Notes under the pieces: generated by a model
Databases searched by the model: none
What the model saw: only the letters and a program-made list of their open reading frames with translations
What the model was told of the DNA's origin: nothing
Shown: in pieces, positions 1-64,000 of the stretch
Position numbering within the stretch: the stretch's first letter is position 1
Layout of the letters: every line of letters starts with the position of its first letter
NCBI RefSeq assembly: GCF_020037125.1
Contig: NZ_JAIQDG010000043.1
Span: forward strand, 1 to 64,000
Reading direction: 5' to 3'
DNA length: 64,000 bases
Origin: Myxococcus sp. RHSTA-1-4
GTDB lineage: Bacteria > Myxococcota > Myxococcia > Myxococcales > Myxococcaceae
Made by a program: the position numbers and the translations under genes

Positions 1-3000
1 CTGGCGACCCGCCTCGTGTCTCGCGTGCGCAACGTGCTGCACGTCGAGCTGCCCCTTCGTACCCTCTTCGAGGCCCCGACCATCGCGGCGCTCGCCACGC
101 GCGTGGAGACCGCCATGCGCGCCGGCGAGGGCGTCCGCCAGCCGCCGCTCGTGCCCGTGTCCCGCACGGGAACGCTGCCGCTGTCCTTCGCGCAGCAGCG
201 CCTCTGGTTCATCGACCAGCTCGAGCCCGGCAGCGCGACGTACAACATCCCCTCCGCGTTGCGGCTGGTGGGCATCCTGGACCGCACGGCCCTGGAGCGC
301 GCCTTCGCGGAGCTGGTCCGCCGGCATGAGGCGCTGCGCACCACCTTCGTCGCGGTGCAGGGCCAGCCCGTCCAGGTCATCGCCTCCGCGTCCGGGGCCT
401 TCCCGCTCGCCACGGTGGACCTGACGGAGCAGCCCGCCGGGACGCGTGAGGCCGAGGCCCGGCGCCTCGCCGAGGCGGAAGCCCAGCGGCCCTTCGACCT
501 CGCCCAGGGGCCGCTGCTTCGCGCCACCCTGGTGCGCCTCGCCGGCGAGGACCATGTCCTGCTGCTGACGATGCACCACATCGTCTCCGACGGCTGGTCC
601 ATGGGCGTCATCGTGCGCGAGCTGACCGCGCTCTACGGCGCCTTCGTCAGCGGCCAGCCCGCGTCGCTGCCCGCGCTGCCCGTGCAGTACGCGGACTTCG
701 CGGCGTGGCAGCGCGGCTGGCTGCAAGACCAGGCCCTGGAGGCGCAGCTCTCCTGGTGGCGTGAGCAGCTCGGTGGCGCTCCCGCCGCCCTGGAGCTGCC
801 CACGGACAGGCCCTACCCGGCCGTGCCGTCCCGCCGCGGTGCCTCCGTGCCCGTGTCGCTCCCGGCGGCCCTCTCCGAGTCCCTGGAGGTCCTCGCCCGC
901 CGCGAGGGCGCCACGCCCTTCATGCTGCTGCTGGCGGGCTTCCAGACGCTGCTGGCCCGCTACTCCGGCCAGGACGACATCTCCGTCGGTTCGCCCATCG
1001 CCGGCCGCAACCGCTCGGAGACGGAGGGCCTCATCGGCTTCTTCGTCAACACGCTGGTCCTGCGCACCCGCGTCGCTGGAGCGCTCCCCTTCCGCGAGCT
1101 GCTGGCCCGCGTCCGGGAGACGACGCTCGGTGCCTACGCGCACCAGGACGTGCCCTTCGAGAAGCTCGTCGAGGAGCTGCAGCCCGCGCGCGACACGCGC
1201 CGCACGCCGTTCTTCCAGGTGATGTTCACCTTGCAGAACGTGCCCATGGACACGGCCGCCGGCTCCGGCCAGGGCCAGGGGGCGCTCGCCATCCGTCCGC
1301 TCGAGGTCGAAGGCGGCACGGAGAAGTTCGAGCTGACGCTGGCGCTCACGCGTACGCCGTCGGGCTTCGAGGGCGTGTTCAGCTACGCCACGGACCTGTT
1401 CGACGCAGCCACCATCCAGCGGATGAGCGAGCAGCTTCGCCTGCTGCTGGAGGGCATCGCCGCCAACCCCGGGCAGCGCGTGTCGGAGCTGCCGCTGCTG
1501 TCCGAGCTCGACCGGGCCCGGGTGCTGGTGTCCTTCAACGACACGGCCGTGTCCTACCCGCGCGAGGCCACCGTCCACGCGCTCTTCTCGGCGCAGGCAG
1601 CGCGCACGCCGGACGCGGTGGCGCTCGACTTCGAGGGCCAGCGGATGACGTACCGCCAGCTTGAGGCGCGCTCCAACCAGCTCGCGCGCAGGCTGCGTGA
1701 AGCGGGAGTCCGGCCGGGAGTCCTCGCCGGTCTCTCCTCAGAGCGCTCGCTGGAGATGGTGGTGGCGATGCTGGCCACCCTCAAGGCGGGCGGCGGCTAC
1801 CTGCCGCTGGACACGTCCTACCCGCGCGAGCGCCTCGCCTTCATGGTCGAGGACGCGCGGCCCGCGGTGGTGCTGGCACAGCGCAAGCTCACCGACCGCC
1901 TGCCGGCCGGGGCCCGAGTGCTCGTGCTGGAAGACATGCTGGCGTCGCTGGACGGCGTGTCCACGGACGCCGTGGACTCGGCGGTGGGCCCGGAGACTCC
2001 GGCCTACGTCATGTACACCTCCGGCTCCACGGGCCGGCCCAAGGGCGTGCTGATTCCCCACCGCGGCATCGTCCGCCTGGTGATGGGCGCCACCTACGTC
2101 CACTTCGGTCCGGAGGAGACCTTCCTCCAGCTCGCGCCCATCTCCTTCGACGCGTCCACCTTCGAGCTGTGGGGCGCGCTGCTGCACGGCTCGCGGCTGG
2201 TCATCTACCCGCCGCAGACGCCGTCGCTGCACGAGCTGGCGCGCTTCATCTCCTCGAACGCCATCTCCACCCTCTTCCTCACCACCGCCCTCTACGACCA
2301 GATGATGGCGCAGCATCCGGAGTCCCTGGATGGCGTGCGCCAGCTCCTGGCCGGTGGTGAGGTGATGCCGGTGGCGCGCGTCCACCAGCGCCTGGAGCGC
2401 GGCCGCTCGCTCCTGCACGTGTACGGCCCCACGGAGAGCACCACCTTCGCCACCTGCGACGAAATCACCTCCGCTTCGCAGGTCGGGGCCACCGCCTCCA
2501 TCGGCCGGCCCATCGCCAACACCACCGTGTACCTGCTCGACGGCCACCTGCGGCCGGTGCCCATGGGCGTGCGCGGCGAGCTGTACCTTGGCGATGACGG
2601 CCTCGCGCTGGGCTACCTGCACCGGCCGGAGCTGACGGCCGAGCGCTTCGTGCCCGACCCGTTCTCGTCCGTCCCCGGCGCGCGCATGTACCGCACGGGC
2701 GACGTGGCGCGCTGGCTGCCCGACGGCCGCCTCGAGTTCTCCGGCCGTGCCGACACGCAGGTGAAGCTGCGTGGCTTCCGCATCGAGCCGGGCGAAATCG
2801 AGTCCGCCCTGCTCCAGCACCCGGGCGTGCGCGAGGCGGTCGTCGCCGTGCGTGAGGACGTGCCCGGCGACAAGCGCCTGGTGGCCTACGCCGTGCCCCA
2901 GCCGGGCCAGCCGCTCGAGGCGAAGGCCCTGCGCGAGCACCTCGCCGCGCGGGTGCCCGAGTACATGGTGCCCTCCGCCTTCGTCACCCTGGAGGCCCTG

Positions 3001-6000
3001 CCCCTGTCGCCCACCGGCAAGGTGGACCGCAAGGCCCTCCCAGTCCCGGAGACCTCCGCCTCCAGCGAGGACTCCTACGTCGCGCCCTCCACGCCCACCG
3101 AGGAGCTGCTCGCTTCGCTCTGGGCCGAGGTGCTCCACGTCGCCAGGGTGGGTGCACGGGACGACTTCTTCGAGCTGGGTGGCCACTCGCTGCTGGCCAC
3201 GCAGGTCATCTCGCGCATCCGCGACACCTTCCATGTGGAGCTGCCGCTGCGCGACCTGTTCGAGGCGCCCACCCTCGCGGCCCTCGCCGCGCGTGTCGAC
3301 GCCGCCGTGCGCAGGGGCCACGGGCTCCAGGCCCCGCCGCTGGTGCCCGTGCCTCGCACGGGAGCGCTGCCGCTGTCCTTCGCGCAGCAGCGCCTGTGGT
3401 TCCTCGACCAGCTCGAGCCGGGGAGCTCCGCCTACAACATCCCCTCCGCCCTGCGGCTGATGGGCGTCCTGGACCTGAAGGCGCTGGAGCGTGCCTTCAC
3501 GGAGCTGGTCCGCCGTCACGAGTCGCTGCGCACCACCTTCGTCGCCACCGACGGACAGCCCACACAGGTCATCTTCCCGCCCGTGGACTTCCCGCTCGGC
3601 ACGGTGGACCTGACGGAGCTTCCCGCCGGGGAGCGCGAGGCCGAGGCCCACCAGCTCGCGGAGCAGGAGCTCCGGCGTCCGTTCAACCTCGCCCACGGGC
3701 CGCTGCTGCGCGCCATGCTCATGAGGCTCGCCGACACGGAGCACGTCCTGGTGCTGACGATGCACCACATCGTCTCCGACGGCTGGTCCATGGGCGTCCT
3801 CGTCCGGGAGCTGACCGCGCTCTACGCGGCGTACTCGGAGGGCCGTCCCTCGCCGCTGCCCGAGCTGCCCGTGCAGTACGCGGACTTCGCGGCGTGGCAG
3901 CGCGGCTGGCTGCACGGCGACGCGCTGGAGTCCCAGCTCGGCTGGTGGCGTGAGCAGCTCGGTGGCGCCCCCGCGGGCCTGGAGCTGCCCACGGACAGGC
4001 CGCACCCGGCCGTGCCTTCGCGCCGTGGTGCCTCCGTGCCCGTGTCGCTGGCCGGCCCCGTCGCCGAGGCCCTGGAAGCCCTCGCCCGCCGCGAGGGTGT
4101 CACCCCGTTCATGCTGCTGCTGGCGGGCTTCCAGACGCTGCTGGCCCGCTACTCCGGCCAGGACGACATCTCCGTCGGTTCGCCCATCGCCGGCCGCAAC
4201 CGCTCGGAGACGGAAGGCATCATCGGCTTCTTCGTCAACACGCTCGTCCTGCGCACCCGCATGGGGGCGGAGCAGACGTTCCGCCAGCTCCTCGCGAAGG
4301 TACGGGAGACGACGCTGGGCGCCTACGCGCACCAGGACGTGCCCTTCGAGAAGCTCGTCGAGGAGCTGCAGCCGTCCCGCGACCTGCGCCGCACGCCGCT
4401 CTTCCAGGTGATGTTCACCTTGCAGAACGTGCCCCAGGCGTCCTCGGGTCAGGCCTCCCAGTCCAGCGGCGCCAACGGCCTCTCCATGAAGGGCTTCGAC
4501 GCCCAGGCGCAGAGCTCGAAATTCGAGCTGACGCTGGGCCTGGCGCGCACTCCCAATGGCTACGAGGGCGGCCTCGACTACGCGGTGGACCTCTTCGAGG
4601 CCGCCACCGTGGAGCGCATGGCCGGCCACCTCCGCACGCTGCTGGCCGCCGCCGTGGCCGAGCCCGACACGCGGCTCGCGGACCTGCCGCTCCTCTCCGG
4701 CGCGGAGCGCGAGCATCTCCTGGTGAAGTGGAACGACACCCGGATGCCCGTGGAGCGCGAGGCCTGCCTGCACACCCTCTTCGAGGCGCAGGCGGACAGG
4801 ACGCCCGACGCGCTCGCGGTGGAGTCCGGCAACGACCGGCTCTCCTTCCGGGAGCTGGACCGCAGGGCCACGCAGCTCGCCTGGCACCTGCGCTCGCTGG
4901 GCGTCGGTCCCGACGTGCCCGTCGCGATGTGCCTGGAGCGCTCCACCCTCCAGCTCGTGGCGGTGCTCGGCATCCTCAAGGCCGGTGGTGCCTACGTGCC
5001 GTTGGATCCGAAGTACCCGCGCTCGCGCCTGGACTTCCTCGTCCGCGACGTGCGCGCCCCGGTGCTCGTCACCGACTCGCGCCTGCGCGCCTCGCTGGGC
5101 CTGGAGGCTCCGGCCGTCGTCTGCCTGGACACGGACGGCAAGCACCTGGACGCGCAGCCCACGCGGCGCCCCGACGTGGCGGTGGGCCTGGGCAACCTCG
5201 CCTACGTCCTCTACACGTCCGGCTCCACGGGCACGCCGAAGGGCGTGATGATTGCGCACCGCTCGGTGGCCAACCTGCGCGCCGCGCTGGCCTCCACGGT
5301 GTACGCCGGGGTGAATGGCCCGCTGCGGGTGAGCGTCAACGCGCCGCTGTCCTTCGACGCGTCCGTCAAGCAGCTCATCCAGCTCGTGGACGGCCACGCG
5401 CTGGTCATCATCCCCGAGGAGGTGCGCACCGACGCCGAGGCTCTGCTGGCCCTGTGCGACAGGCTGGACGTGCTCGACATCTCGCCCTCGCTGCTCAAGC
5501 TGCTGCTGCGCGCGGGGCTGGCGGAGAAGAAGGCGGGTGGCCCCAGCCGGGTGCTGGTGGGCGGCGAGGCGCTGGACGCGGAGACGTGGGCGGTGCTGGC
5601 CACGCATCCGTCCACGCGCTTCTTCAACGTCTACGGCCCCACCGAGTGCACGGTGGACGCCACCGTGGCCCTGGCCTCCGGCGCCCCCGAGCGTCCGACG
5701 CTGGGCGGGCCGCTCTCCAACGTGCGCCTGTACGTCCTGGACGAGACGCTGCGCCCGGTGCCGGTGGGAGTCGCCGGTGAGCTGTTCATCGGCGGCGCGG
5801 GCGTGGGCCGTGGCTACTGGCGCCGGCCCGACCTGACGGCGGAGAAGTTCATCCCCGACGCCTTGTCCAGCGAGCCGGGCGCGCGCCTGTACCGCACGGG
5901 AGACCGCGTGCGCTGGCGCGCGGACGGCCGCGTGGAGTACCTGGGCCGCACCGACTTCCAGGTGAAGGTGCGCGGCTTCCGCATCGAGACGGGCGAAATC

Positions 6001-7353
6001 GAGTCCGTGCTGCGCCAGCACCCGGCGGTGGCCGACGCGGTGGTGATGGCCCGCGAGGACGTGCCCGGCGACGTGCGCCTGGTGGCGTACGCCGTGGCCA
6101 GGGCGAATCAGTCCGTGGAGCCCGAGGTCCTCTCCCGCTTCGCGCGGGAGCGCCTGCCGGACTTCATGGTGCCCTCGCACGTCATGGTGCTGGACGCCTT
6201 CAAGCTCTCCGCCAACGGCAAGGTGGACCGCAAGGCGCTGCCGGTGCCGGGACGCGAGCGGACCACCACACGCGCCCTCGTCGCCCCGCGCGACGCGCTG
6301 GAGCTGCAGCTCGTGCGGCTCTGGGAGGAGGTGCTGGGCGTCTCGCCGCTTGGAATCGACGACGACTTCTTCACCCTCGGTGGCCACTCGCTGCTGGCGG
6401 TGAGGCTGATGTCGCGAGTCCAGCAGCAGCTTGGCCGCGGCCTGCCGCTGGCCTCGCTGTTCGGGGGCGCCACGGTGGAGCGCATCGCGCGGCTGCTGCG
6501 CGAGGAGGCGCCTGCCCGGCCCTGGTCGCCGCTGGTGCCCCTCAACACTGCGGGCACCCGTCCGCCGCTGTTCCTCGTGCACCCGATTGGTGGCGGCGTC
6601 CTCGGCTACTCGGAGCTGGCCCAGCGGCTGGGAGCGGACCAGCCGCTCTACGCCCTCCAGGCTCCGGGCGTGGACGGGGGCGGCGCGCCGCTCGAGTCCA
6701 TCGAGCAGCTGGCCACCCTCTACATCGAAGCCCTCCGCACCGTTCAGCCCTCCGGGCCCTACCACCTGGGCGGCTGGTCCTTCGGCGGAACGGTGGCGCA
6801 CGAGATGGCACGCCAGCTCCAGGCCCGCGGCGAGGAGGTGGCGCTGGTCGCGCTCATCGACTCCTCGGCCCTGCCCCGGACGGTGGACCTGTCGCCGTCG
6901 GCGGTGACGGCGGCCTTCGCGCGGGACATCGCCCTCATGGCCGGGCTGGAGCTCCCGCAGCCGGAGGAGGTGCTCGCGCGCATGGCGCCGGGTGCCCTCA
7001 TGGACCTGCTGCTGGAGGAGGCCCGCGAGGCCCACATCCTCCAGGGCGTGCCTCGCGAGCGGCTGGAGGCGCTCCGTGGCGTCTTCGAGAGCCACCGGAA
7101 GGCCCTGGCGCGCTACGTGCCGGCGCCGCACACGGTGCCGCTGACCCTGCTGAACGCCGTCGACTCACTCCCGGGACAGGGGGACCGCGGCTGGGCCTCC
7201 CTGACCTCTGGCGGGCTCGCCCTGCATGAGGTACCCGGTAACCACTACACCCTGTTGCGGTCTCCCCACGTGGAAACACTGGCCCGCACGCTGCGCGAGT
7301 GCCTGGACGCGGTCTCCGCTTCCAACCCGCCTTCCACCCAGGAGAGCGCATGA
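1..7353 (+). CDS. NRPS, 5'-truncated: (T)-C-A-T-C-A-T-TE
   Basis: Terminal part of a nonribosomal peptide synthetase; the reading frame is open from base 1, so the gene starts outside the window. Domains by residue from base 1: tail of a T domain (1-35); C (about 58-500, HHIVSDGW near 192); A (TSGSTG near 673); T (GGHSL near 1060); C (HHIVSDGW near 1254); A (TSGSTG near 1739); T (GGHSL near 2127); thioesterase (about 2180-2440) with Ser in GWSFGG near 2259 and a C-terminal His in GNHYTL near 2413. Pocket residues aligned by eye to GrsA give DAFFLGVTF(K) for the first A domain, which resembles Ile/Val codes, and DAKDLGVVD(K) for the second, which matches known Glu codes. The TE releases the chain by hydrolysis or macrocyclisation. 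The stop overlaps the exporter start (ATGA). Substrate calls are inference. Confidence 0.95.
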   Translation: MATRLVSRVRNVLHVELPLRTLFEAPTIAALATRVETAMRAGEGVRQPPLVPVSRTGTLPLSFAQQRLWFIDQLEPGSATYNIPSALRLVGILDRTALERAFAELVRRHEALRTTFVAVQGQPVQVIASASGAFPLATVDLTEQPAGTREAEARRLAEAEAQRPFDLAQGPLLRATLVRLAGEDHVLLLTMHHIVSDGWSMGVIVRELTALYGAFVSGQPASLPALPVQYADFAAWQRGWLQDQALEAQLSWWREQLGGAPAALELPTDRPYPAVPSRRGASVPVSLPAALSESLEVLARREGATPFMLLLAGFQTLLARYSGQDDISVGSPIAGRNRSETEGLIGFFVNTLVLRTRVAGALPFRELLARVRETTLGAYAHQDVPFEKLVEELQPARDTRRTPFFQVMFTLQNVPMDTAAGSGQGQGALAIRPLEVEGGTEKFELTLALTRTPSGFEGVFSYATDLFDAATIQRMSEQLRLLLEGIAANPGQRVSELPLLSELDRARVLVSFNDTAVSYPREATVHALFSAQAARTPDAVALDFEGQRMTYRQLEARSNQLARRLREAGVRPGVLAGLSSERSLEMVVAMLATLKAGGGYLPLDTSYPRERLAFMVEDARPAVVLAQRKLTDRLPAGARVLVLEDMLASLDGVSTDAVDSAVGPETPAYVMYTSGSTGRPKGVLIPHRGIVRLVMGATYVHFGPEETFLQLAPISFDASTFELWGALLHGSRLVIYPPQTPSLHELARFISSNAISTLFLTTALYDQMMAQHPESLDGVRQLLAGGEVMPVARVHQRLERGRSLLHVYGPTESTTFATCDEITSASQVGATASIGRPIANTTVYLLDGHLRPVPMGVRGELYLGDDGLALGYLHRPELTAERFVPDPFSSVPGARMYRTGDVARWLPDGRLEFSGRADTQVKLRGFRIEPGEIESALLQHPGVREAVVAVREDVPGDKRLVAYAVPQPGQPLEAKALREHLAARVPEYMVPSAFVTLEALPLSPTGKVDRKALPVPETSASSEDSYVAPSTPTEELLASLWAEVLHVARVGARDDFFELGGHSLLATQVISRIRDTFHVELPLRDLFEAPTLAALAARVDAAVRRGHGLQAPPLVPVPRTGALPLSFAQQRLWFLDQLEPGSSAYNIPSALRLMGVLDLKALERAFTELVRRHESLRTTFVATDGQPTQVIFPPVDFPLGTVDLTELPAGEREAEAHQLAEQELRRPFNLAHGPLLRAMLMRLADTEHVLVLTMHHIVSDGWSMGVLVRELTALYAAYSEGRPSPLPELPVQYADFAAWQRGWLHGDALESQLGWWREQLGGAPAGLELPTDRPHPAVPSRRGASVPVSLAGPVAEALEALARREGVTPFMLLLAGFQTLLARYSGQDDISVGSPIAGRNRSETEGIIGFFVNTLVLRTRMGAEQTFRQLLAKVRETTLGAYAHQDVPFEKLVEELQPSRDLRRTPLFQVMFTLQNVPQASSGQASQSSGANGLSMKGFDAQAQSSKFELTLGLARTPNGYEGGLDYAVDLFEAATVERMAGHLRTLLAAAVAEPDTRLADLPLLSGAEREHLLVKWNDTRMPVEREACLHTLFEAQADRTPDALAVESGNDRLSFRELDRRATQLAWHLRSLGVGPDVPVAMCLERSTLQLVAVLGILKAGGAYVPLDPKYPRSRLDFLVRDVRAPVLVTDSRLRASLGLEAPAVVCLDTDGKHLDAQPTRRPDVAVGLGNLAYVLYTSGSTGTPKGVMIAHRSVANLRAALASTVYAGVNGPLRVSVNAPLSFDASVKQLIQLVDGHALVIIPEEVRTDAEALLALCDRLDVLDISPSLLKLLLRAGLAEKKAGGPSRVLVGGEALDAETWAVLATHPSTRFFNVYGPTECTVDATVALASGAPERPTLGGPLSNVRLYVLDETLRPVPVGVAGELFIGGAGVGRGYWRRPDLTAEKFIPDALSSEPGARLYRTGDRVRWRADGRVEYLGRTDFQVKVRGFRIETGEIESVLRQHPAVADAVVMAREDVPGDVRLVAYAVARANQSVEPEVLSRFARERLPDFMVPSHVMVLDAFKLSANGKVDRKALPVPGRERTTTRALVAPRDALELQLVRLWEEVLGVSPLGIDDDFFTLGGHSLLAVRLMSRVQQQLGRGLPLASLFGGATVERIARLLREEAPARPWSPLVPLNTAGTRPPLFLVHPIGGGVLGYSELAQRLGADQPLYALQAPGVDGGGAPLESIEQLATLYIEALRTVQPSGPYHLGGWSFGGTVAHEMARQLQARGEEVALVALIDSSALPRTVDLSPSAVTAAFARDIALMAGLELPQPEEVLARMAPGALMDLLLEEAREAHILQGVPRERLEALRGVFESHRKALARYVPAPHTVPLTLLNAVDSLPGQGDRGWASLTSGGLALHEVPGNHYTLLRSPHVETLARTLRECLDAVSASNPPSTQESA

Positions 7354-8978
7354 GGCTCCTTCGTTTCCTGCTCGGTCAGTCCCGCTTCCTGGTGATTCTG
7401 TCCGTCGTCTGCGGCCTCCTCGCGGGCGCGGCCACCACCGGCCTGCTGTCGATGATTCACGAGATGCTCACCGTGTCCGGAGGTGACGCGGTCCAGCTCG
7501 CCTGGCGCTTCGGCGGCTTCTGCGTGGTGGCGTTGGCGGCCCGCGTCGCGTCGCAGCTCTCGCTCACCCGCTTGCAGCTCGAGGCGGTGTACGCGCTCCG
7601 ACTGAGCTTCAGCCGGCGCATGATGGCCACGCCGCTGCGCAAGCTGGAGGAGTCCGGGGCCCACAAGCTGCTGGCCATGCTGACCGACGACGTGCAGAAC
7701 CTGGGCGAGAGCCTCTGGATGCTGCCCACCATGGTCATCAACCTGGCGCTCGTCATCGGCAGCATGGGGTACATGGCCTGGCTGTCCTGGAAGCTGTTCC
7801 TCGTCTTCCTGGGGCTGATGGCGGTGGGCCTGTTGACCTACTGGCTGCCGGCGGTGCCGGCCTTCGGGCTCTTCGAGAAGGCCCGCCTCGTCAACGACCA
7901 GGTCTTCAAGCACCTGCGCTCGCTCACCATCGGCATGAAGGAGCTGAAGCTGCACCGCGAGCGCCGTGAGTCCTTCATGCGGCAGAACCTGGAGGGCGCC
8001 TCCGGCGAGCTGAAGGAGCTCCAGTGGCGGGTGAACCAGCGGCTCGTCCTCACCAACAGCTGGGGGCTGCTGTTCTTCTTCATCGTCATCGGCCTGCTGC
8101 TGATGGTCGTCCCCCGCTTCCTGCCGGTGAGCCCCAGCGAGCTGGTGGCCTACACCCTGGTGGTGCTGTACCTGCAGCAGCCGCTCGAGTCGCTCACCAA
8201 CATCGTGCCCATGGTGGGACGCGGCAACGTGTCCCTGGCCCGGCTGGAGTCCCTCGCCTTCCAGGGCGGCGACGACGGCGGTCCGGTGCGGCCCGCCCTG
8301 CCGCCGCCGCGCTCCAGCTTCCAGCGCATCGAGCTGCGCGGCGTCACGCACAGCTACCACCGCGAGCAGGAGGACGAGCGCTTCACGCTGGGCCCCATCG
8401 ACCTGTCGCTCGAGCGCGGCGAGGTGGTGTTCCTGGTGGGAGGCAACGGCAGCGGCAAGACGACGCTCGCCAAGCTGGTAACGGGCCTGTACTTCCCGGA
8501 GAGCGGCGAGATCCGCCTCAACGGCGAGCGCGTGGAGGCGTCCGCGCAGGAGCCGTACCGCGAGCACTTCGCCACCGTCTTCTCCGACTTCCACCTGTTC
8601 GACACGCTGCTCGGGCTGCCGCCGTCGCTTCGGGACGGGAAGGCCGAGGAGTACCTGCGGCGCCTGCACCTGGACAAGAAGGTCACCGTCCGGGACGGCA
8701 GGCTGTCCACGCTGGACCTGTCCACCGGCCAGCGCAAGCGGCTGGCGCTGCTGGTGGCGTGGCTGGAGGACCGGCCCGTGTACGTCTTCGACGAGTGGGC
8801 CGCGGACCAGGACCCCACCTTCAAGGAGGTCTTCTACGAGCAGCTCCTCCCCGAGCTGAAGCGTGAGGGCCGCGCGGTGCTCGTCATCAGCCACGACAAC
8901 CGGTACTTCCACGTGGCCGACCGCATCCTCCGGCTCGAGTCCGGCAAGCTGCTGTCCCCGGAGAGCCAGGCGGCGTGA
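7350..8978 (+). CDS. Cyclic-peptide export ABC transporter (SyrD/PvdE type)
   Basis: Fused permease-ATPase half-transporter of 542 residues, expected in the inner membrane. The N-terminal 320 residues carry several hydrophobic segments. The C-terminal ATPase has Walker A GGNGSGKTT, a signature written STGQRKRLAL, and Walker B ending FDEWAADQDP; these are typical of the cyclic-peptide transporter family that includes PvdE and SyrD. The ATG at 7350 overlaps the NRPS stop (ATGA), so translation is probably coupled and the likely cargo is the peptide released by that TE. A paralogue with the same architecture lies at 41685-43325. The reading frame is open further upstream, but the coupled ATG is the better start. 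Confidence 0.93.
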   Translation: MRLLRFLLGQSRFLVILSVVCGLLAGAATTGLLSMIHEMLTVSGGDAVQLAWRFGGFCVVALAARVASQLSLTRLQLEAVYALRLSFSRRMMATPLRKLEESGAHKLLAMLTDDVQNLGESLWMLPTMVINLALVIGSMGYMAWLSWKLFLVFLGLMAVGLLTYWLPAVPAFGLFEKARLVNDQVFKHLRSLTIGMKELKLHRERRESFMRQNLEGASGELKELQWRVNQRLVLTNSWGLLFFFIVIGLLLMVVPRFLPVSPSELVAYTLVVLYLQQPLESLTNIVPMVGRGNVSLARLESLAFQGGDDGGPVRPALPPPRSSFQRIELRGVTHSYHREQEDERFTLGPIDLSLERGEVVFLVGGNGSGKTTLAKLVTGLYFPESGEIRLNGERVEASAQEPYREHFATVFSDFHLFDTLLGLPPSLRDGKAEEYLRRLHLDKKVTVRDGRLSTLDLSTGQRKRLALLVAWLEDRPVYVFDEWAADQDPTFKEVFYEQLLPELKREGRAVLVISHDNRYFHVADRILRLESGKLLSPESQAA

Positions 8979-9000
8979 GCCGGGCCCTGGGAGGCCCGGC
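8979..9000. terminator. Hairpin between convergent genes, possible bidirectional terminator
   Basis: A perfect 8-bp inverted repeat (GCCGGGCC at 8979-8986, GGCCCGGC at 8993-9000) with a 6-nt loop starts at the stop of the exporter gene and lies 17 bp from the stop of the convergent glycosyltransferase. There is no clear T tract, so the terminator role is inferred from structure and position. Confidence 0.5.
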
Positions 9001-9016
9001 ACCACCCCGGAGGGCC

Positions 9017-10459
9017 TTAGAGGCCCACGTCGTAGCCCCTGGGCCGGAGCGTCAGCACGGCCCGGGAGAACAGCCCCTGGAGCAGGTCCGTGTCGGCCTC
9101 TCCGAGGCCGCGCAGCACCTCTCCGATGGGCTGCCCCTCGGCCTCGCGCAGCATCCCCAGCTCGCGCGGCTCGAGGGTGAGCCGCTCGAAGTCGCTGACG
9201 ACGCGGCCCGTCTCCGCGTCGATCTGCCGGACGATGGGACTGCGCAGGACCCGCAGTGACTCGAAGGGCTCCGGCTCCGGCAACGGCTGCTCCAGGCGCG
9301 CCAGGCAGGCCCGCCAGGTCCGGGAGAAGGCCTCGCGGCCGAAGTGGCGCAGGACGTACTCGCGCCCGCGCGCACAATCGCGGGTGACGCCCTCTCGCGA
9401 GCGGACGTCCCCGATGATGGCCCTGGCGACCTCCTGGAAGGCGGAGGGGTCACCAAAGGCCATGTCCACGCTCTCGATGACGCGAACGCCGTGTTCCGGC
9501 GGGACGTTGTGCCGGTTGTTGCCAATGCCGTTCGTGTAGACGGGGCACCCGTGGAAGACGGACTCCAGCGGGTAGAACCCGAAGGGCTCGGGGTAGACGT
9601 TGTACGAGAGGCCGAACTTCGCGAGCTTGAAGAACTGGAAGAGCGCCGGCTGGCTGAGGAACCGCACGGGGATGAGCAGGTCGCCCACCGTCATGCCCAG
9701 CGCCTCCAGCAGGGAGCGCGGTCCGGTCATGTCCAGCGGGAAGCCATGGCCGAAGGAGTAGTCGATGAGCGCGAAGTCCTCCGCGTCGACCACCAGGCGG
9801 TAGCGGGGCCCGCCCTCCTCGCGTGACATCAGGTTGAGGTGGACGAGGATGTTGAGGACGGCATACCAGTCCGGCTTGCGCGGCTGGAGCGCGTGGCCGA
9901 CGACGTCTCCGGCCTCGATGGACCGGACGATCTGCTCCGGCAGCTCCGCGCCCAGCATGCGCTCGTCACCCTTGCTGTCGGCGACACAGGGAAGCCCCGC
10001 GGCGAAGTCGCTCACCTTGTAGAAGCCCTGCGGGTCCAGGCACTTGCGCCGGCGCATGTCGGGCATCGTGAGCAGGGAGACCAGCACCTCCCGCATGTAG
10101 CGCGAGTAGGCGCAGTATTGATTCACGGCGGGGTTGTCCAACCAGAGGTTCTGTCCGCCGATGAGCCCGTGGAACACCACCAGCGACTGCTTCGCGACCG
10201 CCGGACCCGGAGGGCGGATCCACAGTCCCTGATCGCAGAAGATGGCGAGGTCCGCCGGAGGGCGCCCCTGAAGCTGGCGCGCGCGGTCCGCGGTGGCGAC
10301 CGGCATGAGCATGTCGGCGCGGCCCAGCCGGTGCTTGTAGAAGGGAGTGACCTCCGCGCCGAGCTGCTTCAGCTCCTCCTGGATGAGCCCGTTGATGACG
10401 CCAGACGCCGTCCGGAATGGCTCCGACTCCACGAACATGTTGACCCGCTGCAACGTCAT
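9017..10459 (-). CDS. Glycosyltransferase, GT-B fold (GT4-like)
   Basis: Predicted soluble glycosyltransferase of 480 residues. The C-terminal half contains an EPFGFYPLE stretch that fits the EX7E motif of retaining GT-B enzymes. It is followed by a conserved-looking HGCPVYTNGIGNN segment. The last 100 residues form an extension I cannot assign. I chose ATG at 10459 because GAGGAG lies a few bases upstream and the start is only 10 bp from the stop of the preceding NRPS; the frame runs back to 10669 but that part overlaps NRPS sequence and looks unlike the family. Last gene of the 30-kb minus-strand operon, so it probably glycosylates that operon's peptide. Sugar donor and acceptor cannot be read. 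Confidence 0.82.
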   Translation of the reverse strand: MTLQRVNMFVESEPFRTASGVINGLIQEELKQLGAEVTPFYKHRLGRADMLMPVATADRARQLQGRPPADLAIFCDQGLWIRPPGPAVAKQSLVVFHGLIGGQNLWLDNPAVNQYCAYSRYMREVLVSLLTMPDMRRRKCLDPQGFYKVSDFAAGLPCVADSKGDERMLGAELPEQIVRSIEAGDVVGHALQPRKPDWYAVLNILVHLNLMSREEGGPRYRLVVDAEDFALIDYSFGHGFPLDMTGPRSLLEALGMTVGDLLIPVRFLSQPALFQFFKLAKFGLSYNVYPEPFGFYPLESVFHGCPVYTNGIGNNRHNVPPEHGVRVIESVDMAFGDPSAFQEVARAIIGDVRSREGVTRDCARGREYVLRHFGREAFSRTWRACLARLEQPLPEPEPFESLRVLRSPIVRQIDAETGRVVSDFERLTLEPRELGMLREAEGQPIGEVLRGLGEADTDLLQGLFSRAVLTLRPRGYDVGL

Positions 10460-10469
10460 CGAGTGCTCC

Positions 10470-13400
10470 TCAAGCGTCAGGTGGGAAGGCGAGGTCATCG
10501 GCGGCACCTCGGGGTGGGACGGGATTCGCGGCGTGCTCCAGGGGCTGCTCGACGTCCGCGGTGATGCTCTCGAGCAGCCGCACCCAGTCGCCGAGCAGCG
10601 CGGCGACGGATTCGGGGCGGAACAGCTCGGTCTTGTACTCCAGCGTCGCGACCAGTCCCGCGGGGCCATCGGCGATGCCCAGCTTCAGGTCGTAGAGCGT
10701 CCACCCACGCGTCTGCATGAGGGGCCGCACCTCCAGGCCGGGAACCCCCGTGGGGCGTCCCTCCTGGTCGGAGAAGGTGAAGCCGATGCGGCAGAGCGCC
10801 GGCAGCAGCCGGACCAGCTCCGCGTGGGGCAGGCCCTGATGGGCAAAGGCCTCCAGGTACCGGGTGCGCACCCGGCCGAGCACGTCGCGGAAGGTGCCGC
10901 AATCCTGGAGGTCGGTGCGGATGACGAGGTAGCCGGCGAACATGCCGATGAGCCGCTCCAGCTCCGGGCGCAGACGCTGCGCGTGCGCGAAGCCGACGCG
11001 CACGTCCTTCTGTCCGGAGCGGCGCGCCAGCAGCACCTGGAAGGCCGCCAGCAGGAGCATGAACAGCGTGACGCCCTCACGCCGGCACAGCGAGCGAAGC
11101 CGGGTGGCCAGCTCGGGCGGAAGGGCGAGATCCAGACTCTCGCCCCGGAAGCTCTCCCGTTCGGGGCGCGGGAAGTCCGTGGGCAGGCGCACGTCCTCGG
11201 CGGAACCGGCCAGCGCGCGCGCCCAGTACTCGCGAAGCCGCTCCAGCGCCCCATCCTTCAGCCACGCGTGCTGCCAGCGCGTGAAGTCCTGGTACTGGAG
11301 GGACAGCTCCGGCAGCGGTGACGGCCGGCCCTCGCGGAAGGCGGCGTAGAGCACCGCCAGCTCGGACGCGAAGATGGAGAACGAGACGAAGTCCGTGATG
11401 GCGTGGTGCATGTTCACCAGCAGCACGTGCGCCACGGGTGACAGACGGTAGAGCCGGCATCGCACCAGCGGCCCGCGTGCCAGCTCGAACGGGCGACCGA
11501 TTTCCTCCCGTGCGCGCCGCAGCGCCTCCGCCTCGTTCTCCGTCACGGAGGCCCCGCCGAGCTCCACCACGTCCATTTCCAGCGGCGCGGGGGGAAGGAT
11601 GCGCTGCACCGGCACGCCATCCACGAGCGGGAAACAGGTGCGCAGGCTCTCGTGGCGGCGGACAATCTCCTCGATGCCACGCCGCAGGGACTCCACATCG
11701 AGCTCACCGTCCAGGCGCAACACCACGGGCGAGGAGTTCAACGGATTGTCCGCGCCGCCCTGCTCGGGAGACCAGTAGACCTCCTGGCAGAAGGACAGGG
11801 GCAGTTGCTCGGCCGGCGGCGTGCGGACGACAGTTGGGAGGACCTGACCGTTCGCCAGTTCGGACGCGGAGAGCTTCTCCGCCAGCGCGGCGACCGTGGG
11901 GTTCTCGAAGAGGGTCGCCAGCGCGAGCTCCCGCCCGAGGAGCGCGCCAATCCGGGACATGAACTGCGTGGCGATGAGGGAGTGGCCACCCAGGTCGAAG
12001 AAGTTGTCGTGAGCGCCCACCCGCTCCACCTGAAGCAGCCCCGCCCACAGGTCCGCCACTATCTGCTCCATGGGCGTGCGCGGGGGCACGTAGGCCTCCG
12101 CCGCCCCGGCGCGCTCCGTCTCCGGCTCCGGCAGCGCCTTCCGGTCGAGCTTGCCGCTGGAGGACAGCGGCAGCGCCTCCAGCACCACGTATGCCGCGGG
12201 CACCATGTACTCCGGCAGCCGGCCTCGCAGCCACTCGCGCACCGGCCCCACTTCCACCTCTCCGGCCACGTACGCCACCAGCCGCTTGTCTCCCTCCACC
12301 TCCTTCACCACCACCGCCGCCTCCCTCACCCCGGGGCACTCGCCCAGCACCGCCTCCACCTCCCCCACCTCCAACCGCATTCCCCGCACCTTCCACTGCC
12401 CGTCCCGCCGGCCCACGTACTCCAGCTCTCCCCCCGCCCCCCACCTCACCACGTCTCCCGTCCGGTACAGCCTCGCCCCCGCCTCTCCCGAGAGCGCGTC
12501 CGGCACGAAGCGCTCCGCCGTCAACCCAGGCCGCCCCAGGTAGCCCCGCGCCACCCCCTCTCCTCCCACGTACAGCTCCCCGGCCACTCCCACCGGCACC
12601 GGCCTCATTCCCTCGTCCAGCACGTACACGCGCACTCGCGGCAGCGGCACTCCAATCCCCACCCGCTCCGCCCTCACCTCCCCCTCCGTCAACGTCGCGC
12701 ACACCGTCACTTCCGTCGGCCCGTACGCGTTGATGAGCCGCCTGCCCTCTCCCCACCGCCTCACCACCTCCGGCGGGCACGCCTCTCCCGCAGAGATGAG
12801 CGTGCGCACTCCCTCCAAGCCTCCGGCCTTCACCTGCTTCAGCACCGACGGCGTCAGCGTCACCACCGTCACTCCCTGCCGCCTCACCGTCTCCTCCAGC
12901 GGCCCTCCCGGCAGCAACTCCTCCTTCGGCGCCATGCACAGGCACGCCCCCGCCGAAAGCGTCGAGAAGACTTCGCACACCGACGCGTCGAAGCTCTGCG
13001 AGGCGAATTGCAGCACCCGGCTGTCCGGCTTCACCCCGTGCCCCTCCACCACCTCTCCCGCCGTATTCGCCAGGCCCCCGTGCCTCACCATCACCCCCTT
13101 GGGCCGGCCCGTGCTTCCCGAGGTGAAGATGACGTACGCCAGGCTCTCCGCGTCCACCCTCACCTCGGGCCGCGTCGCCGGCTGCCTCGTCACCTGCTCC
13201 CACTCGGTGTCCAGGCACACCAGCACCTCACCCCGCCACGCCAGCTCATCGGCCAGCTTCTGCTGGGTGAGCACCACGCCGATTCCCGCCTCCTCCACCA
13301 TCCACCTCACCCGCTGCGCAGGCAGGCTCGGGTCGATGGGCACATACGCGCCGCCCGCCTTCAGCACTCCCAGCATTCCCACCACCAGCTCCGCCGAGCG

Positions 13401-16400
13401 CTCCACGCACAGCCCCACCCTCACCTCGGGGCCCACGCCCAGGCTTCTCAGGTGGTGCGCCAGCTGGTTGGCCCTCGCCTCCAGCTCGCCGTAAGTCATG
13501 CGCCGGCCGCTCGACTCCTCCACCGCCACCGCCTCCGGCCGCTCCTCCGCTCGCGCCTCGAAGAGTCCGTGCCCGCGCACCCCCACAGGCGCCCCCGCCC
13601 TCCGCGCACGGCTCCACTCCTCCAGCACCCGCCTCCGCGCCTCTCCCTCCAGCAGCTCCACTTCCCCAATCCGCGCTTCCGGCCTCGCCACCAGCTCCTC
13701 CACCAGCCGCCGGTAGCCGCCCGCCATCCGCTCCACGCTCGCTGCCTCGAACAGGTCCGCGCTGTACTCCCACAGGCACGACAGCCCCTCGGGGCCCTCC
13801 GTGAGGGCGACGATGAGGTCCAGCTTCGCCGTCCCTGTCTCGAAGGAGAGGCCACTCAACGTCAGTCCCGGCAGCCTCAGCTCGGGCGCCGGCGCGTTCT
13901 GCAGGAGCAGCTTCACCTGGAAGATGGGCGAGTGGCCCAGGCTGCGCTCCGGGTTGACCGCCTCCACGAGCTTCTCGAAGGGCACGTCCTGGTGCGCATA
14001 TGCCTCGAGCGTCGTTTCCCTCACGCGCCTCAGCAGCTCGCGGAAGCTCAGCCCCGCCTCGACCCGCGTGCGCAACACGAGCTGATTGATGAAGAAGCCA
14101 ATCAGCCCCTCCACCTCGCGCCGGCTGCGGCCCGCGACATCCGTCCCGACGACGATGTCCTCCTGGCCCGCGTAGCGGAACAGCAGCGCGTCGAAGGCCG
14201 CCAGCAACACCATGAAGGGTGTGACGCCCTCGCGCCGGCCGAGCTCCCGGACCGCCTCCTGCAACGCCAGCGGCAGGCGCTGAACCAGGTGCGCGCCCCG
14301 GTGGCTCTGCACGGCCGGGCGCGGCCTGTCGAAGGGAAGCTCCATCACCCCCGGGGCCCCCGCGAGCCGCGCCTTCCACCAACCCAGCTCCGCCTCCAGC
14401 GTCTCGCCGCGCAGCCAGCCCCGCTGCCACGTCGCGTAGTCCGCGTACTGCACGGACAGCTCCGGCAGCGGTGAGGGGCTGCCCGCGGAGAACGCCGGGT
14501 AGAGCGCCCCCAGCTCCCGGAGCAGGATGCCCGTGGACCAGGCATCCGACACGATGTGGTGCAGCACCAGCACCAGGACGTGCTCACGCTCGCCCAGCCT
14601 GAGCAGCAACGCGCGCAGGAGTGGACCTCGCGCCAGGTCGAAGGGGCCGCGAGCCTCCTCCGCCGCCAGCCGCAGCACCTCGGCACCGCGCTCGGACTCG
14701 GGGAGCACCTGGAGGTCGCGCACCTGTATGGGCAGACGCCCACCGGGGTGGATCTCCTGGGCGGGCTCCTGCTCGCGAAGGGAGAACGTGGTTCTCAGTA
14801 CCTCGTGCCGGCGGATGATTTCCTCGAAGCAGCGCTCCAGCACCCGCACGTCGAGGTTTCCTTCGAGCCTCACCGCCGCCGGGATGTTGTAGAGCGGGCT
14901 CCCGGGTTCGAGCCGATCCAGGAACCACAGGCGCTGCTGCGCGAAGGACAGCGGCGGCCCTCCGTCGCGGCTCGCGGGGACCAGCGGCGGCACTGCGCGC
15001 CTGCCATCGGCCTCCTGCCGCGCCTCTTCCACGCGCCGGGCGAGCTTTTCGACCGTCGGCGCATCGAAGATCTGCTGGAGCGGAAGCTCCACTCCCAGCA
15101 GCGCGTGAAGGCGCGAGGCCACCTGCGTGGCGATGAGGGAGTGGCCACCCAGGTCGAAGAAGTTGTCGTGAGCGCCCACCCGCTCCACCTGAAGCAGCCC
15201 CGCCCACAGGTCCGCCACTATCTGCTCCATGGGCGTGCGCGGGGGCACGTAGGCCTCCGCCGCCCCGGCGCGCTCCGTCTCCGGCTCCGGCAGCGCCTTC
15301 CGGTCGAGCTTGCCGCTGGAGGACAGCGGCAGCGCCTCCAGCACCACGTATGCCGCGGGCACCATGTACTCCGGCAGCCGGCCTCGCAGCCACTCGCGCA
15401 CCGGCCCCACTTCCACCTCTCCGGCCACGTACGCCACCAGCCGCTTGTCTCCCTCCACCTCCTTCACCACCACCGCCGCCTCCCTCACCCCGGGGCACTC
15501 GCCCAGCACCGCCTCCACCTCCCCCACCTCCAACCGCATTCCCCGCACCTTCCACTGCCCGTCCCGCCGGCCCACGTACTCCAGCTCTCCCCCCGCCCCC
15601 CACCTCACCACGTCTCCCGTCCGGTACAGCCTCGCCCCCGCCTCTCCCGAGAGCGCGTCCGGCACGAAGCGCTCCGCCGTCAACCCAGGCCGCCCCAGGT
15701 AGCCCCGCGCCACCCCCTCTCCTCCCACGTACAGCTCCCCGGCCACTCCCACCGGCACCGGCCTCATTCCCTCGTCCAGCACGTACACGCGCACTCGCGG
15801 CAGCGGCACTCCAATCCCCACCCGCTCCGCCCTCACCTCCCCCTCCGTCAACGTCGCGCACACCGTCACTTCCGTCGGCCCGTACGCGTTGATGAGCCGC
15901 CTGCCCTCTCCCCACCGCCTCACCACCTCCGGCGGGCACGCCTCTCCCGCAGAGATGAGCGTGCGCACTCCCTCCAAGCCTCCGGCCTTCACCTGCTTCA
16001 GCACCGACGGCGTCAGCGTCACCACCGTCACTCCCTGCCGCCTCACCGTCTCCTCCAGCGGCCCTCCCGGCAGCAACTCCTCCTTCGGCGCCATGCACAG
16101 GCACGCCCCCGCCGAAAGCGTCGAGAAGACTTCGCACACCGACGCGTCGAAGCTCTGCGAGGCGAATTGCAGCACCCGGCTGTCCGGCTTCACCCCGTGC
16201 CCCTCCACCACCTCTCCCGCCGTATTCGCCAGGCCCCCGTGCCTCACCATCACCCCCTTGGGCCGGCCCGTGCTTCCCGAGGTGAAGATGACGTACGCCA
16301 GGCTCTCCGCGTCCACCCTCACCTCGGGCCGCGTCGCCGGCTGCCTCGTCACCTGCTCCCACTCGGTGTCCAGGCACACCAGCACCTCACCCCGCCACGC

Positions 16401-18245
16401 CAGCTCATCGGCCAGCTTCTGCTGGGTGAGCACCACGCCGATTCCCGCCTCCTCCACCATCCACCTCACCCGCTGCGCAGGCAGGCTCGGGTCGATGGGC
16501 ACATACGCGCCGCCCGCCTTCAGCACTCCCAGCATTCCCACCACCAGCTCCGCCGAGCGCTCCACGCACAGCCCCACCCTCACCTCGGGGCCCACGCCCA
16601 GGCTTCTCAGGTGGTGCGCCAGCTGGTTGGCCCTCGCCTCCAGCTCGCCGTAAGTCATGCGCCGGCCGCTCGACTCCTCCACCGCCACCGCCTCCGGCCG
16701 CTCCTCCGCTCGCGCCTCGAAGAGTCCGTGCCCGCGCACCCCCACAGGCGCCCCCGCCCTCCGCGCACGGCTCCACTCCTCCAGCACCCGCCTCCGCGCC
16801 TCTCCCTCCAGCAGCTCCACTTCCCCAATCCGCGCTTCCGGCCTCGCCACCAGCTCCTCCACCAGCCGCCGGTAGCCGCCCGCCATCCGCTCCACGCTCG
16901 CTGCCTCGAACAGGTCCGCGCTGTACTCCCACAGGCACGACAGCCCCTCGGGGCCCTCCGTGAAGTGCAGGCTCAGGTCGAGCTTCGCCAGACCGCTGTC
17001 CAGATGGAGGTGGCGCAGCGTGAGGCCGGGCACGCTCACCTGCGACATGGGCGCGTTCTGGAAGTTGAAGGACACCCGGTAGAACGGCGTCTGACCGGGG
17101 TCTCGCCCCGGCTGCAGCGCCGCGACGATGTGCTCCAGCGGCACGTCCTGGTGCTCGTAGGCGCCGACGCACGTCTCCCTGACGCGCCGGAGCGCCTCAC
17201 GGAAGCTCGGGTTGCCCGACAGGTCCGTCCGCATCACCAGCGTGTTGATGAAGAAGCCAATCAGCCCCTCCACCTCGCGCCGGCCGCGCCCCGCCACGGG
17301 CGTCCCCACCGCCACGTCCGGCTGGCCCGAGTAGCGGAGGAGCAGAACGTCCAGGACGGCCAGCAGCACCATGAAGGGCGTGGCGCCCTCGCGTTGCGCC
17401 AGCGCCTTCACCGCGCCCCACCGCTCCCGCGGCAGCCGGAAGGTGTGCGAGCCGCTCCGGGCGACCACTCCCGGACGCCGCTGCCAGTCGGTGGGCAGGT
17501 CGAGCAGCTCCAGCCCCGCGAGCCGCTCCTTCCACCAGGAGCGTTGCGTCTCCAGCGCCTCTCGCTGGGCCTCGCCGCGCTGCCATGCGGCCCAGTCCGC
17601 GTACTGCGTCCGCAGCGGCGGGAGCGCCGGCTGGCCCCCTCGCGAGAAGGCGCCGTAGAGCTCCAGCACCTCGCGGACCAGCACCCCCATCGACCAGATG
17701 TCGAAGACGATGTGGTGCAGCACCAGCACCAGCAGGTGCTCCTGCTCGGCCAGCCGCAGCAGCGTGGCGCGCAGCAACGGCCCCTGGAGCAGATCGAAGG
17801 GACGCCGCACCTCCTCGTGAGCCAGGCGCCAGGCCTCCGCCTCGCGCTCCTCCACGGGCGGCGTCCGCAGGTCCACGCTCCGCAGCGGGAGCGTCAGCGA
17901 GGGCGCGATGCGCTGAACCGGCCCCGCCGGCTCCTCCGCGAAGGTAGTGCGCAAGACCTCGTGGCGCGCGATGAGGGCCTGGAAGCTCTTGTCGAGCGCC
18001 ACGACGTCCAGCACTCCCTCCACCCTCAACACGATGGGCAGGTTGTAGAGCGCCAGCCCGGGCTGCAGCCTGTCGATGAACCACAGCCGCTGCTGGGCGA
18101 ACGACAGGGGCACGGCCTGCTGGCGATCACGTGCCGGAATGACGTTCCGGGGCTCCCGGGCCTTCGCGTCCTCCCGCAGCTTGCGCAGCAGCAGCTCGCG
18201 CTTCTCGGGAGAGAGGCTCTCCAGGCGCCGCATCAGGTCATTCAT
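10470..18245 (-). CDS. NRPS: C-A-T-C-A-T-C with terminal free condensation domain
   Basis: Synthetase of 2591 residues following the PKS. It starts with a short helical leader (LSPEKRELLLRKL), common before C domains and a likely docking region. Domains: C (motif HHIVFDIWS near 181), A (TSGSTG near 656), T (GGHSL near 1033), C (HHIVSDAWS near 1232), A (TSGSTG near 1709), T (GGHSL near 2086), C (HHAITDF near 2282). Both A domains lie in a 1.84-kb direct repeat and have the same pocket, DACTIAAVC(K), closest to aromatic codes but unassigned, so two identical residues are probably added in a row. There is no TE. The final C domain has no cognate A-T here and must act on a carrier elsewhere or take part in release. 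Start overlaps the PKS stop (ATGA). Confidence 0.95.
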   Translation of the reverse strand: MNDLMRRLESLSPEKRELLLRKLREDAKAREPRNVIPARDRQQAVPLSFAQQRLWFIDRLQPGLALYNLPIVLRVEGVLDVVALDKSFQALIARHEVLRTTFAEEPAGPVQRIAPSLTLPLRSVDLRTPPVEEREAEAWRLAHEEVRRPFDLLQGPLLRATLLRLAEQEHLLVLVLHHIVFDIWSMGVLVREVLELYGAFSRGGQPALPPLRTQYADWAAWQRGEAQREALETQRSWWKERLAGLELLDLPTDWQRRPGVVARSGSHTFRLPRERWGAVKALAQREGATPFMVLLAVLDVLLLRYSGQPDVAVGTPVAGRGRREVEGLIGFFINTLVMRTDLSGNPSFREALRRVRETCVGAYEHQDVPLEHIVAALQPGRDPGQTPFYRVSFNFQNAPMSQVSVPGLTLRHLHLDSGLAKLDLSLHFTEGPEGLSCLWEYSADLFEAASVERMAGGYRRLVEELVARPEARIGEVELLEGEARRRVLEEWSRARRAGAPVGVRGHGLFEARAEERPEAVAVEESSGRRMTYGELEARANQLAHHLRSLGVGPEVRVGLCVERSAELVVGMLGVLKAGGAYVPIDPSLPAQRVRWMVEEAGIGVVLTQQKLADELAWRGEVLVCLDTEWEQVTRQPATRPEVRVDAESLAYVIFTSGSTGRPKGVMVRHGGLANTAGEVVEGHGVKPDSRVLQFASQSFDASVCEVFSTLSAGACLCMAPKEELLPGGPLEETVRRQGVTVVTLTPSVLKQVKAGGLEGVRTLISAGEACPPEVVRRWGEGRRLINAYGPTEVTVCATLTEGEVRAERVGIGVPLPRVRVYVLDEGMRPVPVGVAGELYVGGEGVARGYLGRPGLTAERFVPDALSGEAGARLYRTGDVVRWGAGGELEYVGRRDGQWKVRGMRLEVGEVEAVLGECPGVREAAVVVKEVEGDKRLVAYVAGEVEVGPVREWLRGRLPEYMVPAAYVVLEALPLSSSGKLDRKALPEPETERAGAAEAYVPPRTPMEQIVADLWAGLLQVERVGAHDNFFDLGGHSLIATQVASRLHALLGVELPLQQIFDAPTVEKLARRVEEARQEADGRRAVPPLVPASRDGGPPLSFAQQRLWFLDRLEPGSPLYNIPAAVRLEGNLDVRVLERCFEEIIRRHEVLRTTFSLREQEPAQEIHPGGRLPIQVRDLQVLPESERGAEVLRLAAEEARGPFDLARGPLLRALLLRLGEREHVLVLVLHHIVSDAWSTGILLRELGALYPAFSAGSPSPLPELSVQYADYATWQRGWLRGETLEAELGWWKARLAGAPGVMELPFDRPRPAVQSHRGAHLVQRLPLALQEAVRELGRREGVTPFMVLLAAFDALLFRYAGQEDIVVGTDVAGRSRREVEGLIGFFINQLVLRTRVEAGLSFRELLRRVRETTLEAYAHQDVPFEKLVEAVNPERSLGHSPIFQVKLLLQNAPAPELRLPGLTLSGLSFETGTAKLDLIVALTEGPEGLSCLWEYSADLFEAASVERMAGGYRRLVEELVARPEARIGEVELLEGEARRRVLEEWSRARRAGAPVGVRGHGLFEARAEERPEAVAVEESSGRRMTYGELEARANQLAHHLRSLGVGPEVRVGLCVERSAELVVGMLGVLKAGGAYVPIDPSLPAQRVRWMVEEAGIGVVLTQQKLADELAWRGEVLVCLDTEWEQVTRQPATRPEVRVDAESLAYVIFTSGSTGRPKGVMVRHGGLANTAGEVVEGHGVKPDSRVLQFASQSFDASVCEVFSTLSAGACLCMAPKEELLPGGPLEETVRRQGVTVVTLTPSVLKQVKAGGLEGVRTLISAGEACPPEVVRRWGEGRRLINAYGPTEVTVCATLTEGEVRAERVGIGVPLPRVRVYVLDEGMRPVPVGVAGELYVGGEGVARGYLGRPGLTAERFVPDALSGEAGARLYRTGDVVRWGAGGELEYVGRRDGQWKVRGMRLEVGEVEAVLGECPGVREAAVVVKEVEGDKRLVAYVAGEVEVGPVREWLRGRLPEYMVPAAYVVLEALPLSSSGKLDRKALPEPETERAGAAEAYVPPRTPMEQIVADLWAGLLQVERVGAHDNFFDLGGHSLIATQFMSRIGALLGRELALATLFENPTVAALAEKLSASELANGQVLPTVVRTPPAEQLPLSFCQEVYWSPEQGGADNPLNSSPVVLRLDGELDVESLRRGIEEIVRRHESLRTCFPLVDGVPVQRILPPAPLEMDVVELGGASVTENEAEALRRAREEIGRPFELARGPLVRCRLYRLSPVAHVLLVNMHHAITDFVSFSIFASELAVLYAAFREGRPSPLPELSLQYQDFTRWQHAWLKDGALERLREYWARALAGSAEDVRLPTDFPRPERESFRGESLDLALPPELATRLRSLCRREGVTLFMLLLAAFQVLLARRSGQKDVRVGFAHAQRLRPELERLIGMFAGYLVIRTDLQDCGTFRDVLGRVRTRYLEAFAHQGLPHAELVRLLPALCRIGFTFSDQEGRPTGVPGLEVRPLMQTRGWTLYDLKLGIADGPAGLVATLEYKTELFRPESVAALLGDWVRLLESITADVEQPLEHAANPVPPRGAADDLAFPPDA
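11964..13804 (-). repeat. Direct repeat copy 2: A-T cassette of second module
   Basis: About 1.84 kb that appears identical, base for base wherever I compared, to 15123-16963 (constant offset 3159). In coding sense it runs from the last part of the C domain (at EGPEGLS) through the linker and the whole A domain to just after the T-domain serine (GGHSLIATQ). Sequence diverges abruptly at both ends. This points to recent duplication or gene conversion. Confidence 0.93.
15123..16963 (-). repeat. Direct repeat copy 1: A-T cassette of first module
   Basis: Partner of 11964-13804, encoding the same C-terminal C-domain segment, A domain and T-domain core. The flanking C and T sequences of the two modules differ clearly, so the exchange covered only the A-centred unit. 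Codon choice inside is unusually rich in GGG, GGA, AGG, GAG and GTG compared with neighbouring modules. Confidence 0.93.
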
Positions 18246-21200
18246 GACGCCTCCTCCAGCTCCGCCAGCAGCTCCTCGAGCCGGCCGGCATCCGCCTGCG
18301 CCGCCTGGCCCTGGAGGACCGCCATCGCCACTCCCGACACGGTGGGCGTCTCGAAGAGGCCGCGAATCGACACCTCCACGCCAAACGCCTCCCTCACCCG
18401 CGAAACCATCTGGGTCCCCAGCAGCGAATGCCCACCCAGCTCGAAGAAGCTGTCATGGATGCCGACACGCTCGAGTCCGAAGAGCTCCTGCCATAGCTCG
18501 CAGATGCGCTGCTCGATGGCGTCGCGCGGCGCAACGTACGGCGTGCCCAGCGCTGGCCGGGCGTGCGCCTTCGACCCCGGCGCCCCTTCGCCCACCGACG
18601 AGGGAGCCGCCATCGCTGGCGCCGCGACGCGGGCGCGGCGTGCCGCCAGGTCTCCCGTGGAGACGACGAACCGGCCGCCCTCCTCCGCCGCGAGGATGCG
18701 CCGGAAGGCGCGCAGTCCCTCGTCCATCGTCAACGCCAGCAGGCCCGGGCTCTCGCTCCAGCCGTCCCAGTCCACGGTGATCCACCGCGTGCCGCTCCGC
18801 CGGCCCTGCCGCGCGCAGAAGGCATCCATGAAGAGGTTGGCCGCGGCATAGGCCGAGAAGCCGATGCCCCCCAGCACCGCCGCCAGCGACGACTGGAGCA
18901 CCACCCACTCCGGGGGCTCCGCTTCCAGGGCCCGCGTCAGCACGCGCAGACCGCGCACCTTGGCCTCGAACTGCGCCTCGCACCGAGCAGCGTCCGTCTC
19001 CGAGAGCAGGACGTGCGCGTCCGGCCCCACCACCCCCGCGGAGTGCACGACGCCGTGGATGCGGCCAAAGCGGGCCCGCGCCCGCGCCAGCGCGGCCTCC
19101 ACGTCACCCTCGCGAGACACATCCGCGCGCAGGACCAGCACCTCCGCGCCCTGCCGCTCCAGCTCCAGCAGCCGCCGGAGGATGCGCGCCGTGGCGTCCT
19201 CCGCGTCATGCGACGCGAGCCACGCGTCCCACGCCTCGCGCTCCGGGAGCGCGGTGCGGCTCAGGAGCACCAGCTTCGCCTTCGCCTCGGACGCCAACAG
19301 CCCGGCGATGCCGAGGCCGATGCGCCCCAGTCCACCGGTGATGAGGTAGACCCCTCCCTGCCGGAGCGGCACCGGGCTGGAGGGAGGAGGCAGCGACGTG
19401 GGAGCGTAGTCCTCCACCCAGCGGCGGCCCGCGCGCAGGGCGACCACCGCGTCGCGCGGCTCCGACTCCAGCTCCGTCACCAGCGCTTCCGCCCACTGCG
19501 TCTCCCGAGCCGGCTCTCCGGGCACGACGACATCCACCGCTCGGCAGCGCCAGGCCGGGCCGAGCTCCCGCGGCAGCACGCGGCACGGCCCGAGCGCCAA
19601 CGCCTGCTCGGGGTGCAGGGGCTCCTCGCCCGTGACGTCCTGGGCGCCCGCGGTGACGCAGGTCAGCTCCACCTCCACGCCGGGCACGCGCGCCGCGAGC
19701 GCACGCGCCAGGTACAGCGGCGCGTAGAAGCCCCACGCCAGCGCCGGCTCCAGGGCCGTCGCGTCGTCCCCCCGCGTCTCCGAGGGCGGCGGCCCCACCA
19801 GGAAGACAATCCGCTCCGGAGGTCCACCCTGGTCGAGCAGGGCCTCCACGAGCCGCGTGTGGTGCTCCGGCCTGGAGCCCTCCAGCCCGTAGCGCCGGGG
19901 GCCGTGTTGCACGAAGTCATCGGAGGGGACCACCTCCACCACGTCGGCCCCACGCGCTCGCAGCCGCTCCACGAGGGGGCCACCCGGCTCGCGCGCGAAC
20001 ACCAGCCACCGCCCTCCCTGTCTCGGCAGCCCGTCCCGCCGCGCCTGGCGCCACGAGGGGGTGTAGAACCAACCCTCGGACTCGGCGCGCCTGGGGACGC
20101 GCCCGGGCGGCTCGGACGTGGCCTCCGCGCTCGCGGGCCGGGCGTCCACCCAGTAGCGCTCGCGCTGGAAGGGATACGTGGGCAGCGGGATGCGCCGGCG
20201 CCGCTCCGGAGCGTAGAGCTTCGGTCCCTCCAGGCGGGCGCCCGAGAGCCAGAGCCGCCCCGCCGAGCCCAGCAGCACCTCCAGGTCCGGCCGCGCCTCG
20301 TAGGGGTGGCGCATCGAGGCGAGCACGGTTGGCTGTTCCGAGGCCCCCTGCCGGACGAGGGTTCCCAACGTCCCGCCGGGACCCACCTCCAGGAAGACGC
20401 GAGAGGGCTCGGCGAGCAGCTCCCGCACTCCATCGCCGAAGCGCACGGTGCGCCGGAGGTGCTCGACCCAGTAGTCGGGGTTCGTGGCCTGCGCGGGGGG
20501 AATCCAGGTGCCCGTGACGTTGGAGACCCAGGGCAGCATCGGCGGGGACCAGGACACCACGCGCAGGCGCTCCGCGAAGGCTCCCAGGATGGGGGCCATC
20601 ATCGACGAGTGGAAGGCATGCGACGTGTGGAGCCGGCGGGTGGCCACCCCACGGCCGGAGAGCCGCGTCTCCAATGCGGCCACCTGCTCCGTCGGGCCCG
20701 CCACCACGCACAGGGAGGGCGCGTTGACGGCCGCGAGCGACAGCTCCGTCCCCAGCAGCGGCAACACCTCCTGCTCGGGCAGGGACACGGAGAGCATCGC
20801 GCCCGCCGGCATCTGCTCCATCAACCGGCCCCGGGCGGCCACCAGCGCCAGCGCATCCTCCAGCTTCAGGACGCCCGCCAGGCACGCGGCGACATACTCG
20901 CCCACGCTGTGGCCCACCATCGCCTGCGGCTTCACGCCCCAGGACATCCACAGCTTCGCCAGCGCGTAGGACACGGTGAAGAGCGCGGGCTGAGCCAGCG
21001 ACGTGCGCCGGAGCTGGTGGTCCGCTTCCTCGGCATCAGCGTCTCGCGCCAGGAGGAGCTTCCGCAGGTCCATCCTCAGGTGCGGAAGCAGGTGCTCGCA
21101 GCACGCGTCCACGAGCTTGCGGAAGCCCGGCACCTCCTCATACAGCCCGCGCCCCATGCCCGCGTACTGGGAGCCCTGGCCGGGGAACATGAAGACCACC

Positions 21201-22795
21201 TGCCGCTGCGTGGCCTCCTGGACATGCGTGAGCAGCCGGGCCGCGTCGCGAGAGGCCAGCGCCACGCGCGCGTCCTCCAGGTCGCGGCAGACGAGCACCC
21301 GGCGGTGGTCGAAGCGCCGACGCCCCGAGAGCAGCGTGTGGGCTACGTCCGCCAGCTCCAGTTCCGGCCGCCGCGACAGGTGGGCGGCCAGGTTGTCGGT
21401 GGCCTCCTCCAGGGCGCGCTCGTTCCGGGCGGACAGCACCAGCAGGTGCGCGGAGCGCGTGCTCCGCGTGCCCTGGACACGAGGCGCCTCTTCCAGGACT
21501 GCGTGCGCGTTGGTGCCGCCAATTCCGAAGGAGCTGACACCCGCGCGCCGAGGTCCCCCGTCCGTCTCCCAGGGGCGGAGGCGGGTGTTGACGAAGAAGG
21601 GGCCGCCCGCGAAGTCGATGCGAGGGTTCGGCCGCTCGAAGTGCAGGCTGGGCGGGAGCTGCTTGTGCTCGAGCGCGAGCGCCACCTTGATGAGCCCGGC
21701 GATGCCGGCCGCCGTGTCCAGGTGGCCGATGTTGGTCTTCAGCGAGCCGAGCGCGATGGTGCCCGGCGCCCCCGCCCTCGAGCGGAACGCCTGATTCAGG
21801 GCGGAGACCTCGATGGGGTCTCCCAGCGGAGTCCCCGTTCCATGGGCCTCGACGTACTGGAGGCTCCCGGCCTTCACGCGGGCGACGCCCAGCGCCTCGG
21901 CGATGACGGCCGCCTGCCCTTCCACGGCGGGCGCGGTGTAGCCCACCCGCTCGGAGCCGTCGTTGTTCACCGCGGAGCCGAGGATGACCGCGTGAATGGT
22001 GTCCCCCTGCTCCACCGCGTCCGACAGGCGCTTGAGCACCACGACGCCGACCCCGGAGCCACGCACGGTGCCCTGGGAGTGCTCATCGAAGGCGCGACAG
22101 TGCCCATCCGGAGACAGGATGTCGCCTTCGCGCGCGAGGTAGCCGGCGCGCTGGGGCAGCGAGATGGATACGCCTCCGGCGAGCGCCAGGTCCGACTCGC
22201 CCGACAGCAGCGCCTGGCAGGCCATGTGGACGGCCACCAGGGACGTGGAGCAGGCCGTCTGCACCGCGACGCAGGGACCTCGCAGCCCCAGCTTGTGAGC
22301 CACCCGCGTGGGCAGGAAGTCCTTCTCGTTGCTGATGCCGACCTGGTACGTGCCCACCGAGCGGAGCACGTCCATCCGCTGCATCAGGTGCGTGTAGAGA
22401 TAGGAGGAAGCCCCCGCGCCCGCGTAGAGCGCGATGGGCCGCGGCCAGGACTCCGCGTCGTAGCCGGCATCCTCCAGCGCCGACCAGGCGCACTCCAGGA
22501 AGAGACGGTGCTGGGGGTCCAGCACCTCGGCCTCGCGCGGAGTCAGCCCGAAGAAGCCCGCGTCGAAGCGGTCCACGCCCTCCAACGCGAAGGCGGCCTT
22601 GACGTAGCCGGGCCGCGCGGCCACGGCTGGGTCCACGCCGGCCGCCGCGAGGTCGTCGTCCTTCAGGAGGGTGAGCGACTCCACGCCCGTGCTCACGTTG
22701 TGCCAGAGCGCATCCACGCTCTCCGCCCCGGGGAACCGGCCGCTCATGCCGATGATGGCAACTGCTTCCTCGGGCCCGCCCCACTGCTCACTCAT
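18242..22795 (-). CDS. Type I PKS module: KS-AT-KR-ACP
   Basis: Single extension module of 1517 residues. KS: TACSTS near 184, EAHGTGT near 317, NIGH near 357. AT: GHSVGE near 626 and HAFH near 727, the latter typical of malonyl-CoA selection. KR: GGLGRIG near 1156, with catalytic Ser and Tyr in [10 protein letters not shown] and SAYAAANLF near 1314. Carrier domain: GGHSL near 1457, PCP-like. No DH or ER, so the beta-carbon should stay a hydroxyl. Acting on the aminoacyl chain from the upstream NRPS it would make a statine-type gamma-amino-beta-hydroxy unit (inference). The C terminus ([12 protein letters not shown]) resembles a docking motif for the next NRPS. I chose ATG 22795 because AGGAGG lies 6 nt upstream; in-frame ATGs at 22801 and 22822 are weaker. 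It overlaps the upstream stop by 8 bp. Confidence 0.94.
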
Positions 22796-25700
22796 CCTCA
22801 TCCTCCTGCTGCCGCGATTCATCCCCGCGGCGGCGGGCCTGCCGCCGCTGCCCGGTCCGGGCCTGACGCAGCGCGAACCGTTCCTCCGCCGCTGCCTCGT
22901 CCTCGGCTCCGGCGGGGGCGGCGCGCTCCCTCAGCCGCGCCGCGAGCGCTCCGATGCTCGCGTGCTGGAACAGCTCCGTGAGCGGCACGTCGATGCCGAG
23001 CTGGCTGCGCATCCGGCTGTGCACCTGGACCAGGCTCAACGAGTTGCCCCCCAGGTCGAAGAACCGCTCCCTCAACCCCACGCGCTCCACCTGGAGCACC
23101 TCCTGCCAGAGCTTCGCGAGGCCTCGCTCCAGATCGGTCGTGGGGGGCACGAAGGGCTCGTCACTGCCCGAGCGGTCCATGCCCGGGGCAGGCAGCGCGC
23201 GGCGATCCACCTTGCCGCTGGGCGTGAGCGGCAACGCGCCCAGCACGACGTACGCGGCCGGCACCATGTACTCCGGCAGCTGCTCGCGCAGCCACTCGCG
23301 CACCCGCGCCACCTCCACCTTCCCGGCGACGTACGCGACCAGCCGCCCTCCCGCCTCGCACACGACGGCCGCGTCCTTCACGTCCGGGTGCCGCGCCAGC
23401 GCCGCCTCCACCTCCCCCAGCTCCAGGCGCATGCCGCGGACCTTCACCTGCCCGTCCCGCCGGCCGACGTACTCCAGCTCCCCGTTCTCCACCCACCGCA
23501 CCACGTCGCCCGTCCGGTACAGCCTCGCGCCCGGCTCCCCGCTGAAGGCGTCCGGCACGAAGCGCTCCGCCGTCAGGTCGGGGCGGCCCAGGTAGCCTCG
23601 CGCCACGCCCGCGCCGCCCACGTACAGCTCCCCGGCCACGCCCACGGGGACGGGCCGCAGCCCGTCGTCCAGCACGTACACCCGCGCGTTCGCCAGGGGG
23701 CCGCCCAGCGTCACGCGCTCCGCGGACACCGAGCCCCGGCTCACCGTGGCGCAGACCGTTACCTCCGTCGGCCCGTAACCGTTCAGCATCCGCCGGCCCG
23801 GTCCCCATCGCCTCACCACGTCCGCCGGGCACGCTTCTCCCGCGGAGATGAGCGTGCGCACCCCCTCAAGGCTCTCCGGGGGCTGGAGTCTCAACACGGA
23901 GGGCGTGAGCGTCACCACCGTCACTCCCAGCCGCCGCACCGTGTCCGCCAGCGCATCCCCGGGGAGCAGGGCCTCCCGGTTCGCCACGCGGAGGCCCGCT
24001 CCGGCCGCCAGCGTCGAGAACACCTCGCACACCGACGCGTCGAAGCTCGGCGAGGCGTACTGAAGCACCCGGTCGTCCTCCCGGACGCCGTGCGCCTCCG
24101 CCACGGCACGCGCCGTGTTCACCAGGCCCCCGTGCGTCACCATCACGCCCTTCGGCAGGCCCGTGCTCCCCGACGTGAAGATGACGTACGCCAGGTTGTC
24201 CGGGCCCGCTCCACCCTCCACCCGCCGCGCGGGCCGCGCCTCCACCGGCTCCGCGTCCAGGTCCATACACAGGACCTCCAGGTTCCGGTCGGAGAGCGCC
24301 GGCGCGAGGCGCGCCTGGGTGAGCACCACCCTCCCCCCCGCCTCCTCCAGCATCCAGGCCGCCCGCTGCGCGGGCAGCCCCGGATCCACGGGCACGAACG
24401 CGCCGCCAGCCTTCAGCACCGCGAGCATTCCCACCACCAGCTCCGCCGAGCGCTCCAGGTACAGCGCCACCCTCACCTCGGGCCCCACGCCCCGTTCCCG
24501 CAGCAGGCCGGCCAGCCGGTTCGCCCGCGCTTCCAGCTCCCCGTAGGTCAGCGTCGCGCCGCTCGCGCTCCACACCGCCTCCGCGCCGGGCTTCGCGTCC
24601 GCCCACGCCTCGAACACCTCGTGCGCGCACTGGCCGCGGGGCGCGTACTCCTTCGCCGTGCGGTTCCACTCCACCAGCAGCCGCTCCCGCTCCCCGGCCT
24701 CCAGCAGCTCGACGTCACCCACGCGGGCCCCGGGGTGCGCCACCATCGCCTCCAGCACCCGGAGGTAGCCCGACACCATCCGCGCCACGGTCCCGGGCTC
24801 GAACAGGGCCTCGCTGTACTCCAGCGAGCCCGCGAAGCCGCTGTCCTGCCCGGACAGGGAGAGCGCGAGGTCGAACTTCGACACGCGCTTCTCCAGCTCC
24901 AGGGGCGTCGCGGCCAGCGAGGGCAGCACCAGCGGCGTCACCGGTGCGTTCTGCAAGGTGAACAGCACCTGGAAGAGCGGATGCCGGCTCAGGTCGCGCG
25001 AGGGCTGGAGCGCTTCCACCAGCTTCTCGAAGGGCACGTCCTGGTGCGCGTACGCCCCGAGCGTCGTCTCGCGCACGCGCCCCAGCAGCTCCCGGAAGCT
25101 CCCCGCCGTGTCGATTCGCGTCATCAGCACCAGCGTGTTGACGAAGAAGCCGATCAGCCCCTCCGTCTCCAGCCGTGTCCGCCCGGCAATGGGCGTGCCC
25201 ACGCACACCGTGTCCTGCCCGGCGTAACGCGACAGCAGCACCTGCCAGCCCGCGAGCAGCACCATGAATGGCGTCACCCCTTCCCGGCTCGCCAGCGCCC
25301 TCACGCCCTCCGACACCTCTCGCGACAACCGGAGCGGGTGGCTGGCGCCCGCGGAAGACTGGACGGTGGGCCGGGGCCTGTCCGTCGGCAGCTCCAGCGC
25401 GGCGGGGGCGTCCCGCAGCCGCTCACGCCACCACCCGAGCTGCGCCTCCAGCTCGCCGCCCTCCAGCCACTCCCGCTGCCACTGCGCCCAGTCCGCGTAC
25501 TGCACGTCCAGCGCGGCCAGCCGCGGCTCGCTCCCCGCCGCGCGGGCCCGGTACAGCTCCCCCACCTCCTTCACCAGCACGCCCATGGACCAGCCGTCCG
25601 ACACGATGTGGTGCATGACCAGCACCAGCACGTGCTCGCGCTCCTCCACCCGCACCAGCGTCGCCCTCAGCAGCGGGCCCGCCCGCAGGTCGAACGGCTT

Positions 25701-28700
25701 TCGCGACTCCGCGTTCGCCAGCCGCAGCGCCTCCGCCGGCCTCTGGCTCGCGGGCAGGTGCTGGAGGTCCACGAGGGCCAGCGGCAGGGCCCCCTCGGCG
25801 GAGATGACCTGGAAGGGCCGCCCGTCCTCCGAGCCGAACGTGGTTCGCAGCGACTCGTGGCGCCGCGCCACCTCGGCGAGCGCGCGCTCCAGGGCCCCCA
25901 CGTCCAGCGTCCCCTCCAGCCGGAGGGCCACCTGGATGTTGTACGCGATGCTGTCCGGCGAGAGCTGGTCCAGGAACCACAGCCGCTGCTGCGCGAAGGA
26001 CAGCGGCGGCGGCCCGCTCCGGGGGCGCGCGACGAGCGGCGGCGCGGCGGGCCGCGTCGTGCCGGCACCGATGGCCGTGTCGATCCACCGCGCCAGCTCG
26101 GCCACCGTGGGCCGCTCGAACAGCTCGCGCAGCGGCACGTCGACAGGGAATACCTCTCGCAGCCGGGACGCGGCCTGCGTGGCCAGCAGCGAGTGCCCGC
26201 CCAGCTCGAAGAAGCTGTCCGTGGCCCCCACTCGCGCCACGCCCAGCACGCCCGCCCACACGCCCGCCACGATTTCCTCGGTGGGCGTGCGCGGTGCCAC
26301 GAAGCGCGCGGGCTCCTCCGAGGACATCGACTCGGGAGCGGGCAGCAGCTCTCGCGCCAGCTTCCCGTTGGACGTCAGCGGCAACGACTCCAGGGGGATG
26401 ATGGCCGCCGGCAGCATGTAGTCGGGCAGCCCGTCCCGCAGGGCGCGCCGCAGCTCCTGCGTGTCCAGGGGCCTCCCTTCGCGGGGCACCACGTAGGCCA
26501 CCAGCCGCTTGTCACCGGACACCTCGCGCACCAGGGCCACCGCGTCCCGCACGGCGGGGTGCCGGAGCAGCGCCGCTTCCACCTCGCCCAGCTCGATGCG
26601 GAAGCCGCGGATCTTCACCTGGTTGTCGATGCGGCCCAGATGGTCCAGCTCCCCCGAGGAGCGCCACCGTCCCAGGTCTCCCGTGCGGTACAGCCGCGCG
26701 CCGGGCCTGCCGCTGAAGGCGTCCGGCACGAAGCGCTGTGCCGTCAGCTCGGGCCGGCCCAGGTAGCCACGGCCAGGGCCCTCTCCGCCCACGTACAGCT
26801 CGCCGATGACGCCCACCGGCGCCAGGTCGCCGTTCGCGTCCAGCACGTAGACCTGCAGGTCCGGGATGGGCACGCCGACGCCGTGGGTGGCGGCCCGCTC
26901 CGCGTCGGCCGCGCGCACCGGCCGGTACGTGACGTGGACGGTGGTCTCCGTGATGCCATACATGTTGACGAGCCGGGGCTGTTCCTCCCCGTGCCGGGCA
27001 AACCACGGCGCCAGGCTTCCGAACTCGAGCGCCTCGCCGCCGAAGATGACCCACCGCAGGCTCAGCGCCCGGGCGTCACCGGAGGCCGCATCCACATGGA
27101 TGAGCTGACGGAAGGCCGAGGGCGTCTGGTTGAGCACCGTCACCTTCTCCCGGCACAGCAGCGCGTGGAAGGCCTCGGGCGAGCGGCTCACCAGGTACGG
27201 GACGATGACCAGCCGCCCTCCGTGGATGAGGGCACCCCAGAGCTCCCAGACGGAGAAGTCGAATGCGTACGAGTGGAACAGCGTCCAGACGTCATCCGGG
27301 CCGAAGTGGAACCAGGGCTCCGTGGCGGTGAAGAGGCGCGCCACCTGCGCGTGGCAGATCTGCATCCCCTTGGGCCGCCCCGTCGAGCCCGAGGTGTAGA
27401 TGACGTAGCTCAGGTTCTCCGACGACCCCACGGGTGCCGGGTCGTGCTCCGGCTCGCGGGAGATCCGCTCCCAGTCCGAGTCCAGGCAGAGGGTGGGCCG
27501 CTCCCGCGGCAACGACGGGACGAGCCGCTCCTGGGTGAGCAGCAGCGCCACGCTCGCGTCCTCCAGCATGAAGGAGAGGCGGTCCTTCGGGTACGTCGGG
27601 TCCAGCGGCAGGTACGCGCCGCCGGCCTTCAGGATGCCCAGCAGGCCCACCAGCATCTCCGGCGAGCGCTCCACGCACAGGCCCACCAGCACCTCGGGGC
27701 CCACGCCCCGGGCTCTCAGGTGGTGAGCGAGCTGGTTGGCCCTCCGGTTCAGCTCGCCGTAGGTGAGCGCGGCCCCTTCGTACGTCACCGCCACCGCGTC
27801 CGGCGTGCTCGCGGCCCACGCCTCGAAGCGGTGGTGGACGCAGGGCTCATGCGCGAAGGACCGGGAGCGGTTCCACCCGGTAAGCAGCCGCTGGCGCTCC
27901 TCCGCCGGGAGCATGGACACCGCGGACAGCCGCGCGTCCGGGGTCACGACGAAGCCCTCCAGCAGGGCCCGCAGGTGCGCCAGCATCGTGGCGGCCGTCT
28001 CCGCGTCGAAGCGCTCCGTGTCATGGAGCAGCTTGAGCTGCAGCTCCCGGCCGGGCGCGATGACCAGCGTGAGCGGGTAGTTGGTCCACTCGCTCACCAC
28101 GAAGTCGCGGACGTCCAGGTCCCTCGCCCAGTCCCACACCGCCGAGTCCAGCGGATAGTTCTCGAACACCAGCAGGGACTCGAACAGCGAGACGCCGCGC
28201 GGCAGCCCGCTCCAGCCCTGCACTTCCACCAGCGGGCTGAACTCGTACTGGCGCTGCTCGGCCTGGCGGCGTTGCAGCCCTTGCAGCCACGTCCCCAGCC
28301 GCTCGCCCGCCGGCAGCCGCATCCGCACGGGCAGCGAGTTGATGAGCAACCCCACCATGGACTCCGCGCCCTCCAGCTCGGCGGGGCGTCCGGACACGGT
28401 GGCGCCGAACACGACGTCCTCCACGCCAGCGCTCCGCCCGAGCAGCAGCGCCCAGGCGGCCTGGACCAGCGTGTTGAGGGTGAGCTGGTGCTGCCGCGCG
28501 AAGTCCTGCAATGCAGTGGTGCTCGCGGCGGACAGCGACAGGCGGCACAACCGCCGCGTCGCGCCCGTGCGTCCCGGCGCCCGGTCCTCCGGCAACGGCG
28601 TCGGCCGCTCCAACCCCGCCAGCTCCTGGCGCCAGTACTGCTCGGCCTTGCGCAGGTCCTGCCGGCTCAGCCACGCGATGTACTCGCGGAAGGCCGGAGC

Positions 28701-31700
28701 CCGCGGCGTCCGGGGCGTCTCTCCCCGGCCGAAGGACTCATAGAAGGAGAACACCTGCCGGAGCAGCAGGCCCACGCTCCACCCGTCCATCAACAGGTGA
28801 TGGAAGCTCCACACCAGGTGGTGGACGCGCTCGTCCAGCCGGATGAGGACCATGCGCATCAGCGGCGCTTGCGTGAGGTCCAGGCCCCGGGCGCGGTCCT
28901 CCGCCCGCAGCGCCTCCAGCCGCTCCTGCTGCTCCCGCGGTGGCACGCCGCGCCAGTCCAGCTCCCGCCAGGGCAGCTCCGCCTGGGCGAACACCACCTG
29001 GAGGGGGCGCTCCAGCCCCCGCCAACGGAAGGCGGTGCGGAGCACCGGCACCCGCGCCATGGCCTCCTGCCACGCGTGACGGAAGGCCGCCACGTTCAGC
29101 GGGGCATGGAAGGCGCAGCTCACCTGCTCGAAGTAGGCCCCCACTCCACCGGACAGGATGCCGTGGAAGAGCAGTCCCTCCTGGAGGGGAGACAGCGGGT
29201 AGACGTCCTCCACCGCCACTCCGGCGGGCAGCACCCGCGCCAGCGCCTCCGGCCCGACCTTCGCCAGCGGGAAGTCCGCCGGGGTGTAGCGCAGGGTGTC
29301 CGGCGACGCGCGCCGCGCCACCAGGGTGCGCAGCGCCTCCAGGCAGCTTCGGGCTACCCGCTCGATGGTGGCACGCTGGTGGAGGTTCTCGCTGTACGTC
29401 CAGTCCAGCCGCAGGCACCCGCCGAGGATTCGGCCGCCCACCTCCAGCACCTGGGGACGCAGCCCGCCGGGACCGTGCGTCGGGCCTGTGCCCTCGCGCG
29501 CGGGCTCGAAGAGCGAGATTTCCGAGGCGAGTCCGTCGAACTGGCCCAGGTAGTTGAAGGCGACCGCCGCGTCGGGCATCTCCCGGAGCACCCGCGCCGT
29601 GTCGTCCTCGCGCAGGTGGCGCAGCACGCCGAAGGACAGCCCGCGCCCCGGCACCGAGCGCACCGCGTCCCGGACACGCCGCAGCGCCTCTCCTTCAGCG
29701 CCCTGCCCGGCCACGTCCAGCACCACGGGGTAGGCGGCGGTGAACCAGCCCACCGTGCGGGACAGGTCCACGCCCTCGAAGGGCGCCTCGCGCCCGTGCC
29801 CTTCCAGGAGCACGCGCACCCGCTCCGCCCCCAGGCCCTCCCTGAGGGCCAGGGCCAGGGACGCCAGCATCAGCTCGTCCAGGCGCGCGCGCCAGGCCAC
29901 GGAGGCCTCGCGCAGCAGCAGCGTCGTCTCCTCGTCCAGCACCACCGACACCACGCGCGCCGACGCCACCGTATTGGCGCCGCCCGGCCCATCCAGCCGC
30001 AGCGGTTCCACCGGCCGCGCCGCCTGTGCACGCCAGAAGCCGGCCTCCGCGGACAGGTCCGCCTCCACCGCGTACGCGCGGAGCCGCTCCGCCCAGGCCT
30101 TGAAGGAAGTCGTGCGCGGCGGCAGCTCGGGCGGCAGACCCCGGCTCAGGCGCCGGTAGGCCGACTCCAGGTCCTCCAGCAGCGTCCGCCAGGACACCCC
30201 GTCCACCACGAGGTGGTGGACGACCAGCAGCAGCCGATCCGTGAAGCCGTCGCCCATGGAGAACAGCACCGCGTGCAGCAGCGGCCCGTGGGCAAGGTCC
30301 ATCTCCGCCTGCACGCGCGCCGCCGCCGCCTCCACCGCGTTCGACCGCGCTTCGGCCGGAAGCCGTGACAGGTCCTCGCGCACGAGCCGAAGAGGACGCT
30401 CCTCCGGAGGCGCGATGCGCTGCGCCCAGCCTCCGGACGTGAGCGCGAAGCGCATGCGCAGCGCATCGTGGTGGTGCCAGAGCGCGCGCAGCGCTTCCTC
30501 CAGCGCGTCCGCGTCCAGGGGCTCGCGCACCGAGAGCAGCAGGGCCTGGTTGTAGTGATGCGGCTCCGGCAGCTCCCGCTCGAAGAACCAGTGCTGGATG
30601 GGCGTGAGCGGAACCTCGCCCACCACCGGCCCCGCCTCCCGGGCGACGGCCTCTTCCGCCACGGCCACCGCGGCCAGGTCCGCCAGCCGCTGGTGCTCGA
30701 AGAGCTGCTTCGGGGTGAGCGCCAGGCCCGCCTGCCGCGCTCGCGAGATGACCTGGAGGGCGATGATGGAGTCACCGCCCAGCTCGAAGAAGCTGTCGTG
30801 CGCGCCCACCCGTTCGACACGCAGCACCTGCGCCCAGATGGAGGCCAGGAGCTTCTCCGCGGGAGTGGATGGCTCCGCGAAAGCCCCCTGTGCGCGAGGG
30901 GCCGCCAGCTCGGGCGCCGGCAACACGCGCCGATCCACCTTGCCGCTCGTCGTCAGCGGCAGCGCCTCCAGCCAGACGAAGGCCGAGGGCACCATGTACT
31001 CCGGAAGCCGCCGGCCGAGCGCCTCGCGCAGTGCCGCCACGTCCGGCGTGAAGCCCTCCTCCGCCACTCCATAGGCCACCAGCCGCCGCACGCCTGGCAC
31101 GTCCTCGCGCACCGTCACGGCCGCGGCCCGCACGCCGGGCTGCCCGCCCAGCACCGCCTCCACCTCACCCAGCTCGATGCGGAAGCCGCGGAGCTTCACC
31201 TGGTCGTCCTGGCGGCCCACGAACTCCAGCTCGCCGTTCTCCAGCCAGCGCACCCGGTCGCCGGTACGGTACAGCCGGGCCCCGGCCACCGCGCTGAAGG
31301 GAGACGGCACGAAGCGCTCCGCCGTCAGCTCCGGACGGCGCAGGTAGCCTCGCGCCACGCCCTCTCCCCCGACGAAGAGCTCACCCGCGACTCCCACCGG
31401 GACGGGCTGGAGCGCGCCGTCCAGCACGTACACGCGCACGTTGGCGATGGGCCGCCCGATGGTCACCCGCTCCGGAGACACCGGGCCCGGGTTCAGCGTG
31501 GCGCACACCGTCACCTCGGTGGGGCCATAGGCGTTGATCAGCCGCCTGCCCGCGCCCCAGCGGCGCGCCACCTCGGGCGTGCACGCCTCGCCCGCGGAGA
31601 TGATTGTCTCCAGCGCCGGGAACTCCTCGGGCTCCTGCTGCGCCAGCACCGAGGGCGTCAGCGTCACCGTGGTGATGGCGCACGAGCGCAGCGTGCCCGC

Positions 31701-34700
31701 CAGCGCCTCGCCGGGCAGCAGCGCATCCCTCCGCGCCAGACACAGCCGGGCCCCGGCCAGGAGCGTGGAGAAGACCTCACACACCGCGGCGTCGAAGCCG
31801 ATGGAGGCGAACTGGAGCACACGGCTGTCCGGTCGTACCCCATGCGCCCGCGCCACCGTGAGGGCGGTGCTGCTCAGGCCCTGGTGCGTGAGCAGCGTCC
31901 CCTTGGGGCGCCCCGTCGAGCCCGAGGTGTAGATGACGTAGGCCAGGTGCTCCGGTCCGCCGTCGATGCTGGGAGGCTGGGACGGACGTGTTTCGAGGTG
32001 ACGCGCCTCCTCGTCCAGGCACACGAGCTGCTGCCCCGCGGAGGGCAGCTCGTCCGCCAGGTGCGACTGCGTCACCACCACCGGTGCCCCGGCGTCCTGG
32101 AGCATGAAGCCCAGCCGGTCGCCCGGGTTCGCGGGATCCAGCGGCAGGAAGGCACCACCGGCCTTGAGGATGCCCAGCAGGGCCACCACCAGTTCCGGTG
32201 AGCGCTCCAGACACACGCCAACGGGTGTCTCGGGGCCCACGCCCAGCGCGCGCAGGTGATGGGCGAGCTGGTTGGCCCGGCCGTCCAGCTCGCGGTAGGT
32301 GAGCGCCTGCTCCTCGAAGGTGACTGCCACTGCTTCTGGAGTGCGCTCCACCACGGCCTCGAAGAGCCGGTGGACCCGGCGCTCGGCCGGCAGCGGCGCC
32401 GAGGTGTCGTTCCACGCCACCAGCAGCGCATCCCGCTCCGGGCCGGGCAGCAGCGGCAGCTCCGACAGCGGCCGTTCCGGGGCCGCCAGGGCCCCCTCCA
32501 GCAGCGTGCGCAGGTGTCCCTGCATCCGCGCCACCGTGGCCTCGTCGAAGAGGTCGGTGCTGAATTCCCACAGCCCCTTCAGCCCCTCCGCCGTGTCCGA
32601 GAAGGCCACCGTGAGGTCGAAGCGCGAGGCGCCCAGGTCCACGGGCTCCACCCGCAGGCTCACGCCCGGCAGCTCCAGCGACACGTCCCGCGCGTTCTGG
32701 AAGATGAGCTTCACCTGGAAGAGTGGCGATGCGCCCAGGCTCCGCTCCGGCTTGAGGTCGCGCACCAGCTCCTCGAAGGGCAGGTCCTGGTGGGCGTACG
32801 CGCCCAGGGCCGCTTCGCGCACCTGCCCCACCAGCTCCCGGAAGGAGCACGCGGGGGTGGGCCTGCCGCGGATGACGAGCTGGTTGACGAAGAAGCCCAC
32901 CAGCGCCTCCGTCTCGGCGTGGTGGCGGTTGGCGATGTCCGTGCCCACCAGCAGGTCCGTCTGCCCGGTGTAGCGGTGCAGCAACGCCTGGAAGGCGGCC
33001 ATCAGGACCATGAACGGCGTGGCCCCCTCCCGCAGGGCCAGGTGCCGCACGGCCTCGGCCGCCTCCCGGGGAAGCAGCATGGTGCGATGGGCGCCCTGGT
33101 ACGTGCTCACCCTCGGGCGGGGACGGGCCATGGGCAGCTCCAGCAGCTGCGGAGCCCCCTGGAGCCGCTCACGCCACCACGCAAGCTGCGCCTCCAGCAC
33201 CTCGCCCCGCAGCCAGCCGCGCTGCCACGACGCATGGTCCGCGTACTGGATGGGCAGCTCCGCCAGCGGAGGCGGCTGCCCCTTCGTGGCGGAGGCGTAG
33301 AGCGCCCCCAGCTCGCGCACGAGCACGCCCAGGGACCAGCCGTCCGCGACGATGTGATGCAGCACGAGCGCCAGCGCGTGCTTCCGTTCATCCACGCGAA
33401 CCAGCGTGGCGCGCAGCGGCGGCCCCGCGACGAGGTCGAACGGGCGCAGCGTCTCCTCGCGCAACAGCGCCCGGGCCCGGGGCTCGCGCTCATCCATGGG
33501 GAGCGAAGCCAGGTCCACCCGCGTCAGCACCCGCTCGGGCACGGGGCCGACGAGCTGCACCGGCCCATCCTGCTCATCGCGGAAGGTGGTGCGCAGCACC
33601 TCGTGGCGGCGGACAATCCCGCGCAGCGCGGTCTCCAGCGCCTCCGCGTCCAGCGCGCCCTCCAGCCACAGCACCGCGGGGACGTTGTAGAAGGGGTTGC
33701 CCGGCTCCAGCCGATCGAGGAACCACAGCCGCTGCTGGGCGAAGGACAGCGGCAGCGGTCCCGTCCGCGGCACGGGCACGATTCCGGGCCGCGCATCGGC
33801 CTCGCCCGCGCGCGACAGGGACTCCAGCCGCCGCGCGAGCGCGGCCACCGTGGGGGCCTCGAAGAGGGCTCGCAGGGGCAGGTCCACCCGGAAGGCCTGG
33901 CGGATGCGGGACACCGCCCGGGTCGCCAGCAGCGAATGCCCTCCCAGCGCGAAGAAGTCGTCATGGACGCCCACGCGCTCCGCGCCGAGCAGCCCGGCCC
34001 AGATTCCCGCCAGCAGCTCCTCGAAGGGCGTCCGCGGCGCCACCGCGTCCGGTTGCGCCGCCCCGAAATCCAGCGCCGGAAGCGCGCCACGGTCCACCTT
34101 GCCGTTTGCGGTGAGCGGCAGCGCCTCCAGCACCCCGAACGCCGAGGGAATCAGATACGAGGGCAGCCGCGCCTCGAGGAACGACTTCAGCGTGCCCGCA
34201 TCGAGCGTGCCCCCCGGGACGGGGACGGCGTACGCCACCAGCCGCCGGTCCCCGGGCCGGACCTCACGCGCGACCACCACCGCCTCGCGCACGGCGGGGT
34301 GCTGCTTGAGCACCGCCTCCACCTCGCCCGGCTCCACGCGGAAGCCCCGCACCTTGAGCTGGTCGTCGCCGCGCCCCAGGAACTCGATGCAGCCATCGGC
34401 CCGAAGGCGTGCCCGGTCGCCCGTCCGGTACAAGCGGGCTCCGGCCACCTCACCGAAGGGCGAGGGCACGAAGCGCTCCGCCGTGAGCTCCGGCTGGCCC
34501 AGGTAGCCCCGCCCCACCGAGCCTCCGCCAATGAACAGCTCCCCGATGACGCCCACCGGAACGGGCCGCAGGAACGCGTCCAGCACGTACGCCTGGACGT
34601 CGGGCACGGGACGGCCGAGCGGGACGGCGGCCGGGCGCGCCTCCACGGGCATCGCGGACGCGGGCAGCGTCAGCACGCCCACCGTGGTCTCCGTGGGGCC

Positions 34701-37700
34701 GTAGTGGTTGAACACCTCGCACCCGGGCCGGAGCGCCCGCACCTGGTCGATGAGGGCCCAATCCGCCGCCTCGCCGCCCAGCACCAGCCGCTGGCGCGGG
34801 AGGACCCGGCCGGGGGCCTCCGAGGCCAGCAGCGCGCGCAGATGAGAGGGGACGATCTTCAGGCAGTCCACCGAATGCCGCTCGAAGTAATCCCCCAGCG
34901 CGGCGGCGTCGGATGCGACGTCGGTGGCCACCAGGTGCAGGGTGCCGCCCAGGGCCAGCGCCGGGAACAGGGCGGTGTGCCCCAGGTCCGCGGCGAGCGT
35001 GGAGACGGACGCGGAGTTCACGCCTTCCGGCAGCGAGAGCCGCTGGATGATGCCCCGCACGTAGCGGACGATCTGCCGGTGCTCGATGGCCACGCCCTTG
35101 GGCCGCCCCGTGGAGCCGGACGTGAAGATGACGTAGGCGAGGTTGCCCGGTGCGGCGGTGCACGGCCCCGCGTCCGCGCCGTAGCGCGCGAGCATGCCGG
35201 CGTCCGTGTCGAGCCGGACGACGGTGGCGGCATGGCCCTGGAAGCGCTCGTGCGGGAGACCGGCCGTCACCACCACGCGAGCACCCGCGGCGTCCAGCGC
35301 CCCGCTCAGGCGCTCGGTGGGGAACGCCGGATCCAGCGGTACGTAGGCGCCGCCGGCCTTGAGGATGCCCAGCAGGCCCACCATCGCGTCGACGCGCCGC
35401 TCCAGGCACAGCCCCACCGGGACGTCGGGCCCCACCCCGAGGGTGCGCAGGTGGCCCGCGAGCTGGTTCGCGCGGGCGTCCAGCTCGCGGTACGTCAGTG
35501 ACTCGCCACCCGCCACGACGGCGACCCGCTCGGGAACGCGGGCCGCCTGGGCTTCGAAAAGTTGATGCAGGCAGGCGTCGTCCGGCAGCGACGCGCTGGG
35601 GTTCCACTCCACCAGCAACCGATGCTGCTCCGAGGCATCGAGCAGCGGCAGCTCGGCCACCCGCAGGTCCGGCCGGGCGACCGCGGCCTCGAGCAGCGTG
35701 GCCAGGTGCCGCACCATGCGCTCGCCCGTCGCGGCCTCGAAGAGGTCCGCGCTGCACTGGAGCACTCCGGCGAAGCCCTCGCGGGTGTCGGAGAGATTGA
35801 GGGAGACCTCGAACTTCGCCAGCCCCGTGTCGAGCGCCACCGGCCGCAACGACAAGCCGGGAAGACTCAGCTCCGGCAGCGGGTCCTGCTGGAACGCGAG
35901 CATCGCCTGGAAGAGCGGAGTCCGCCCCAGGTCGCGCGCGGGCCGCAGCGCCTCCACGAGCTTTTCGAAGGGCACGTCCTGGTGCGCGTAGGCGCCGAGC
36001 GTCGTCTCCCGCACCCGCTCCAGCACTTCGCGGAAGCTCGGGTTCCCCGTCAGCTCCGTCCGCAGGACCAGGGTGTTCACGAAGAAGCCGATGAGCCCCT
36101 CCGTCTCCACCCGGGGCCGGCCCGCAACGGGAGTGCCCACACACACGTCCTGCTGGCCCGCGTACCTGCCCAGCAGCACCTGCCATCCCGCGAGCAGCAC
36201 CATGAAGGGCGTCAGCCCCTCCCGCTTCGCCAGCGCCTTCACGTCCTCCGACAACGTTCTCGACAGCCGCGCCGGCACCGTGTGGCCCCGGGAGGACGGA
36301 GCGGACGGCCGGGGCCGGTCCGTGGGCAGCTCCAGCGCCGACGGCGCCCCACGCAACCGCTCCCGCCACCACGCCAGTTGCGCTTCAAGCGCCCCACCCT
36401 CCAGCCACTCCTGCTGCCAGCCCGCCCAGTCCGCGTATTGGATGGGCAGCTCCGGCAACGGCGACGGCGCCCCGCGCAGGTACGCCGCATAGAGCGCGCC
36501 CACCTCCTTCACCAGCACGCCCATGGACCAGCCGTCCGAGACGATGTGGTGCATCACCAGCACCAGGACGTGCTCGTGCACTCCCGCCCTCAGCAGCGTG
36601 GCGCGCAGCAACGGCCCCGTGGACAGGTCGAACGGACGCCGCGCCTCCTCGCGCGCGAGCCCCACCACGGCGGCTTCCCGCTCCGCCGCCGGCAGGCTGC
36701 TCAGGTCGACGAGCGGGATGACCAGCGGCAGCGTCTCGGCGATGCGCTGGACGGGAACACCGTCGCGGGTGACGAACGCGGTCCGCAGCGTCTCGTGGCG
36801 CCGCGCCACCTCGGCGAAGCATCGCTCCAGCACCGCGGCATCCAGCGTGCCCTCCAGCCGGACCGCGGCGGAGATGTTGTACGCGGGGCTGCCGCGCTCG
36901 AGCTCATCCAGGAACCACAGCCGGAGCTGGGAGAAGGACAGCAGGGGTTCCCCATGCCGTTCCCCGCGCATGAGCGGAGGCGGCGTCATGTCCCCGGCGC
37001 GAGCGCGCTGGGCGAGCACGCGCTCCGCCAGCTCCGCCACGCTGGGCCCCTGGAGGAGCACCGCCATGGGCAGCACGACGCCGAGCCCCTTCTCGATTTC
37101 GTGGCTCAGCTCCACGGCCGCCAGTGAGTCCAGGCCGAGCCGGGTGATGGGCACCTCGAGGGAGACTTCCTCGGGAGCGACGCCCAGCCGCGCGGCCACG
37201 CGGTTGCGGAGCCAGCGCTCCGGCGTCCCGTCCGGCTCCGCGGGCGCCATCACGCGGGACTGCCCCTCCTTCCAGACCGCCACGGTGCGCAGCGCTCCGG
37301 ACAGGAAGCCCGCGCGGCAGGCGTGCCGCTGGATCTTCCCGCTGGACGTCTTCGGGATGCTGCCCGGCTCCAGCAACAGCACCTCGTGCGCCTGCACCTC
37401 GTGGTGCTCGCTGAGTGCCTGGCGGAGCGCGGCCAGGACCTCGGCGGGTTCCGCGCCGTGGCGCGGGTCCACCTCCTGCACCAGCACCAGGCGCTCCTCG
37501 GCCTCGACCTCCACGGCGAAGGCCGCGCCGCAGCCGGGCCGGAGCGCGGGATGGGCCTGCTCCGCCGTCCGCTCCAGGTCCTGGGGATGGTGGTTGCGGC
37601 CGCGCAGGATGACGAGGTCCTTGAGCCGCCCGGCGACGAACAGCTCCCCGCGCAGCAGGAAGCCCAGGTCGCCCGTGCGCAGGTAGCGCTCCTCGCCGCC

Positions 37701-39032
37701 GCTGGCCAGCCGCGCCTGGAAGGTGGCCTCGCTCGCCTCGGGACGCTGCCAGTAACCCTGGGCGATGCTGGGCCCCCGGACCCAGATCTCCCCCACCTCG
37801 CCCTCCGCGCAGCGGGTGCGCGCTTCCGGGTGGACGATGAGCAGCTCCTGGTCCGGCAGTGACGGGCCGCAGGCCACCAGCTCCCGCGCGCCGGCCGTGC
37901 CCGCGTCGACCTCCACCGCACGCGAGTGCTCCAGCGCCGCGGCATCCAGGGTGCGCGCCATCGCCCCCGTCCCCTGCTCGACGCCGGTGACGATGAGCGT
38001 GCCCTCCGCCAGGCCGTAACAGGGATAGAGGGCGCGCTGCTGGAAGCCGCGCGGGCCGAATGCCTGCTTGAAGCGCTCCAGCGTGTCCGTCCGGATGGGC
38101 TCGGCTCCGCAGAAGGCGACCTCCCACGACGAGAGGTCCAGGGACGCCCGGGCCTCTTCCGGGATGCGCCGCACGCACAGGTCGAACGCGAAGTTCGGCC
38201 CGCCACTGATGGTGCCGCGGTGGCGCGAGATGGCCTCGAGCCAGCGCTGGGGCCGCTTCAGGAACGTCAGCGGCGACATCAGCACCGTGGGGAAGGCGCC
38301 GTACAGGGGCTCGAGGATGCCGCCGATGAGCCCCATGTCATGGTAGGGCGGCAGCCAGATGACGCCCGTGCTGCCGGGGCCCACGCGGAAGCTGCGGGCA
38401 ATGGCCTCCAGGTTGTGCAGGAGGTTGGCGTGGCTGAGCATCACCCCCTTGGGCGTGCCCGTGGAGCCGGAGGTGTACTGGAGGAAGGCCAGCGACCGGG
38501 GACCCACGTCCGCCGCGCGCCACCCGGCCTCGCCTCCCTCCGGCAGCGCGTCCGTGGCAACCCAGTGCAGCCCCTTCAGGTCCGGCGCCTGCTCGAAGAG
38601 GAATTCCCCCATCGACAGGATGAACGAGGTCGTGAGCACCGCCGTGGCCCGCGCGTCCTGGATGATGGCCTGCAGGCGCGGCAGCGTGCGCTCCAGCCGC
38701 GACGGGTCCGGTGGATACGCGGGCACCGCCACCAGCCCCGCGTAGAGGCAGCCGAAGAAGCCGGCGATGTATTCGAGCCCGGGGGGATAGAGCAGCACCA
38801 CCCGCGTCCCCGGCTCCAGGCCGCCCAGCGCCCTGGCAATCCGCCTCGCGCGCGCGTCCAGCTCTCCGTAGGTGCAGGGGGTCTCCTCCCCCTCCACTTC
38901 CTCGAGGAAGGTGTACAGCCGCTCCCGGGATTTCTCGGCGCTGCGGACTCCCAGCAATTCCACCAGCGAGGTGAAGGTGGGCTTCGGGGATGAAGACAAC
39001 CGTGGCTCGAGAAAAGGACTGGCGGACGTCAT
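22788..39032 (-). CDS. FAAL-initiated NRPS: FAAL-ACP-C-A-T-C-A-T-E-C-A-T-C-A-T
   Basis: 5414-residue synthetase that starts the central assembly line. A fatty acyl-AMP ligase (1-590, TSGSTG near 186) loads an ACP (LGLDSL near 634). Then: C (HHIVSDGW near 829), A (near 1306), T (1698), C (HHIVADGW near 1896), A (2371), T (GGDSI near 2753), epimerisation domain (2805-3245, [10 protein letters not shown] near 2940), C (HHLLMDGW near 3413, expected D-acceptor type), A (3883), T (4281), C (HHIVSDGW near 4479), A (4955), T (GGNSL near 5328) and a charged 50-residue tail, probably a docking region. Pocket residues by eye: A1 DLTKVGHVG (Asp), A2 DACTIAAVC (unassigned), A3 DFWNIGMVH (Thr), A4 DACTIAGVC (unassigned). 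The E domain implies a D-residue at position 2. The start has only a weak Shine-Dalgarno. Confidence 0.95.
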
Positions 39033-39110
39033 TCGCAGCGTGAAATAACCGGAAAAGTCACTTATTCATAGAAGAATAGAATACCAGCGTTTCCAGTCAG
39101 GCTGGATTAA
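39033..39110. promoter_or_regulatory. Divergent promoter region of the central operon and the GT1 gene
   Basis: 78-bp spacer between two divergent starts, clearly more AT-rich than the surroundings. It holds an inverted repeat TATTC-N6-GAATA (39063-39078) followed by a repeat of GAATA. It must contain the start signals for the 30-kb NRPS/PKS operon and for the + strand glycosyltransferase operon. I cannot place -10/-35 boxes with confidence. Confidence 0.5.
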
Positions 39111-40397
39111 ATGGCTAAGATTGTCATTGCCCCGCTGCCGGTACCAGGCCACGTCAATCCAACGCTCAAGCTCGCGAGAGTCCTGAGGGACGCGGGGCAC
39201 CACGTCGTCTACGCATCCATGCCGGACATGGGGACGAGGCTGCGCGCGGAGGGGTTCGCCTTCGAGCCGCTCTTCGAGGCCGCATATCCTCCGGGCTCGC
39301 TGGAGGCGCTTCCGTCACATTCCGGTAACGCGCTGGCGCTGCTGAGGATGATGCGGCGGGAGGTCCGGCGCCAGGACGCCATGCTCCAGGCGATGCTGGA
39401 CGGGGAGCTGGAGCGGCGGCTGGGCCCCTTGAAGCCCGACCTGTTCCTCTACGATGAGAAGCTGCGTCACATCCCCCCTGTCGCCCATGGCATGGGGCTG
39501 CCCACCGTGCGCTTCAGCGTGACGGTGCCGCCCCAGCTCCTCCCGCCGGAAGCCCCCGGGCGTGTCCACCGGCCACCGCCCCGCTCCGTGGAGCGTGTCC
39601 TCTCGGCGCTGAGCCTGGCGCCACGCATGAGCTGGTACTTCGACCAGCTCGCGAGGAAGCACGGCTACCCGGGGAGGCTCGACACGCCCGCGCTGCGGCG
39701 GGACGGGCGCCCCATGGCGGACCTGCTCTTCTTCCCCGAGGCCTTCGTCGGCGCGGGAAGGGACCTCCCCGGGGAGCGCTACCACGTGGGACCACTCGTC
39801 GACGTGGATCGCCAGGAGCCGGACCTTCCCTGGGAGCGCATTCCCGAGGGCGGGCCGCTCGTCTTCTTCTCCCTGGGGACACTGGCCTTCTCCACGCCCA
39901 GGGCACCACGGCTGGTGCGCGCCATGCTGGAGGCCGCCGCCCAGCGCCCGCAGTGGCGCTTCGTGCTCGCGGTGGGGGGGACGCTGCCTCCCGGCACGCT
40001 CGGCACGGCGCCTCCCAATGCGCTCGTCGTGGGCCACGCGCCGCAGCTGCGGCTCCTCCAGAAGGCCGACGTCATGGTGAACCATGGCGGCACCAACAGC
40101 GTGAAGGAGTGCATCTACTTCGGCGTCCCCATGGTGGCGGTGCCGCTGCAGCATGACCAGCCCGCCATCGCGAGGCTCGCGGCGCACCACGGCGTGGGGA
40201 CCTGCCTGCCACCCGAGGAGTTCACCGCGAAGAGCGTGCTGGCCCACCTGGACGAAGTGCTCGGCAACCCGGCCTGCCGGAGCGCCGTCACCCGGATGCG
40301 GGAGCTGTTCCGGGAGGCCGATGCGCCCGGCCGCATCACCGCCGTCATCGACGACATCCTCCAGCGCTTCCAGCCCGCACGGGCGGCGTCCATGTAA
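39111..40397 (+). CDS. GT1-family glycosyltransferase (UGT/macrolide-GT type)
   Basis: 428-residue GT-B enzyme. The N terminus (PLPVPGHVNPTLKLARVL) and the C-terminal donor-binding block (HGGTNSVKE then GVPMVAVPLQHDQ, around residues 325-350) are characteristic of UDP/dTDP-sugar-dependent transferases that decorate natural products. This family differs from the GT4-like enzyme at 9017-10459, so two different glycosyl transfers are possible. First gene of a three-gene + strand unit with the nucleotidyltransferase and second exporter. The sugar and acceptor are unknown; glycosylation of the lipopeptide for tailoring or for self-protection are both reasonable. Confidence 0.9.
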   Translation: MAKIVIAPLPVPGHVNPTLKLARVLRDAGHHVVYASMPDMGTRLRAEGFAFEPLFEAAYPPGSLEALPSHSGNALALLRMMRREVRRQDAMLQAMLDGELERRLGPLKPDLFLYDEKLRHIPPVAHGMGLPTVRFSVTVPPQLLPPEAPGRVHRPPPRSVERVLSALSLAPRMSWYFDQLARKHGYPGRLDTPALRRDGRPMADLLFFPEAFVGAGRDLPGERYHVGPLVDVDRQEPDLPWERIPEGGPLVFFSLGTLAFSTPRAPRLVRAMLEAAAQRPQWRFVLAVGGTLPPGTLGTAPPNALVVGHAPQLRLLQKADVMVNHGGTNSVKECIYFGVPMVAVPLQHDQPAIARLAAHHGVGTCLPPEEFTAKSVLAHLDEVLGNPACRSAVTRMRELFREADAPGRITAVIDDILQRFQPARAASM

Positions 40398-40435
40398 ACA
40401 AATATTTCATGGACTTCCGGTTGTTCTTGTGTGTT

Positions 40436-40458
40436 CCCTGCCGGCGTGAGCAGCAGGG
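40436..40458 (+). promoter_or_regulatory. Small hairpin in the GT1-nucleotidyltransferase spacer
   Basis: A 6-bp inverted repeat (CCCTGC at 40436-40441, GCAGGG at 40453-40458) with an 11-nt loop sits in the 91-bp spacer. It could attenuate transcription or process the transcript; there is no T tract and it may be chance. Confidence 0.25.
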
Positions 40459-40488
40459 TCTGACATCCACCCAGTGAAGGAACACCTC

Positions 40489-41688
40489 ATGGTCCAAGCC
40501 GCTCCGCAGACAGCGACCCGTGCGTTCTCGGGCATCGATGCCGATGCCGTGGCCATCCTCCAGCGTCTGCAGGCGGGCGGGTTCCAGGGGTACCTGGTGG
40601 GCGGGTGCGTGCGGGACGAGCTGCTCGGTCATCCGCCGAAGGACTTCGACATCGCGACCAACGCCCGCGCGGATCAGGTCCAGGAGCTGTTCCCCGAGTG
40701 CCGGTTGCTGCCCGGACGCGGTTCGGTGCTCGTGCACGTGCATCGCGGCGGCAAGGTCTTCGACGTCGCCACCCTGCGCCCGCTCCGGACGCCGGCCGGC
40801 ACGCCGCTGCTGGCGCCGGACGCGGACCTCGTGGCGGTGGCGCGCACGGTGGAGGTCGGCACGGTGGCGCAGGACGCGGAGTCCCGCGACTTCTCCGTCA
40901 ACGCGCTCTACTACGACGTGGCCGCCGGCCAGGTCCTCGACTTCGTCGGGGGGCTGGCCGACGCGCGCGAGCGGGTGCTTCGCTCCCTGGGCGAGCCCAC
41001 GCTTCGCTTTCGCGACGACCCCTCACTCGTCTACCGCGCCGTCCGCATCGCCGCGCGGCGGGCGCTGACCATCGAGCCCCGGACGCTGGAGGCCCTGCGC
41101 GAGGGCGTCGCCGCCCTTCCGACGTGTCCGTTCCCGCTCCGCGCCCATGAGCTGCTCGAGTCGCTGGACGGCGGCGCCGCCGCCCCCTGTCTCCGGCGGT
41201 TCCGGGAGCTGGGCGTGCTGGAGGCCACGATGCCGCCGCTGATGATGCTGCTGGAGCGGCTCGGCCCGCCGGCGTGGAATGGCCTGCTCGCCTTCGCCGA
41301 GGCCATGGACCGGCTGCATGGGCGCGGCCGGAAGCTGGGGCCCGCGGCCCGGCTGGCGTGTGTCCTGCTGCCGCTGGTGCGCCAGGCTCCGCGTCCTCCG
41401 GGCACCCCAGGTGAGACGGCCTCCGCGGCCGGGGCCATGCTGCCCATGCTCGCCGGGCTCGACCAGGGCGCCGCCCTCCCGCTGTTGAAGCACGGCGTGG
41501 CACTGCTCGAGGCCCAGCAGGCGCTGCTCGCCGGTCCGGGGGCTCTGGCGGCCGGCACCGTGCGGAGCTCTCCCCTCTTCGCCGAGGCGCTCGCCGTCCT
41601 CGAAGTCACCATCGAGGCCACGAACGGCCCCCGGGAGCTCCTGGAGGGCTGGTCCACGCGGAGCGCGGCCGAGGGGCGCGTGGCATGA
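40489..41688 (+). CDS. Poly(A)-polymerase/CCA-adding-like nucleotidyltransferase
   Basis: 399-residue member of the class II tRNA nucleotidyltransferase/poly(A) polymerase superfamily. Visible motifs: GGCVRD (about residue 38) for nucleotide binding; the DFDIAT catalytic Asp pair (about 52); SRDFSVNALYYD (about 131), matching the family RRDFxxNALYY motif; and a RAVRIAARRALTIEP stretch like the family RAVRFAA helix. The catalytic core therefore looks intact, while the C-terminal half is Ala/Leu/Pro-rich and poorly recognisable. I chose ATG 40489, preceded by AAGGA; GTG 40474 is possible. It overlaps the exporter ATG (ATGA). A housekeeping RNA enzyme is unexpected here; transfer of a nucleotide to the peptide or another small molecule is an untested possibility, and a displaced RNA enzyme is the alternative. 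Confidence 0.85.
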   Translation: MVQAAPQTATRAFSGIDADAVAILQRLQAGGFQGYLVGGCVRDELLGHPPKDFDIATNARADQVQELFPECRLLPGRGSVLVHVHRGGKVFDVATLRPLRTPAGTPLLAPDADLVAVARTVEVGTVAQDAESRDFSVNALYYDVAAGQVLDFVGGLADARERVLRSLGEPTLRFRDDPSLVYRAVRIAARRALTIEPRTLEALREGVAALPTCPFPLRAHELLESLDGGAAAPCLRRFRELGVLEATMPPLMMLLERLGPPAWNGLLAFAEAMDRLHGRGRKLGPAARLACVLLPLVRQAPRPPGTPGETASAAGAMLPMLAGLDQGAALPLLKHGVALLEAQQALLAGPGALAAGTVRSSPLFAEALAVLEVTIEATNGPRELLEGWSTRSAAEGRVA

Positions 41689-43325
41689 AGCTGCTCGCGC
41701 TGCTCTTCCAGGCGTCCCGGGGGCGCTTCGTCTTCGCCGTCCTCTGTGGACTGCTCTCCGGCGCCTGTGGGGCCGGCCTCGTCGCGCTCATCAACCAGGT
41801 CCTCTCGCGCCAGCTTCCCTCGGGCACGGCGCAGCTCGGCCTGTTCGGCGGGCTCGTCCTGGTGGCGCTCGTCTCGCGAATCCTCGCCCAGGTGTTCGTC
41901 AGCCAGATCAACCAGGATGCGCTCTTCGAGATGCGCCTGAAGACCAGCGAGCGCATCGTGGCCGCGCCGCTGCGGCAGCTCGAGGAGAGCGGAGCCCACC
42001 GGCTGCTGGCGGCGCTCACCGAGGACCTCTTCCACCTCAGCAACGCCATGGCGATGCTGCCCCGGCTGGTCATCAACGCCTCCACCGTGCTGGGCTGCCT
42101 CGTCTACATGGTGTGGCTGTCTGAGGTGCTGCTGCTGGCACTGGTGCTGTGTCTCGCCCTGGGCATCGCCACGTACCGTCTGTCCACCTCGCGGGCGCTC
42201 CGGGACTACCGCACCGCGCGCGAGGAGCAGGACGAGCTCATCCGGCACTTCCGCGGGCTGACGGACGGCATCAAGGAGCTCAAGCTGCACTCCCGCCGGA
42301 AGGATGACTTCCTCGCGCGGGTGGTCGCCACGACGGCCGAGCGCGTCCGCCACCTCCAGAAGCGGGCGGCCACCGCGTTCGCCATCGGTTCGAGCTGGGG
42401 GATGTTCCTCTTCTTCGCCGTCATCGGCGTATTGCTCTTCCTGCTGCCCCGGCTCGCGCCGGTGAGCGACGCGGCGATGGTGGGCTACACGCTGGCCGTG
42501 CTGTACCTCCAGCAGCCCTTGATGGGACTCATGGAGGGCATGCCCATGATCTCCCGGGGTCAGGTCTCGTTCATCAAGCTGCAGGAGCTGGGCCTGTCGC
42601 TGGAGGCGTCATCCGAGTCCGTGCATGGCCGCGCGAGCCTCGAGTCGCGCCCGCGCTTCTCCCGGCTGGAGCTGGCCGGCGTGACGCACAGCTACCGGCG
42701 CGAGCACGACGACAAGACCTTCACGCTGGGCCCCATCGACCTGGTCCTTCAACCGGGCGAGCTGCTCTTCCTGGTGGGCGGCAACGGCAGCGGCAAGACG
42801 ACCCTGGCCAAGCTGCTCACCGGGCTCTACGTGCCACAGCACGGGCAGGTCCTGCTGGACGGGCGCCCCGTCACCACGCAGGAGCTGGAGCAGTACCGCC
42901 AGCACTTCTCGGCGGTGTTCTCCGACTTCCACCTCTTCGACCGGCTGCTGGGCGTGGGCTCCGACTTCTCACAGGTGCGGCCCTACCTGGAGCGGCTGCA
43001 GCTCGAGCACAAGGTGCGGCTCGAAGGCGATGCCTTCTCCACGACGGAGCTCTCCCAGGGACAGCGCAAGCGCCTGGCGCTGGTGGCGGCCTTCCTGGAG
43101 GACCGCCCCATCTACCTCTTCGACGAGTGGGCGGCGGACCAGGACCCCAGCTTCAAGGAGGTCTTCTACCGGGAACTGCTCCCGGAGCTGAAGCGGCGTG
43201 GCAAGGCCGTGGTGGTCATCTCCCATGACGACCGCTACTTCGACGTGGCGGACCGGCTCCTGCACCTGGAGTCCGGCCGCCTCCTGCCGGAGGGGACCTC
43301 CCCCGTCCGCAGGGTGGCTTCCTGA
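41685..43325 (+). CDS. Second cyclic-peptide export ABC transporter
   Basis: 546-residue fused permease-ATPase, paralogue of 7350-8978 with the same motif set: Walker A GGNGSGKTT, signature SQGQRKRLAL, Walker B FDEWAADQDP, and the same FTLGPIDL lead-in. The N-terminal region has several hydrophobic segments. The start codon overlaps the nucleotidyltransferase stop (ATGA), so the two are probably translated together. Known members export siderophore precursors and cyclic lipopeptides. The two exporters sit behind different genes and have diverged, so they may serve different products or different stages such as periplasmic delivery versus outward export. Confidence 0.93.
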   Translation: MKLLALLFQASRGRFVFAVLCGLLSGACGAGLVALINQVLSRQLPSGTAQLGLFGGLVLVALVSRILAQVFVSQINQDALFEMRLKTSERIVAAPLRQLEESGAHRLLAALTEDLFHLSNAMAMLPRLVINASTVLGCLVYMVWLSEVLLLALVLCLALGIATYRLSTSRALRDYRTAREEQDELIRHFRGLTDGIKELKLHSRRKDDFLARVVATTAERVRHLQKRAATAFAIGSSWGMFLFFAVIGVLLFLLPRLAPVSDAAMVGYTLAVLYLQQPLMGLMEGMPMISRGQVSFIKLQELGLSLEASSESVHGRASLESRPRFSRLELAGVTHSYRREHDDKTFTLGPIDLVLQPGELLFLVGGNGSGKTTLAKLLTGLYVPQHGQVLLDGRPVTTQELEQYRQHFSAVFSDFHLFDRLLGVGSDFSQVRPYLERLQLEHKVRLEGDAFSTTELSQGQRKRLALVAAFLEDRPIYLFDEWAADQDPSFKEVFYRELLPELKRRGKAVVVISHDDRYFDVADRLLHLESGRLLPEGTSPVRRVAS

Positions 43326-43339
43326 AGCGCGAGGCAGGA

Positions 43340-43365
43340 CCCGGCGGCGGAGCGTGCCCGCCGGG
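43340..43365. terminator. GC-rich hairpin between convergent genes, probable bidirectional terminator
   Basis: An 8-bp inverted repeat (CCCGGCGG at 43340-43347, CCGCCGGG at 43358-43365) with a 10-nt loop lies in the 53-bp spacer between the exporter and the convergent methyltransferase. There is no T tract; the role is inferred from position and stem strength. Confidence 0.5.
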
Positions 43366-43378
43366 CCTTCTCCGGCGT

Positions 43379-44254
43379 TCAGGCCGGGTTCTTGCGGATG
43401 GTGACCTGGAAGCCCTTCCGCACCACCTGGAGGTCGGAGGCGGCGGCGGTCAGGAACGCATCGATGCCGATGTCCGGCCGTGGCATGTGCGAGTGCGGCG
43501 TGAGCTGGGCGGTGGCCATCCCGTAGTCGTCGAAGATCATCCACCCGCCCGGCCGCAGCAGGCGCCAGCTCAGCACGGCGTCCTCCAGGGTGTCGTAGGT
43601 CTGGTGCGAGCCGTCGACGTAGATGAAGTCGAACGTGGGCTCCGGCGCCATGCGGCGCAGCACCACGGAGGAGGCGCCAGCCAGCTTCTCCACGCGGTCC
43701 GCGGCGCCGCTCGCGGCGATGTTCTCGTCGAAGAGCTTCGTGTACTCGCCGTTGAAGAGGTCGACGCAGGTGATGCGGCTCGTCGGATGGGTGAGCACGT
43801 TCTCCAGCAGCCAGATGGCCGAGCGGCCCTCGAAGCTGCCAATCTCCAGGGCCCTGACCCCGGGCTTGCCGGCCAGCGGCGCGAGCGTGTCACGCCACTC
43901 CGCCTCGCACTTCGACATCCAGTCCGAGGAGAACCGGTACCGGCCCACCTGCCGCGCCGCGGGATTGCGCTCCAGGTAGGAGTGCAGCGCCGCCTTCGTC
44001 TCGGGAGCAACCCACGGCATCTGCAGCAGCCGCTCGACGGCGACACGCGCCGCGAGCCGCAGGTTGTCCGCGGACGCCGCATGGGGCCCGAGCTGGGCGA
44101 CCGCTCCATCCTTCACCAGCGCCCCCGCCGCCTCCACGTCCCTGAGCCAGCTCACCACACCCGCGTTCGCGTCCGGCCCCGGCGACCTCAAGAGCTCCTG
44201 CACGCGGGCAGCGAGCGATGCGACCTTCGCGGCGACATCTACTCCTGGATTCAC
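43379..44254 (-). CDS. Class I SAM-dependent methyltransferase
   Basis: 291 residues. The SAM-binding loop is visible as ALEIGSFEGRSAIWLLE (about residues 134-150), followed by an acidic ITCVDLF strand end and the FIYVDGSHQTYDTLEDA and LRPGGWMIFDDYG blocks. This pattern is typical of Methyltransf_24-type O-methyltransferases. The N-terminal 120 residues are helical-looking and specific to this protein. Start is GTG 44254, with AAGGAAGG upstream. Stand-alone gene, convergent with the exporter and divergent from the unrecognised gene at 44410. It could O-methylate a hydroxylated residue or the sugar; the substrate is unknown. Confidence 0.82.
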   Translation of the reverse strand: MNPGVDVAAKVASLAARVQELLRSPGPDANAGVVSWLRDVEAAGALVKDGAVAQLGPHAASADNLRLAARVAVERLLQMPWVAPETKAALHSYLERNPAARQVGRYRFSSDWMSKCEAEWRDTLAPLAGKPGVRALEIGSFEGRSAIWLLENVLTHPTSRITCVDLFNGEYTKLFDENIAASGAADRVEKLAGASSVVLRRMAPEPTFDFIYVDGSHQTYDTLEDAVLSWRLLRPGGWMIFDDYGMATAQLTPHSHMPRPDIGIDAFLTAAASDLQVVRKGFQVTIRKNPA

Positions 44255-44409
44255 TCCGGCCTTCCTTTCCTTCGCATGGAGGGCTCCCGGTCCTGTCGGC
44301 GCGCGGGAGTAACGCGGCGTTTAACCCGTTCGGGATGGGAGAATAAACGGAAATCAGGTGGTATGAGGAAATCCCCCAAAACAACAAATTTGTATCGGAG
44401 CCCGCATCC
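44255..44409. promoter_or_regulatory. Divergent intergenic region, methyltransferase / unrecognised gene
   Basis: 155 bp between divergent starts, with an AT-rich stretch at 44340-44395. It contains ATTTGTAT (44388-44395) two bases before GAGCCC (44398-44403); nearly the same arrangement precedes the threonine synthase gene (47652-47666). Probably a + strand promoter or leader element shared by both genes, but boxes are not defined. Confidence 0.4.
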
Positions 44410-45567
44410 ATGCACGACACCCGCCTCCTGGTGACCTCCATCGTTCGTATCTCCGGCATTGGGGAGAGCAGCGGGTACGTGCGCCTCGTCAGCCGGAAGG
44501 AGCGCCGGGTCCTGGCAACGTGGCCCACGCCGGAGAGCCCCTACCGCCAGTTCGATCTCAATCCGCGGGGCGGGCTCCGGGGCGGACGCGGCATCGGTGC
44601 GGACTCGGAGCGGGTGGTCATCGCCATGACGGATCGCCTCTTCGTTTTTGATCGCTCCTGGCGGCAGGTGGGTGAGCTGACGCATCCGCTGTTCGGCGAG
44701 GTGCACGACATCCTCGTGGAGCAGGACGGCGTCTGGGTGACGGCCAGCGCCTCGGACCGGTTGGTCAAGCTGGGCTGGGACGGGACGCTGCTGCGATCAT
44801 GGAGCTGGCGGGATGACCCGGCCCTCGTCGAAGCGCTGGAGCTGCACGACGCGCCCGCGGACGACGCCAACGCCGACTATCGCGATCCGCGCCAGCTCCC
44901 TCCCGTCTACGACTTCGTCCACCTGAACGGCGTGTCCCGCGCCCCGGAAGGGCTGCTGCTGTCCTTCGGCTTCGTCGCCTCCAGCGTCACGCGGCGGCTC
45001 CAGCGGGTGCTGGGCCTGCCCGGGGTGCTCCTCAAGAAGCTGGGCTTCGACACGGGCATGTCACGTCCCTCGCGGACGTTCGCGTTGCGCTTCCTGTCCT
45101 CGCGGATCTCCACCTCGTCCTGGCATGGCGTCCTCCTGCCGGACCAGGGAGCCGCGCGTCTCGTCACCCGGATGGACGGCGTCAAGATTCCCAACCACAA
45201 CCTGCTGCGGCACGGGGACGCCTTCGTCTTCAACGACACCCACTCCAGCCACCTCGTGCGGCGGGCGGTGGATGGGAGCCGGACGGAGCAGGTGCGGGTT
45301 CCGGGAAGCCCGGCGTTCGCCCGGGGACTGGCCCCGCTGGGGGGGAGCCGGTTCGCCGTCGGCAGCCAGCGCCCCGCGGCGCTGTACGAGATCGACTTCG
45401 ACGACCTGAGCTGCGAGCCACTCTGCGAGCTGAGCACGCACCCGCACGAATGTGTCTACGGAATCCATGCCGTGCCGGACGGCTTCGGTGAGCCGCCCGC
45501 CCGGCTCTTCGAGAGCGCGGCCCCGCCGAAGGACGCGGGGCCCTGGGAGCAGGCGCGCGTGGCGTGA
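44410..45567 (+). CDS. Unrecognised protein, propeller-like
   Basis: 385 residues that I do not recognise with confidence. The sequence shows repeated short beta-rich units in which a turn follows a hydrophobic strand (GEVHDILVEQDGVWVTASASDRLVKL; LPDQGAARLVTRMDG; GDAFVFNDTHSSHLVRRAVDG; LGGSRFAVGSQRPAALYEID), which resembles a beta-propeller or NHL-like fold. There is no signal peptide, membrane segment or obvious catalytic motif. ATG 44410 is preceded by CGGAG. It sits alone between a methyltransferase and the diaminopropionate genes. It could be a tailoring enzyme, a binding or scaffold protein, or unrelated; I infer no function. Confidence 0.7.
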   Translation: MHDTRLLVTSIVRISGIGESSGYVRLVSRKERRVLATWPTPESPYRQFDLNPRGGLRGGRGIGADSERVVIAMTDRLFVFDRSWRQVGELTHPLFGEVHDILVEQDGVWVTASASDRLVKLGWDGTLLRSWSWRDDPALVEALELHDAPADDANADYRDPRQLPPVYDFVHLNGVSRAPEGLLLSFGFVASSVTRRLQRVLGLPGVLLKKLGFDTGMSRPSRTFALRFLSSRISTSSWHGVLLPDQGAARLVTRMDGVKIPNHNLLRHGDAFVFNDTHSSHLVRRAVDGSRTEQVRVPGSPAFARGLAPLGGSRFAVGSQRPAALYEIDFDDLSCEPLCELSTHPHECVYGIHAVPDGFGEPPARLFESAAPPKDAGPWEQARVA

Positions 45568-45582
45568 GCCCGCGCGCTCGGC

Positions 45583-46596
45583 TCAGCGCTTCAGCTCGAA
45601 GAAGAAGTCGGGCACGCGCAGCGCCTTGCCCTCGGCCACGGCGCGCTCGTAGACCCAGTGGCCCACCGCGAGGTCCAGCACCCCGAGCCCGAAGGGGCTG
45701 AAGAGGACCGGACGCGAGCGGTCCACCTTGCACTCGCCGCGGATGAGCTGGGCCAGCGTGCCGGTGACGAAGCCACGGCCGCCGGTGAGCTTCTCCGCCA
45801 GGTGCGGCGACGTGTTCGCCTTCATGACGTGCTCCACGTCATCGACGATGTTGTACGAGCGCAGGAGCAGCTCGGGCGCGATGTCCCGCAGGGAGATGTG
45901 GAGCACCACGGGGTTGTGCGCCAGCAGCTCCGGGTCGTGGATGTGGGGCGTGGCGGCCGTGGTGGCCAGGACGATGACGTCGCTGCGCCGCAGGCACGTG
46001 TTCAGGTCCGGAGCCGAGCCCACGCGCTGGTGGCGGCCGGGGATGCACACCTCGCGGGCGAAGCGCTCCGACTCGCCGGGGGTACTGTCGTGGAGGAGGA
46101 CCTCGTCCACCTCCCAGCCGGACTGCATGAAGAACTGGTAGATGTAGCGGGCGATGAGGCCGTTGCCGACGATGCCCAGGCAGCGGGCCTTGCGCTGGCC
46201 GCCGTTCATCCACTGCGCGCCCAGCACGGCCGAGCCGGCGGTGCGCGCCGCGGAGATGATGGAGGACTCCAGGCACGCGAACGGATAACCCGTGTCGTAG
46301 CTGTTGAGGATGAGCACCGCCGAGGCGCGCGGGAAGCCGCGCTGCACGTTGGACGGGTAGCTGGCAATCCACTTGATGCCGGACACGTCCACGTCGCCGC
46401 CCAGGTAGGCCGGGAGGGCGATGATGCGGGCGTCGGGCTTCTCGGGGAAGCGGAGGAAGTAGCTGTCCGGGTTGACGGAGCGGCCGTCCTGGTGCGTGAG
46501 GTAGGCCGCCTCCACGCGGCGGATGCACTCGGCCACGTCGCCATGGATGACGTCGTGAGCCACCTTGCCGGAGATGATGGAGAAGTCGAAGCTCAT
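45583..46596 (-). CDS. sbnB: SbnB-like N-(2-amino-2-carboxyethyl)-L-glutamate dehydrogenase
   Basis: 337 residues of the ornithine cyclodeaminase/mu-crystallin superfamily. In the staphyloferrin B pathway SbnB oxidatively cleaves the SbnA product with NAD to give L-2,3-diaminopropionate and 2-oxoglutarate. Visible here: the nucleotide-binding loop GIVGNGLIARYI, the preceding GAQWMNGGQRKARC segment and HISLRDIAPELLL. I chose ATG 46596 because the protein then begins MSFDFSIISG and is almost the length of SbnB; ATG 46632 would add 12 residues overlapping sbnA. It lies 14 bp downstream of the sbnA stop. The pairing with SbnA makes the assignment much firmer than the superfamily alone would. Confidence 0.9.
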   Translation of the reverse strand: MSFDFSIISGKVAHDVIHGDVAECIRRVEAAYLTHQDGRSVNPDSYFLRFPEKPDARIIALPAYLGGDVDVSGIKWIASYPSNVQRGFPRASAVLILNSYDTGYPFACLESSIISAARTAGSAVLGAQWMNGGQRKARCLGIVGNGLIARYIYQFFMQSGWEVDEVLLHDSTPGESERFAREVCIPGRHQRVGSAPDLNTCLRRSDVIVLATTAATPHIHDPELLAHNPVVLHISLRDIAPELLLRSYNIVDDVEHVMKANTSPHLAEKLTGGRGFVTGTLAQLIRGECKVDRSRPVLFSPFGLGVLDLAVGHWVYERAVAEGKALRVPDFFFELKR

Positions 46597-46610
46597 GTGG
46601 CGGGTGTCGC

Positions 46611-47564
46611 CTACTCGAGGCGAGATGTCCACTGGGGGTTGTAGAGGGTTTCGAGGTAGGCCGCCCCGCCGTCCGCGCAGAGGAAGAGGACGTTGGGCGG
46701 CGTGAGCGAGCGCATCTTCGGGAGGTAGCGCTTGACGGCGGCGTACGCCGAGCCGGACGAGCCGCCGACGAAGAGGCCATGGCGCCGCAGCAGCTCCTGG
46801 CAGGCCTGGGCCGTCTCGCTCTCCGGAACGCGCACGACGTCGTCGATGCGCGCCTGTTTCACCAGGTCGGGGACGATGCTGGCGCCGATGCCGGGGATGT
46901 GCCGCTTGCGAGGCGTGCCGCCGAAGATGACCGAGCCCTCGGCGTCCACGGCGATGATTCTCACCGAGGGGAACTTCTCCTTGAGCCGGTGAGACACGCC
47001 GGAGATGGTGCCGCCGGTGCTGACGCCCAGGAAGACGTAGTCCAGCGTGGTGAAGGCGCGGGCAATCTCCTCGCCCGTGAGCCGGTAGTGGGCCTCGAGC
47101 GCATCCGGATTGCCGTACTGGTTGGTCCAGTAGGCGCCCGGGGTGCTGTCCACCAGCTCCTTCACCTTGGCCAGCCGCGTCTTGAGGAATCCGCCGGTGT
47201 CGTCGCGCTGCTCCACCTTGACGACACGCTCGCAGAGCCGCCGCAGGGAGGACTCATAACCCGGGGTGATGTTCGGATCGATGACCGGAACGAAGGACAG
47301 CCCGAGCAGCCGGCAGTACGAGGCCAGGGCGTTGGCGAAGTTCCCCGAGGAGGACTCGACGATGGTGCTGCCGGAGTCGATCTGCCCGCGCTCCAGCGCG
47401 GACTTGAGCAGCCAGTACGCGGGCCGGTCCTTCACACTGCCAATGGGGTTGTGCCCCTCCAGCTTCGCGTAGAGGTTGATGCCCTCGTACTTCAGGGGCA
47501 GCACGGGAGTCTCCCGGAGGAGCGCCCCCAGGGTCGCCATGCGTTGCGCCAGCTCGTTGGACAT
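46611..47564 (-). CDS. sbnA: SbnA-like PLP-dependent N-(2-amino-2-carboxyethyl)-L-glutamate synthase
   Basis: 317-residue fold-type II PLP enzyme of the cysteine synthase family. SbnA condenses O-phospho-L-serine with L-glutamate to form ACEGA, which SbnB converts to diaminopropionate. Visible: PLP lysine in GSVKDRPA (about residue 45), the substrate loop ESSSGNFANA (about 70-79) and the phosphate-binding GVSTGGTISG (about 180-189). First gene of a two-gene minus-strand operon with sbnB. An ordinary cysteine synthase is the alternative, but adjacency to an SbnB-like gene inside an NRPS locus favours diaminopropionate supply for the assembly line. Confidence 0.9.
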   Translation of the reverse strand: MSNELAQRMATLGALLRETPVLPLKYEGINLYAKLEGHNPIGSVKDRPAYWLLKSALERGQIDSGSTIVESSSGNFANALASYCRLLGLSFVPVIDPNITPGYESSLRRLCERVVKVEQRDDTGGFLKTRLAKVKELVDSTPGAYWTNQYGNPDALEAHYRLTGEEIARAFTTLDYVFLGVSTGGTISGVSHRLKEKFPSVRIIAVDAEGSVIFGGTPRKRHIPGIGASIVPDLVKQARIDDVVRVPESETAQACQELLRRHGLFVGGSSGSAYAAVKRYLPKMRSLTPPNVLFLCADGGAAYLETLYNPQWTSRLE

Positions 47565-47686
47565 CTCATCACTCGTTCGGCCAGTCTCTCTTCGGCCGAC
47601 TGTCGTCCGTTGGATATGACGACACGGGTGTATTTATTCGGCTCAGGGTGGATTTGTATAGAGCCCCCACCGAATCAGGAGTCTGT
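47565..47686. promoter_or_regulatory. Divergent promoter region, sbnAB / threonine synthase
   Basis: 122 bp between divergent starts. TTCGGCC occurs at 47576-47582 and 47591-47597 (15 bp apart), and TTCGGC again at 47637-47642, a possible operator series. ATTTGTAT at 47652-47659 followed by GAGCCC resembles the element before the gene at 44410. AGGAG lies 5 nt before ATG 47687. No promoter boxes can be assigned firmly. Confidence 0.4.
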
Positions 47687-48925
47687 ATGTCGCAGGAGCA
47701 CATGACCGCGCTGCGCTGCGTCCATTGTGGACAACGCCACCCCGTGGACGCGGTCGCGTACACGTGCCCGCACTGCGGCATCGAGGGCATCCTCGATGTG
47801 GAGTACGACTACAACGAGGTGGCGGGCACGCTGACCCGGGAGGCGCTGGCGGCGCGGCCCCTGAATCAGTGGCGCTACGAGGAGCTGCTGCCGCTCGACG
47901 CCCGGGCGGAGCGGCCCGCGCTGCACGTGGGGATGACGCCGGTGTACGAGTCCCCTGCCCTGGCGCGGGACGTGGGGCTGGAGCGGCTGGTGCTGAAGGA
48001 CGAGGGCCGCAACCCGACGGGTTCGTTCAAGGACCGCTCGAGCGCGCTGGCGGTGATGAAGGCGCGGGAGGCGGGGCGGGACACGGTGGCGTGCGCGTCG
48101 GCCGGTAACGCGGCGGCGTCACTCGCGGGCTTCGCGGCGGTGATGGGGGTGCGGAGCGTCATCTTCGTGCCCCAGCGGACGCCGGAGCCGAAGCTGGCGC
48201 AGCTCCTGGTGACGGGGGCTCGGGTCCTTCGGGTGGAAGGCAGTTATGACGACGCGTACTGGCTCTGTCAGGCCGCGTGCGAGCGGTACGGCTGGTACAA
48301 CCGCAACTGCGCCATCAACCCCTACCTGGTCGAGGGAAAGAAGACTGCGGGCCTGGAGCTGGCGGAGCAGCTCGGCGCGCGGATGACGGACTGGGTGGCG
48401 GTGTCCGTGGGGGATGGCTGCACGCTCGCGGGCATCTGGAAGGGCCTGAAGGAGATGAAGCGGCTGGGCCTCATCGAGCGGCTGCCGCGGATGATGGGCG
48501 TTCAGGCGGCGGGCGCGGCCCCCGTGGCGGCGGCGATGGAGACCGGTGCGCTGAAGCCCATGGAGGCGCGGACGCTGGCGGACTCCATCGCGGTGGGCTG
48601 GCCCCGCAACTGGCGCAAGGCGGTTGACGCAGTGCGCGAGTCCGGGGGCTGCTTCGTGAGCGTGGAGGACGCGGAGATGCTCGCGGCGCAGGGACAGCTG
48701 GCGCGGAGGACGGGGGTCTTCGCGGAGCCCGCGGCGGCGGCGGCCCTGGCGGGACTGGTGCGCGCCGTCCGTGAGAAGCGCGTGGACCCGGCGGAGAGCG
48801 CGACCGTGGTCGTCACCGGGCATGGCTTGAAGGACGTGCGCACGGCGATGCAGGCCCTGGAGGCACCGTTGGACGTGGCGCCCCGCGTCGAAGCAATGGA
48901 GGCGCTGCTCGCGCGAATAGGGTGA
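47687..48925 (+). CDS. thrC: Threonine synthase
   Basis: 412-residue fold-type II PLP enzyme that converts O-phosphohomoserine to threonine. The N terminus carries a zinc-ribbon-like pair of Cys-x2-Cys motifs (CVHCG and CPHCG), seen in some threonine synthases. The PLP lysine lies in NPTGSFKDRSSALA (about residue 120), followed by CASAGNAAASLAGFAA and a VSVGDGCTLAGIWKG phosphate loop. I chose ATG 47687 because AGGAG precedes it; GTG 47648 lacks a comparable site. One A domain of the large NRPS has a Thr pocket, so this gene may boost Thr supply. Other readings are a resistant copy protecting the host from a threonine synthase inhibitor, or a homologue with altered chemistry. Confidence 0.87.
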   Translation: MSQEHMTALRCVHCGQRHPVDAVAYTCPHCGIEGILDVEYDYNEVAGTLTREALAARPLNQWRYEELLPLDARAERPALHVGMTPVYESPALARDVGLERLVLKDEGRNPTGSFKDRSSALAVMKAREAGRDTVACASAGNAAASLAGFAAVMGVRSVIFVPQRTPEPKLAQLLVTGARVLRVEGSYDDAYWLCQAACERYGWYNRNCAINPYLVEGKKTAGLELAEQLGARMTDWVAVSVGDGCTLAGIWKGLKEMKRLGLIERLPRMMGVQAAGAAPVAAAMETGALKPMEARTLADSIAVGWPRNWRKAVDAVRESGGCFVSVEDAEMLAAQGQLARRTGVFAEPAAAAALAGLVRAVREKRVDPAESATVVVTGHGLKDVRTAMQALEAPLDVAPRVEAMEALLARIG

Positions 48926-49046
48926 CGGCGTCACAGCGGCCAGACGCTTGACCTACGGGAAACCCACGATTTCTCGTGCTCCACCCAACAACGTTGACTT
49001 ATCAGCCATATCGGATTCTAACCCTCCCACTGAATCCGGCGCCTCG
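48926..49046 (+). promoter_or_regulatory. Promoter/leader region of the right-hand NRPS-PKS operon
   Basis: 121-bp spacer before the FAAL gene. TTGACT at 48994-48999 matches a -35 box well; a plausible but poor -10 (TTCTAA, 49016-49021) follows at 16 bp. The sequence just before the start (GGATT...CCCAC.GAATC.GG) loosely resembles the leader before the threonine synthase gene. The assignment rests on position plus the -35-like hexamer. Confidence 0.4.
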
Positions 49047-52000
49047 ATGAGTTTCCTGCAAACCCTAGAAACGCGTGCGGCTTCGAGTCCCGAGTCGCTG
49101 GCCTTCACCTTCTTGTCCGATGGAGAGTCCGAAGAGACTCACCTGACCTACGGACAGGTGCTTCAGCGCACACGCGAGGTCGGCGGGCTGCTGCAGGAGG
49201 CGGGCGCGCGCGGCGAGCGCGTGTTGCTGCTGTTCCCTCCGGGGCTGGACTACCTCATCGCCTTCCTCGGCTGCATGCAGGCGGGGGCGGTCGCGGTTCC
49301 CGCCTACCCGCCGGACCCGTCGCGCCTGGGCCGCACGCTGCCCCGGCTGGACGCGCTGACCGCCGACGCGCAGGCGCGCTTCGTGCTGGCACCCGCGTTC
49401 ATTCGCGACATGGCCGGCGAGTTCTTCGACCAGGCCGGCGCGCTCGCCAGCGCGCGGTGGCTGGCCATCGAGGACGCGGGACCCGCGCACGCGAGCGGCT
49501 GGAAGGACCCGGGGGCGACTCCGGAGACGGTGGCCTTCCTCCAGTACACGTCGGGGTCCACCGGCTCGCCGCGCGGCGTGGTGCTCACCCACGCCAACCT
49601 CATCCACAACTCGAACGCCATCCAGCGCTGCTTCGAGCACGACTCGCGCAGCGTGGGCGTCATCTGGCTGCCGCCCTACCACGACATGGGGCTCATCGGC
49701 GGCATCCTGCAGCCGCTGCACGCCGGCTTCCCCGTCGTGCTGATGTCGCCGCTGGACTTCCTGGCGCGCCCGATGCGCTGGCTCCAGGCGGTGTCGCGCT
49801 ACCGCGCCACCACCAGCGGCGGGCCCAACTTCGCCTATGAGTTGTGCGTCCGGAAGGCCACTCCCGAGCAGATCGCGCAGCTCGACCTGAGCTCGTGGAG
49901 CCTGGCCTTCAACGGCGCGGAGCCCCTGCACCCCGCCACGCTCCAGCGCTTCTACGAGACGTTCGCCCCCTGTGGTTTCCGCCCCGAGGCGATGTATCCC
50001 TGTTACGGGCTGGCCGAGGGGACGCTCATCGCCTCCGGAGGAAGGAAGGCGGCGCTCCCCGTGCAGCGCGCCTTCCGCAAGGACGCGCTGGAGCGCGACG
50101 AGGCCCTCTCCGTGCCCGCCACGGAGGAAGGCGCGCTGCACCTGGTGGGCTGTGGCACGCGCCTGCCGGACCAGGAGCTGCTCATCGTGGATCCGCGGAG
50201 CCGGCTCCCGCTGCCCGAGGGCCGGGTCGGCGAGGTCTGGCTGCGCGGGCCCAGCGTCGCCCAGGGCTACTGGAGCCGCCCCGAGGAGACGGAGGCCACC
50301 TTCCGCGCACGCCGCGCCGATGACGCCGCGGCAGGCCCCTACCTGCGCACCGGTGACCTGGGCTTCCTCCAGGAAGGCGAGCTGTTCGTCACCGGCCGCC
50401 TCAAGGACCTCATCATCGTCCGGGGCCGCAACCACTACCCGCATGACCTGGAGCGGACCGCCGTCGCGTGTCACCCCGCCCTGAGGCCCGGATGCTCCGC
50501 GGCCTTCGGCGTGGAGGCGGAAGGCGGCGAGCAGCTCGTGCTGGTGCAGGAGGTGGACACGCGCAAGGCGTTCGACGCGGCGGCCCTGGCGGAGAGCATT
50601 CGCCAGGCCGTGGCCGCGGAGCATGGCGTCCTCCTCCACGCGGTGGTGCTCATCGAGCCCGGCAGCCTGCCCAAGACGTCGAGCGGCAAGGTGCAGCGGC
50701 GCGCGAGCAAGGCGGCCTGGCTGGCCGGGCAGCTCTCGGTGGTGGCCAGTGACGTCCGGGCGGCGGAGGCGGAAGGGGCCGCGGAGTCTTCGGGTGCACC
50801 CGAGCTGCCGCCGCTGGCCGAGCTGCGCGCCCTGCCCCGCGACGCGCGCGAGGAGCGGCTCGTTTCGTGGCTGCTGGCTCGCGCCGCGACGGCGCTCCGG
50901 GTGCCCGCCTCGCGCATCGACCGGGCCGCGCCGCTCGTCCAGCTCGGCCTGGACTCGCTGGGCTCGGTGGAGCTGCGCGCGGACATCGAGAGTGCGCTCG
51001 GCGTCTCCATTCCCCTGCCGGAGCTGCTGGGCGGCCTCACCTTCGAGGAGCTGTCGCGGCGGTGTCAGGAGTCCCTGGAGAGCGGCCCGGGCGCGATGCT
51101 CCGGCCGGCCCCGGTGCCCCGCGGCGTGGACCTGCCGCTGTCGTACCCGCAGGAGGACATGTGGCTCGCCTCGCGGCTGGATGCCAGCGGCGGCGGCTAC
51201 AACATCTCCGCGGCGCTGAGCCTGCGGGGCGACCCGCGGCCGGCCTGGCTGGAGGCCGCCTTCCTCGAAATCGTCCGCCGCCACGAAGCGCTGCGGACCT
51301 GCTTCCCCGAGGTGGATGGCAGGCCGGTGCAGCGCATCCTGCCCCCCACGCCCATCCCGCTGCCGGTGGAGGACCTGCGCACGCTCGACGCGGCCGCACG
51401 CGAGGCCCGGGTCCAGCAGGCGGCGGTGGAAGAGGCACGCGCGCCCTTCGCGCTCCAGCACGGTCCCCTGCTCCGCGCGCGCCTGCTGCGGCTGGAGGAC
51501 TCGCGGTACGTGCTGCTCTTCACGGTGCACCACATCGCCGCGGACGGCTGGTCCATGCGCCTGCTCATCCAGGAGCTGACCGCCCTCTACTCCTCCTTCC
51601 AGAATGACGCGCCGCCCGCGCTTCCGCCCCTGCCGTACCAGTACGCGGACTTCGCGGTGTGGCAGCGCCAGCGGCTGGCGGGAGAGCACCTGGAGTCGCT
51701 GCTCGCGTGGTGGCGCGCGGAGGTGGCCGGGCTCCCCACCGAGCTGAAGCTGCCCACGGACCGCGAGCCCGCGGGCCCGCCGGACGCGCGCGGCGGCACG
51801 CTGAGCGTGTTGCTGCCCCCGGAGCTGCTGGCGCGGCTGCAAGGCGCGTGCGCCAGCCACGGCGTGACGCCGTTCATGTGGATGCTCGCGGGCTTCCAGA
51901 CGCTGCTGGCGCGCACCACCGGCCAGGAGGACGTGCCGGTGGGCGTGGCCGACCTGGGCCGCGGCGCCCCCGGCTCCGAGCGCCTCATCGGCAACTTCGT

Positions 52001-52541
52001 CAACATGTTGGTGCTGCGCACGCGGCTCGGCGGAGACCCGCCCTTCGCCGAGGTGCTGCGCCGGGTGAAGGCGTCCTCGCTGGGCGCCGCCGCCCACGCC
52101 GAGCTGCCCTTCGAGCAGCTCGCGCGCGGCCGTCCGCCCCTGTTCCGCGCCGCCTTCGGCACCCAGAACCAGCCGCGCGAGCGCCTGTCGCTGCCCGGCC
52201 TGGAAGTGGAGCCGCTCCTGTTCGACACCGGCGTGTCCCGCCTGGACCTCACGCTGTGGGCGTCCGAGACACCCGAGGGCCTGCGCTGCCACTGGACCTA
52301 CGCCTCGCGCCTGTTCGACGCGGCCAGCGTGGAGCGGCTGCACCGCCAGTTCGTGGGGCTGCTGGAGGCCACGCTGTCCCGCCCCGAGACGCGGCTGGCG
52401 GCCCTGCCCCTGGAGGCCGCGGATGACGCGACGGTGAAGGGCGCGCTGGGCAAGTTGGGCGCGCGGCGGCGGCGTGGCTCCGGGCCCGGCCCGGACGGAA
52501 GCAACACCCCCTCAGGCACACCCGGGAGTCACCAGCCATGA
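49047..52541 (+). CDS. FAAL-ACP-C lipid-loading protein
   Basis: 1164-residue starter protein of the right-hand line. The fatty acyl-AMP ligase (1-570, TSGSTG near 168, then the [13 protein letters not shown] block typical of FAALs) activates a fatty acid and loads it on an ACP (LGLDSL near 633). A complete C domain follows (LSYPQEDMW near 697, HHIAADGWS near 829) and then a basic, Ser/Pro-rich 40-residue tail, perhaps a docking region. There is no A domain, so the C domain must acylate an aminoacyl carrier on another protein, most simply the A-MT-T protein at 54747. I chose ATG 49047; the upstream frame to 48948 would add 33 residues with no family resemblance. Its stop overlaps the next start (ATGA). 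Confidence 0.93.
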   Translation: MSFLQTLETRAASSPESLAFTFLSDGESEETHLTYGQVLQRTREVGGLLQEAGARGERVLLLFPPGLDYLIAFLGCMQAGAVAVPAYPPDPSRLGRTLPRLDALTADAQARFVLAPAFIRDMAGEFFDQAGALASARWLAIEDAGPAHASGWKDPGATPETVAFLQYTSGSTGSPRGVVLTHANLIHNSNAIQRCFEHDSRSVGVIWLPPYHDMGLIGGILQPLHAGFPVVLMSPLDFLARPMRWLQAVSRYRATTSGGPNFAYELCVRKATPEQIAQLDLSSWSLAFNGAEPLHPATLQRFYETFAPCGFRPEAMYPCYGLAEGTLIASGGRKAALPVQRAFRKDALERDEALSVPATEEGALHLVGCGTRLPDQELLIVDPRSRLPLPEGRVGEVWLRGPSVAQGYWSRPEETEATFRARRADDAAAGPYLRTGDLGFLQEGELFVTGRLKDLIIVRGRNHYPHDLERTAVACHPALRPGCSAAFGVEAEGGEQLVLVQEVDTRKAFDAAALAESIRQAVAAEHGVLLHAVVLIEPGSLPKTSSGKVQRRASKAAWLAGQLSVVASDVRAAEAEGAAESSGAPELPPLAELRALPRDAREERLVSWLLARAATALRVPASRIDRAAPLVQLGLDSLGSVELRADIESALGVSIPLPELLGGLTFEELSRRCQESLESGPGAMLRPAPVPRGVDLPLSYPQEDMWLASRLDASGGGYNISAALSLRGDPRPAWLEAAFLEIVRRHEALRTCFPEVDGRPVQRILPPTPIPLPVEDLRTLDAAAREARVQQAAVEEARAPFALQHGPLLRARLLRLEDSRYVLLFTVHHIAADGWSMRLLIQELTALYSSFQNDAPPALPPLPYQYADFAVWQRQRLAGEHLESLLAWWRAEVAGLPTELKLPTDREPAGPPDARGGTLSVLLPPELLARLQGACASHGVTPFMWMLAGFQTLLARTTGQEDVPVGVADLGRGAPGSERLIGNFVNMLVLRTRLGGDPPFAEVLRRVKASSLGAAAHAELPFEQLARGRPPLFRAAFGTQNQPRERLSLPGLEVEPLLFDTGVSRLDLTLWASETPEGLRCHWTYASRLFDAASVERLHRQFVGLLEATLSRPETRLAALPLEAADDATVKGALGKLGARRRRGSGPGPDGSNTPSGTPGSHQP

Positions 52542-53599
52542 AGGAGTCCCTGCCCGGCCTCGGCGCGCGCTCGCGCCGGCCCGTGAAGCTCTCCAGGTCG
52601 GAGATGATCACCACGCGCCTGCCCGACGGCGAGGCGTACCCGCTCATCCTCGAGCCCCGCGTGGAGGGGCTGGAGCTGGTGCAGTGGGCCCGGGAGAACC
52701 GCGCGTACCTCGAAGAGGAGCTGACGCGCGTGGGCGGGCTGATGCTGCGCGGCTTCCGCATGGAGGGCGTGGACGGCTTCGCGGACTTCGTGCGTGTCAC
52801 GTCGGGCGCGCCGCTGGCCTATACGGAGCGGTCCTCCCCGCGCGAGGTGGTCAAGGACCAGGTCTACACCTCGACGTCGCACCCGTCTGACCAGGAAATC
52901 TTTCCGCACACCGAGCAGTCCTACAACCTGACGTTCCCGCAGAAGATCTACTTCCACTGCGTCACCCCGCCGGCCGAGAGAGGCGCCACGCCCATCGCCT
53001 GCACGCGCCGCATCCTGCGCGAGCTGCCTCGCGAGGTGGTGGAGCGCTTCCTGGCCCACGGCTACCGCTACGTGCGCAACTTCGGCGAGGGGCTCGGCCT
53101 GTCGTGGCAGGAGGCCTTCCAGACGAAGGACCGCGCGGAGGTGGAGCGCTACTGCACCGAGAACCAGATTGAGTTCCAGTGGCTCGGCCAGGACCGCCTG
53201 CGCACCAGCCAGAAACGCCGCTGCGTGGCCCGGCATCCCATCTCCGGTGAGCTGGCGTGGTTCAACCACGCCACGTTCTTCCACGTCAGCACCCTGGAGG
53301 CGGAGCTGGTGGCCCACCTTCGCGCCCTCTACGGCGAGGAGGACATGCCCAACAACACCTTCTACGGCGATGGCTCGCCCATCGAGCCGGAGGTGCTGGA
53401 GCTGCTGCGCGCCGCCTACCGGCGGGCTCGGGTGTCGGTGCCGTGGCGTAAGGGGGACGTGATGCTGCTGGACAACATGCTGATGGCCCACGGCCGCGAG
53501 CCCTTCAAGGGGGAGCGCCTGGTGGTGGTGGCCATGGCGGATCCACGGCGCTGGGCGGACGTGGCTTTCGACGGCCCGCTTCCGGCCCTGGCGGGCTGA
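52538..53599 (+). CDS. SyrP-like Fe(II)/2-oxoglutarate dioxygenase 1
   Basis: 353-residue TauD/TfdA-family enzyme. The metal-binding H-x-E lies in FPHTEQSY (about residue 125), with the distal His in MLMAHGREPF (about 318) and a 2-oxoglutarate-binding Arg in the following KGERLVVVAM. The FNHATFFH and FYGDGSPIEPE blocks are typical of the SyrP group, which hydroxylates aminoacyl residues, often Asp, at the beta carbon while bound to a carrier protein. The ATG overlaps the FAAL gene stop. It is a clear paralogue of the next gene. Targets could be the Asp-like or Glu-like residues of this locus; which one is inference. Confidence 0.88.
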   Translation: MKESLPGLGARSRRPVKLSRSEMITTRLPDGEAYPLILEPRVEGLELVQWARENRAYLEEELTRVGGLMLRGFRMEGVDGFADFVRVTSGAPLAYTERSSPREVVKDQVYTSTSHPSDQEIFPHTEQSYNLTFPQKIYFHCVTPPAERGATPIACTRRILRELPREVVERFLAHGYRYVRNFGEGLGLSWQEAFQTKDRAEVERYCTENQIEFQWLGQDRLRTSQKRRCVARHPISGELAWFNHATFFHVSTLEAELVAHLRALYGEEDMPNNTFYGDGSPIEPEVLELLRAAYRRARVSVPWRKGDVMLLDNMLMAHGREPFKGERLVVVAMADPRRWADVAFDGPLPALAG

Positions 53600-53646
53600 G
53601 CGGCACGGCAGGGAACGGCAGGTCGCGACAAACAAAAGGGGAGGAC

Positions 53647-54699
53647 ATGACAAGCAAACCCAACATCGGTGGCCCCGCCATTTCCGCGCGCCGTCGCGCG
53701 CCCGTGAAGGTCTCCGCCACGTCCCTGGTGAAGGTGGGCAGCCTGCCGGGCGCCGAGGGCTTCCCCCTGGTGGTGGAGCCCAACCTGGAGGGGCTGGACC
53801 CCGCGGACTGGGCCCGGAACCACAAGGCGTGGCTGGACGAGAAGCTGCTGGAGTCCGGCGCCATCCTCTTCCGCGGCTTCCGCGTGCCGGACGCGTTCGC
53901 CTTCCGCGACTTCGTGGGCGCGCTGAGCAGCGACCTGCTGGACTACGTGGAGCGCGCGGCCCCCCGCTCCCAGGTGGCCCCCAACGTCTTCACCTCCACC
54001 GAGTTCGCGGCGGACCAGATCATCCCGCTGCACCACGAGATGTCGTACTCCCACAACTGGCCCTGCCGGCTGTGGTTCTACTGCGACGTGCCCTCCCCCG
54101 TCGGCGGCGCCACGCCCCTGGCGCCGGAGCGGCTGGTCACCTCGCGCATCCCGGACGACATCAAGCAGCGCTTCCTCGAGAAGAAGGTCATGTACGTCCG
54201 CAACTACGGCGAGGGCGTGGACCTGCCGTGGCAGGACGCCTTCCAGACGCAGGACCGCGCGGAGGTGGAGCGCTACTGCCGGAGCTGCGGCATGACCTAC
54301 GAGTGGCGTGACGGCGACCGGCTGCGCACACGCGCCATCCGCCAGGTCATGGCCACCCACCCGCGCACCGGCGAGTCGCTGTGGTTCAACCACGCGCCCA
54401 TCTTCCACGAGACCAACCTGGCCCCCGAGGTGCGCGAGGGGCTGCGCGCCCAGTTCCGGCCCGACGAGATGCCGCGCAACGCCTTCTACGGCGACGGCAG
54501 CCCGCTGGAGCCCGAAGTGCTGGACCGCATCCGCCGCGTCTACGACGAGGCCACCGTGCGCTTCCCCTGGCAGCAGGGCGACATGCTCATGGTGGACAAC
54601 TTCCTCGCGGTCCACGGGCGCGACCCCTTCGAGGGTGAGCGCTCCATCCTGGTCTCCATGGCCGAGCTGTACGTCAGCCCCGACGTGGTCCCCGCGTAG
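53647..54699 (+). CDS. SyrP-like Fe(II)/2-oxoglutarate dioxygenase 2
   Basis: 350-residue paralogue of the preceding gene. The metal motif H-x-E is visible in LHHEMSYSHNW (about residue 129), which is closer to SyrP and related aspartyl hydroxylases than the first copy; the distal His is in FLAVHGRDPF (about 323) with the Arg in EGERSILVSM. GGGGAGG lies just upstream of the ATG and the spacer is 47 bp. The tandem pair has kept all core residues in both copies, so both are likely active, possibly on different carrier-bound residues or at different positions. Confidence 0.9.
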   Translation: MTSKPNIGGPAISARRRAPVKVSATSLVKVGSLPGAEGFPLVVEPNLEGLDPADWARNHKAWLDEKLLESGAILFRGFRVPDAFAFRDFVGALSSDLLDYVERAAPRSQVAPNVFTSTEFAADQIIPLHHEMSYSHNWPCRLWFYCDVPSPVGGATPLAPERLVTSRIPDDIKQRFLEKKVMYVRNYGEGVDLPWQDAFQTQDRAEVERYCRSCGMTYEWRDGDRLRTRAIRQVMATHPRTGESLWFNHAPIFHETNLAPEVREGLRAQFRPDEMPRNAFYGDGSPLEPEVLDRIRRVYDEATVRFPWQQGDMLMVDNFLAVHGRDPFEGERSILVSMAELYVSPDVVPA

Positions 54700-54746
54700 C
54701 GGACCCCACCGCATTGCCCTTTCCCTGATTCTGGAGTGACAACACG

Positions 54747-57700
54747 ATGAGCATCGACGAGATCGAGGGCTATCCCCTCTCCGCCGAGCAGCGGCGCCTC
54801 TGGGCCGCGGGCGGCCAGTCCGGAACGCAGCGGGTTCGCGCGGAGGTTTCCATCGAGGGGCCCCTGCGGGTGGACGCTCTCGAGCGGGCCGTGGCCGACG
54901 CGAGCCAGCGGTTCGAGGTCCTCCGCACCCGGCTGGTGCGGCTGGCCGGCATGAGCACGCCCCTCCAGGCCGTGGCGGACACCTCCGTCCACGTGCACAA
55001 GGGAGGCCCCCTGCCGGAGGCCACGCCGGACTCCTCGGCAGAGAGTCCGCTGCGGTGCGCGCTGGTGCAGGAGGGGCCCGAGCGTCACCGGCTCTGGCTG
55101 GAGCTGCCCGCGCTGTGCATGGACGCCTTCGCGCTGCGCGACCTGGTGGCCGCCATCGGCCGTGCCTACGCGGGTGGAAGCGACGAGGGTGAGCCCCTCC
55201 AGTACATCGACTACGCGGACTGGCAGCGCGAGTTCCTGGCCGGCGAGGACAAGGCCGAGGCCGCCGCGTACTGGCGCCGGCTGGCGGAGTCCATCCCCTC
55301 CCCCTCCACGCTGCCCTATGAGCGCAAGGAGGGCGCGCGCACGGCGGGGCCCTTCCGCGTGCTGGAGGCCGAGGTGGACGCCCCCGAGCAGGTGCGCGCG
55401 CTGGCGCGCCGCTTCGGCGTGGACGAGGCCACGCTGGCGCACGCCGCCTTCCAGGTGCTGCTGTGGCGGCTGACGGGCAACAGCCCGGTGGTCTCCGCGC
55501 GCCGCTTCGACGGCCGCGCCTACGAGCAGCTCGAGGGCGCGCTCGGCACCTTCGCGCGCTCGCTGCCGGTGGTGACGCCCATTCCCCAGGACTACCGGCT
55601 GGCGGACCTGCTGGAGCCGCTGCGCCAGACGAACGCCGCGCACCTGAAGCACGCCATCGCCTTCGACGCGGACACCTGGCCGTCGCTGGTGCCGTCCCCC
55701 GCGCAGGCTCCGTGTGCCTTCCGCTTCGTGTCCTGGCCGGACGCGGAGCATGGCGGCGCGCGCTTCCACCTGGAGCGCCTGGAGGCCCACGAGGACGTGG
55801 CGGGCCTGATGCTCGCGCTCACGGATGACGGCCGCCGCCTCGCGCTGCGCCTGGACTACGACTCCGGCCGCTTCGCGGAATCGGACATGCGGCGCTTCCT
55901 CCGGGCCTACCGCGTCCTGCTGGCCGACCTGTGCGCGCACCCCGAGGCCCGGCTGGTGACGCTGCGCCTCATCGACGCGGAGGAGGAGCGCCGCATCGTG
56001 CGCGAGTGGAACGCCACCGCGCTGCCCGGGGACACCACCTGCGTGCACGAGCGGTTCGCGGCCTTCGCCGCCTCGCAGCCGGACGCACCCGCCGTGGTCT
56101 GCGAGGGCACCCGCATCACGTTCCGCGAGGCCAACCGGCGCGCCAACCAGCTCGCGTGGCACCTGCGCTCGCTGGGCGTGAAGACGGGGGACGCCGTTGG
56201 CCTGTGCCTGCCGCGCTCGGTGGACGCCATCGTCGCCCTGCTGGGCATCCTCAAGGCGGGCGCGGCCTACGTGCCGCTCGACCCGGAGCTGCCGTCGAAG
56301 CGGCTCGCCTTCATCCTGGAGAACACCCGCGCTCCCATCGCCGTCACCACGGCCGAGCTGGAGGGCAGGCTGGAGGGCTTCACCGGCACCCGCGTGCGTC
56401 TGGACGCGGACGCGGCGGCGCTGGCGTCGAAGAGCGACGCGGACCCGAAGGTTCCGGTGGACCCGGAGCACCTCGCGTACTTCCTCTACACCTCCGGCTC
56501 CAGCGGCCAGCCCAAGGGCGTCATGGTGCGCCACGGCGGGCTGGCGAACCTGGGCGTGGCGCTGGAGCAGGCCATCTACCGCGGGCGCGGCGCCCGGCTG
56601 GCGGTGGGCCTCAATGCCCCGCTGGCCTTCGACGCCTCCGTGAAGCAGGTCATCCAGGTGTGCCAGGGCCACACGCTCCATGTGCTCACCGACCGCATCC
56701 GTCTGGATGGGAAGGCCCTGGCGGCCTACCTGCGGGAGAACCCGCTGGACGTCCTGGACCTCACGCCCACCCAGCTCCGGCTGCTGCTGGAGAACGAGGA
56801 CGGCGTGCCGCTGAGCCAGATGCCGGTGCTGCTGCTGGGCGGCGAGGCCATCGACCCGGCCCTCTGGAAGCGGCTCGCCGAGGGCGGCCGTGGCGCCTAC
56901 AACCTCTACGGCCCCACCGAGTGCACGGTGGACACGGCCGTGGCACCCGTCACGCTCGCGGCCTCCGAGCCGACCATCGGCGGTCCGCTGGCGAACGTGC
57001 GGGTGTACGTGCTGGACGCGGGGCTGCGGCCCGTGCCCGTGGGCGTGCCGGGTGAGCTGTACATCGGCGGCGCTCAGGTGGCGCGCGGTTACTGCGGCCG
57101 GCCGGACCTGTCCGCGGAGCGCTTCCTGCCGGATCCGTTCAGCGACACGCCGGGCGCGCGGATGTACCGCAGCGGCGACGTGATGCGCTTCACCGAGAAC
57201 GGCCAGCTCGTCTTCCTGGGCCGCGCCGACTTCCAGGTGAAGGTGCGCGGCTTCCGCATCGAGCTGGAGGAGATCGAGCAGTGCCTGGGCACCCACCCGG
57301 CGGTGAAACACGCCGCGGTGACGGCACGGGACGACGCCCAGGGCGACCGCCAGCTGGTGGCGTACGTCGTCCCCCGGCGCCGCCATGCCGCGCGCCTGGA
57401 CAAGCACGCCCGCTACCCGCTCCCGAACGGGATGGCCGTCCTCCACCAGAACAAGAACGAGACGGACTACCTCTACCGCGAGCTGTTCCAGGAGCGCCTC
57501 TACATCCGCCACGGCGTCCAGCTGCCGGCAGAGGGCGTCATCTTCGACGTCGGCGCGAACATCGGCATGTTCTCCCTGTTCGCCAGCGTGAACTCACCGG
57601 CGTGCCGCGTGTACGCCTTCGAGCCGCTCCCGCCCCTGTACGAGACGGTCACCGCGAACGCCGAGCTGTACGGCCCCCGCGTGAAGGCCTTCCCGTTTGG

Positions 57701-58775
57701 CCTCTCCAACCACGAGCACTCGTCGACGTTCACCTTCTACAGCCGCTACACGATGATGTCCGGCCGCAGCGAGTACGCCAACGCGGAGGACGAGGTGAAC
57801 GTCATCAAGACGTTCCTCCGCAACCAGCGCTCCGCGGGGGACGCGTCGGCGGAGACGCTGCTGCTCAACGCGGACGAGCTGCTGGAGGGGCGCTTCGCCG
57901 AGGAGCGCCACACGGTGCGGCTGCGCCGCCTGTCCGACGTCATCCGCGAGGAGGGCGTGGACCGCATCGACCTGCTCAAGGTGGACGTGCAGCGCGCGGA
58001 GCTGGACGTGCTGGAGGGCATCGACGCGGAGCACTGGCCCATGATCCGCCAGGTCGTCATGGAGGTGCACGACGCCCGGGGCCATGCCAGCGAGGGCCGC
58101 GTGCAGCGGGTGACGAAGCTGCTGGAGGAGCGCGGCTTCCGCGTGCAGGTGGACCAGGATCCGCTGCTCCAGGGCACGGACCGGCACAACCTCTACGCGT
58201 GGCGCGAGAACCAGCCGGTGATGCCGGCGCCGGCCTCCGCCGCGGTGGACCCGCGGGAGCTGGCCCCCCTGCTCACCGCCGACGCGGTGCGCGCGCACCT
58301 CAAGCAGGTGCTGCCGGAGTTCATGCTGCCTCGGCACGTGGTGCTGATGGACGAGCTGCCCCTCACCCTCACCGGCAAGGTGAACCGCCAGGCCCTGCCG
58401 GCGCCGGAGGCCGTGGCCACGGAGGCGCGCGCCAGCTACGTGGAGCCGCGCAACGACCTGGAGCGCCGCATCGCCGCCATCTTCGCCGAGGTGCTGAAGG
58501 TGGAGCGCGTGGGCATCAATGACCACTTCTTCGACCTGGGCGGGCACTCGCTGCTGCTGGTGCAGGCCCACAACCGCATCAGCAAGGCGCTGGGCGCGCA
58601 GCTCTCCATGCTGGACCTCTTCCGCCACCCGACGGTGGCCTCGCTCGTCACCTTCCTGGACGCGGGCAAGGCGCAGCCCCAGGAGAAGGCCGAGGACGTG
58701 GACGAGGCCGCCCGCCGCCGGGTGGAAGCGATGAAGCGCCAGAAGGACCGCAGCAAGTCTCGGGGGGACACATGA
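54747..58775 (+). CDS. NRPS with interrupted A domain: degenerate C - A(FkbM methyltransferase) - T
   Basis: 1342 residues. The N-terminal 430 residues align with C domains (LSAEQRRLW near 9), but the catalytic HHxxxDG position reads PALCMDA (about 122-128): both His are lost, only the Asp remains, so it is probably inactive. The A domain has TSGSSG near 583 and pocket DAKDLGLVD(K), close to Glu codes. Between the A8 region (KVRGFRIELEEIE near 832) and A10 (LTGKVNRQALP near 1208) sits an FkbM-type methyltransferase (about 885-1150; VIFDVGANIGMFSL near 931, LLKVDVQRAELDVLEG). FkbM enzymes are mostly O-methyltransferases, so side-chain O-methylation, perhaps of a hydroxyl added by the neighbouring dioxygenases, is a reasonable inference. 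The T domain (GGHSL near 1265) ends the protein. The stop overlaps the PKS start. Confidence 0.93.
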   Translation: MSIDEIEGYPLSAEQRRLWAAGGQSGTQRVRAEVSIEGPLRVDALERAVADASQRFEVLRTRLVRLAGMSTPLQAVADTSVHVHKGGPLPEATPDSSAESPLRCALVQEGPERHRLWLELPALCMDAFALRDLVAAIGRAYAGGSDEGEPLQYIDYADWQREFLAGEDKAEAAAYWRRLAESIPSPSTLPYERKEGARTAGPFRVLEAEVDAPEQVRALARRFGVDEATLAHAAFQVLLWRLTGNSPVVSARRFDGRAYEQLEGALGTFARSLPVVTPIPQDYRLADLLEPLRQTNAAHLKHAIAFDADTWPSLVPSPAQAPCAFRFVSWPDAEHGGARFHLERLEAHEDVAGLMLALTDDGRRLALRLDYDSGRFAESDMRRFLRAYRVLLADLCAHPEARLVTLRLIDAEEERRIVREWNATALPGDTTCVHERFAAFAASQPDAPAVVCEGTRITFREANRRANQLAWHLRSLGVKTGDAVGLCLPRSVDAIVALLGILKAGAAYVPLDPELPSKRLAFILENTRAPIAVTTAELEGRLEGFTGTRVRLDADAAALASKSDADPKVPVDPEHLAYFLYTSGSSGQPKGVMVRHGGLANLGVALEQAIYRGRGARLAVGLNAPLAFDASVKQVIQVCQGHTLHVLTDRIRLDGKALAAYLRENPLDVLDLTPTQLRLLLENEDGVPLSQMPVLLLGGEAIDPALWKRLAEGGRGAYNLYGPTECTVDTAVAPVTLAASEPTIGGPLANVRVYVLDAGLRPVPVGVPGELYIGGAQVARGYCGRPDLSAERFLPDPFSDTPGARMYRSGDVMRFTENGQLVFLGRADFQVKVRGFRIELEEIEQCLGTHPAVKHAAVTARDDAQGDRQLVAYVVPRRRHAARLDKHARYPLPNGMAVLHQNKNETDYLYRELFQERLYIRHGVQLPAEGVIFDVGANIGMFSLFASVNSPACRVYAFEPLPPLYETVTANAELYGPRVKAFPFGLSNHEHSSTFTFYSRYTMMSGRSEYANAEDEVNVIKTFLRNQRSAGDASAETLLLNADELLEGRFAEERHTVRLRRLSDVIREEGVDRIDLLKVDVQRAELDVLEGIDAEHWPMIRQVVMEVHDARGHASEGRVQRVTKLLEERGFRVQVDQDPLLQGTDRHNLYAWRENQPVMPAPASAAVDPRELAPLLTADAVRAHLKQVLPEFMLPRHVVLMDELPLTLTGKVNRQALPAPEAVATEARASYVEPRNDLERRIAAIFAEVLKVERVGINDHFFDLGGHSLLLVQAHNRISKALGAQLSMLDLFRHPTVASLVTFLDAGKAQPQEKAEDVDEAARRRVEAMKRQKDRSKSRGDT

Positions 58776-61700
58776 GCGGCAACATGGAGCAGGAGGGGCT
58801 GGAGGGCATCGCGGTCGTCGGCATGGCGGGCCGCTTCCCCGGCGCGGGGGACGTGGACACGTACTGGCGCAACCTCTGCGCGGGCGTGGAGTCCATCCGC
58901 TTCTATTCCGAGGAGGAGCTGCGCGAGGCGGGCGTGTCCCCCGAGCTGCTGGCGGACCCGTCCTACGTCCGGGCCAACGCGGCCCTGGACGGCGTGGAGC
59001 TGTTCGACGCCGCCTTCTTCGGGATGAACCCGGGTGTGGCGCAGATCACCGACCCGCAGCAGCGCGTGTTCCTGGAGGTGGCGTGGCACGCGCTGGAGCA
59101 CGCGGGCTACGACGCGGAGCGCTTCCAGGGTGACATCGGCGTCTTCGGCGGGCTCAGCATCAACACGTACCTGCTGGAGAACCTGGCCACCAACCGGCAG
59201 CTCATCGAGTCACACGGCTTCCTGCAGGCGGCCATCGCCAACCGCGGCGACCACCTGGCCACGCTGACGGCGTACAAGCTCAACCTGCGCGGTCCCGCCT
59301 TCACCGTGCAGAGCACCTGTTCCACCGCCATGTCCGCGGTGCACCTGGCGTGTCAGGCCCTGCTCTCGTACCAGACGGACATGGCGCTGGCGGGTGGCGT
59401 CTCCGTACGAGTGCCGCAGACCATGGGCTACCTCTTCCAGGAGGGAGGCGTGGCCTCGCCGGACGGGCACTGCCGTCCCTTCGACGCGAAGGCCAAGGGC
59501 ACCGTCTTCGGCAGCGGCGCCGGCGTGGTGGTGCTCAAGCGGCTGGAGGACGCGATTGCCGCGGGGGACACCATCCACGCGGTCATCCGCGGCTCGGCGG
59601 CCAACAACGACGGCACCGCCAAGATTGGCTACACCGCGCCCTCGTCCGAGGGCCAGCGCCGCGCCATCAGCATGGCCCTGGCGGTGGCGGGCGTGCACCC
59701 GGACACCGTGGGCTACGTGGAGTGCCATGGCACCGGCACGGTGCTGGGCGACCCGATTGAAATCGAGGCGCTCACCCACGCGTTCGGCGCCAAGACGCAG
59801 CGCAAGCAGTTCTGCGCCATCGGCTCGGTGAAGAGCAACGTCGGTCACCTGGACACGGCGGCCGGAATCGCCGGACTCATCAAGACGGTGCTGTGCCTGG
59901 AGCACAAGCAGCTCCCGCCCACGCTCCACTTCGAGTCCCCCAACCCCGCCATCGACTTCGCGCAGAGCCCCTTCTATGTGAATGCGAAGCTGACCGACTG
60001 GCCCCGGCCGGAGAAGCACCCGCGCCGCGCCGGGGTGAGCTCGTTCGGCATTGGCGGTACCAACGTTCACCTGGTGCTGGAGGAGGCCCCGCCCCTGCCG
60101 TCGCGGCGGCAGGCCGACGGCTGGCACACGCTGGTGCTGTCCGCGCGCACCGCGAGCGCGCTGGAGGCGCGGACGGACCAGCTCCGCAAGTACCTCGCCG
60201 CGCACCCGGAGCTGGACATCGGTGACGTGGCCTACACGCTCCAGCTCGGGCGCAAGCCCTTCGAGTTCCGGCGCGCCCTCACCTGCCGCTCGCTGGCGGA
60301 CGCGGTGGACATGCTGGAGCGCCTGCCCACCGACCGCACCTTCACGGGACGGGTGGACGGCAATGCCCGCGCCGTGGCCTTCCTCTTCCCGGGCGTGGGC
60401 AGCCAGCACCTGGGCATGGCGCGCGAGCTGTACGACGCGCTGCCCGTCTTCCGCGAGCACCTGGACGCGTGTCTGGCGAAGATCGACGCGGAGCTGGGCA
60501 TGGACCTGCGCCCCATCCTCTTCCCCCGGTTCGGGGCGGAGGCCCAGGCGGCGGAGGCGCTCACGTGGACGCACGTGGCCGAGCCCGCGCTCTTCGCGGT
60601 GGAGATGGCCCTGGCCCGGACGTGGATGGCCTGGGGCGTGCGCCCGCGCGCGGTGATGGGCGAGGGAATCGGCGAGTACGCCGCCGCCTGCGTCGCGGGC
60701 GTGGTGTCGTTCGAGGACGCCGTCTACATGGTGGCCCTGCGCAGCCGCCTGCTGAAGCGCCTGCCCGAGGGAGCCATGACGCTGGTCATGCTGCCCGAGG
60801 CGGAGCTGGAGGGACTGCTGCCCGCGCACGGCCTGTCGCTGGCGTGGGTGGGCCGGCCGTCGGTGTGCACGGTCTCCGGGCCGCGCGCCGGCATCGAGGC
60901 GCTGGAGGCGGAGCTGCGTCGTCGCGGCGCCACCTTCCGTCGGCTCGCGGGAGACAGGGCGCTCCAGTCGCCCGCGGTGGACAGCCTCACCGGAGAGATG
61001 TCCGCGGCGCTGCGCCGCGTCTCCTTCCGCGCGCCCGAGGTGCCCCTCTTCTCCGGCGTCACCGCCGCGTGGGCGAGCGGCCCGGAGCTGGCGGAGCCCT
61101 CGTGGTGGGCGTCGCAGCTCCGCCGCACGCTGCGCCTCTCCCCGGGCATCGAGGCGCTGTTCCAGGAGCCGGACCGGCTGCTGGTGGAGGTGGGCCCGGG
61201 CCGTACGTGGCTCAACATCGCCCGGCTGCACCCCGCGAAGTCGCCGCGGCAGGTGGTGCTGGGCTCGCTCGTGCAGGACACGAAGGAGCCCTCGGAGCCG
61301 TGCGCGCTGATGGCCGCGCTCTCGCGCCTGTGGATGTACGGCGGCGAGGTGGACTGGGCCGGACACCACGCGGGCGCGGAGCGGCGGCGCATCCCCCTGC
61401 CGCAGTACCCCTTCGAGCGCCAGCGCCTCTGGCTGGAGCCGGCACGGCAGGCCCCCGCGCGCCAGCAGCAGGAGGACACGCTGCCCCCGCGCCGGGTGGA
61501 CCCCGCGGACTGGTTCTTCGTCCCCTCGTGGAAGCGGACGGCGCCCGCCACGGCGCTCGCGCGGGACGCGGAGGTGGTGCTGCTCTTCACCGACGCCTTC
61601 GGCCTGGGCGAGCTGCTGGCCACCCGGCTGGAGCAGCGCGGCCACACCGTGCTGCGCGTCCAGCGTGGCACGCATGGCGGCTCGCCGGCGGAGGGCCGCT

Positions 61701-64000
61701 ACTCGCTGGACCCGAGCCGGCCCGGTGACTACCGGCAGCTCCTGCAGGACCTCAAGGCCCAGGGGAAGCTCCCCTCGCGCATCATCCACCTGTGGAGCGT
61801 GGACCCGCAGCGCTCCGCGGGCTCGCGGCTGGAGTCCCTGCCTCGCGTGGAGGAGTCCGGCTTCCGCAGCCTGATGTACCTCGCCCAGGCGCTGGGCGCC
61901 TCGCACGCCACCGCGCCGGTGGAGCTGCACGTGCTCAGCAGCCAGATGTTCCAGGTGACGGGTGACGAGACGCTGTGCCCGGAGAAGGCCACCCTGCTCG
62001 GACCGTGCCTGGTCATCGGCCAGGAATACCCGAACGTGAAGTGCCGCCTCATCGATGTGACGCTGCCCATGCCGGGGAGCGCCGACGAGTCCCGGCTCGT
62101 CGGGCACCTGCTCGCCGAGGTGGAGTCCGGCGCTCGCGACACAGTCACCGCGTGGCGCGGGCGGCACCGCTGGACGCGCACCCACGAGCCCGTGCGGCTG
62201 GAGGCCCTCCAGGGCCGCTCGCCGAGGCTGCGCCCGGGAGGCGTGTACCTCGTCACCGGCGGCCTGGGCGGAATCGGCCTCGTGCTGGCCGAGGACGTCG
62301 CTCGTGCGGCGGGCGGCGCCCGGCTGGTGCTGCTGGGCCGCAAGCCGCTTCCGGAGCGCTCGAAGTGGAATGCGCTGCTGGCGTCCGAGGGCGACTCGCC
62401 CACCGCGCAGGCCATCCGCCGCATCCGTGAGCTGGAGCGCGCCGGCGCCGAGGTGATGACCGTCGCCGCCGACGTGACGGACCGGGCGCGCATGGCCGAG
62501 GTGCTGGCCGACGTGCGCGCGCGCTTCGGGGCCGTGCACGGCGTCATCCACGCGGCCGGCGTGCCGGCGGGCGGCGCGCTGCAGCTCAAGACGGACGAGG
62601 TGGCCCAGCGCGTGCTCGCGCCCAAGGTGCGCGGCACCCTCGTGCTGGATGAGCTGTTGGAGGGTCAGCCGCTCGACTTCGTCGTCTACTGCTCGTCACG
62701 CACCTCGGTGCTGGGCGGCTTCGGCCAGGCGGACTACGTCGCGGCCAACGCCTTCCAGGACGCCTGGGCGCACCACAAGGCGAGGACGTCGTCCACCTTC
62801 ACGGTGTCCATCGACTGGTGCTCGTGGCGGGACGTGGGCATGCTCGCCAGCGCCGCCGCCGCGAAGGCCGCCCCGCGCGTCGAGGCGCTCCCGGCCCCCG
62901 CGGCAATCTCCGGCGAGCCCGTGTCCATGGGCCACCCGCTGCTGGCGAAGCGGATGCCGTCCGCTCCCGGGCACGAGGTGTACGAGACGGTGTTCCGCGT
63001 CGAGACGCACTGGGTGCTCGACGACCACCGCATCCTCGGCAATCCGGTCATCGCCGGCACCACGTATCTGGAGATGGTGCGGGCGGCGTTCGCCCAGCGG
63101 ATGCAGCAGCAGGACCTGGAGATCTCCGACGTCTACTTCCTCACCCCGCTGTCGGTGCGCCTGGGCGACCAGCGCGTGGCGCGGCTGGAGCTGACGGACG
63201 AGGGCGCGGAGGGCTGGAGCTTCCAGGTCAGCAGCATGGGCACGGACGGCACGGGCCTCACCCGGCACGTGATGGGACGGGCCCGGCTCATCCCCACCAC
63301 CCCTGCGAAGCAGCATGACCTGGCGGCCCTCACCGCCGCCTGCGCGAAGGTGAAGGAGTTCACCGACGAGGATTCGCACGACGAGGACCACGGCCCGCGG
63401 TGGCAGTGTGTCCGGCGGGTGCGGTGGGGCGAGCAGCAGGTGCTCGCCACCCTGGAGCTTCCGGCCGAGTTCGCCTCCGACCTGGACGTCATGAAGATGC
63501 ACCCGTCCATGCTGGACAAGTCCATCGGCACGGGGCGCGACTTCATCCTCGGCGCGGTGCCGTACATGCCGTACTCGTACAAGCGCCTCGTCGTGCGGCA
63601 CCCGTTCACCCGCCGCATCCACGTGCACACGCGCTCGCACGGCGAGGGCTCCAACCGCAGCGAGACGCCGTCCTTCGACATCCGCATCCTCGACGACACG
63701 GGCCGCGAGCTGGTGGAGATCACCGAGTTCTCGCTCAAGCGAGTGAACGACGTGGGCGCCATGTACAAGAACCTGGCGAACCGCGACGCCGCGGCCGCCA
63801 CCGTCACGGCGGCGAAGGCCCCGGCTCAGGCCTCGGCCTCGGCCACCGCGCAGGCGGCGAACGCCGGAGAGAACGTCTTCCAGCAGATCCTCCGCCAGGA
63901 GGCCATCTCTCCCGAGGAGGGCGTGGAGCTCTTCCGGCGGGCGCTGGCGAGCTCGGACATGCCGCAGCTCGTGGTGTCCACGAGAGATCTGGAGGCGCTG
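58772..64000 (+). CDS. Type I PKS, 3'-truncated: KS - degenerate AT - KR - DH-like
   Basis: 1743 residues are present; the gene continues past the window. KS has its Cys in STCSTAMS (near 180), a slightly changed ECHGTGT (near 317) and NVGH (near 356). The AT-like domain starts with FLFPGVGSQ, but the GHSxGE nucleophile motif reads GEGIGE (Ser codon replaced by GGA at 60665-60667) and the usual HAFH reads DRAL, so it is probably inactive. The KR is intact (GGLGGIG near 1164; Ser in CSSRTSVLGG, Tyr in QADYVAANAF near 1320). A DH-like domain follows (His near 1419 in DDHRILGN; the second motif HPSMLDKSIG keeps Asp but not the usual Gln/His). A post-KR-style linker closes the window. ATG 58772 overlaps the upstream stop. 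Malonyl loading probably needs another AT. Confidence 0.93.
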   Translation, partial: MSGNMEQEGLEGIAVVGMAGRFPGAGDVDTYWRNLCAGVESIRFYSEEELREAGVSPELLADPSYVRANAALDGVELFDAAFFGMNPGVAQITDPQQRVFLEVAWHALEHAGYDAERFQGDIGVFGGLSINTYLLENLATNRQLIESHGFLQAAIANRGDHLATLTAYKLNLRGPAFTVQSTCSTAMSAVHLACQALLSYQTDMALAGGVSVRVPQTMGYLFQEGGVASPDGHCRPFDAKAKGTVFGSGAGVVVLKRLEDAIAAGDTIHAVIRGSAANNDGTAKIGYTAPSSEGQRRAISMALAVAGVHPDTVGYVECHGTGTVLGDPIEIEALTHAFGAKTQRKQFCAIGSVKSNVGHLDTAAGIAGLIKTVLCLEHKQLPPTLHFESPNPAIDFAQSPFYVNAKLTDWPRPEKHPRRAGVSSFGIGGTNVHLVLEEAPPLPSRRQADGWHTLVLSARTASALEARTDQLRKYLAAHPELDIGDVAYTLQLGRKPFEFRRALTCRSLADAVDMLERLPTDRTFTGRVDGNARAVAFLFPGVGSQHLGMARELYDALPVFREHLDACLAKIDAELGMDLRPILFPRFGAEAQAAEALTWTHVAEPALFAVEMALARTWMAWGVRPRAVMGEGIGEYAAACVAGVVSFEDAVYMVALRSRLLKRLPEGAMTLVMLPEAELEGLLPAHGLSLAWVGRPSVCTVSGPRAGIEALEAELRRRGATFRRLAGDRALQSPAVDSLTGEMSAALRRVSFRAPEVPLFSGVTAAWASGPELAEPSWWASQLRRTLRLSPGIEALFQEPDRLLVEVGPGRTWLNIARLHPAKSPRQVVLGSLVQDTKEPSEPCALMAALSRLWMYGGEVDWAGHHAGAERRRIPLPQYPFERQRLWLEPARQAPARQQQEDTLPPRRVDPADWFFVPSWKRTAPATALARDAEVVLLFTDAFGLGELLATRLEQRGHTVLRVQRGTHGGSPAEGRYSLDPSRPGDYRQLLQDLKAQGKLPSRIIHLWSVDPQRSAGSRLESLPRVEESGFRSLMYLAQALGASHATAPVELHVLSSQMFQVTGDETLCPEKATLLGPCLVIGQEYPNVKCRLIDVTLPMPGSADESRLVGHLLAEVESGARDTVTAWRGRHRWTRTHEPVRLEALQGRSPRLRPGGVYLVTGGLGGIGLVLAEDVARAAGGARLVLLGRKPLPERSKWNALLASEGDSPTAQAIRRIRELERAGAEVMTVAADVTDRARMAEVLADVRARFGAVHGVIHAAGVPAGGALQLKTDEVAQRVLAPKVRGTLVLDELLEGQPLDFVVYCSSRTSVLGGFGQADYVAANAFQDAWAHHKARTSSTFTVSIDWCSWRDVGMLASAAAAKAAPRVEALPAPAAISGEPVSMGHPLLAKRMPSAPGHEVYETVFRVETHWVLDDHRILGNPVIAGTTYLEMVRAAFAQRMQQQDLEISDVYFLTPLSVRLGDQRVARLELTDEGAEGWSFQVSSMGTDGTGLTRHVMGRARLIPTTPAKQHDLAALTAACAKVKEFTDEDSHDEDHGPRWQCVRRVRWGEQQVLATLELPAEFASDLDVMKMHPSMLDKSIGTGRDFILGAVPYMPYSYKRLVVRHPFTRRIHVHTRSHGEGSNRSETPSFDIRILDDTGRELVEITEFSLKRVNDVGAMYKNLANRDAAAATVTAAKAPAQASASATAQAANAGENVFQQILRQEAISPEEGVELFRRALASSDMPQLVVSTRDLEAL

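Follow-up and report, generated by a model that had tools for sequence, protein, structure and literature searches.

A poly(A) polymerase paralogue paired with peptide exporters in myxobacterial lipopeptide clusters, possibly a nucleotidyltransferase acting on the product

The locus and its genes

The window analysed here is a stretch of 64,000 nucleotides of Myxococcus sp. RHSTA-1-4 (genome G000 of our survey), lying at the beginning of contig NZ_JAIQDG010000043.1. It carries a FAAL-NRPS/PKS lipopeptide cluster and, beside it, a nucleotidyltransferase gene that we call PAPx. The features are listed below; G118 and G119 are two other genomes with PAPx, and NT350 is a second nucleotidyltransferase described further on.

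9020-10459, minus strand: conserved protein of 480 aa, 67.5% identical to the G119 copy
10470-18245, minus strand: NRPS with two A domains, 2591 aa, same cluster
18242-22822, minus strand: PKS module, 1526 aa, same cluster
22788-39032, minus strand: FAAL-starting NRPS, 5414 aa, five AMP-binding domains (FAAL plus four A); 66% full-length identity to the NRPS beside the G119 PAPx
39111-40397, plus strand: UDP-glycosyltransferase-type glycosyltransferase upstream of PAPx (PF00201, 65 bits; MGT-like)
40489-41688, plus strand: PAPx, PcnB-derived nucleotidyltransferase paralogue, 399 aa (Pfam/NCBIfam, structure and alignment)
within PAPx: residues 52-54, catalytic DFD; D92, third acid; residues 133-138, RDFSVN; residues 176-180, motif D in degenerate form (DDPSL)
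41685-41688, plus strand: ATGA stop/start overlap between PAPx and the exporter, present also in G118 and G119, where the two genes follow each other in this order
41685-43325, plus strand: SyrD/PvdE-type cyclic-peptide/lipopeptide export ABC transporter, membrane and ATPase domains fused, 546 aa (TIGR01194, 518 bits against a cut-off of 286.2)
43379-44254, minus strand: SAM methyltransferase (Methyltransf_24), 68-70% identical to genes adjoining PAPx or NT350 in other clusters
44410-45567, plus strand: conserved cluster protein of 385 aa, no Pfam match; a homologue has weak SMP-30/propeller similarity

The PAPx gene starts at the ATG at 40489, preceded by AAGGA, stops at 41688 and has a GC3 of 0.91. 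Its product contains GGCVRD, DFDIAT and RDFSVNALYY, and matches the Pfam family PolyA_pol (PF01743) with 99 bits for a cut-off of 23. The reading frame, start, stop and poly(A)/CCA superfamily motifs that the sequence-only reading had assigned to this gene are thus borne out by the sequence and by the PolyA_pol match; so is the position that it had described, between a glycosyltransferase and a cyclic-peptide exporter joined to PAPx by an ATGA overlap. Among NCBIfam models the highest score is that of pcnB (TIGR01942; 211.6 bits, below the curated cut-off of 305.65), while the best CCA model reaches 108 bits, below its cut-off of 290. A phmmer search gave E. coli poly(A) polymerase I as the nearest solved structure (E 4e-41); modelled with AlphaFold (pLDDT 88), PAPx matches this enzyme over its full length with a TM of 0.75. 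Altogether, the pcnB model, the structure found by sequence search and the full-length match of the predicted model place PAPx with the PcnB-type and not with the CCA-type enzymes. No tRNA genes were found in the window.

The minus-strand cluster (9020-39032) is homologous from end to end to the G119 cluster, with identities of 66% for the FAAL-NRPS, 69% for the PKS and 67% for the second NRPS, and of 65% for the 385-aa protein. The G119 homologue of the 480-aa protein gave no Pfam, NCBIfam or PDB sequence match. Three further genomes (G025, G129 and G131) hold related clusters, at about 48% identity over 3000 residues of the FAAL-NRPS, 58% for the PKS and 49-50% for the second NRPS.

Two additional elements of the window deserve mention. 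A second TIGR01194-type exporter lies at 7299-8978; it is 51% identical to the one beside PAPx and has no PAPx neighbour. On the other side, from 45583 to 64000 and on to position 91823 of the contig, runs a second assembly line on the plus strand, with a FAAL-C at 48948 and its NRPS/PKS genes past the window, accompanied by SbnB/SbnA diaminopropionate genes (45583-47564, minus strand), a threonine-synthase-like gene and two TauD hydroxylases. This second assembly line, which borders directly on the PAPx cluster, probably yields a different product.

Origin, distribution and exporter pairing of PAPx

The genome of G000 (11.2 Mb, 100% complete) encodes three PolyA_pol proteins: a CCA enzyme, a housekeeping PcnB of 628 aa with its basic tail, and the window PAPx, which is 40% identical to this PcnB. 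Of the findings that would have spoken against the earlier reading, PAPx being the only CCA/poly(A) enzyme of the genome is contradicted by the separate CCA and PcnB genes, and its lacking a link to exporters elsewhere by SyrD-type exporters next to PAPx in all seven genomes that carry it.

When a profile of the PAPx set was run against 195 Myxococcota genomes, exactly seven PAPx were recovered (G000, G012, G021, G117, G118, G119 and G130, all within one myxobacterial family) at 533-629 bits, all other matches remaining at or below 378 bits, the level at which housekeeping PcnB begin. The seven form one clade with a support of 97/94, which branches inside the myxobacterial PcnB, and close pairs show dN/dS values of 0.21-0.27, that is, purifying selection. 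PAPx is therefore a single-origin duplicate of myxobacterial pcnB that was recruited into FAAL-NRPS/PKS lipopeptide clusters.

Other candidates were set aside. A “third copy” in G121 is a frameshifted housekeeping PcnB. The weak matches in G010 belong to another poly(A)-like group; they form a poly(A)/CCA-head-like pair about 11 kb apart (locus L039, 7312-8997 and 18257-19324) with the motifs VGGAxRDW and DVDIAVD. G137 and G139 have two weak matches each, about 10 kb apart, which likely belong to the same group as those of G010 and not to PAPx. The listed plasmid matches are pcnB or CCA genes of the ordinary kind, and a scan of genome contigs returned ordinary relatives only, in Methylophilaceae and Bdellovibrionaceae. 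The CCA-like gene of Paenibacillus polymyxa plasmid pSC2 has no peptide cluster nearby; it encodes a short CCA-like enzyme paired with a metallophosphoesterase (locus L070, 11180-12963), near an RtcB gene, and the arrangement resembles an RNA-repair set.

All seven PAPx genes directly adjoin a gene for a TIGR01194-type exporter on the same strand, in two opposite orders. In type A (G000, G118 and G119) PAPx precedes the exporter and the two are joined by ATGA in all three genomes; in type B (G012, G021, G117 and G130) the exporter comes first, with ATGA in two genomes and short gaps in the other two. The overlap is consequently present in five of seven pairs, in one of them onto the remnant of the G119 exporter. 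The recurrence of this adjacency in seven genomes makes the pairing a feature beyond chance. It is nevertheless one-directional, PAPx implying the exporter but not the reverse, since only 3 of 44 above-cut-off exporters in the surveyed genomes of the genus are accompanied by PAPx. In the exporter tree, a single origin of the PAPx-linked exporters is not rejected (p-AU 0.42), and types A and B are not demonstrated to form one clade.

Of the adjacent exporter of G119 only three pieces survive, which share 91-93% identity with the G118 gene; the reading frames of PAPx and the NRPS are uninterrupted, and a further exporter lies about 22 kb away. The remnant (locus L069, 8480-8960) has suffered two large internal deletions and keeps its ATGA junction to the intact PAPx.

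Active site of PAPx and the accompanying NT350

The signals that define catalysis in this superfamily are well preserved in PAPx: GGxVRD, DFD, the third acid and RDFxxN are retained in 7/7. Motif D behaves otherwise. It reads EDPVR in each of the 18 PcnB compared and EDGLR in the CCA enzyme of G000, whereas in PAPx it appears as DDPSL, ENPGM, DDPGG or NDPGI, so that the arginine of EDxxR is gone in all seven. Class II enzymes use this arginine, together with the aspartate, to select the base to be added; when the human CCA enzyme was put through a selection, no substitution was recovered at D165 or R168 of EDxxR (PMC11784652).

The basic tail of PcnB is also missing from PAPx. The RNA-binding domain PF12627 gives no match at E 0.001 in the window copy and matches weakly in three type-B copies (23-33 bits for a cut-off of 22). 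As a comparison of overall charge between PAPx and PcnB cores gave no separation in the expected direction, the argument for a loss of RNA binding uses just the score of this domain and the absence of the tail. This pattern, read from the sequences, fits a nucleotidyltransferase that would no longer be tailing RNA; the lost arginine could also mean a loss of activity.

A second nucleotidyltransferase accompanies the pair. In the four type-B loci, the gene immediately before the exporter encodes NT350, a protein of 350 aa with no Pfam family match. NT350 is present in 8 of the 195 genomes, namely in four of the seven PAPx operons and in four more clusters devoid of PAPx; it is absent from G000. 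Its model (pLDDT 85) matches a nucleotidyltransferase-like protein (3c18, Z 12.0), ANT(4'') (11.8), kanamycin nucleotidyltransferase (10.7) and LinB (10.5), and further ANT(6), AadA and AAD(9). The alignments to ANT(4''), kanamycin nucleotidyltransferase and LinB span 222-232 residues; these Z values are middling for a partly helical protein, but the antibiotic nucleotidyltransferases lead the matches and align along most of the chain. A W-R-D-x-D stretch and a glutamate are invariant, and D47, D49, E66 and E75 do not vary. The predicted structure thus indicates an ANT/KNTase/LinB-like fold with DxD and a third carboxylate. NT350 and PAPx occur together in four genomes; the nominal p for this within the family, 7e-4, overstates the association because the four share ancestry.

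The window block consists of the glycosyltransferase, PAPx, the exporter, the methyltransferase (reversed) and the 385-aa protein; that of G025, G129 and G131 consists of NT350, a glycosyltransferase, the methyltransferase (reversed) and the 385-aa protein. Given these matching blocks, NT350 and the PAPx-exporter pair share one neighbourhood in sister clusters; in type B both are present.

Genes of the penicillin-amidase family adjoin PAPx in G118 and G119 and occur also in several NT350 clusters, the sole homologue found in G000 being on a different contig. In the case of pyoverdine, acylated ferribactin matures after crossing the inner membrane, and PvdQ is a periplasmic Ntn acylase of the penicillin-amidase superfamily (PMC6206403). 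The analogy suggests that the peptides of the PAPx and NT350 clusters may likewise mature past the inner membrane. Among the PAPx and NT350 clusters, no phosphodiesterase or phosphatase that would remove a nucleotide was recognised.

Proposed function, its rivals and known systems

The reading that we favour, to which we give close to an even chance, is that PAPx is a cluster-borne nucleotidyltransferase that would act on the peptide or on its sugar ahead of export, either to protect the producer or as a prodrug tailoring step. Cytosolic PAPx would use an NTP to place a single nucleotidyl group on a hydroxyl or an amine of the lipopeptide or of its sugar, and this group would keep the lipopeptide inactive inside the cell; the product would then pass through the adjacent SyrD/PvdE-type exporter into the periplasm and there lose the nucleotidyl group to a hydrolase. 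Such a task would be the same as that proposed for NT350, with its ANT/LinB fold, in sister clusters. The idea of nucleotidylation gains support from the loss of the template arginine together with the occurrence of an ANT/LinB-fold enzyme within PAPx operons or in the corresponding block of sister clusters. PAPx, however, cannot simply substitute for NT350 in the four operons where both nucleotidyltransferases are present. Against this antibiotic-tagging reading count also the fact that the seven PAPx genes stand for two lineages only, and the case of G021, where about 12 kb containing transposase-like ORFs separate PAPx from the closest assembly-line genes.

Two rival explanations keep PAPx at work on RNA. 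The lipopeptide might inhibit poly(A) polymerase or the CCA enzyme, PAPx being a drug-resistant duplicate that sustains RNA tailing: a gene cluster that carries a duplicate of a housekeeping enzyme is classically taken to signal self-resistance, and PAPx is a PcnB paralogue that has retained the catalytic acids. Nevertheless, we find a resistant target improbable, since the base-selecting arginine is gone in 7/7, identity to the PcnB of the same genome is just 40%, the RNA-binding domain is weak (three type-B copies) or does not pass the E level given above (window copy), a target copy would not need such a strict coupling to an exporter, and PcnB is non-essential in E. coli. Alternatively, PAPx could act on an RNA or tRNA tied to the product, for instance as a specialised tailing or repair enzyme, as the full-length PcnB fold and the residual RNA-binding-domain match in type B would allow; yet the loss of EDxxR and of the basic tail, as well as the invariant linkage to a peptide exporter, make this unlikely.

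The exporter itself is central to the other two explanations. In one of them PAPx would regulate a protein by nucleotidylation, as a switch, with the ATPase of the exporter or a carrier domain of the NRPS as possible acceptors. The tight gene coupling, in both orders, speaks for it, and proteins of the nucleotidyltransferase fold can modify proteins, as MntA, which AMPylates HepT, and GlnE illustrate; both folds are among the structural matches of NT350. In G119, however, PAPx and the NRPS are intact beside an exporter in three pieces, although another exporter exists in that genome, and we regard the protein switch as rather unlikely. Finally, PAPx could be devoid of catalysis and serve the exporter as a scaffold or accessory that binds nucleotides. 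The loss of a key nucleotide-binding residue agrees with this, but all seven proteins, which are under purifying selection, retain GGxVRD, RDF and the three catalytic carboxylate positions, and a dead protein seems to us quite improbable.

If nucleotidylation of the product is admitted, a broader proposal follows, which we advance tentatively and hold somewhat short of an even chance: a poly(A) polymerase would have turned into a small-molecule nucleotidyltransferase that provides a removable cap for lipopeptide export, constituting a class of self-resistance that evolved independently of the ANT/LinB enzymes and acts beside one of them in the operon. If true, the RNA-tailing family would have given rise to antibiotic-modifying enzymes masked by standard annotation, which labels them CCA enzyme or poly(A) polymerase; NT350 and the PAPx-exporter pair would serve as mining markers for lipopeptide clusters with bioactive products, and resistance chemistry that is currently untracked would be flagged.

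Compared with PcnB (PF01743/TIGR01942; PDB 3aql and 3aqm), PAPx shares the full-length fold, motifs A and B and the catalytic carboxylates, and it branches inside the myxobacterial PcnB; it differs in the missing motif D arginine and basic tail, the weak RNA-binding domain, the 40% identity and the location in a biosynthetic cluster by an exporter. With class II CCA-adding enzymes it has in common the superfamily and the head domain, whereas its CCA score is far below its pcnB score, EDxxR is absent and the genome has a separate CCA gene. The chemistry proposed would be that of ANT(4''), kanamycin nucleotidyltransferase, LinB and AadA, whose fold is represented in PAPx operons by NT350; unlike them, PAPx is of the class II poly(A)/CCA type, has a different body and gave no ANT sequence match in family searches.

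From the export perspective, the acylated pyoverdine peptide, an NRPS product, most likely leaves the cytoplasm through an ABC transporter of the PvdE kind and is then trimmed by PvdQ (PMC6206403). The PAPx loci share this kind of exporter and, in G118 and G119, have the adjoining penicillin-amidase-family genes; they differ in that the pyoverdine pathway as described has no nucleotidyltransferase, and no acylase was found beside the window cluster. Regarding self-resistance, muraymycin offers a nucleotidyltransferase and phosphotransferase pair, known here by title alone (Cui et al. 2018, AAC.00193-18, cited in PMC6804068 and PMC10419868), which by that title resembles PAPx as a cluster-encoded nucleotidyltransferase for protection of the producer. 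In turn, the corramycin kinase ComG inactivates a myxobacterial NRPS peptide as self-resistance (PMC10996006); group transfer onto such a peptide is what is proposed for PAPx, while ComG is an APH-like phosphotransferase and not a nucleotidyltransferase. In the open-licence literature no report was found of an NRPS cluster that contains a CCA enzyme or PcnB, which is weak evidence of novelty. A cluster-borne nucleotidyltransferase is a known kind of enzyme; a PcnB-derived one in that role appears to be new.
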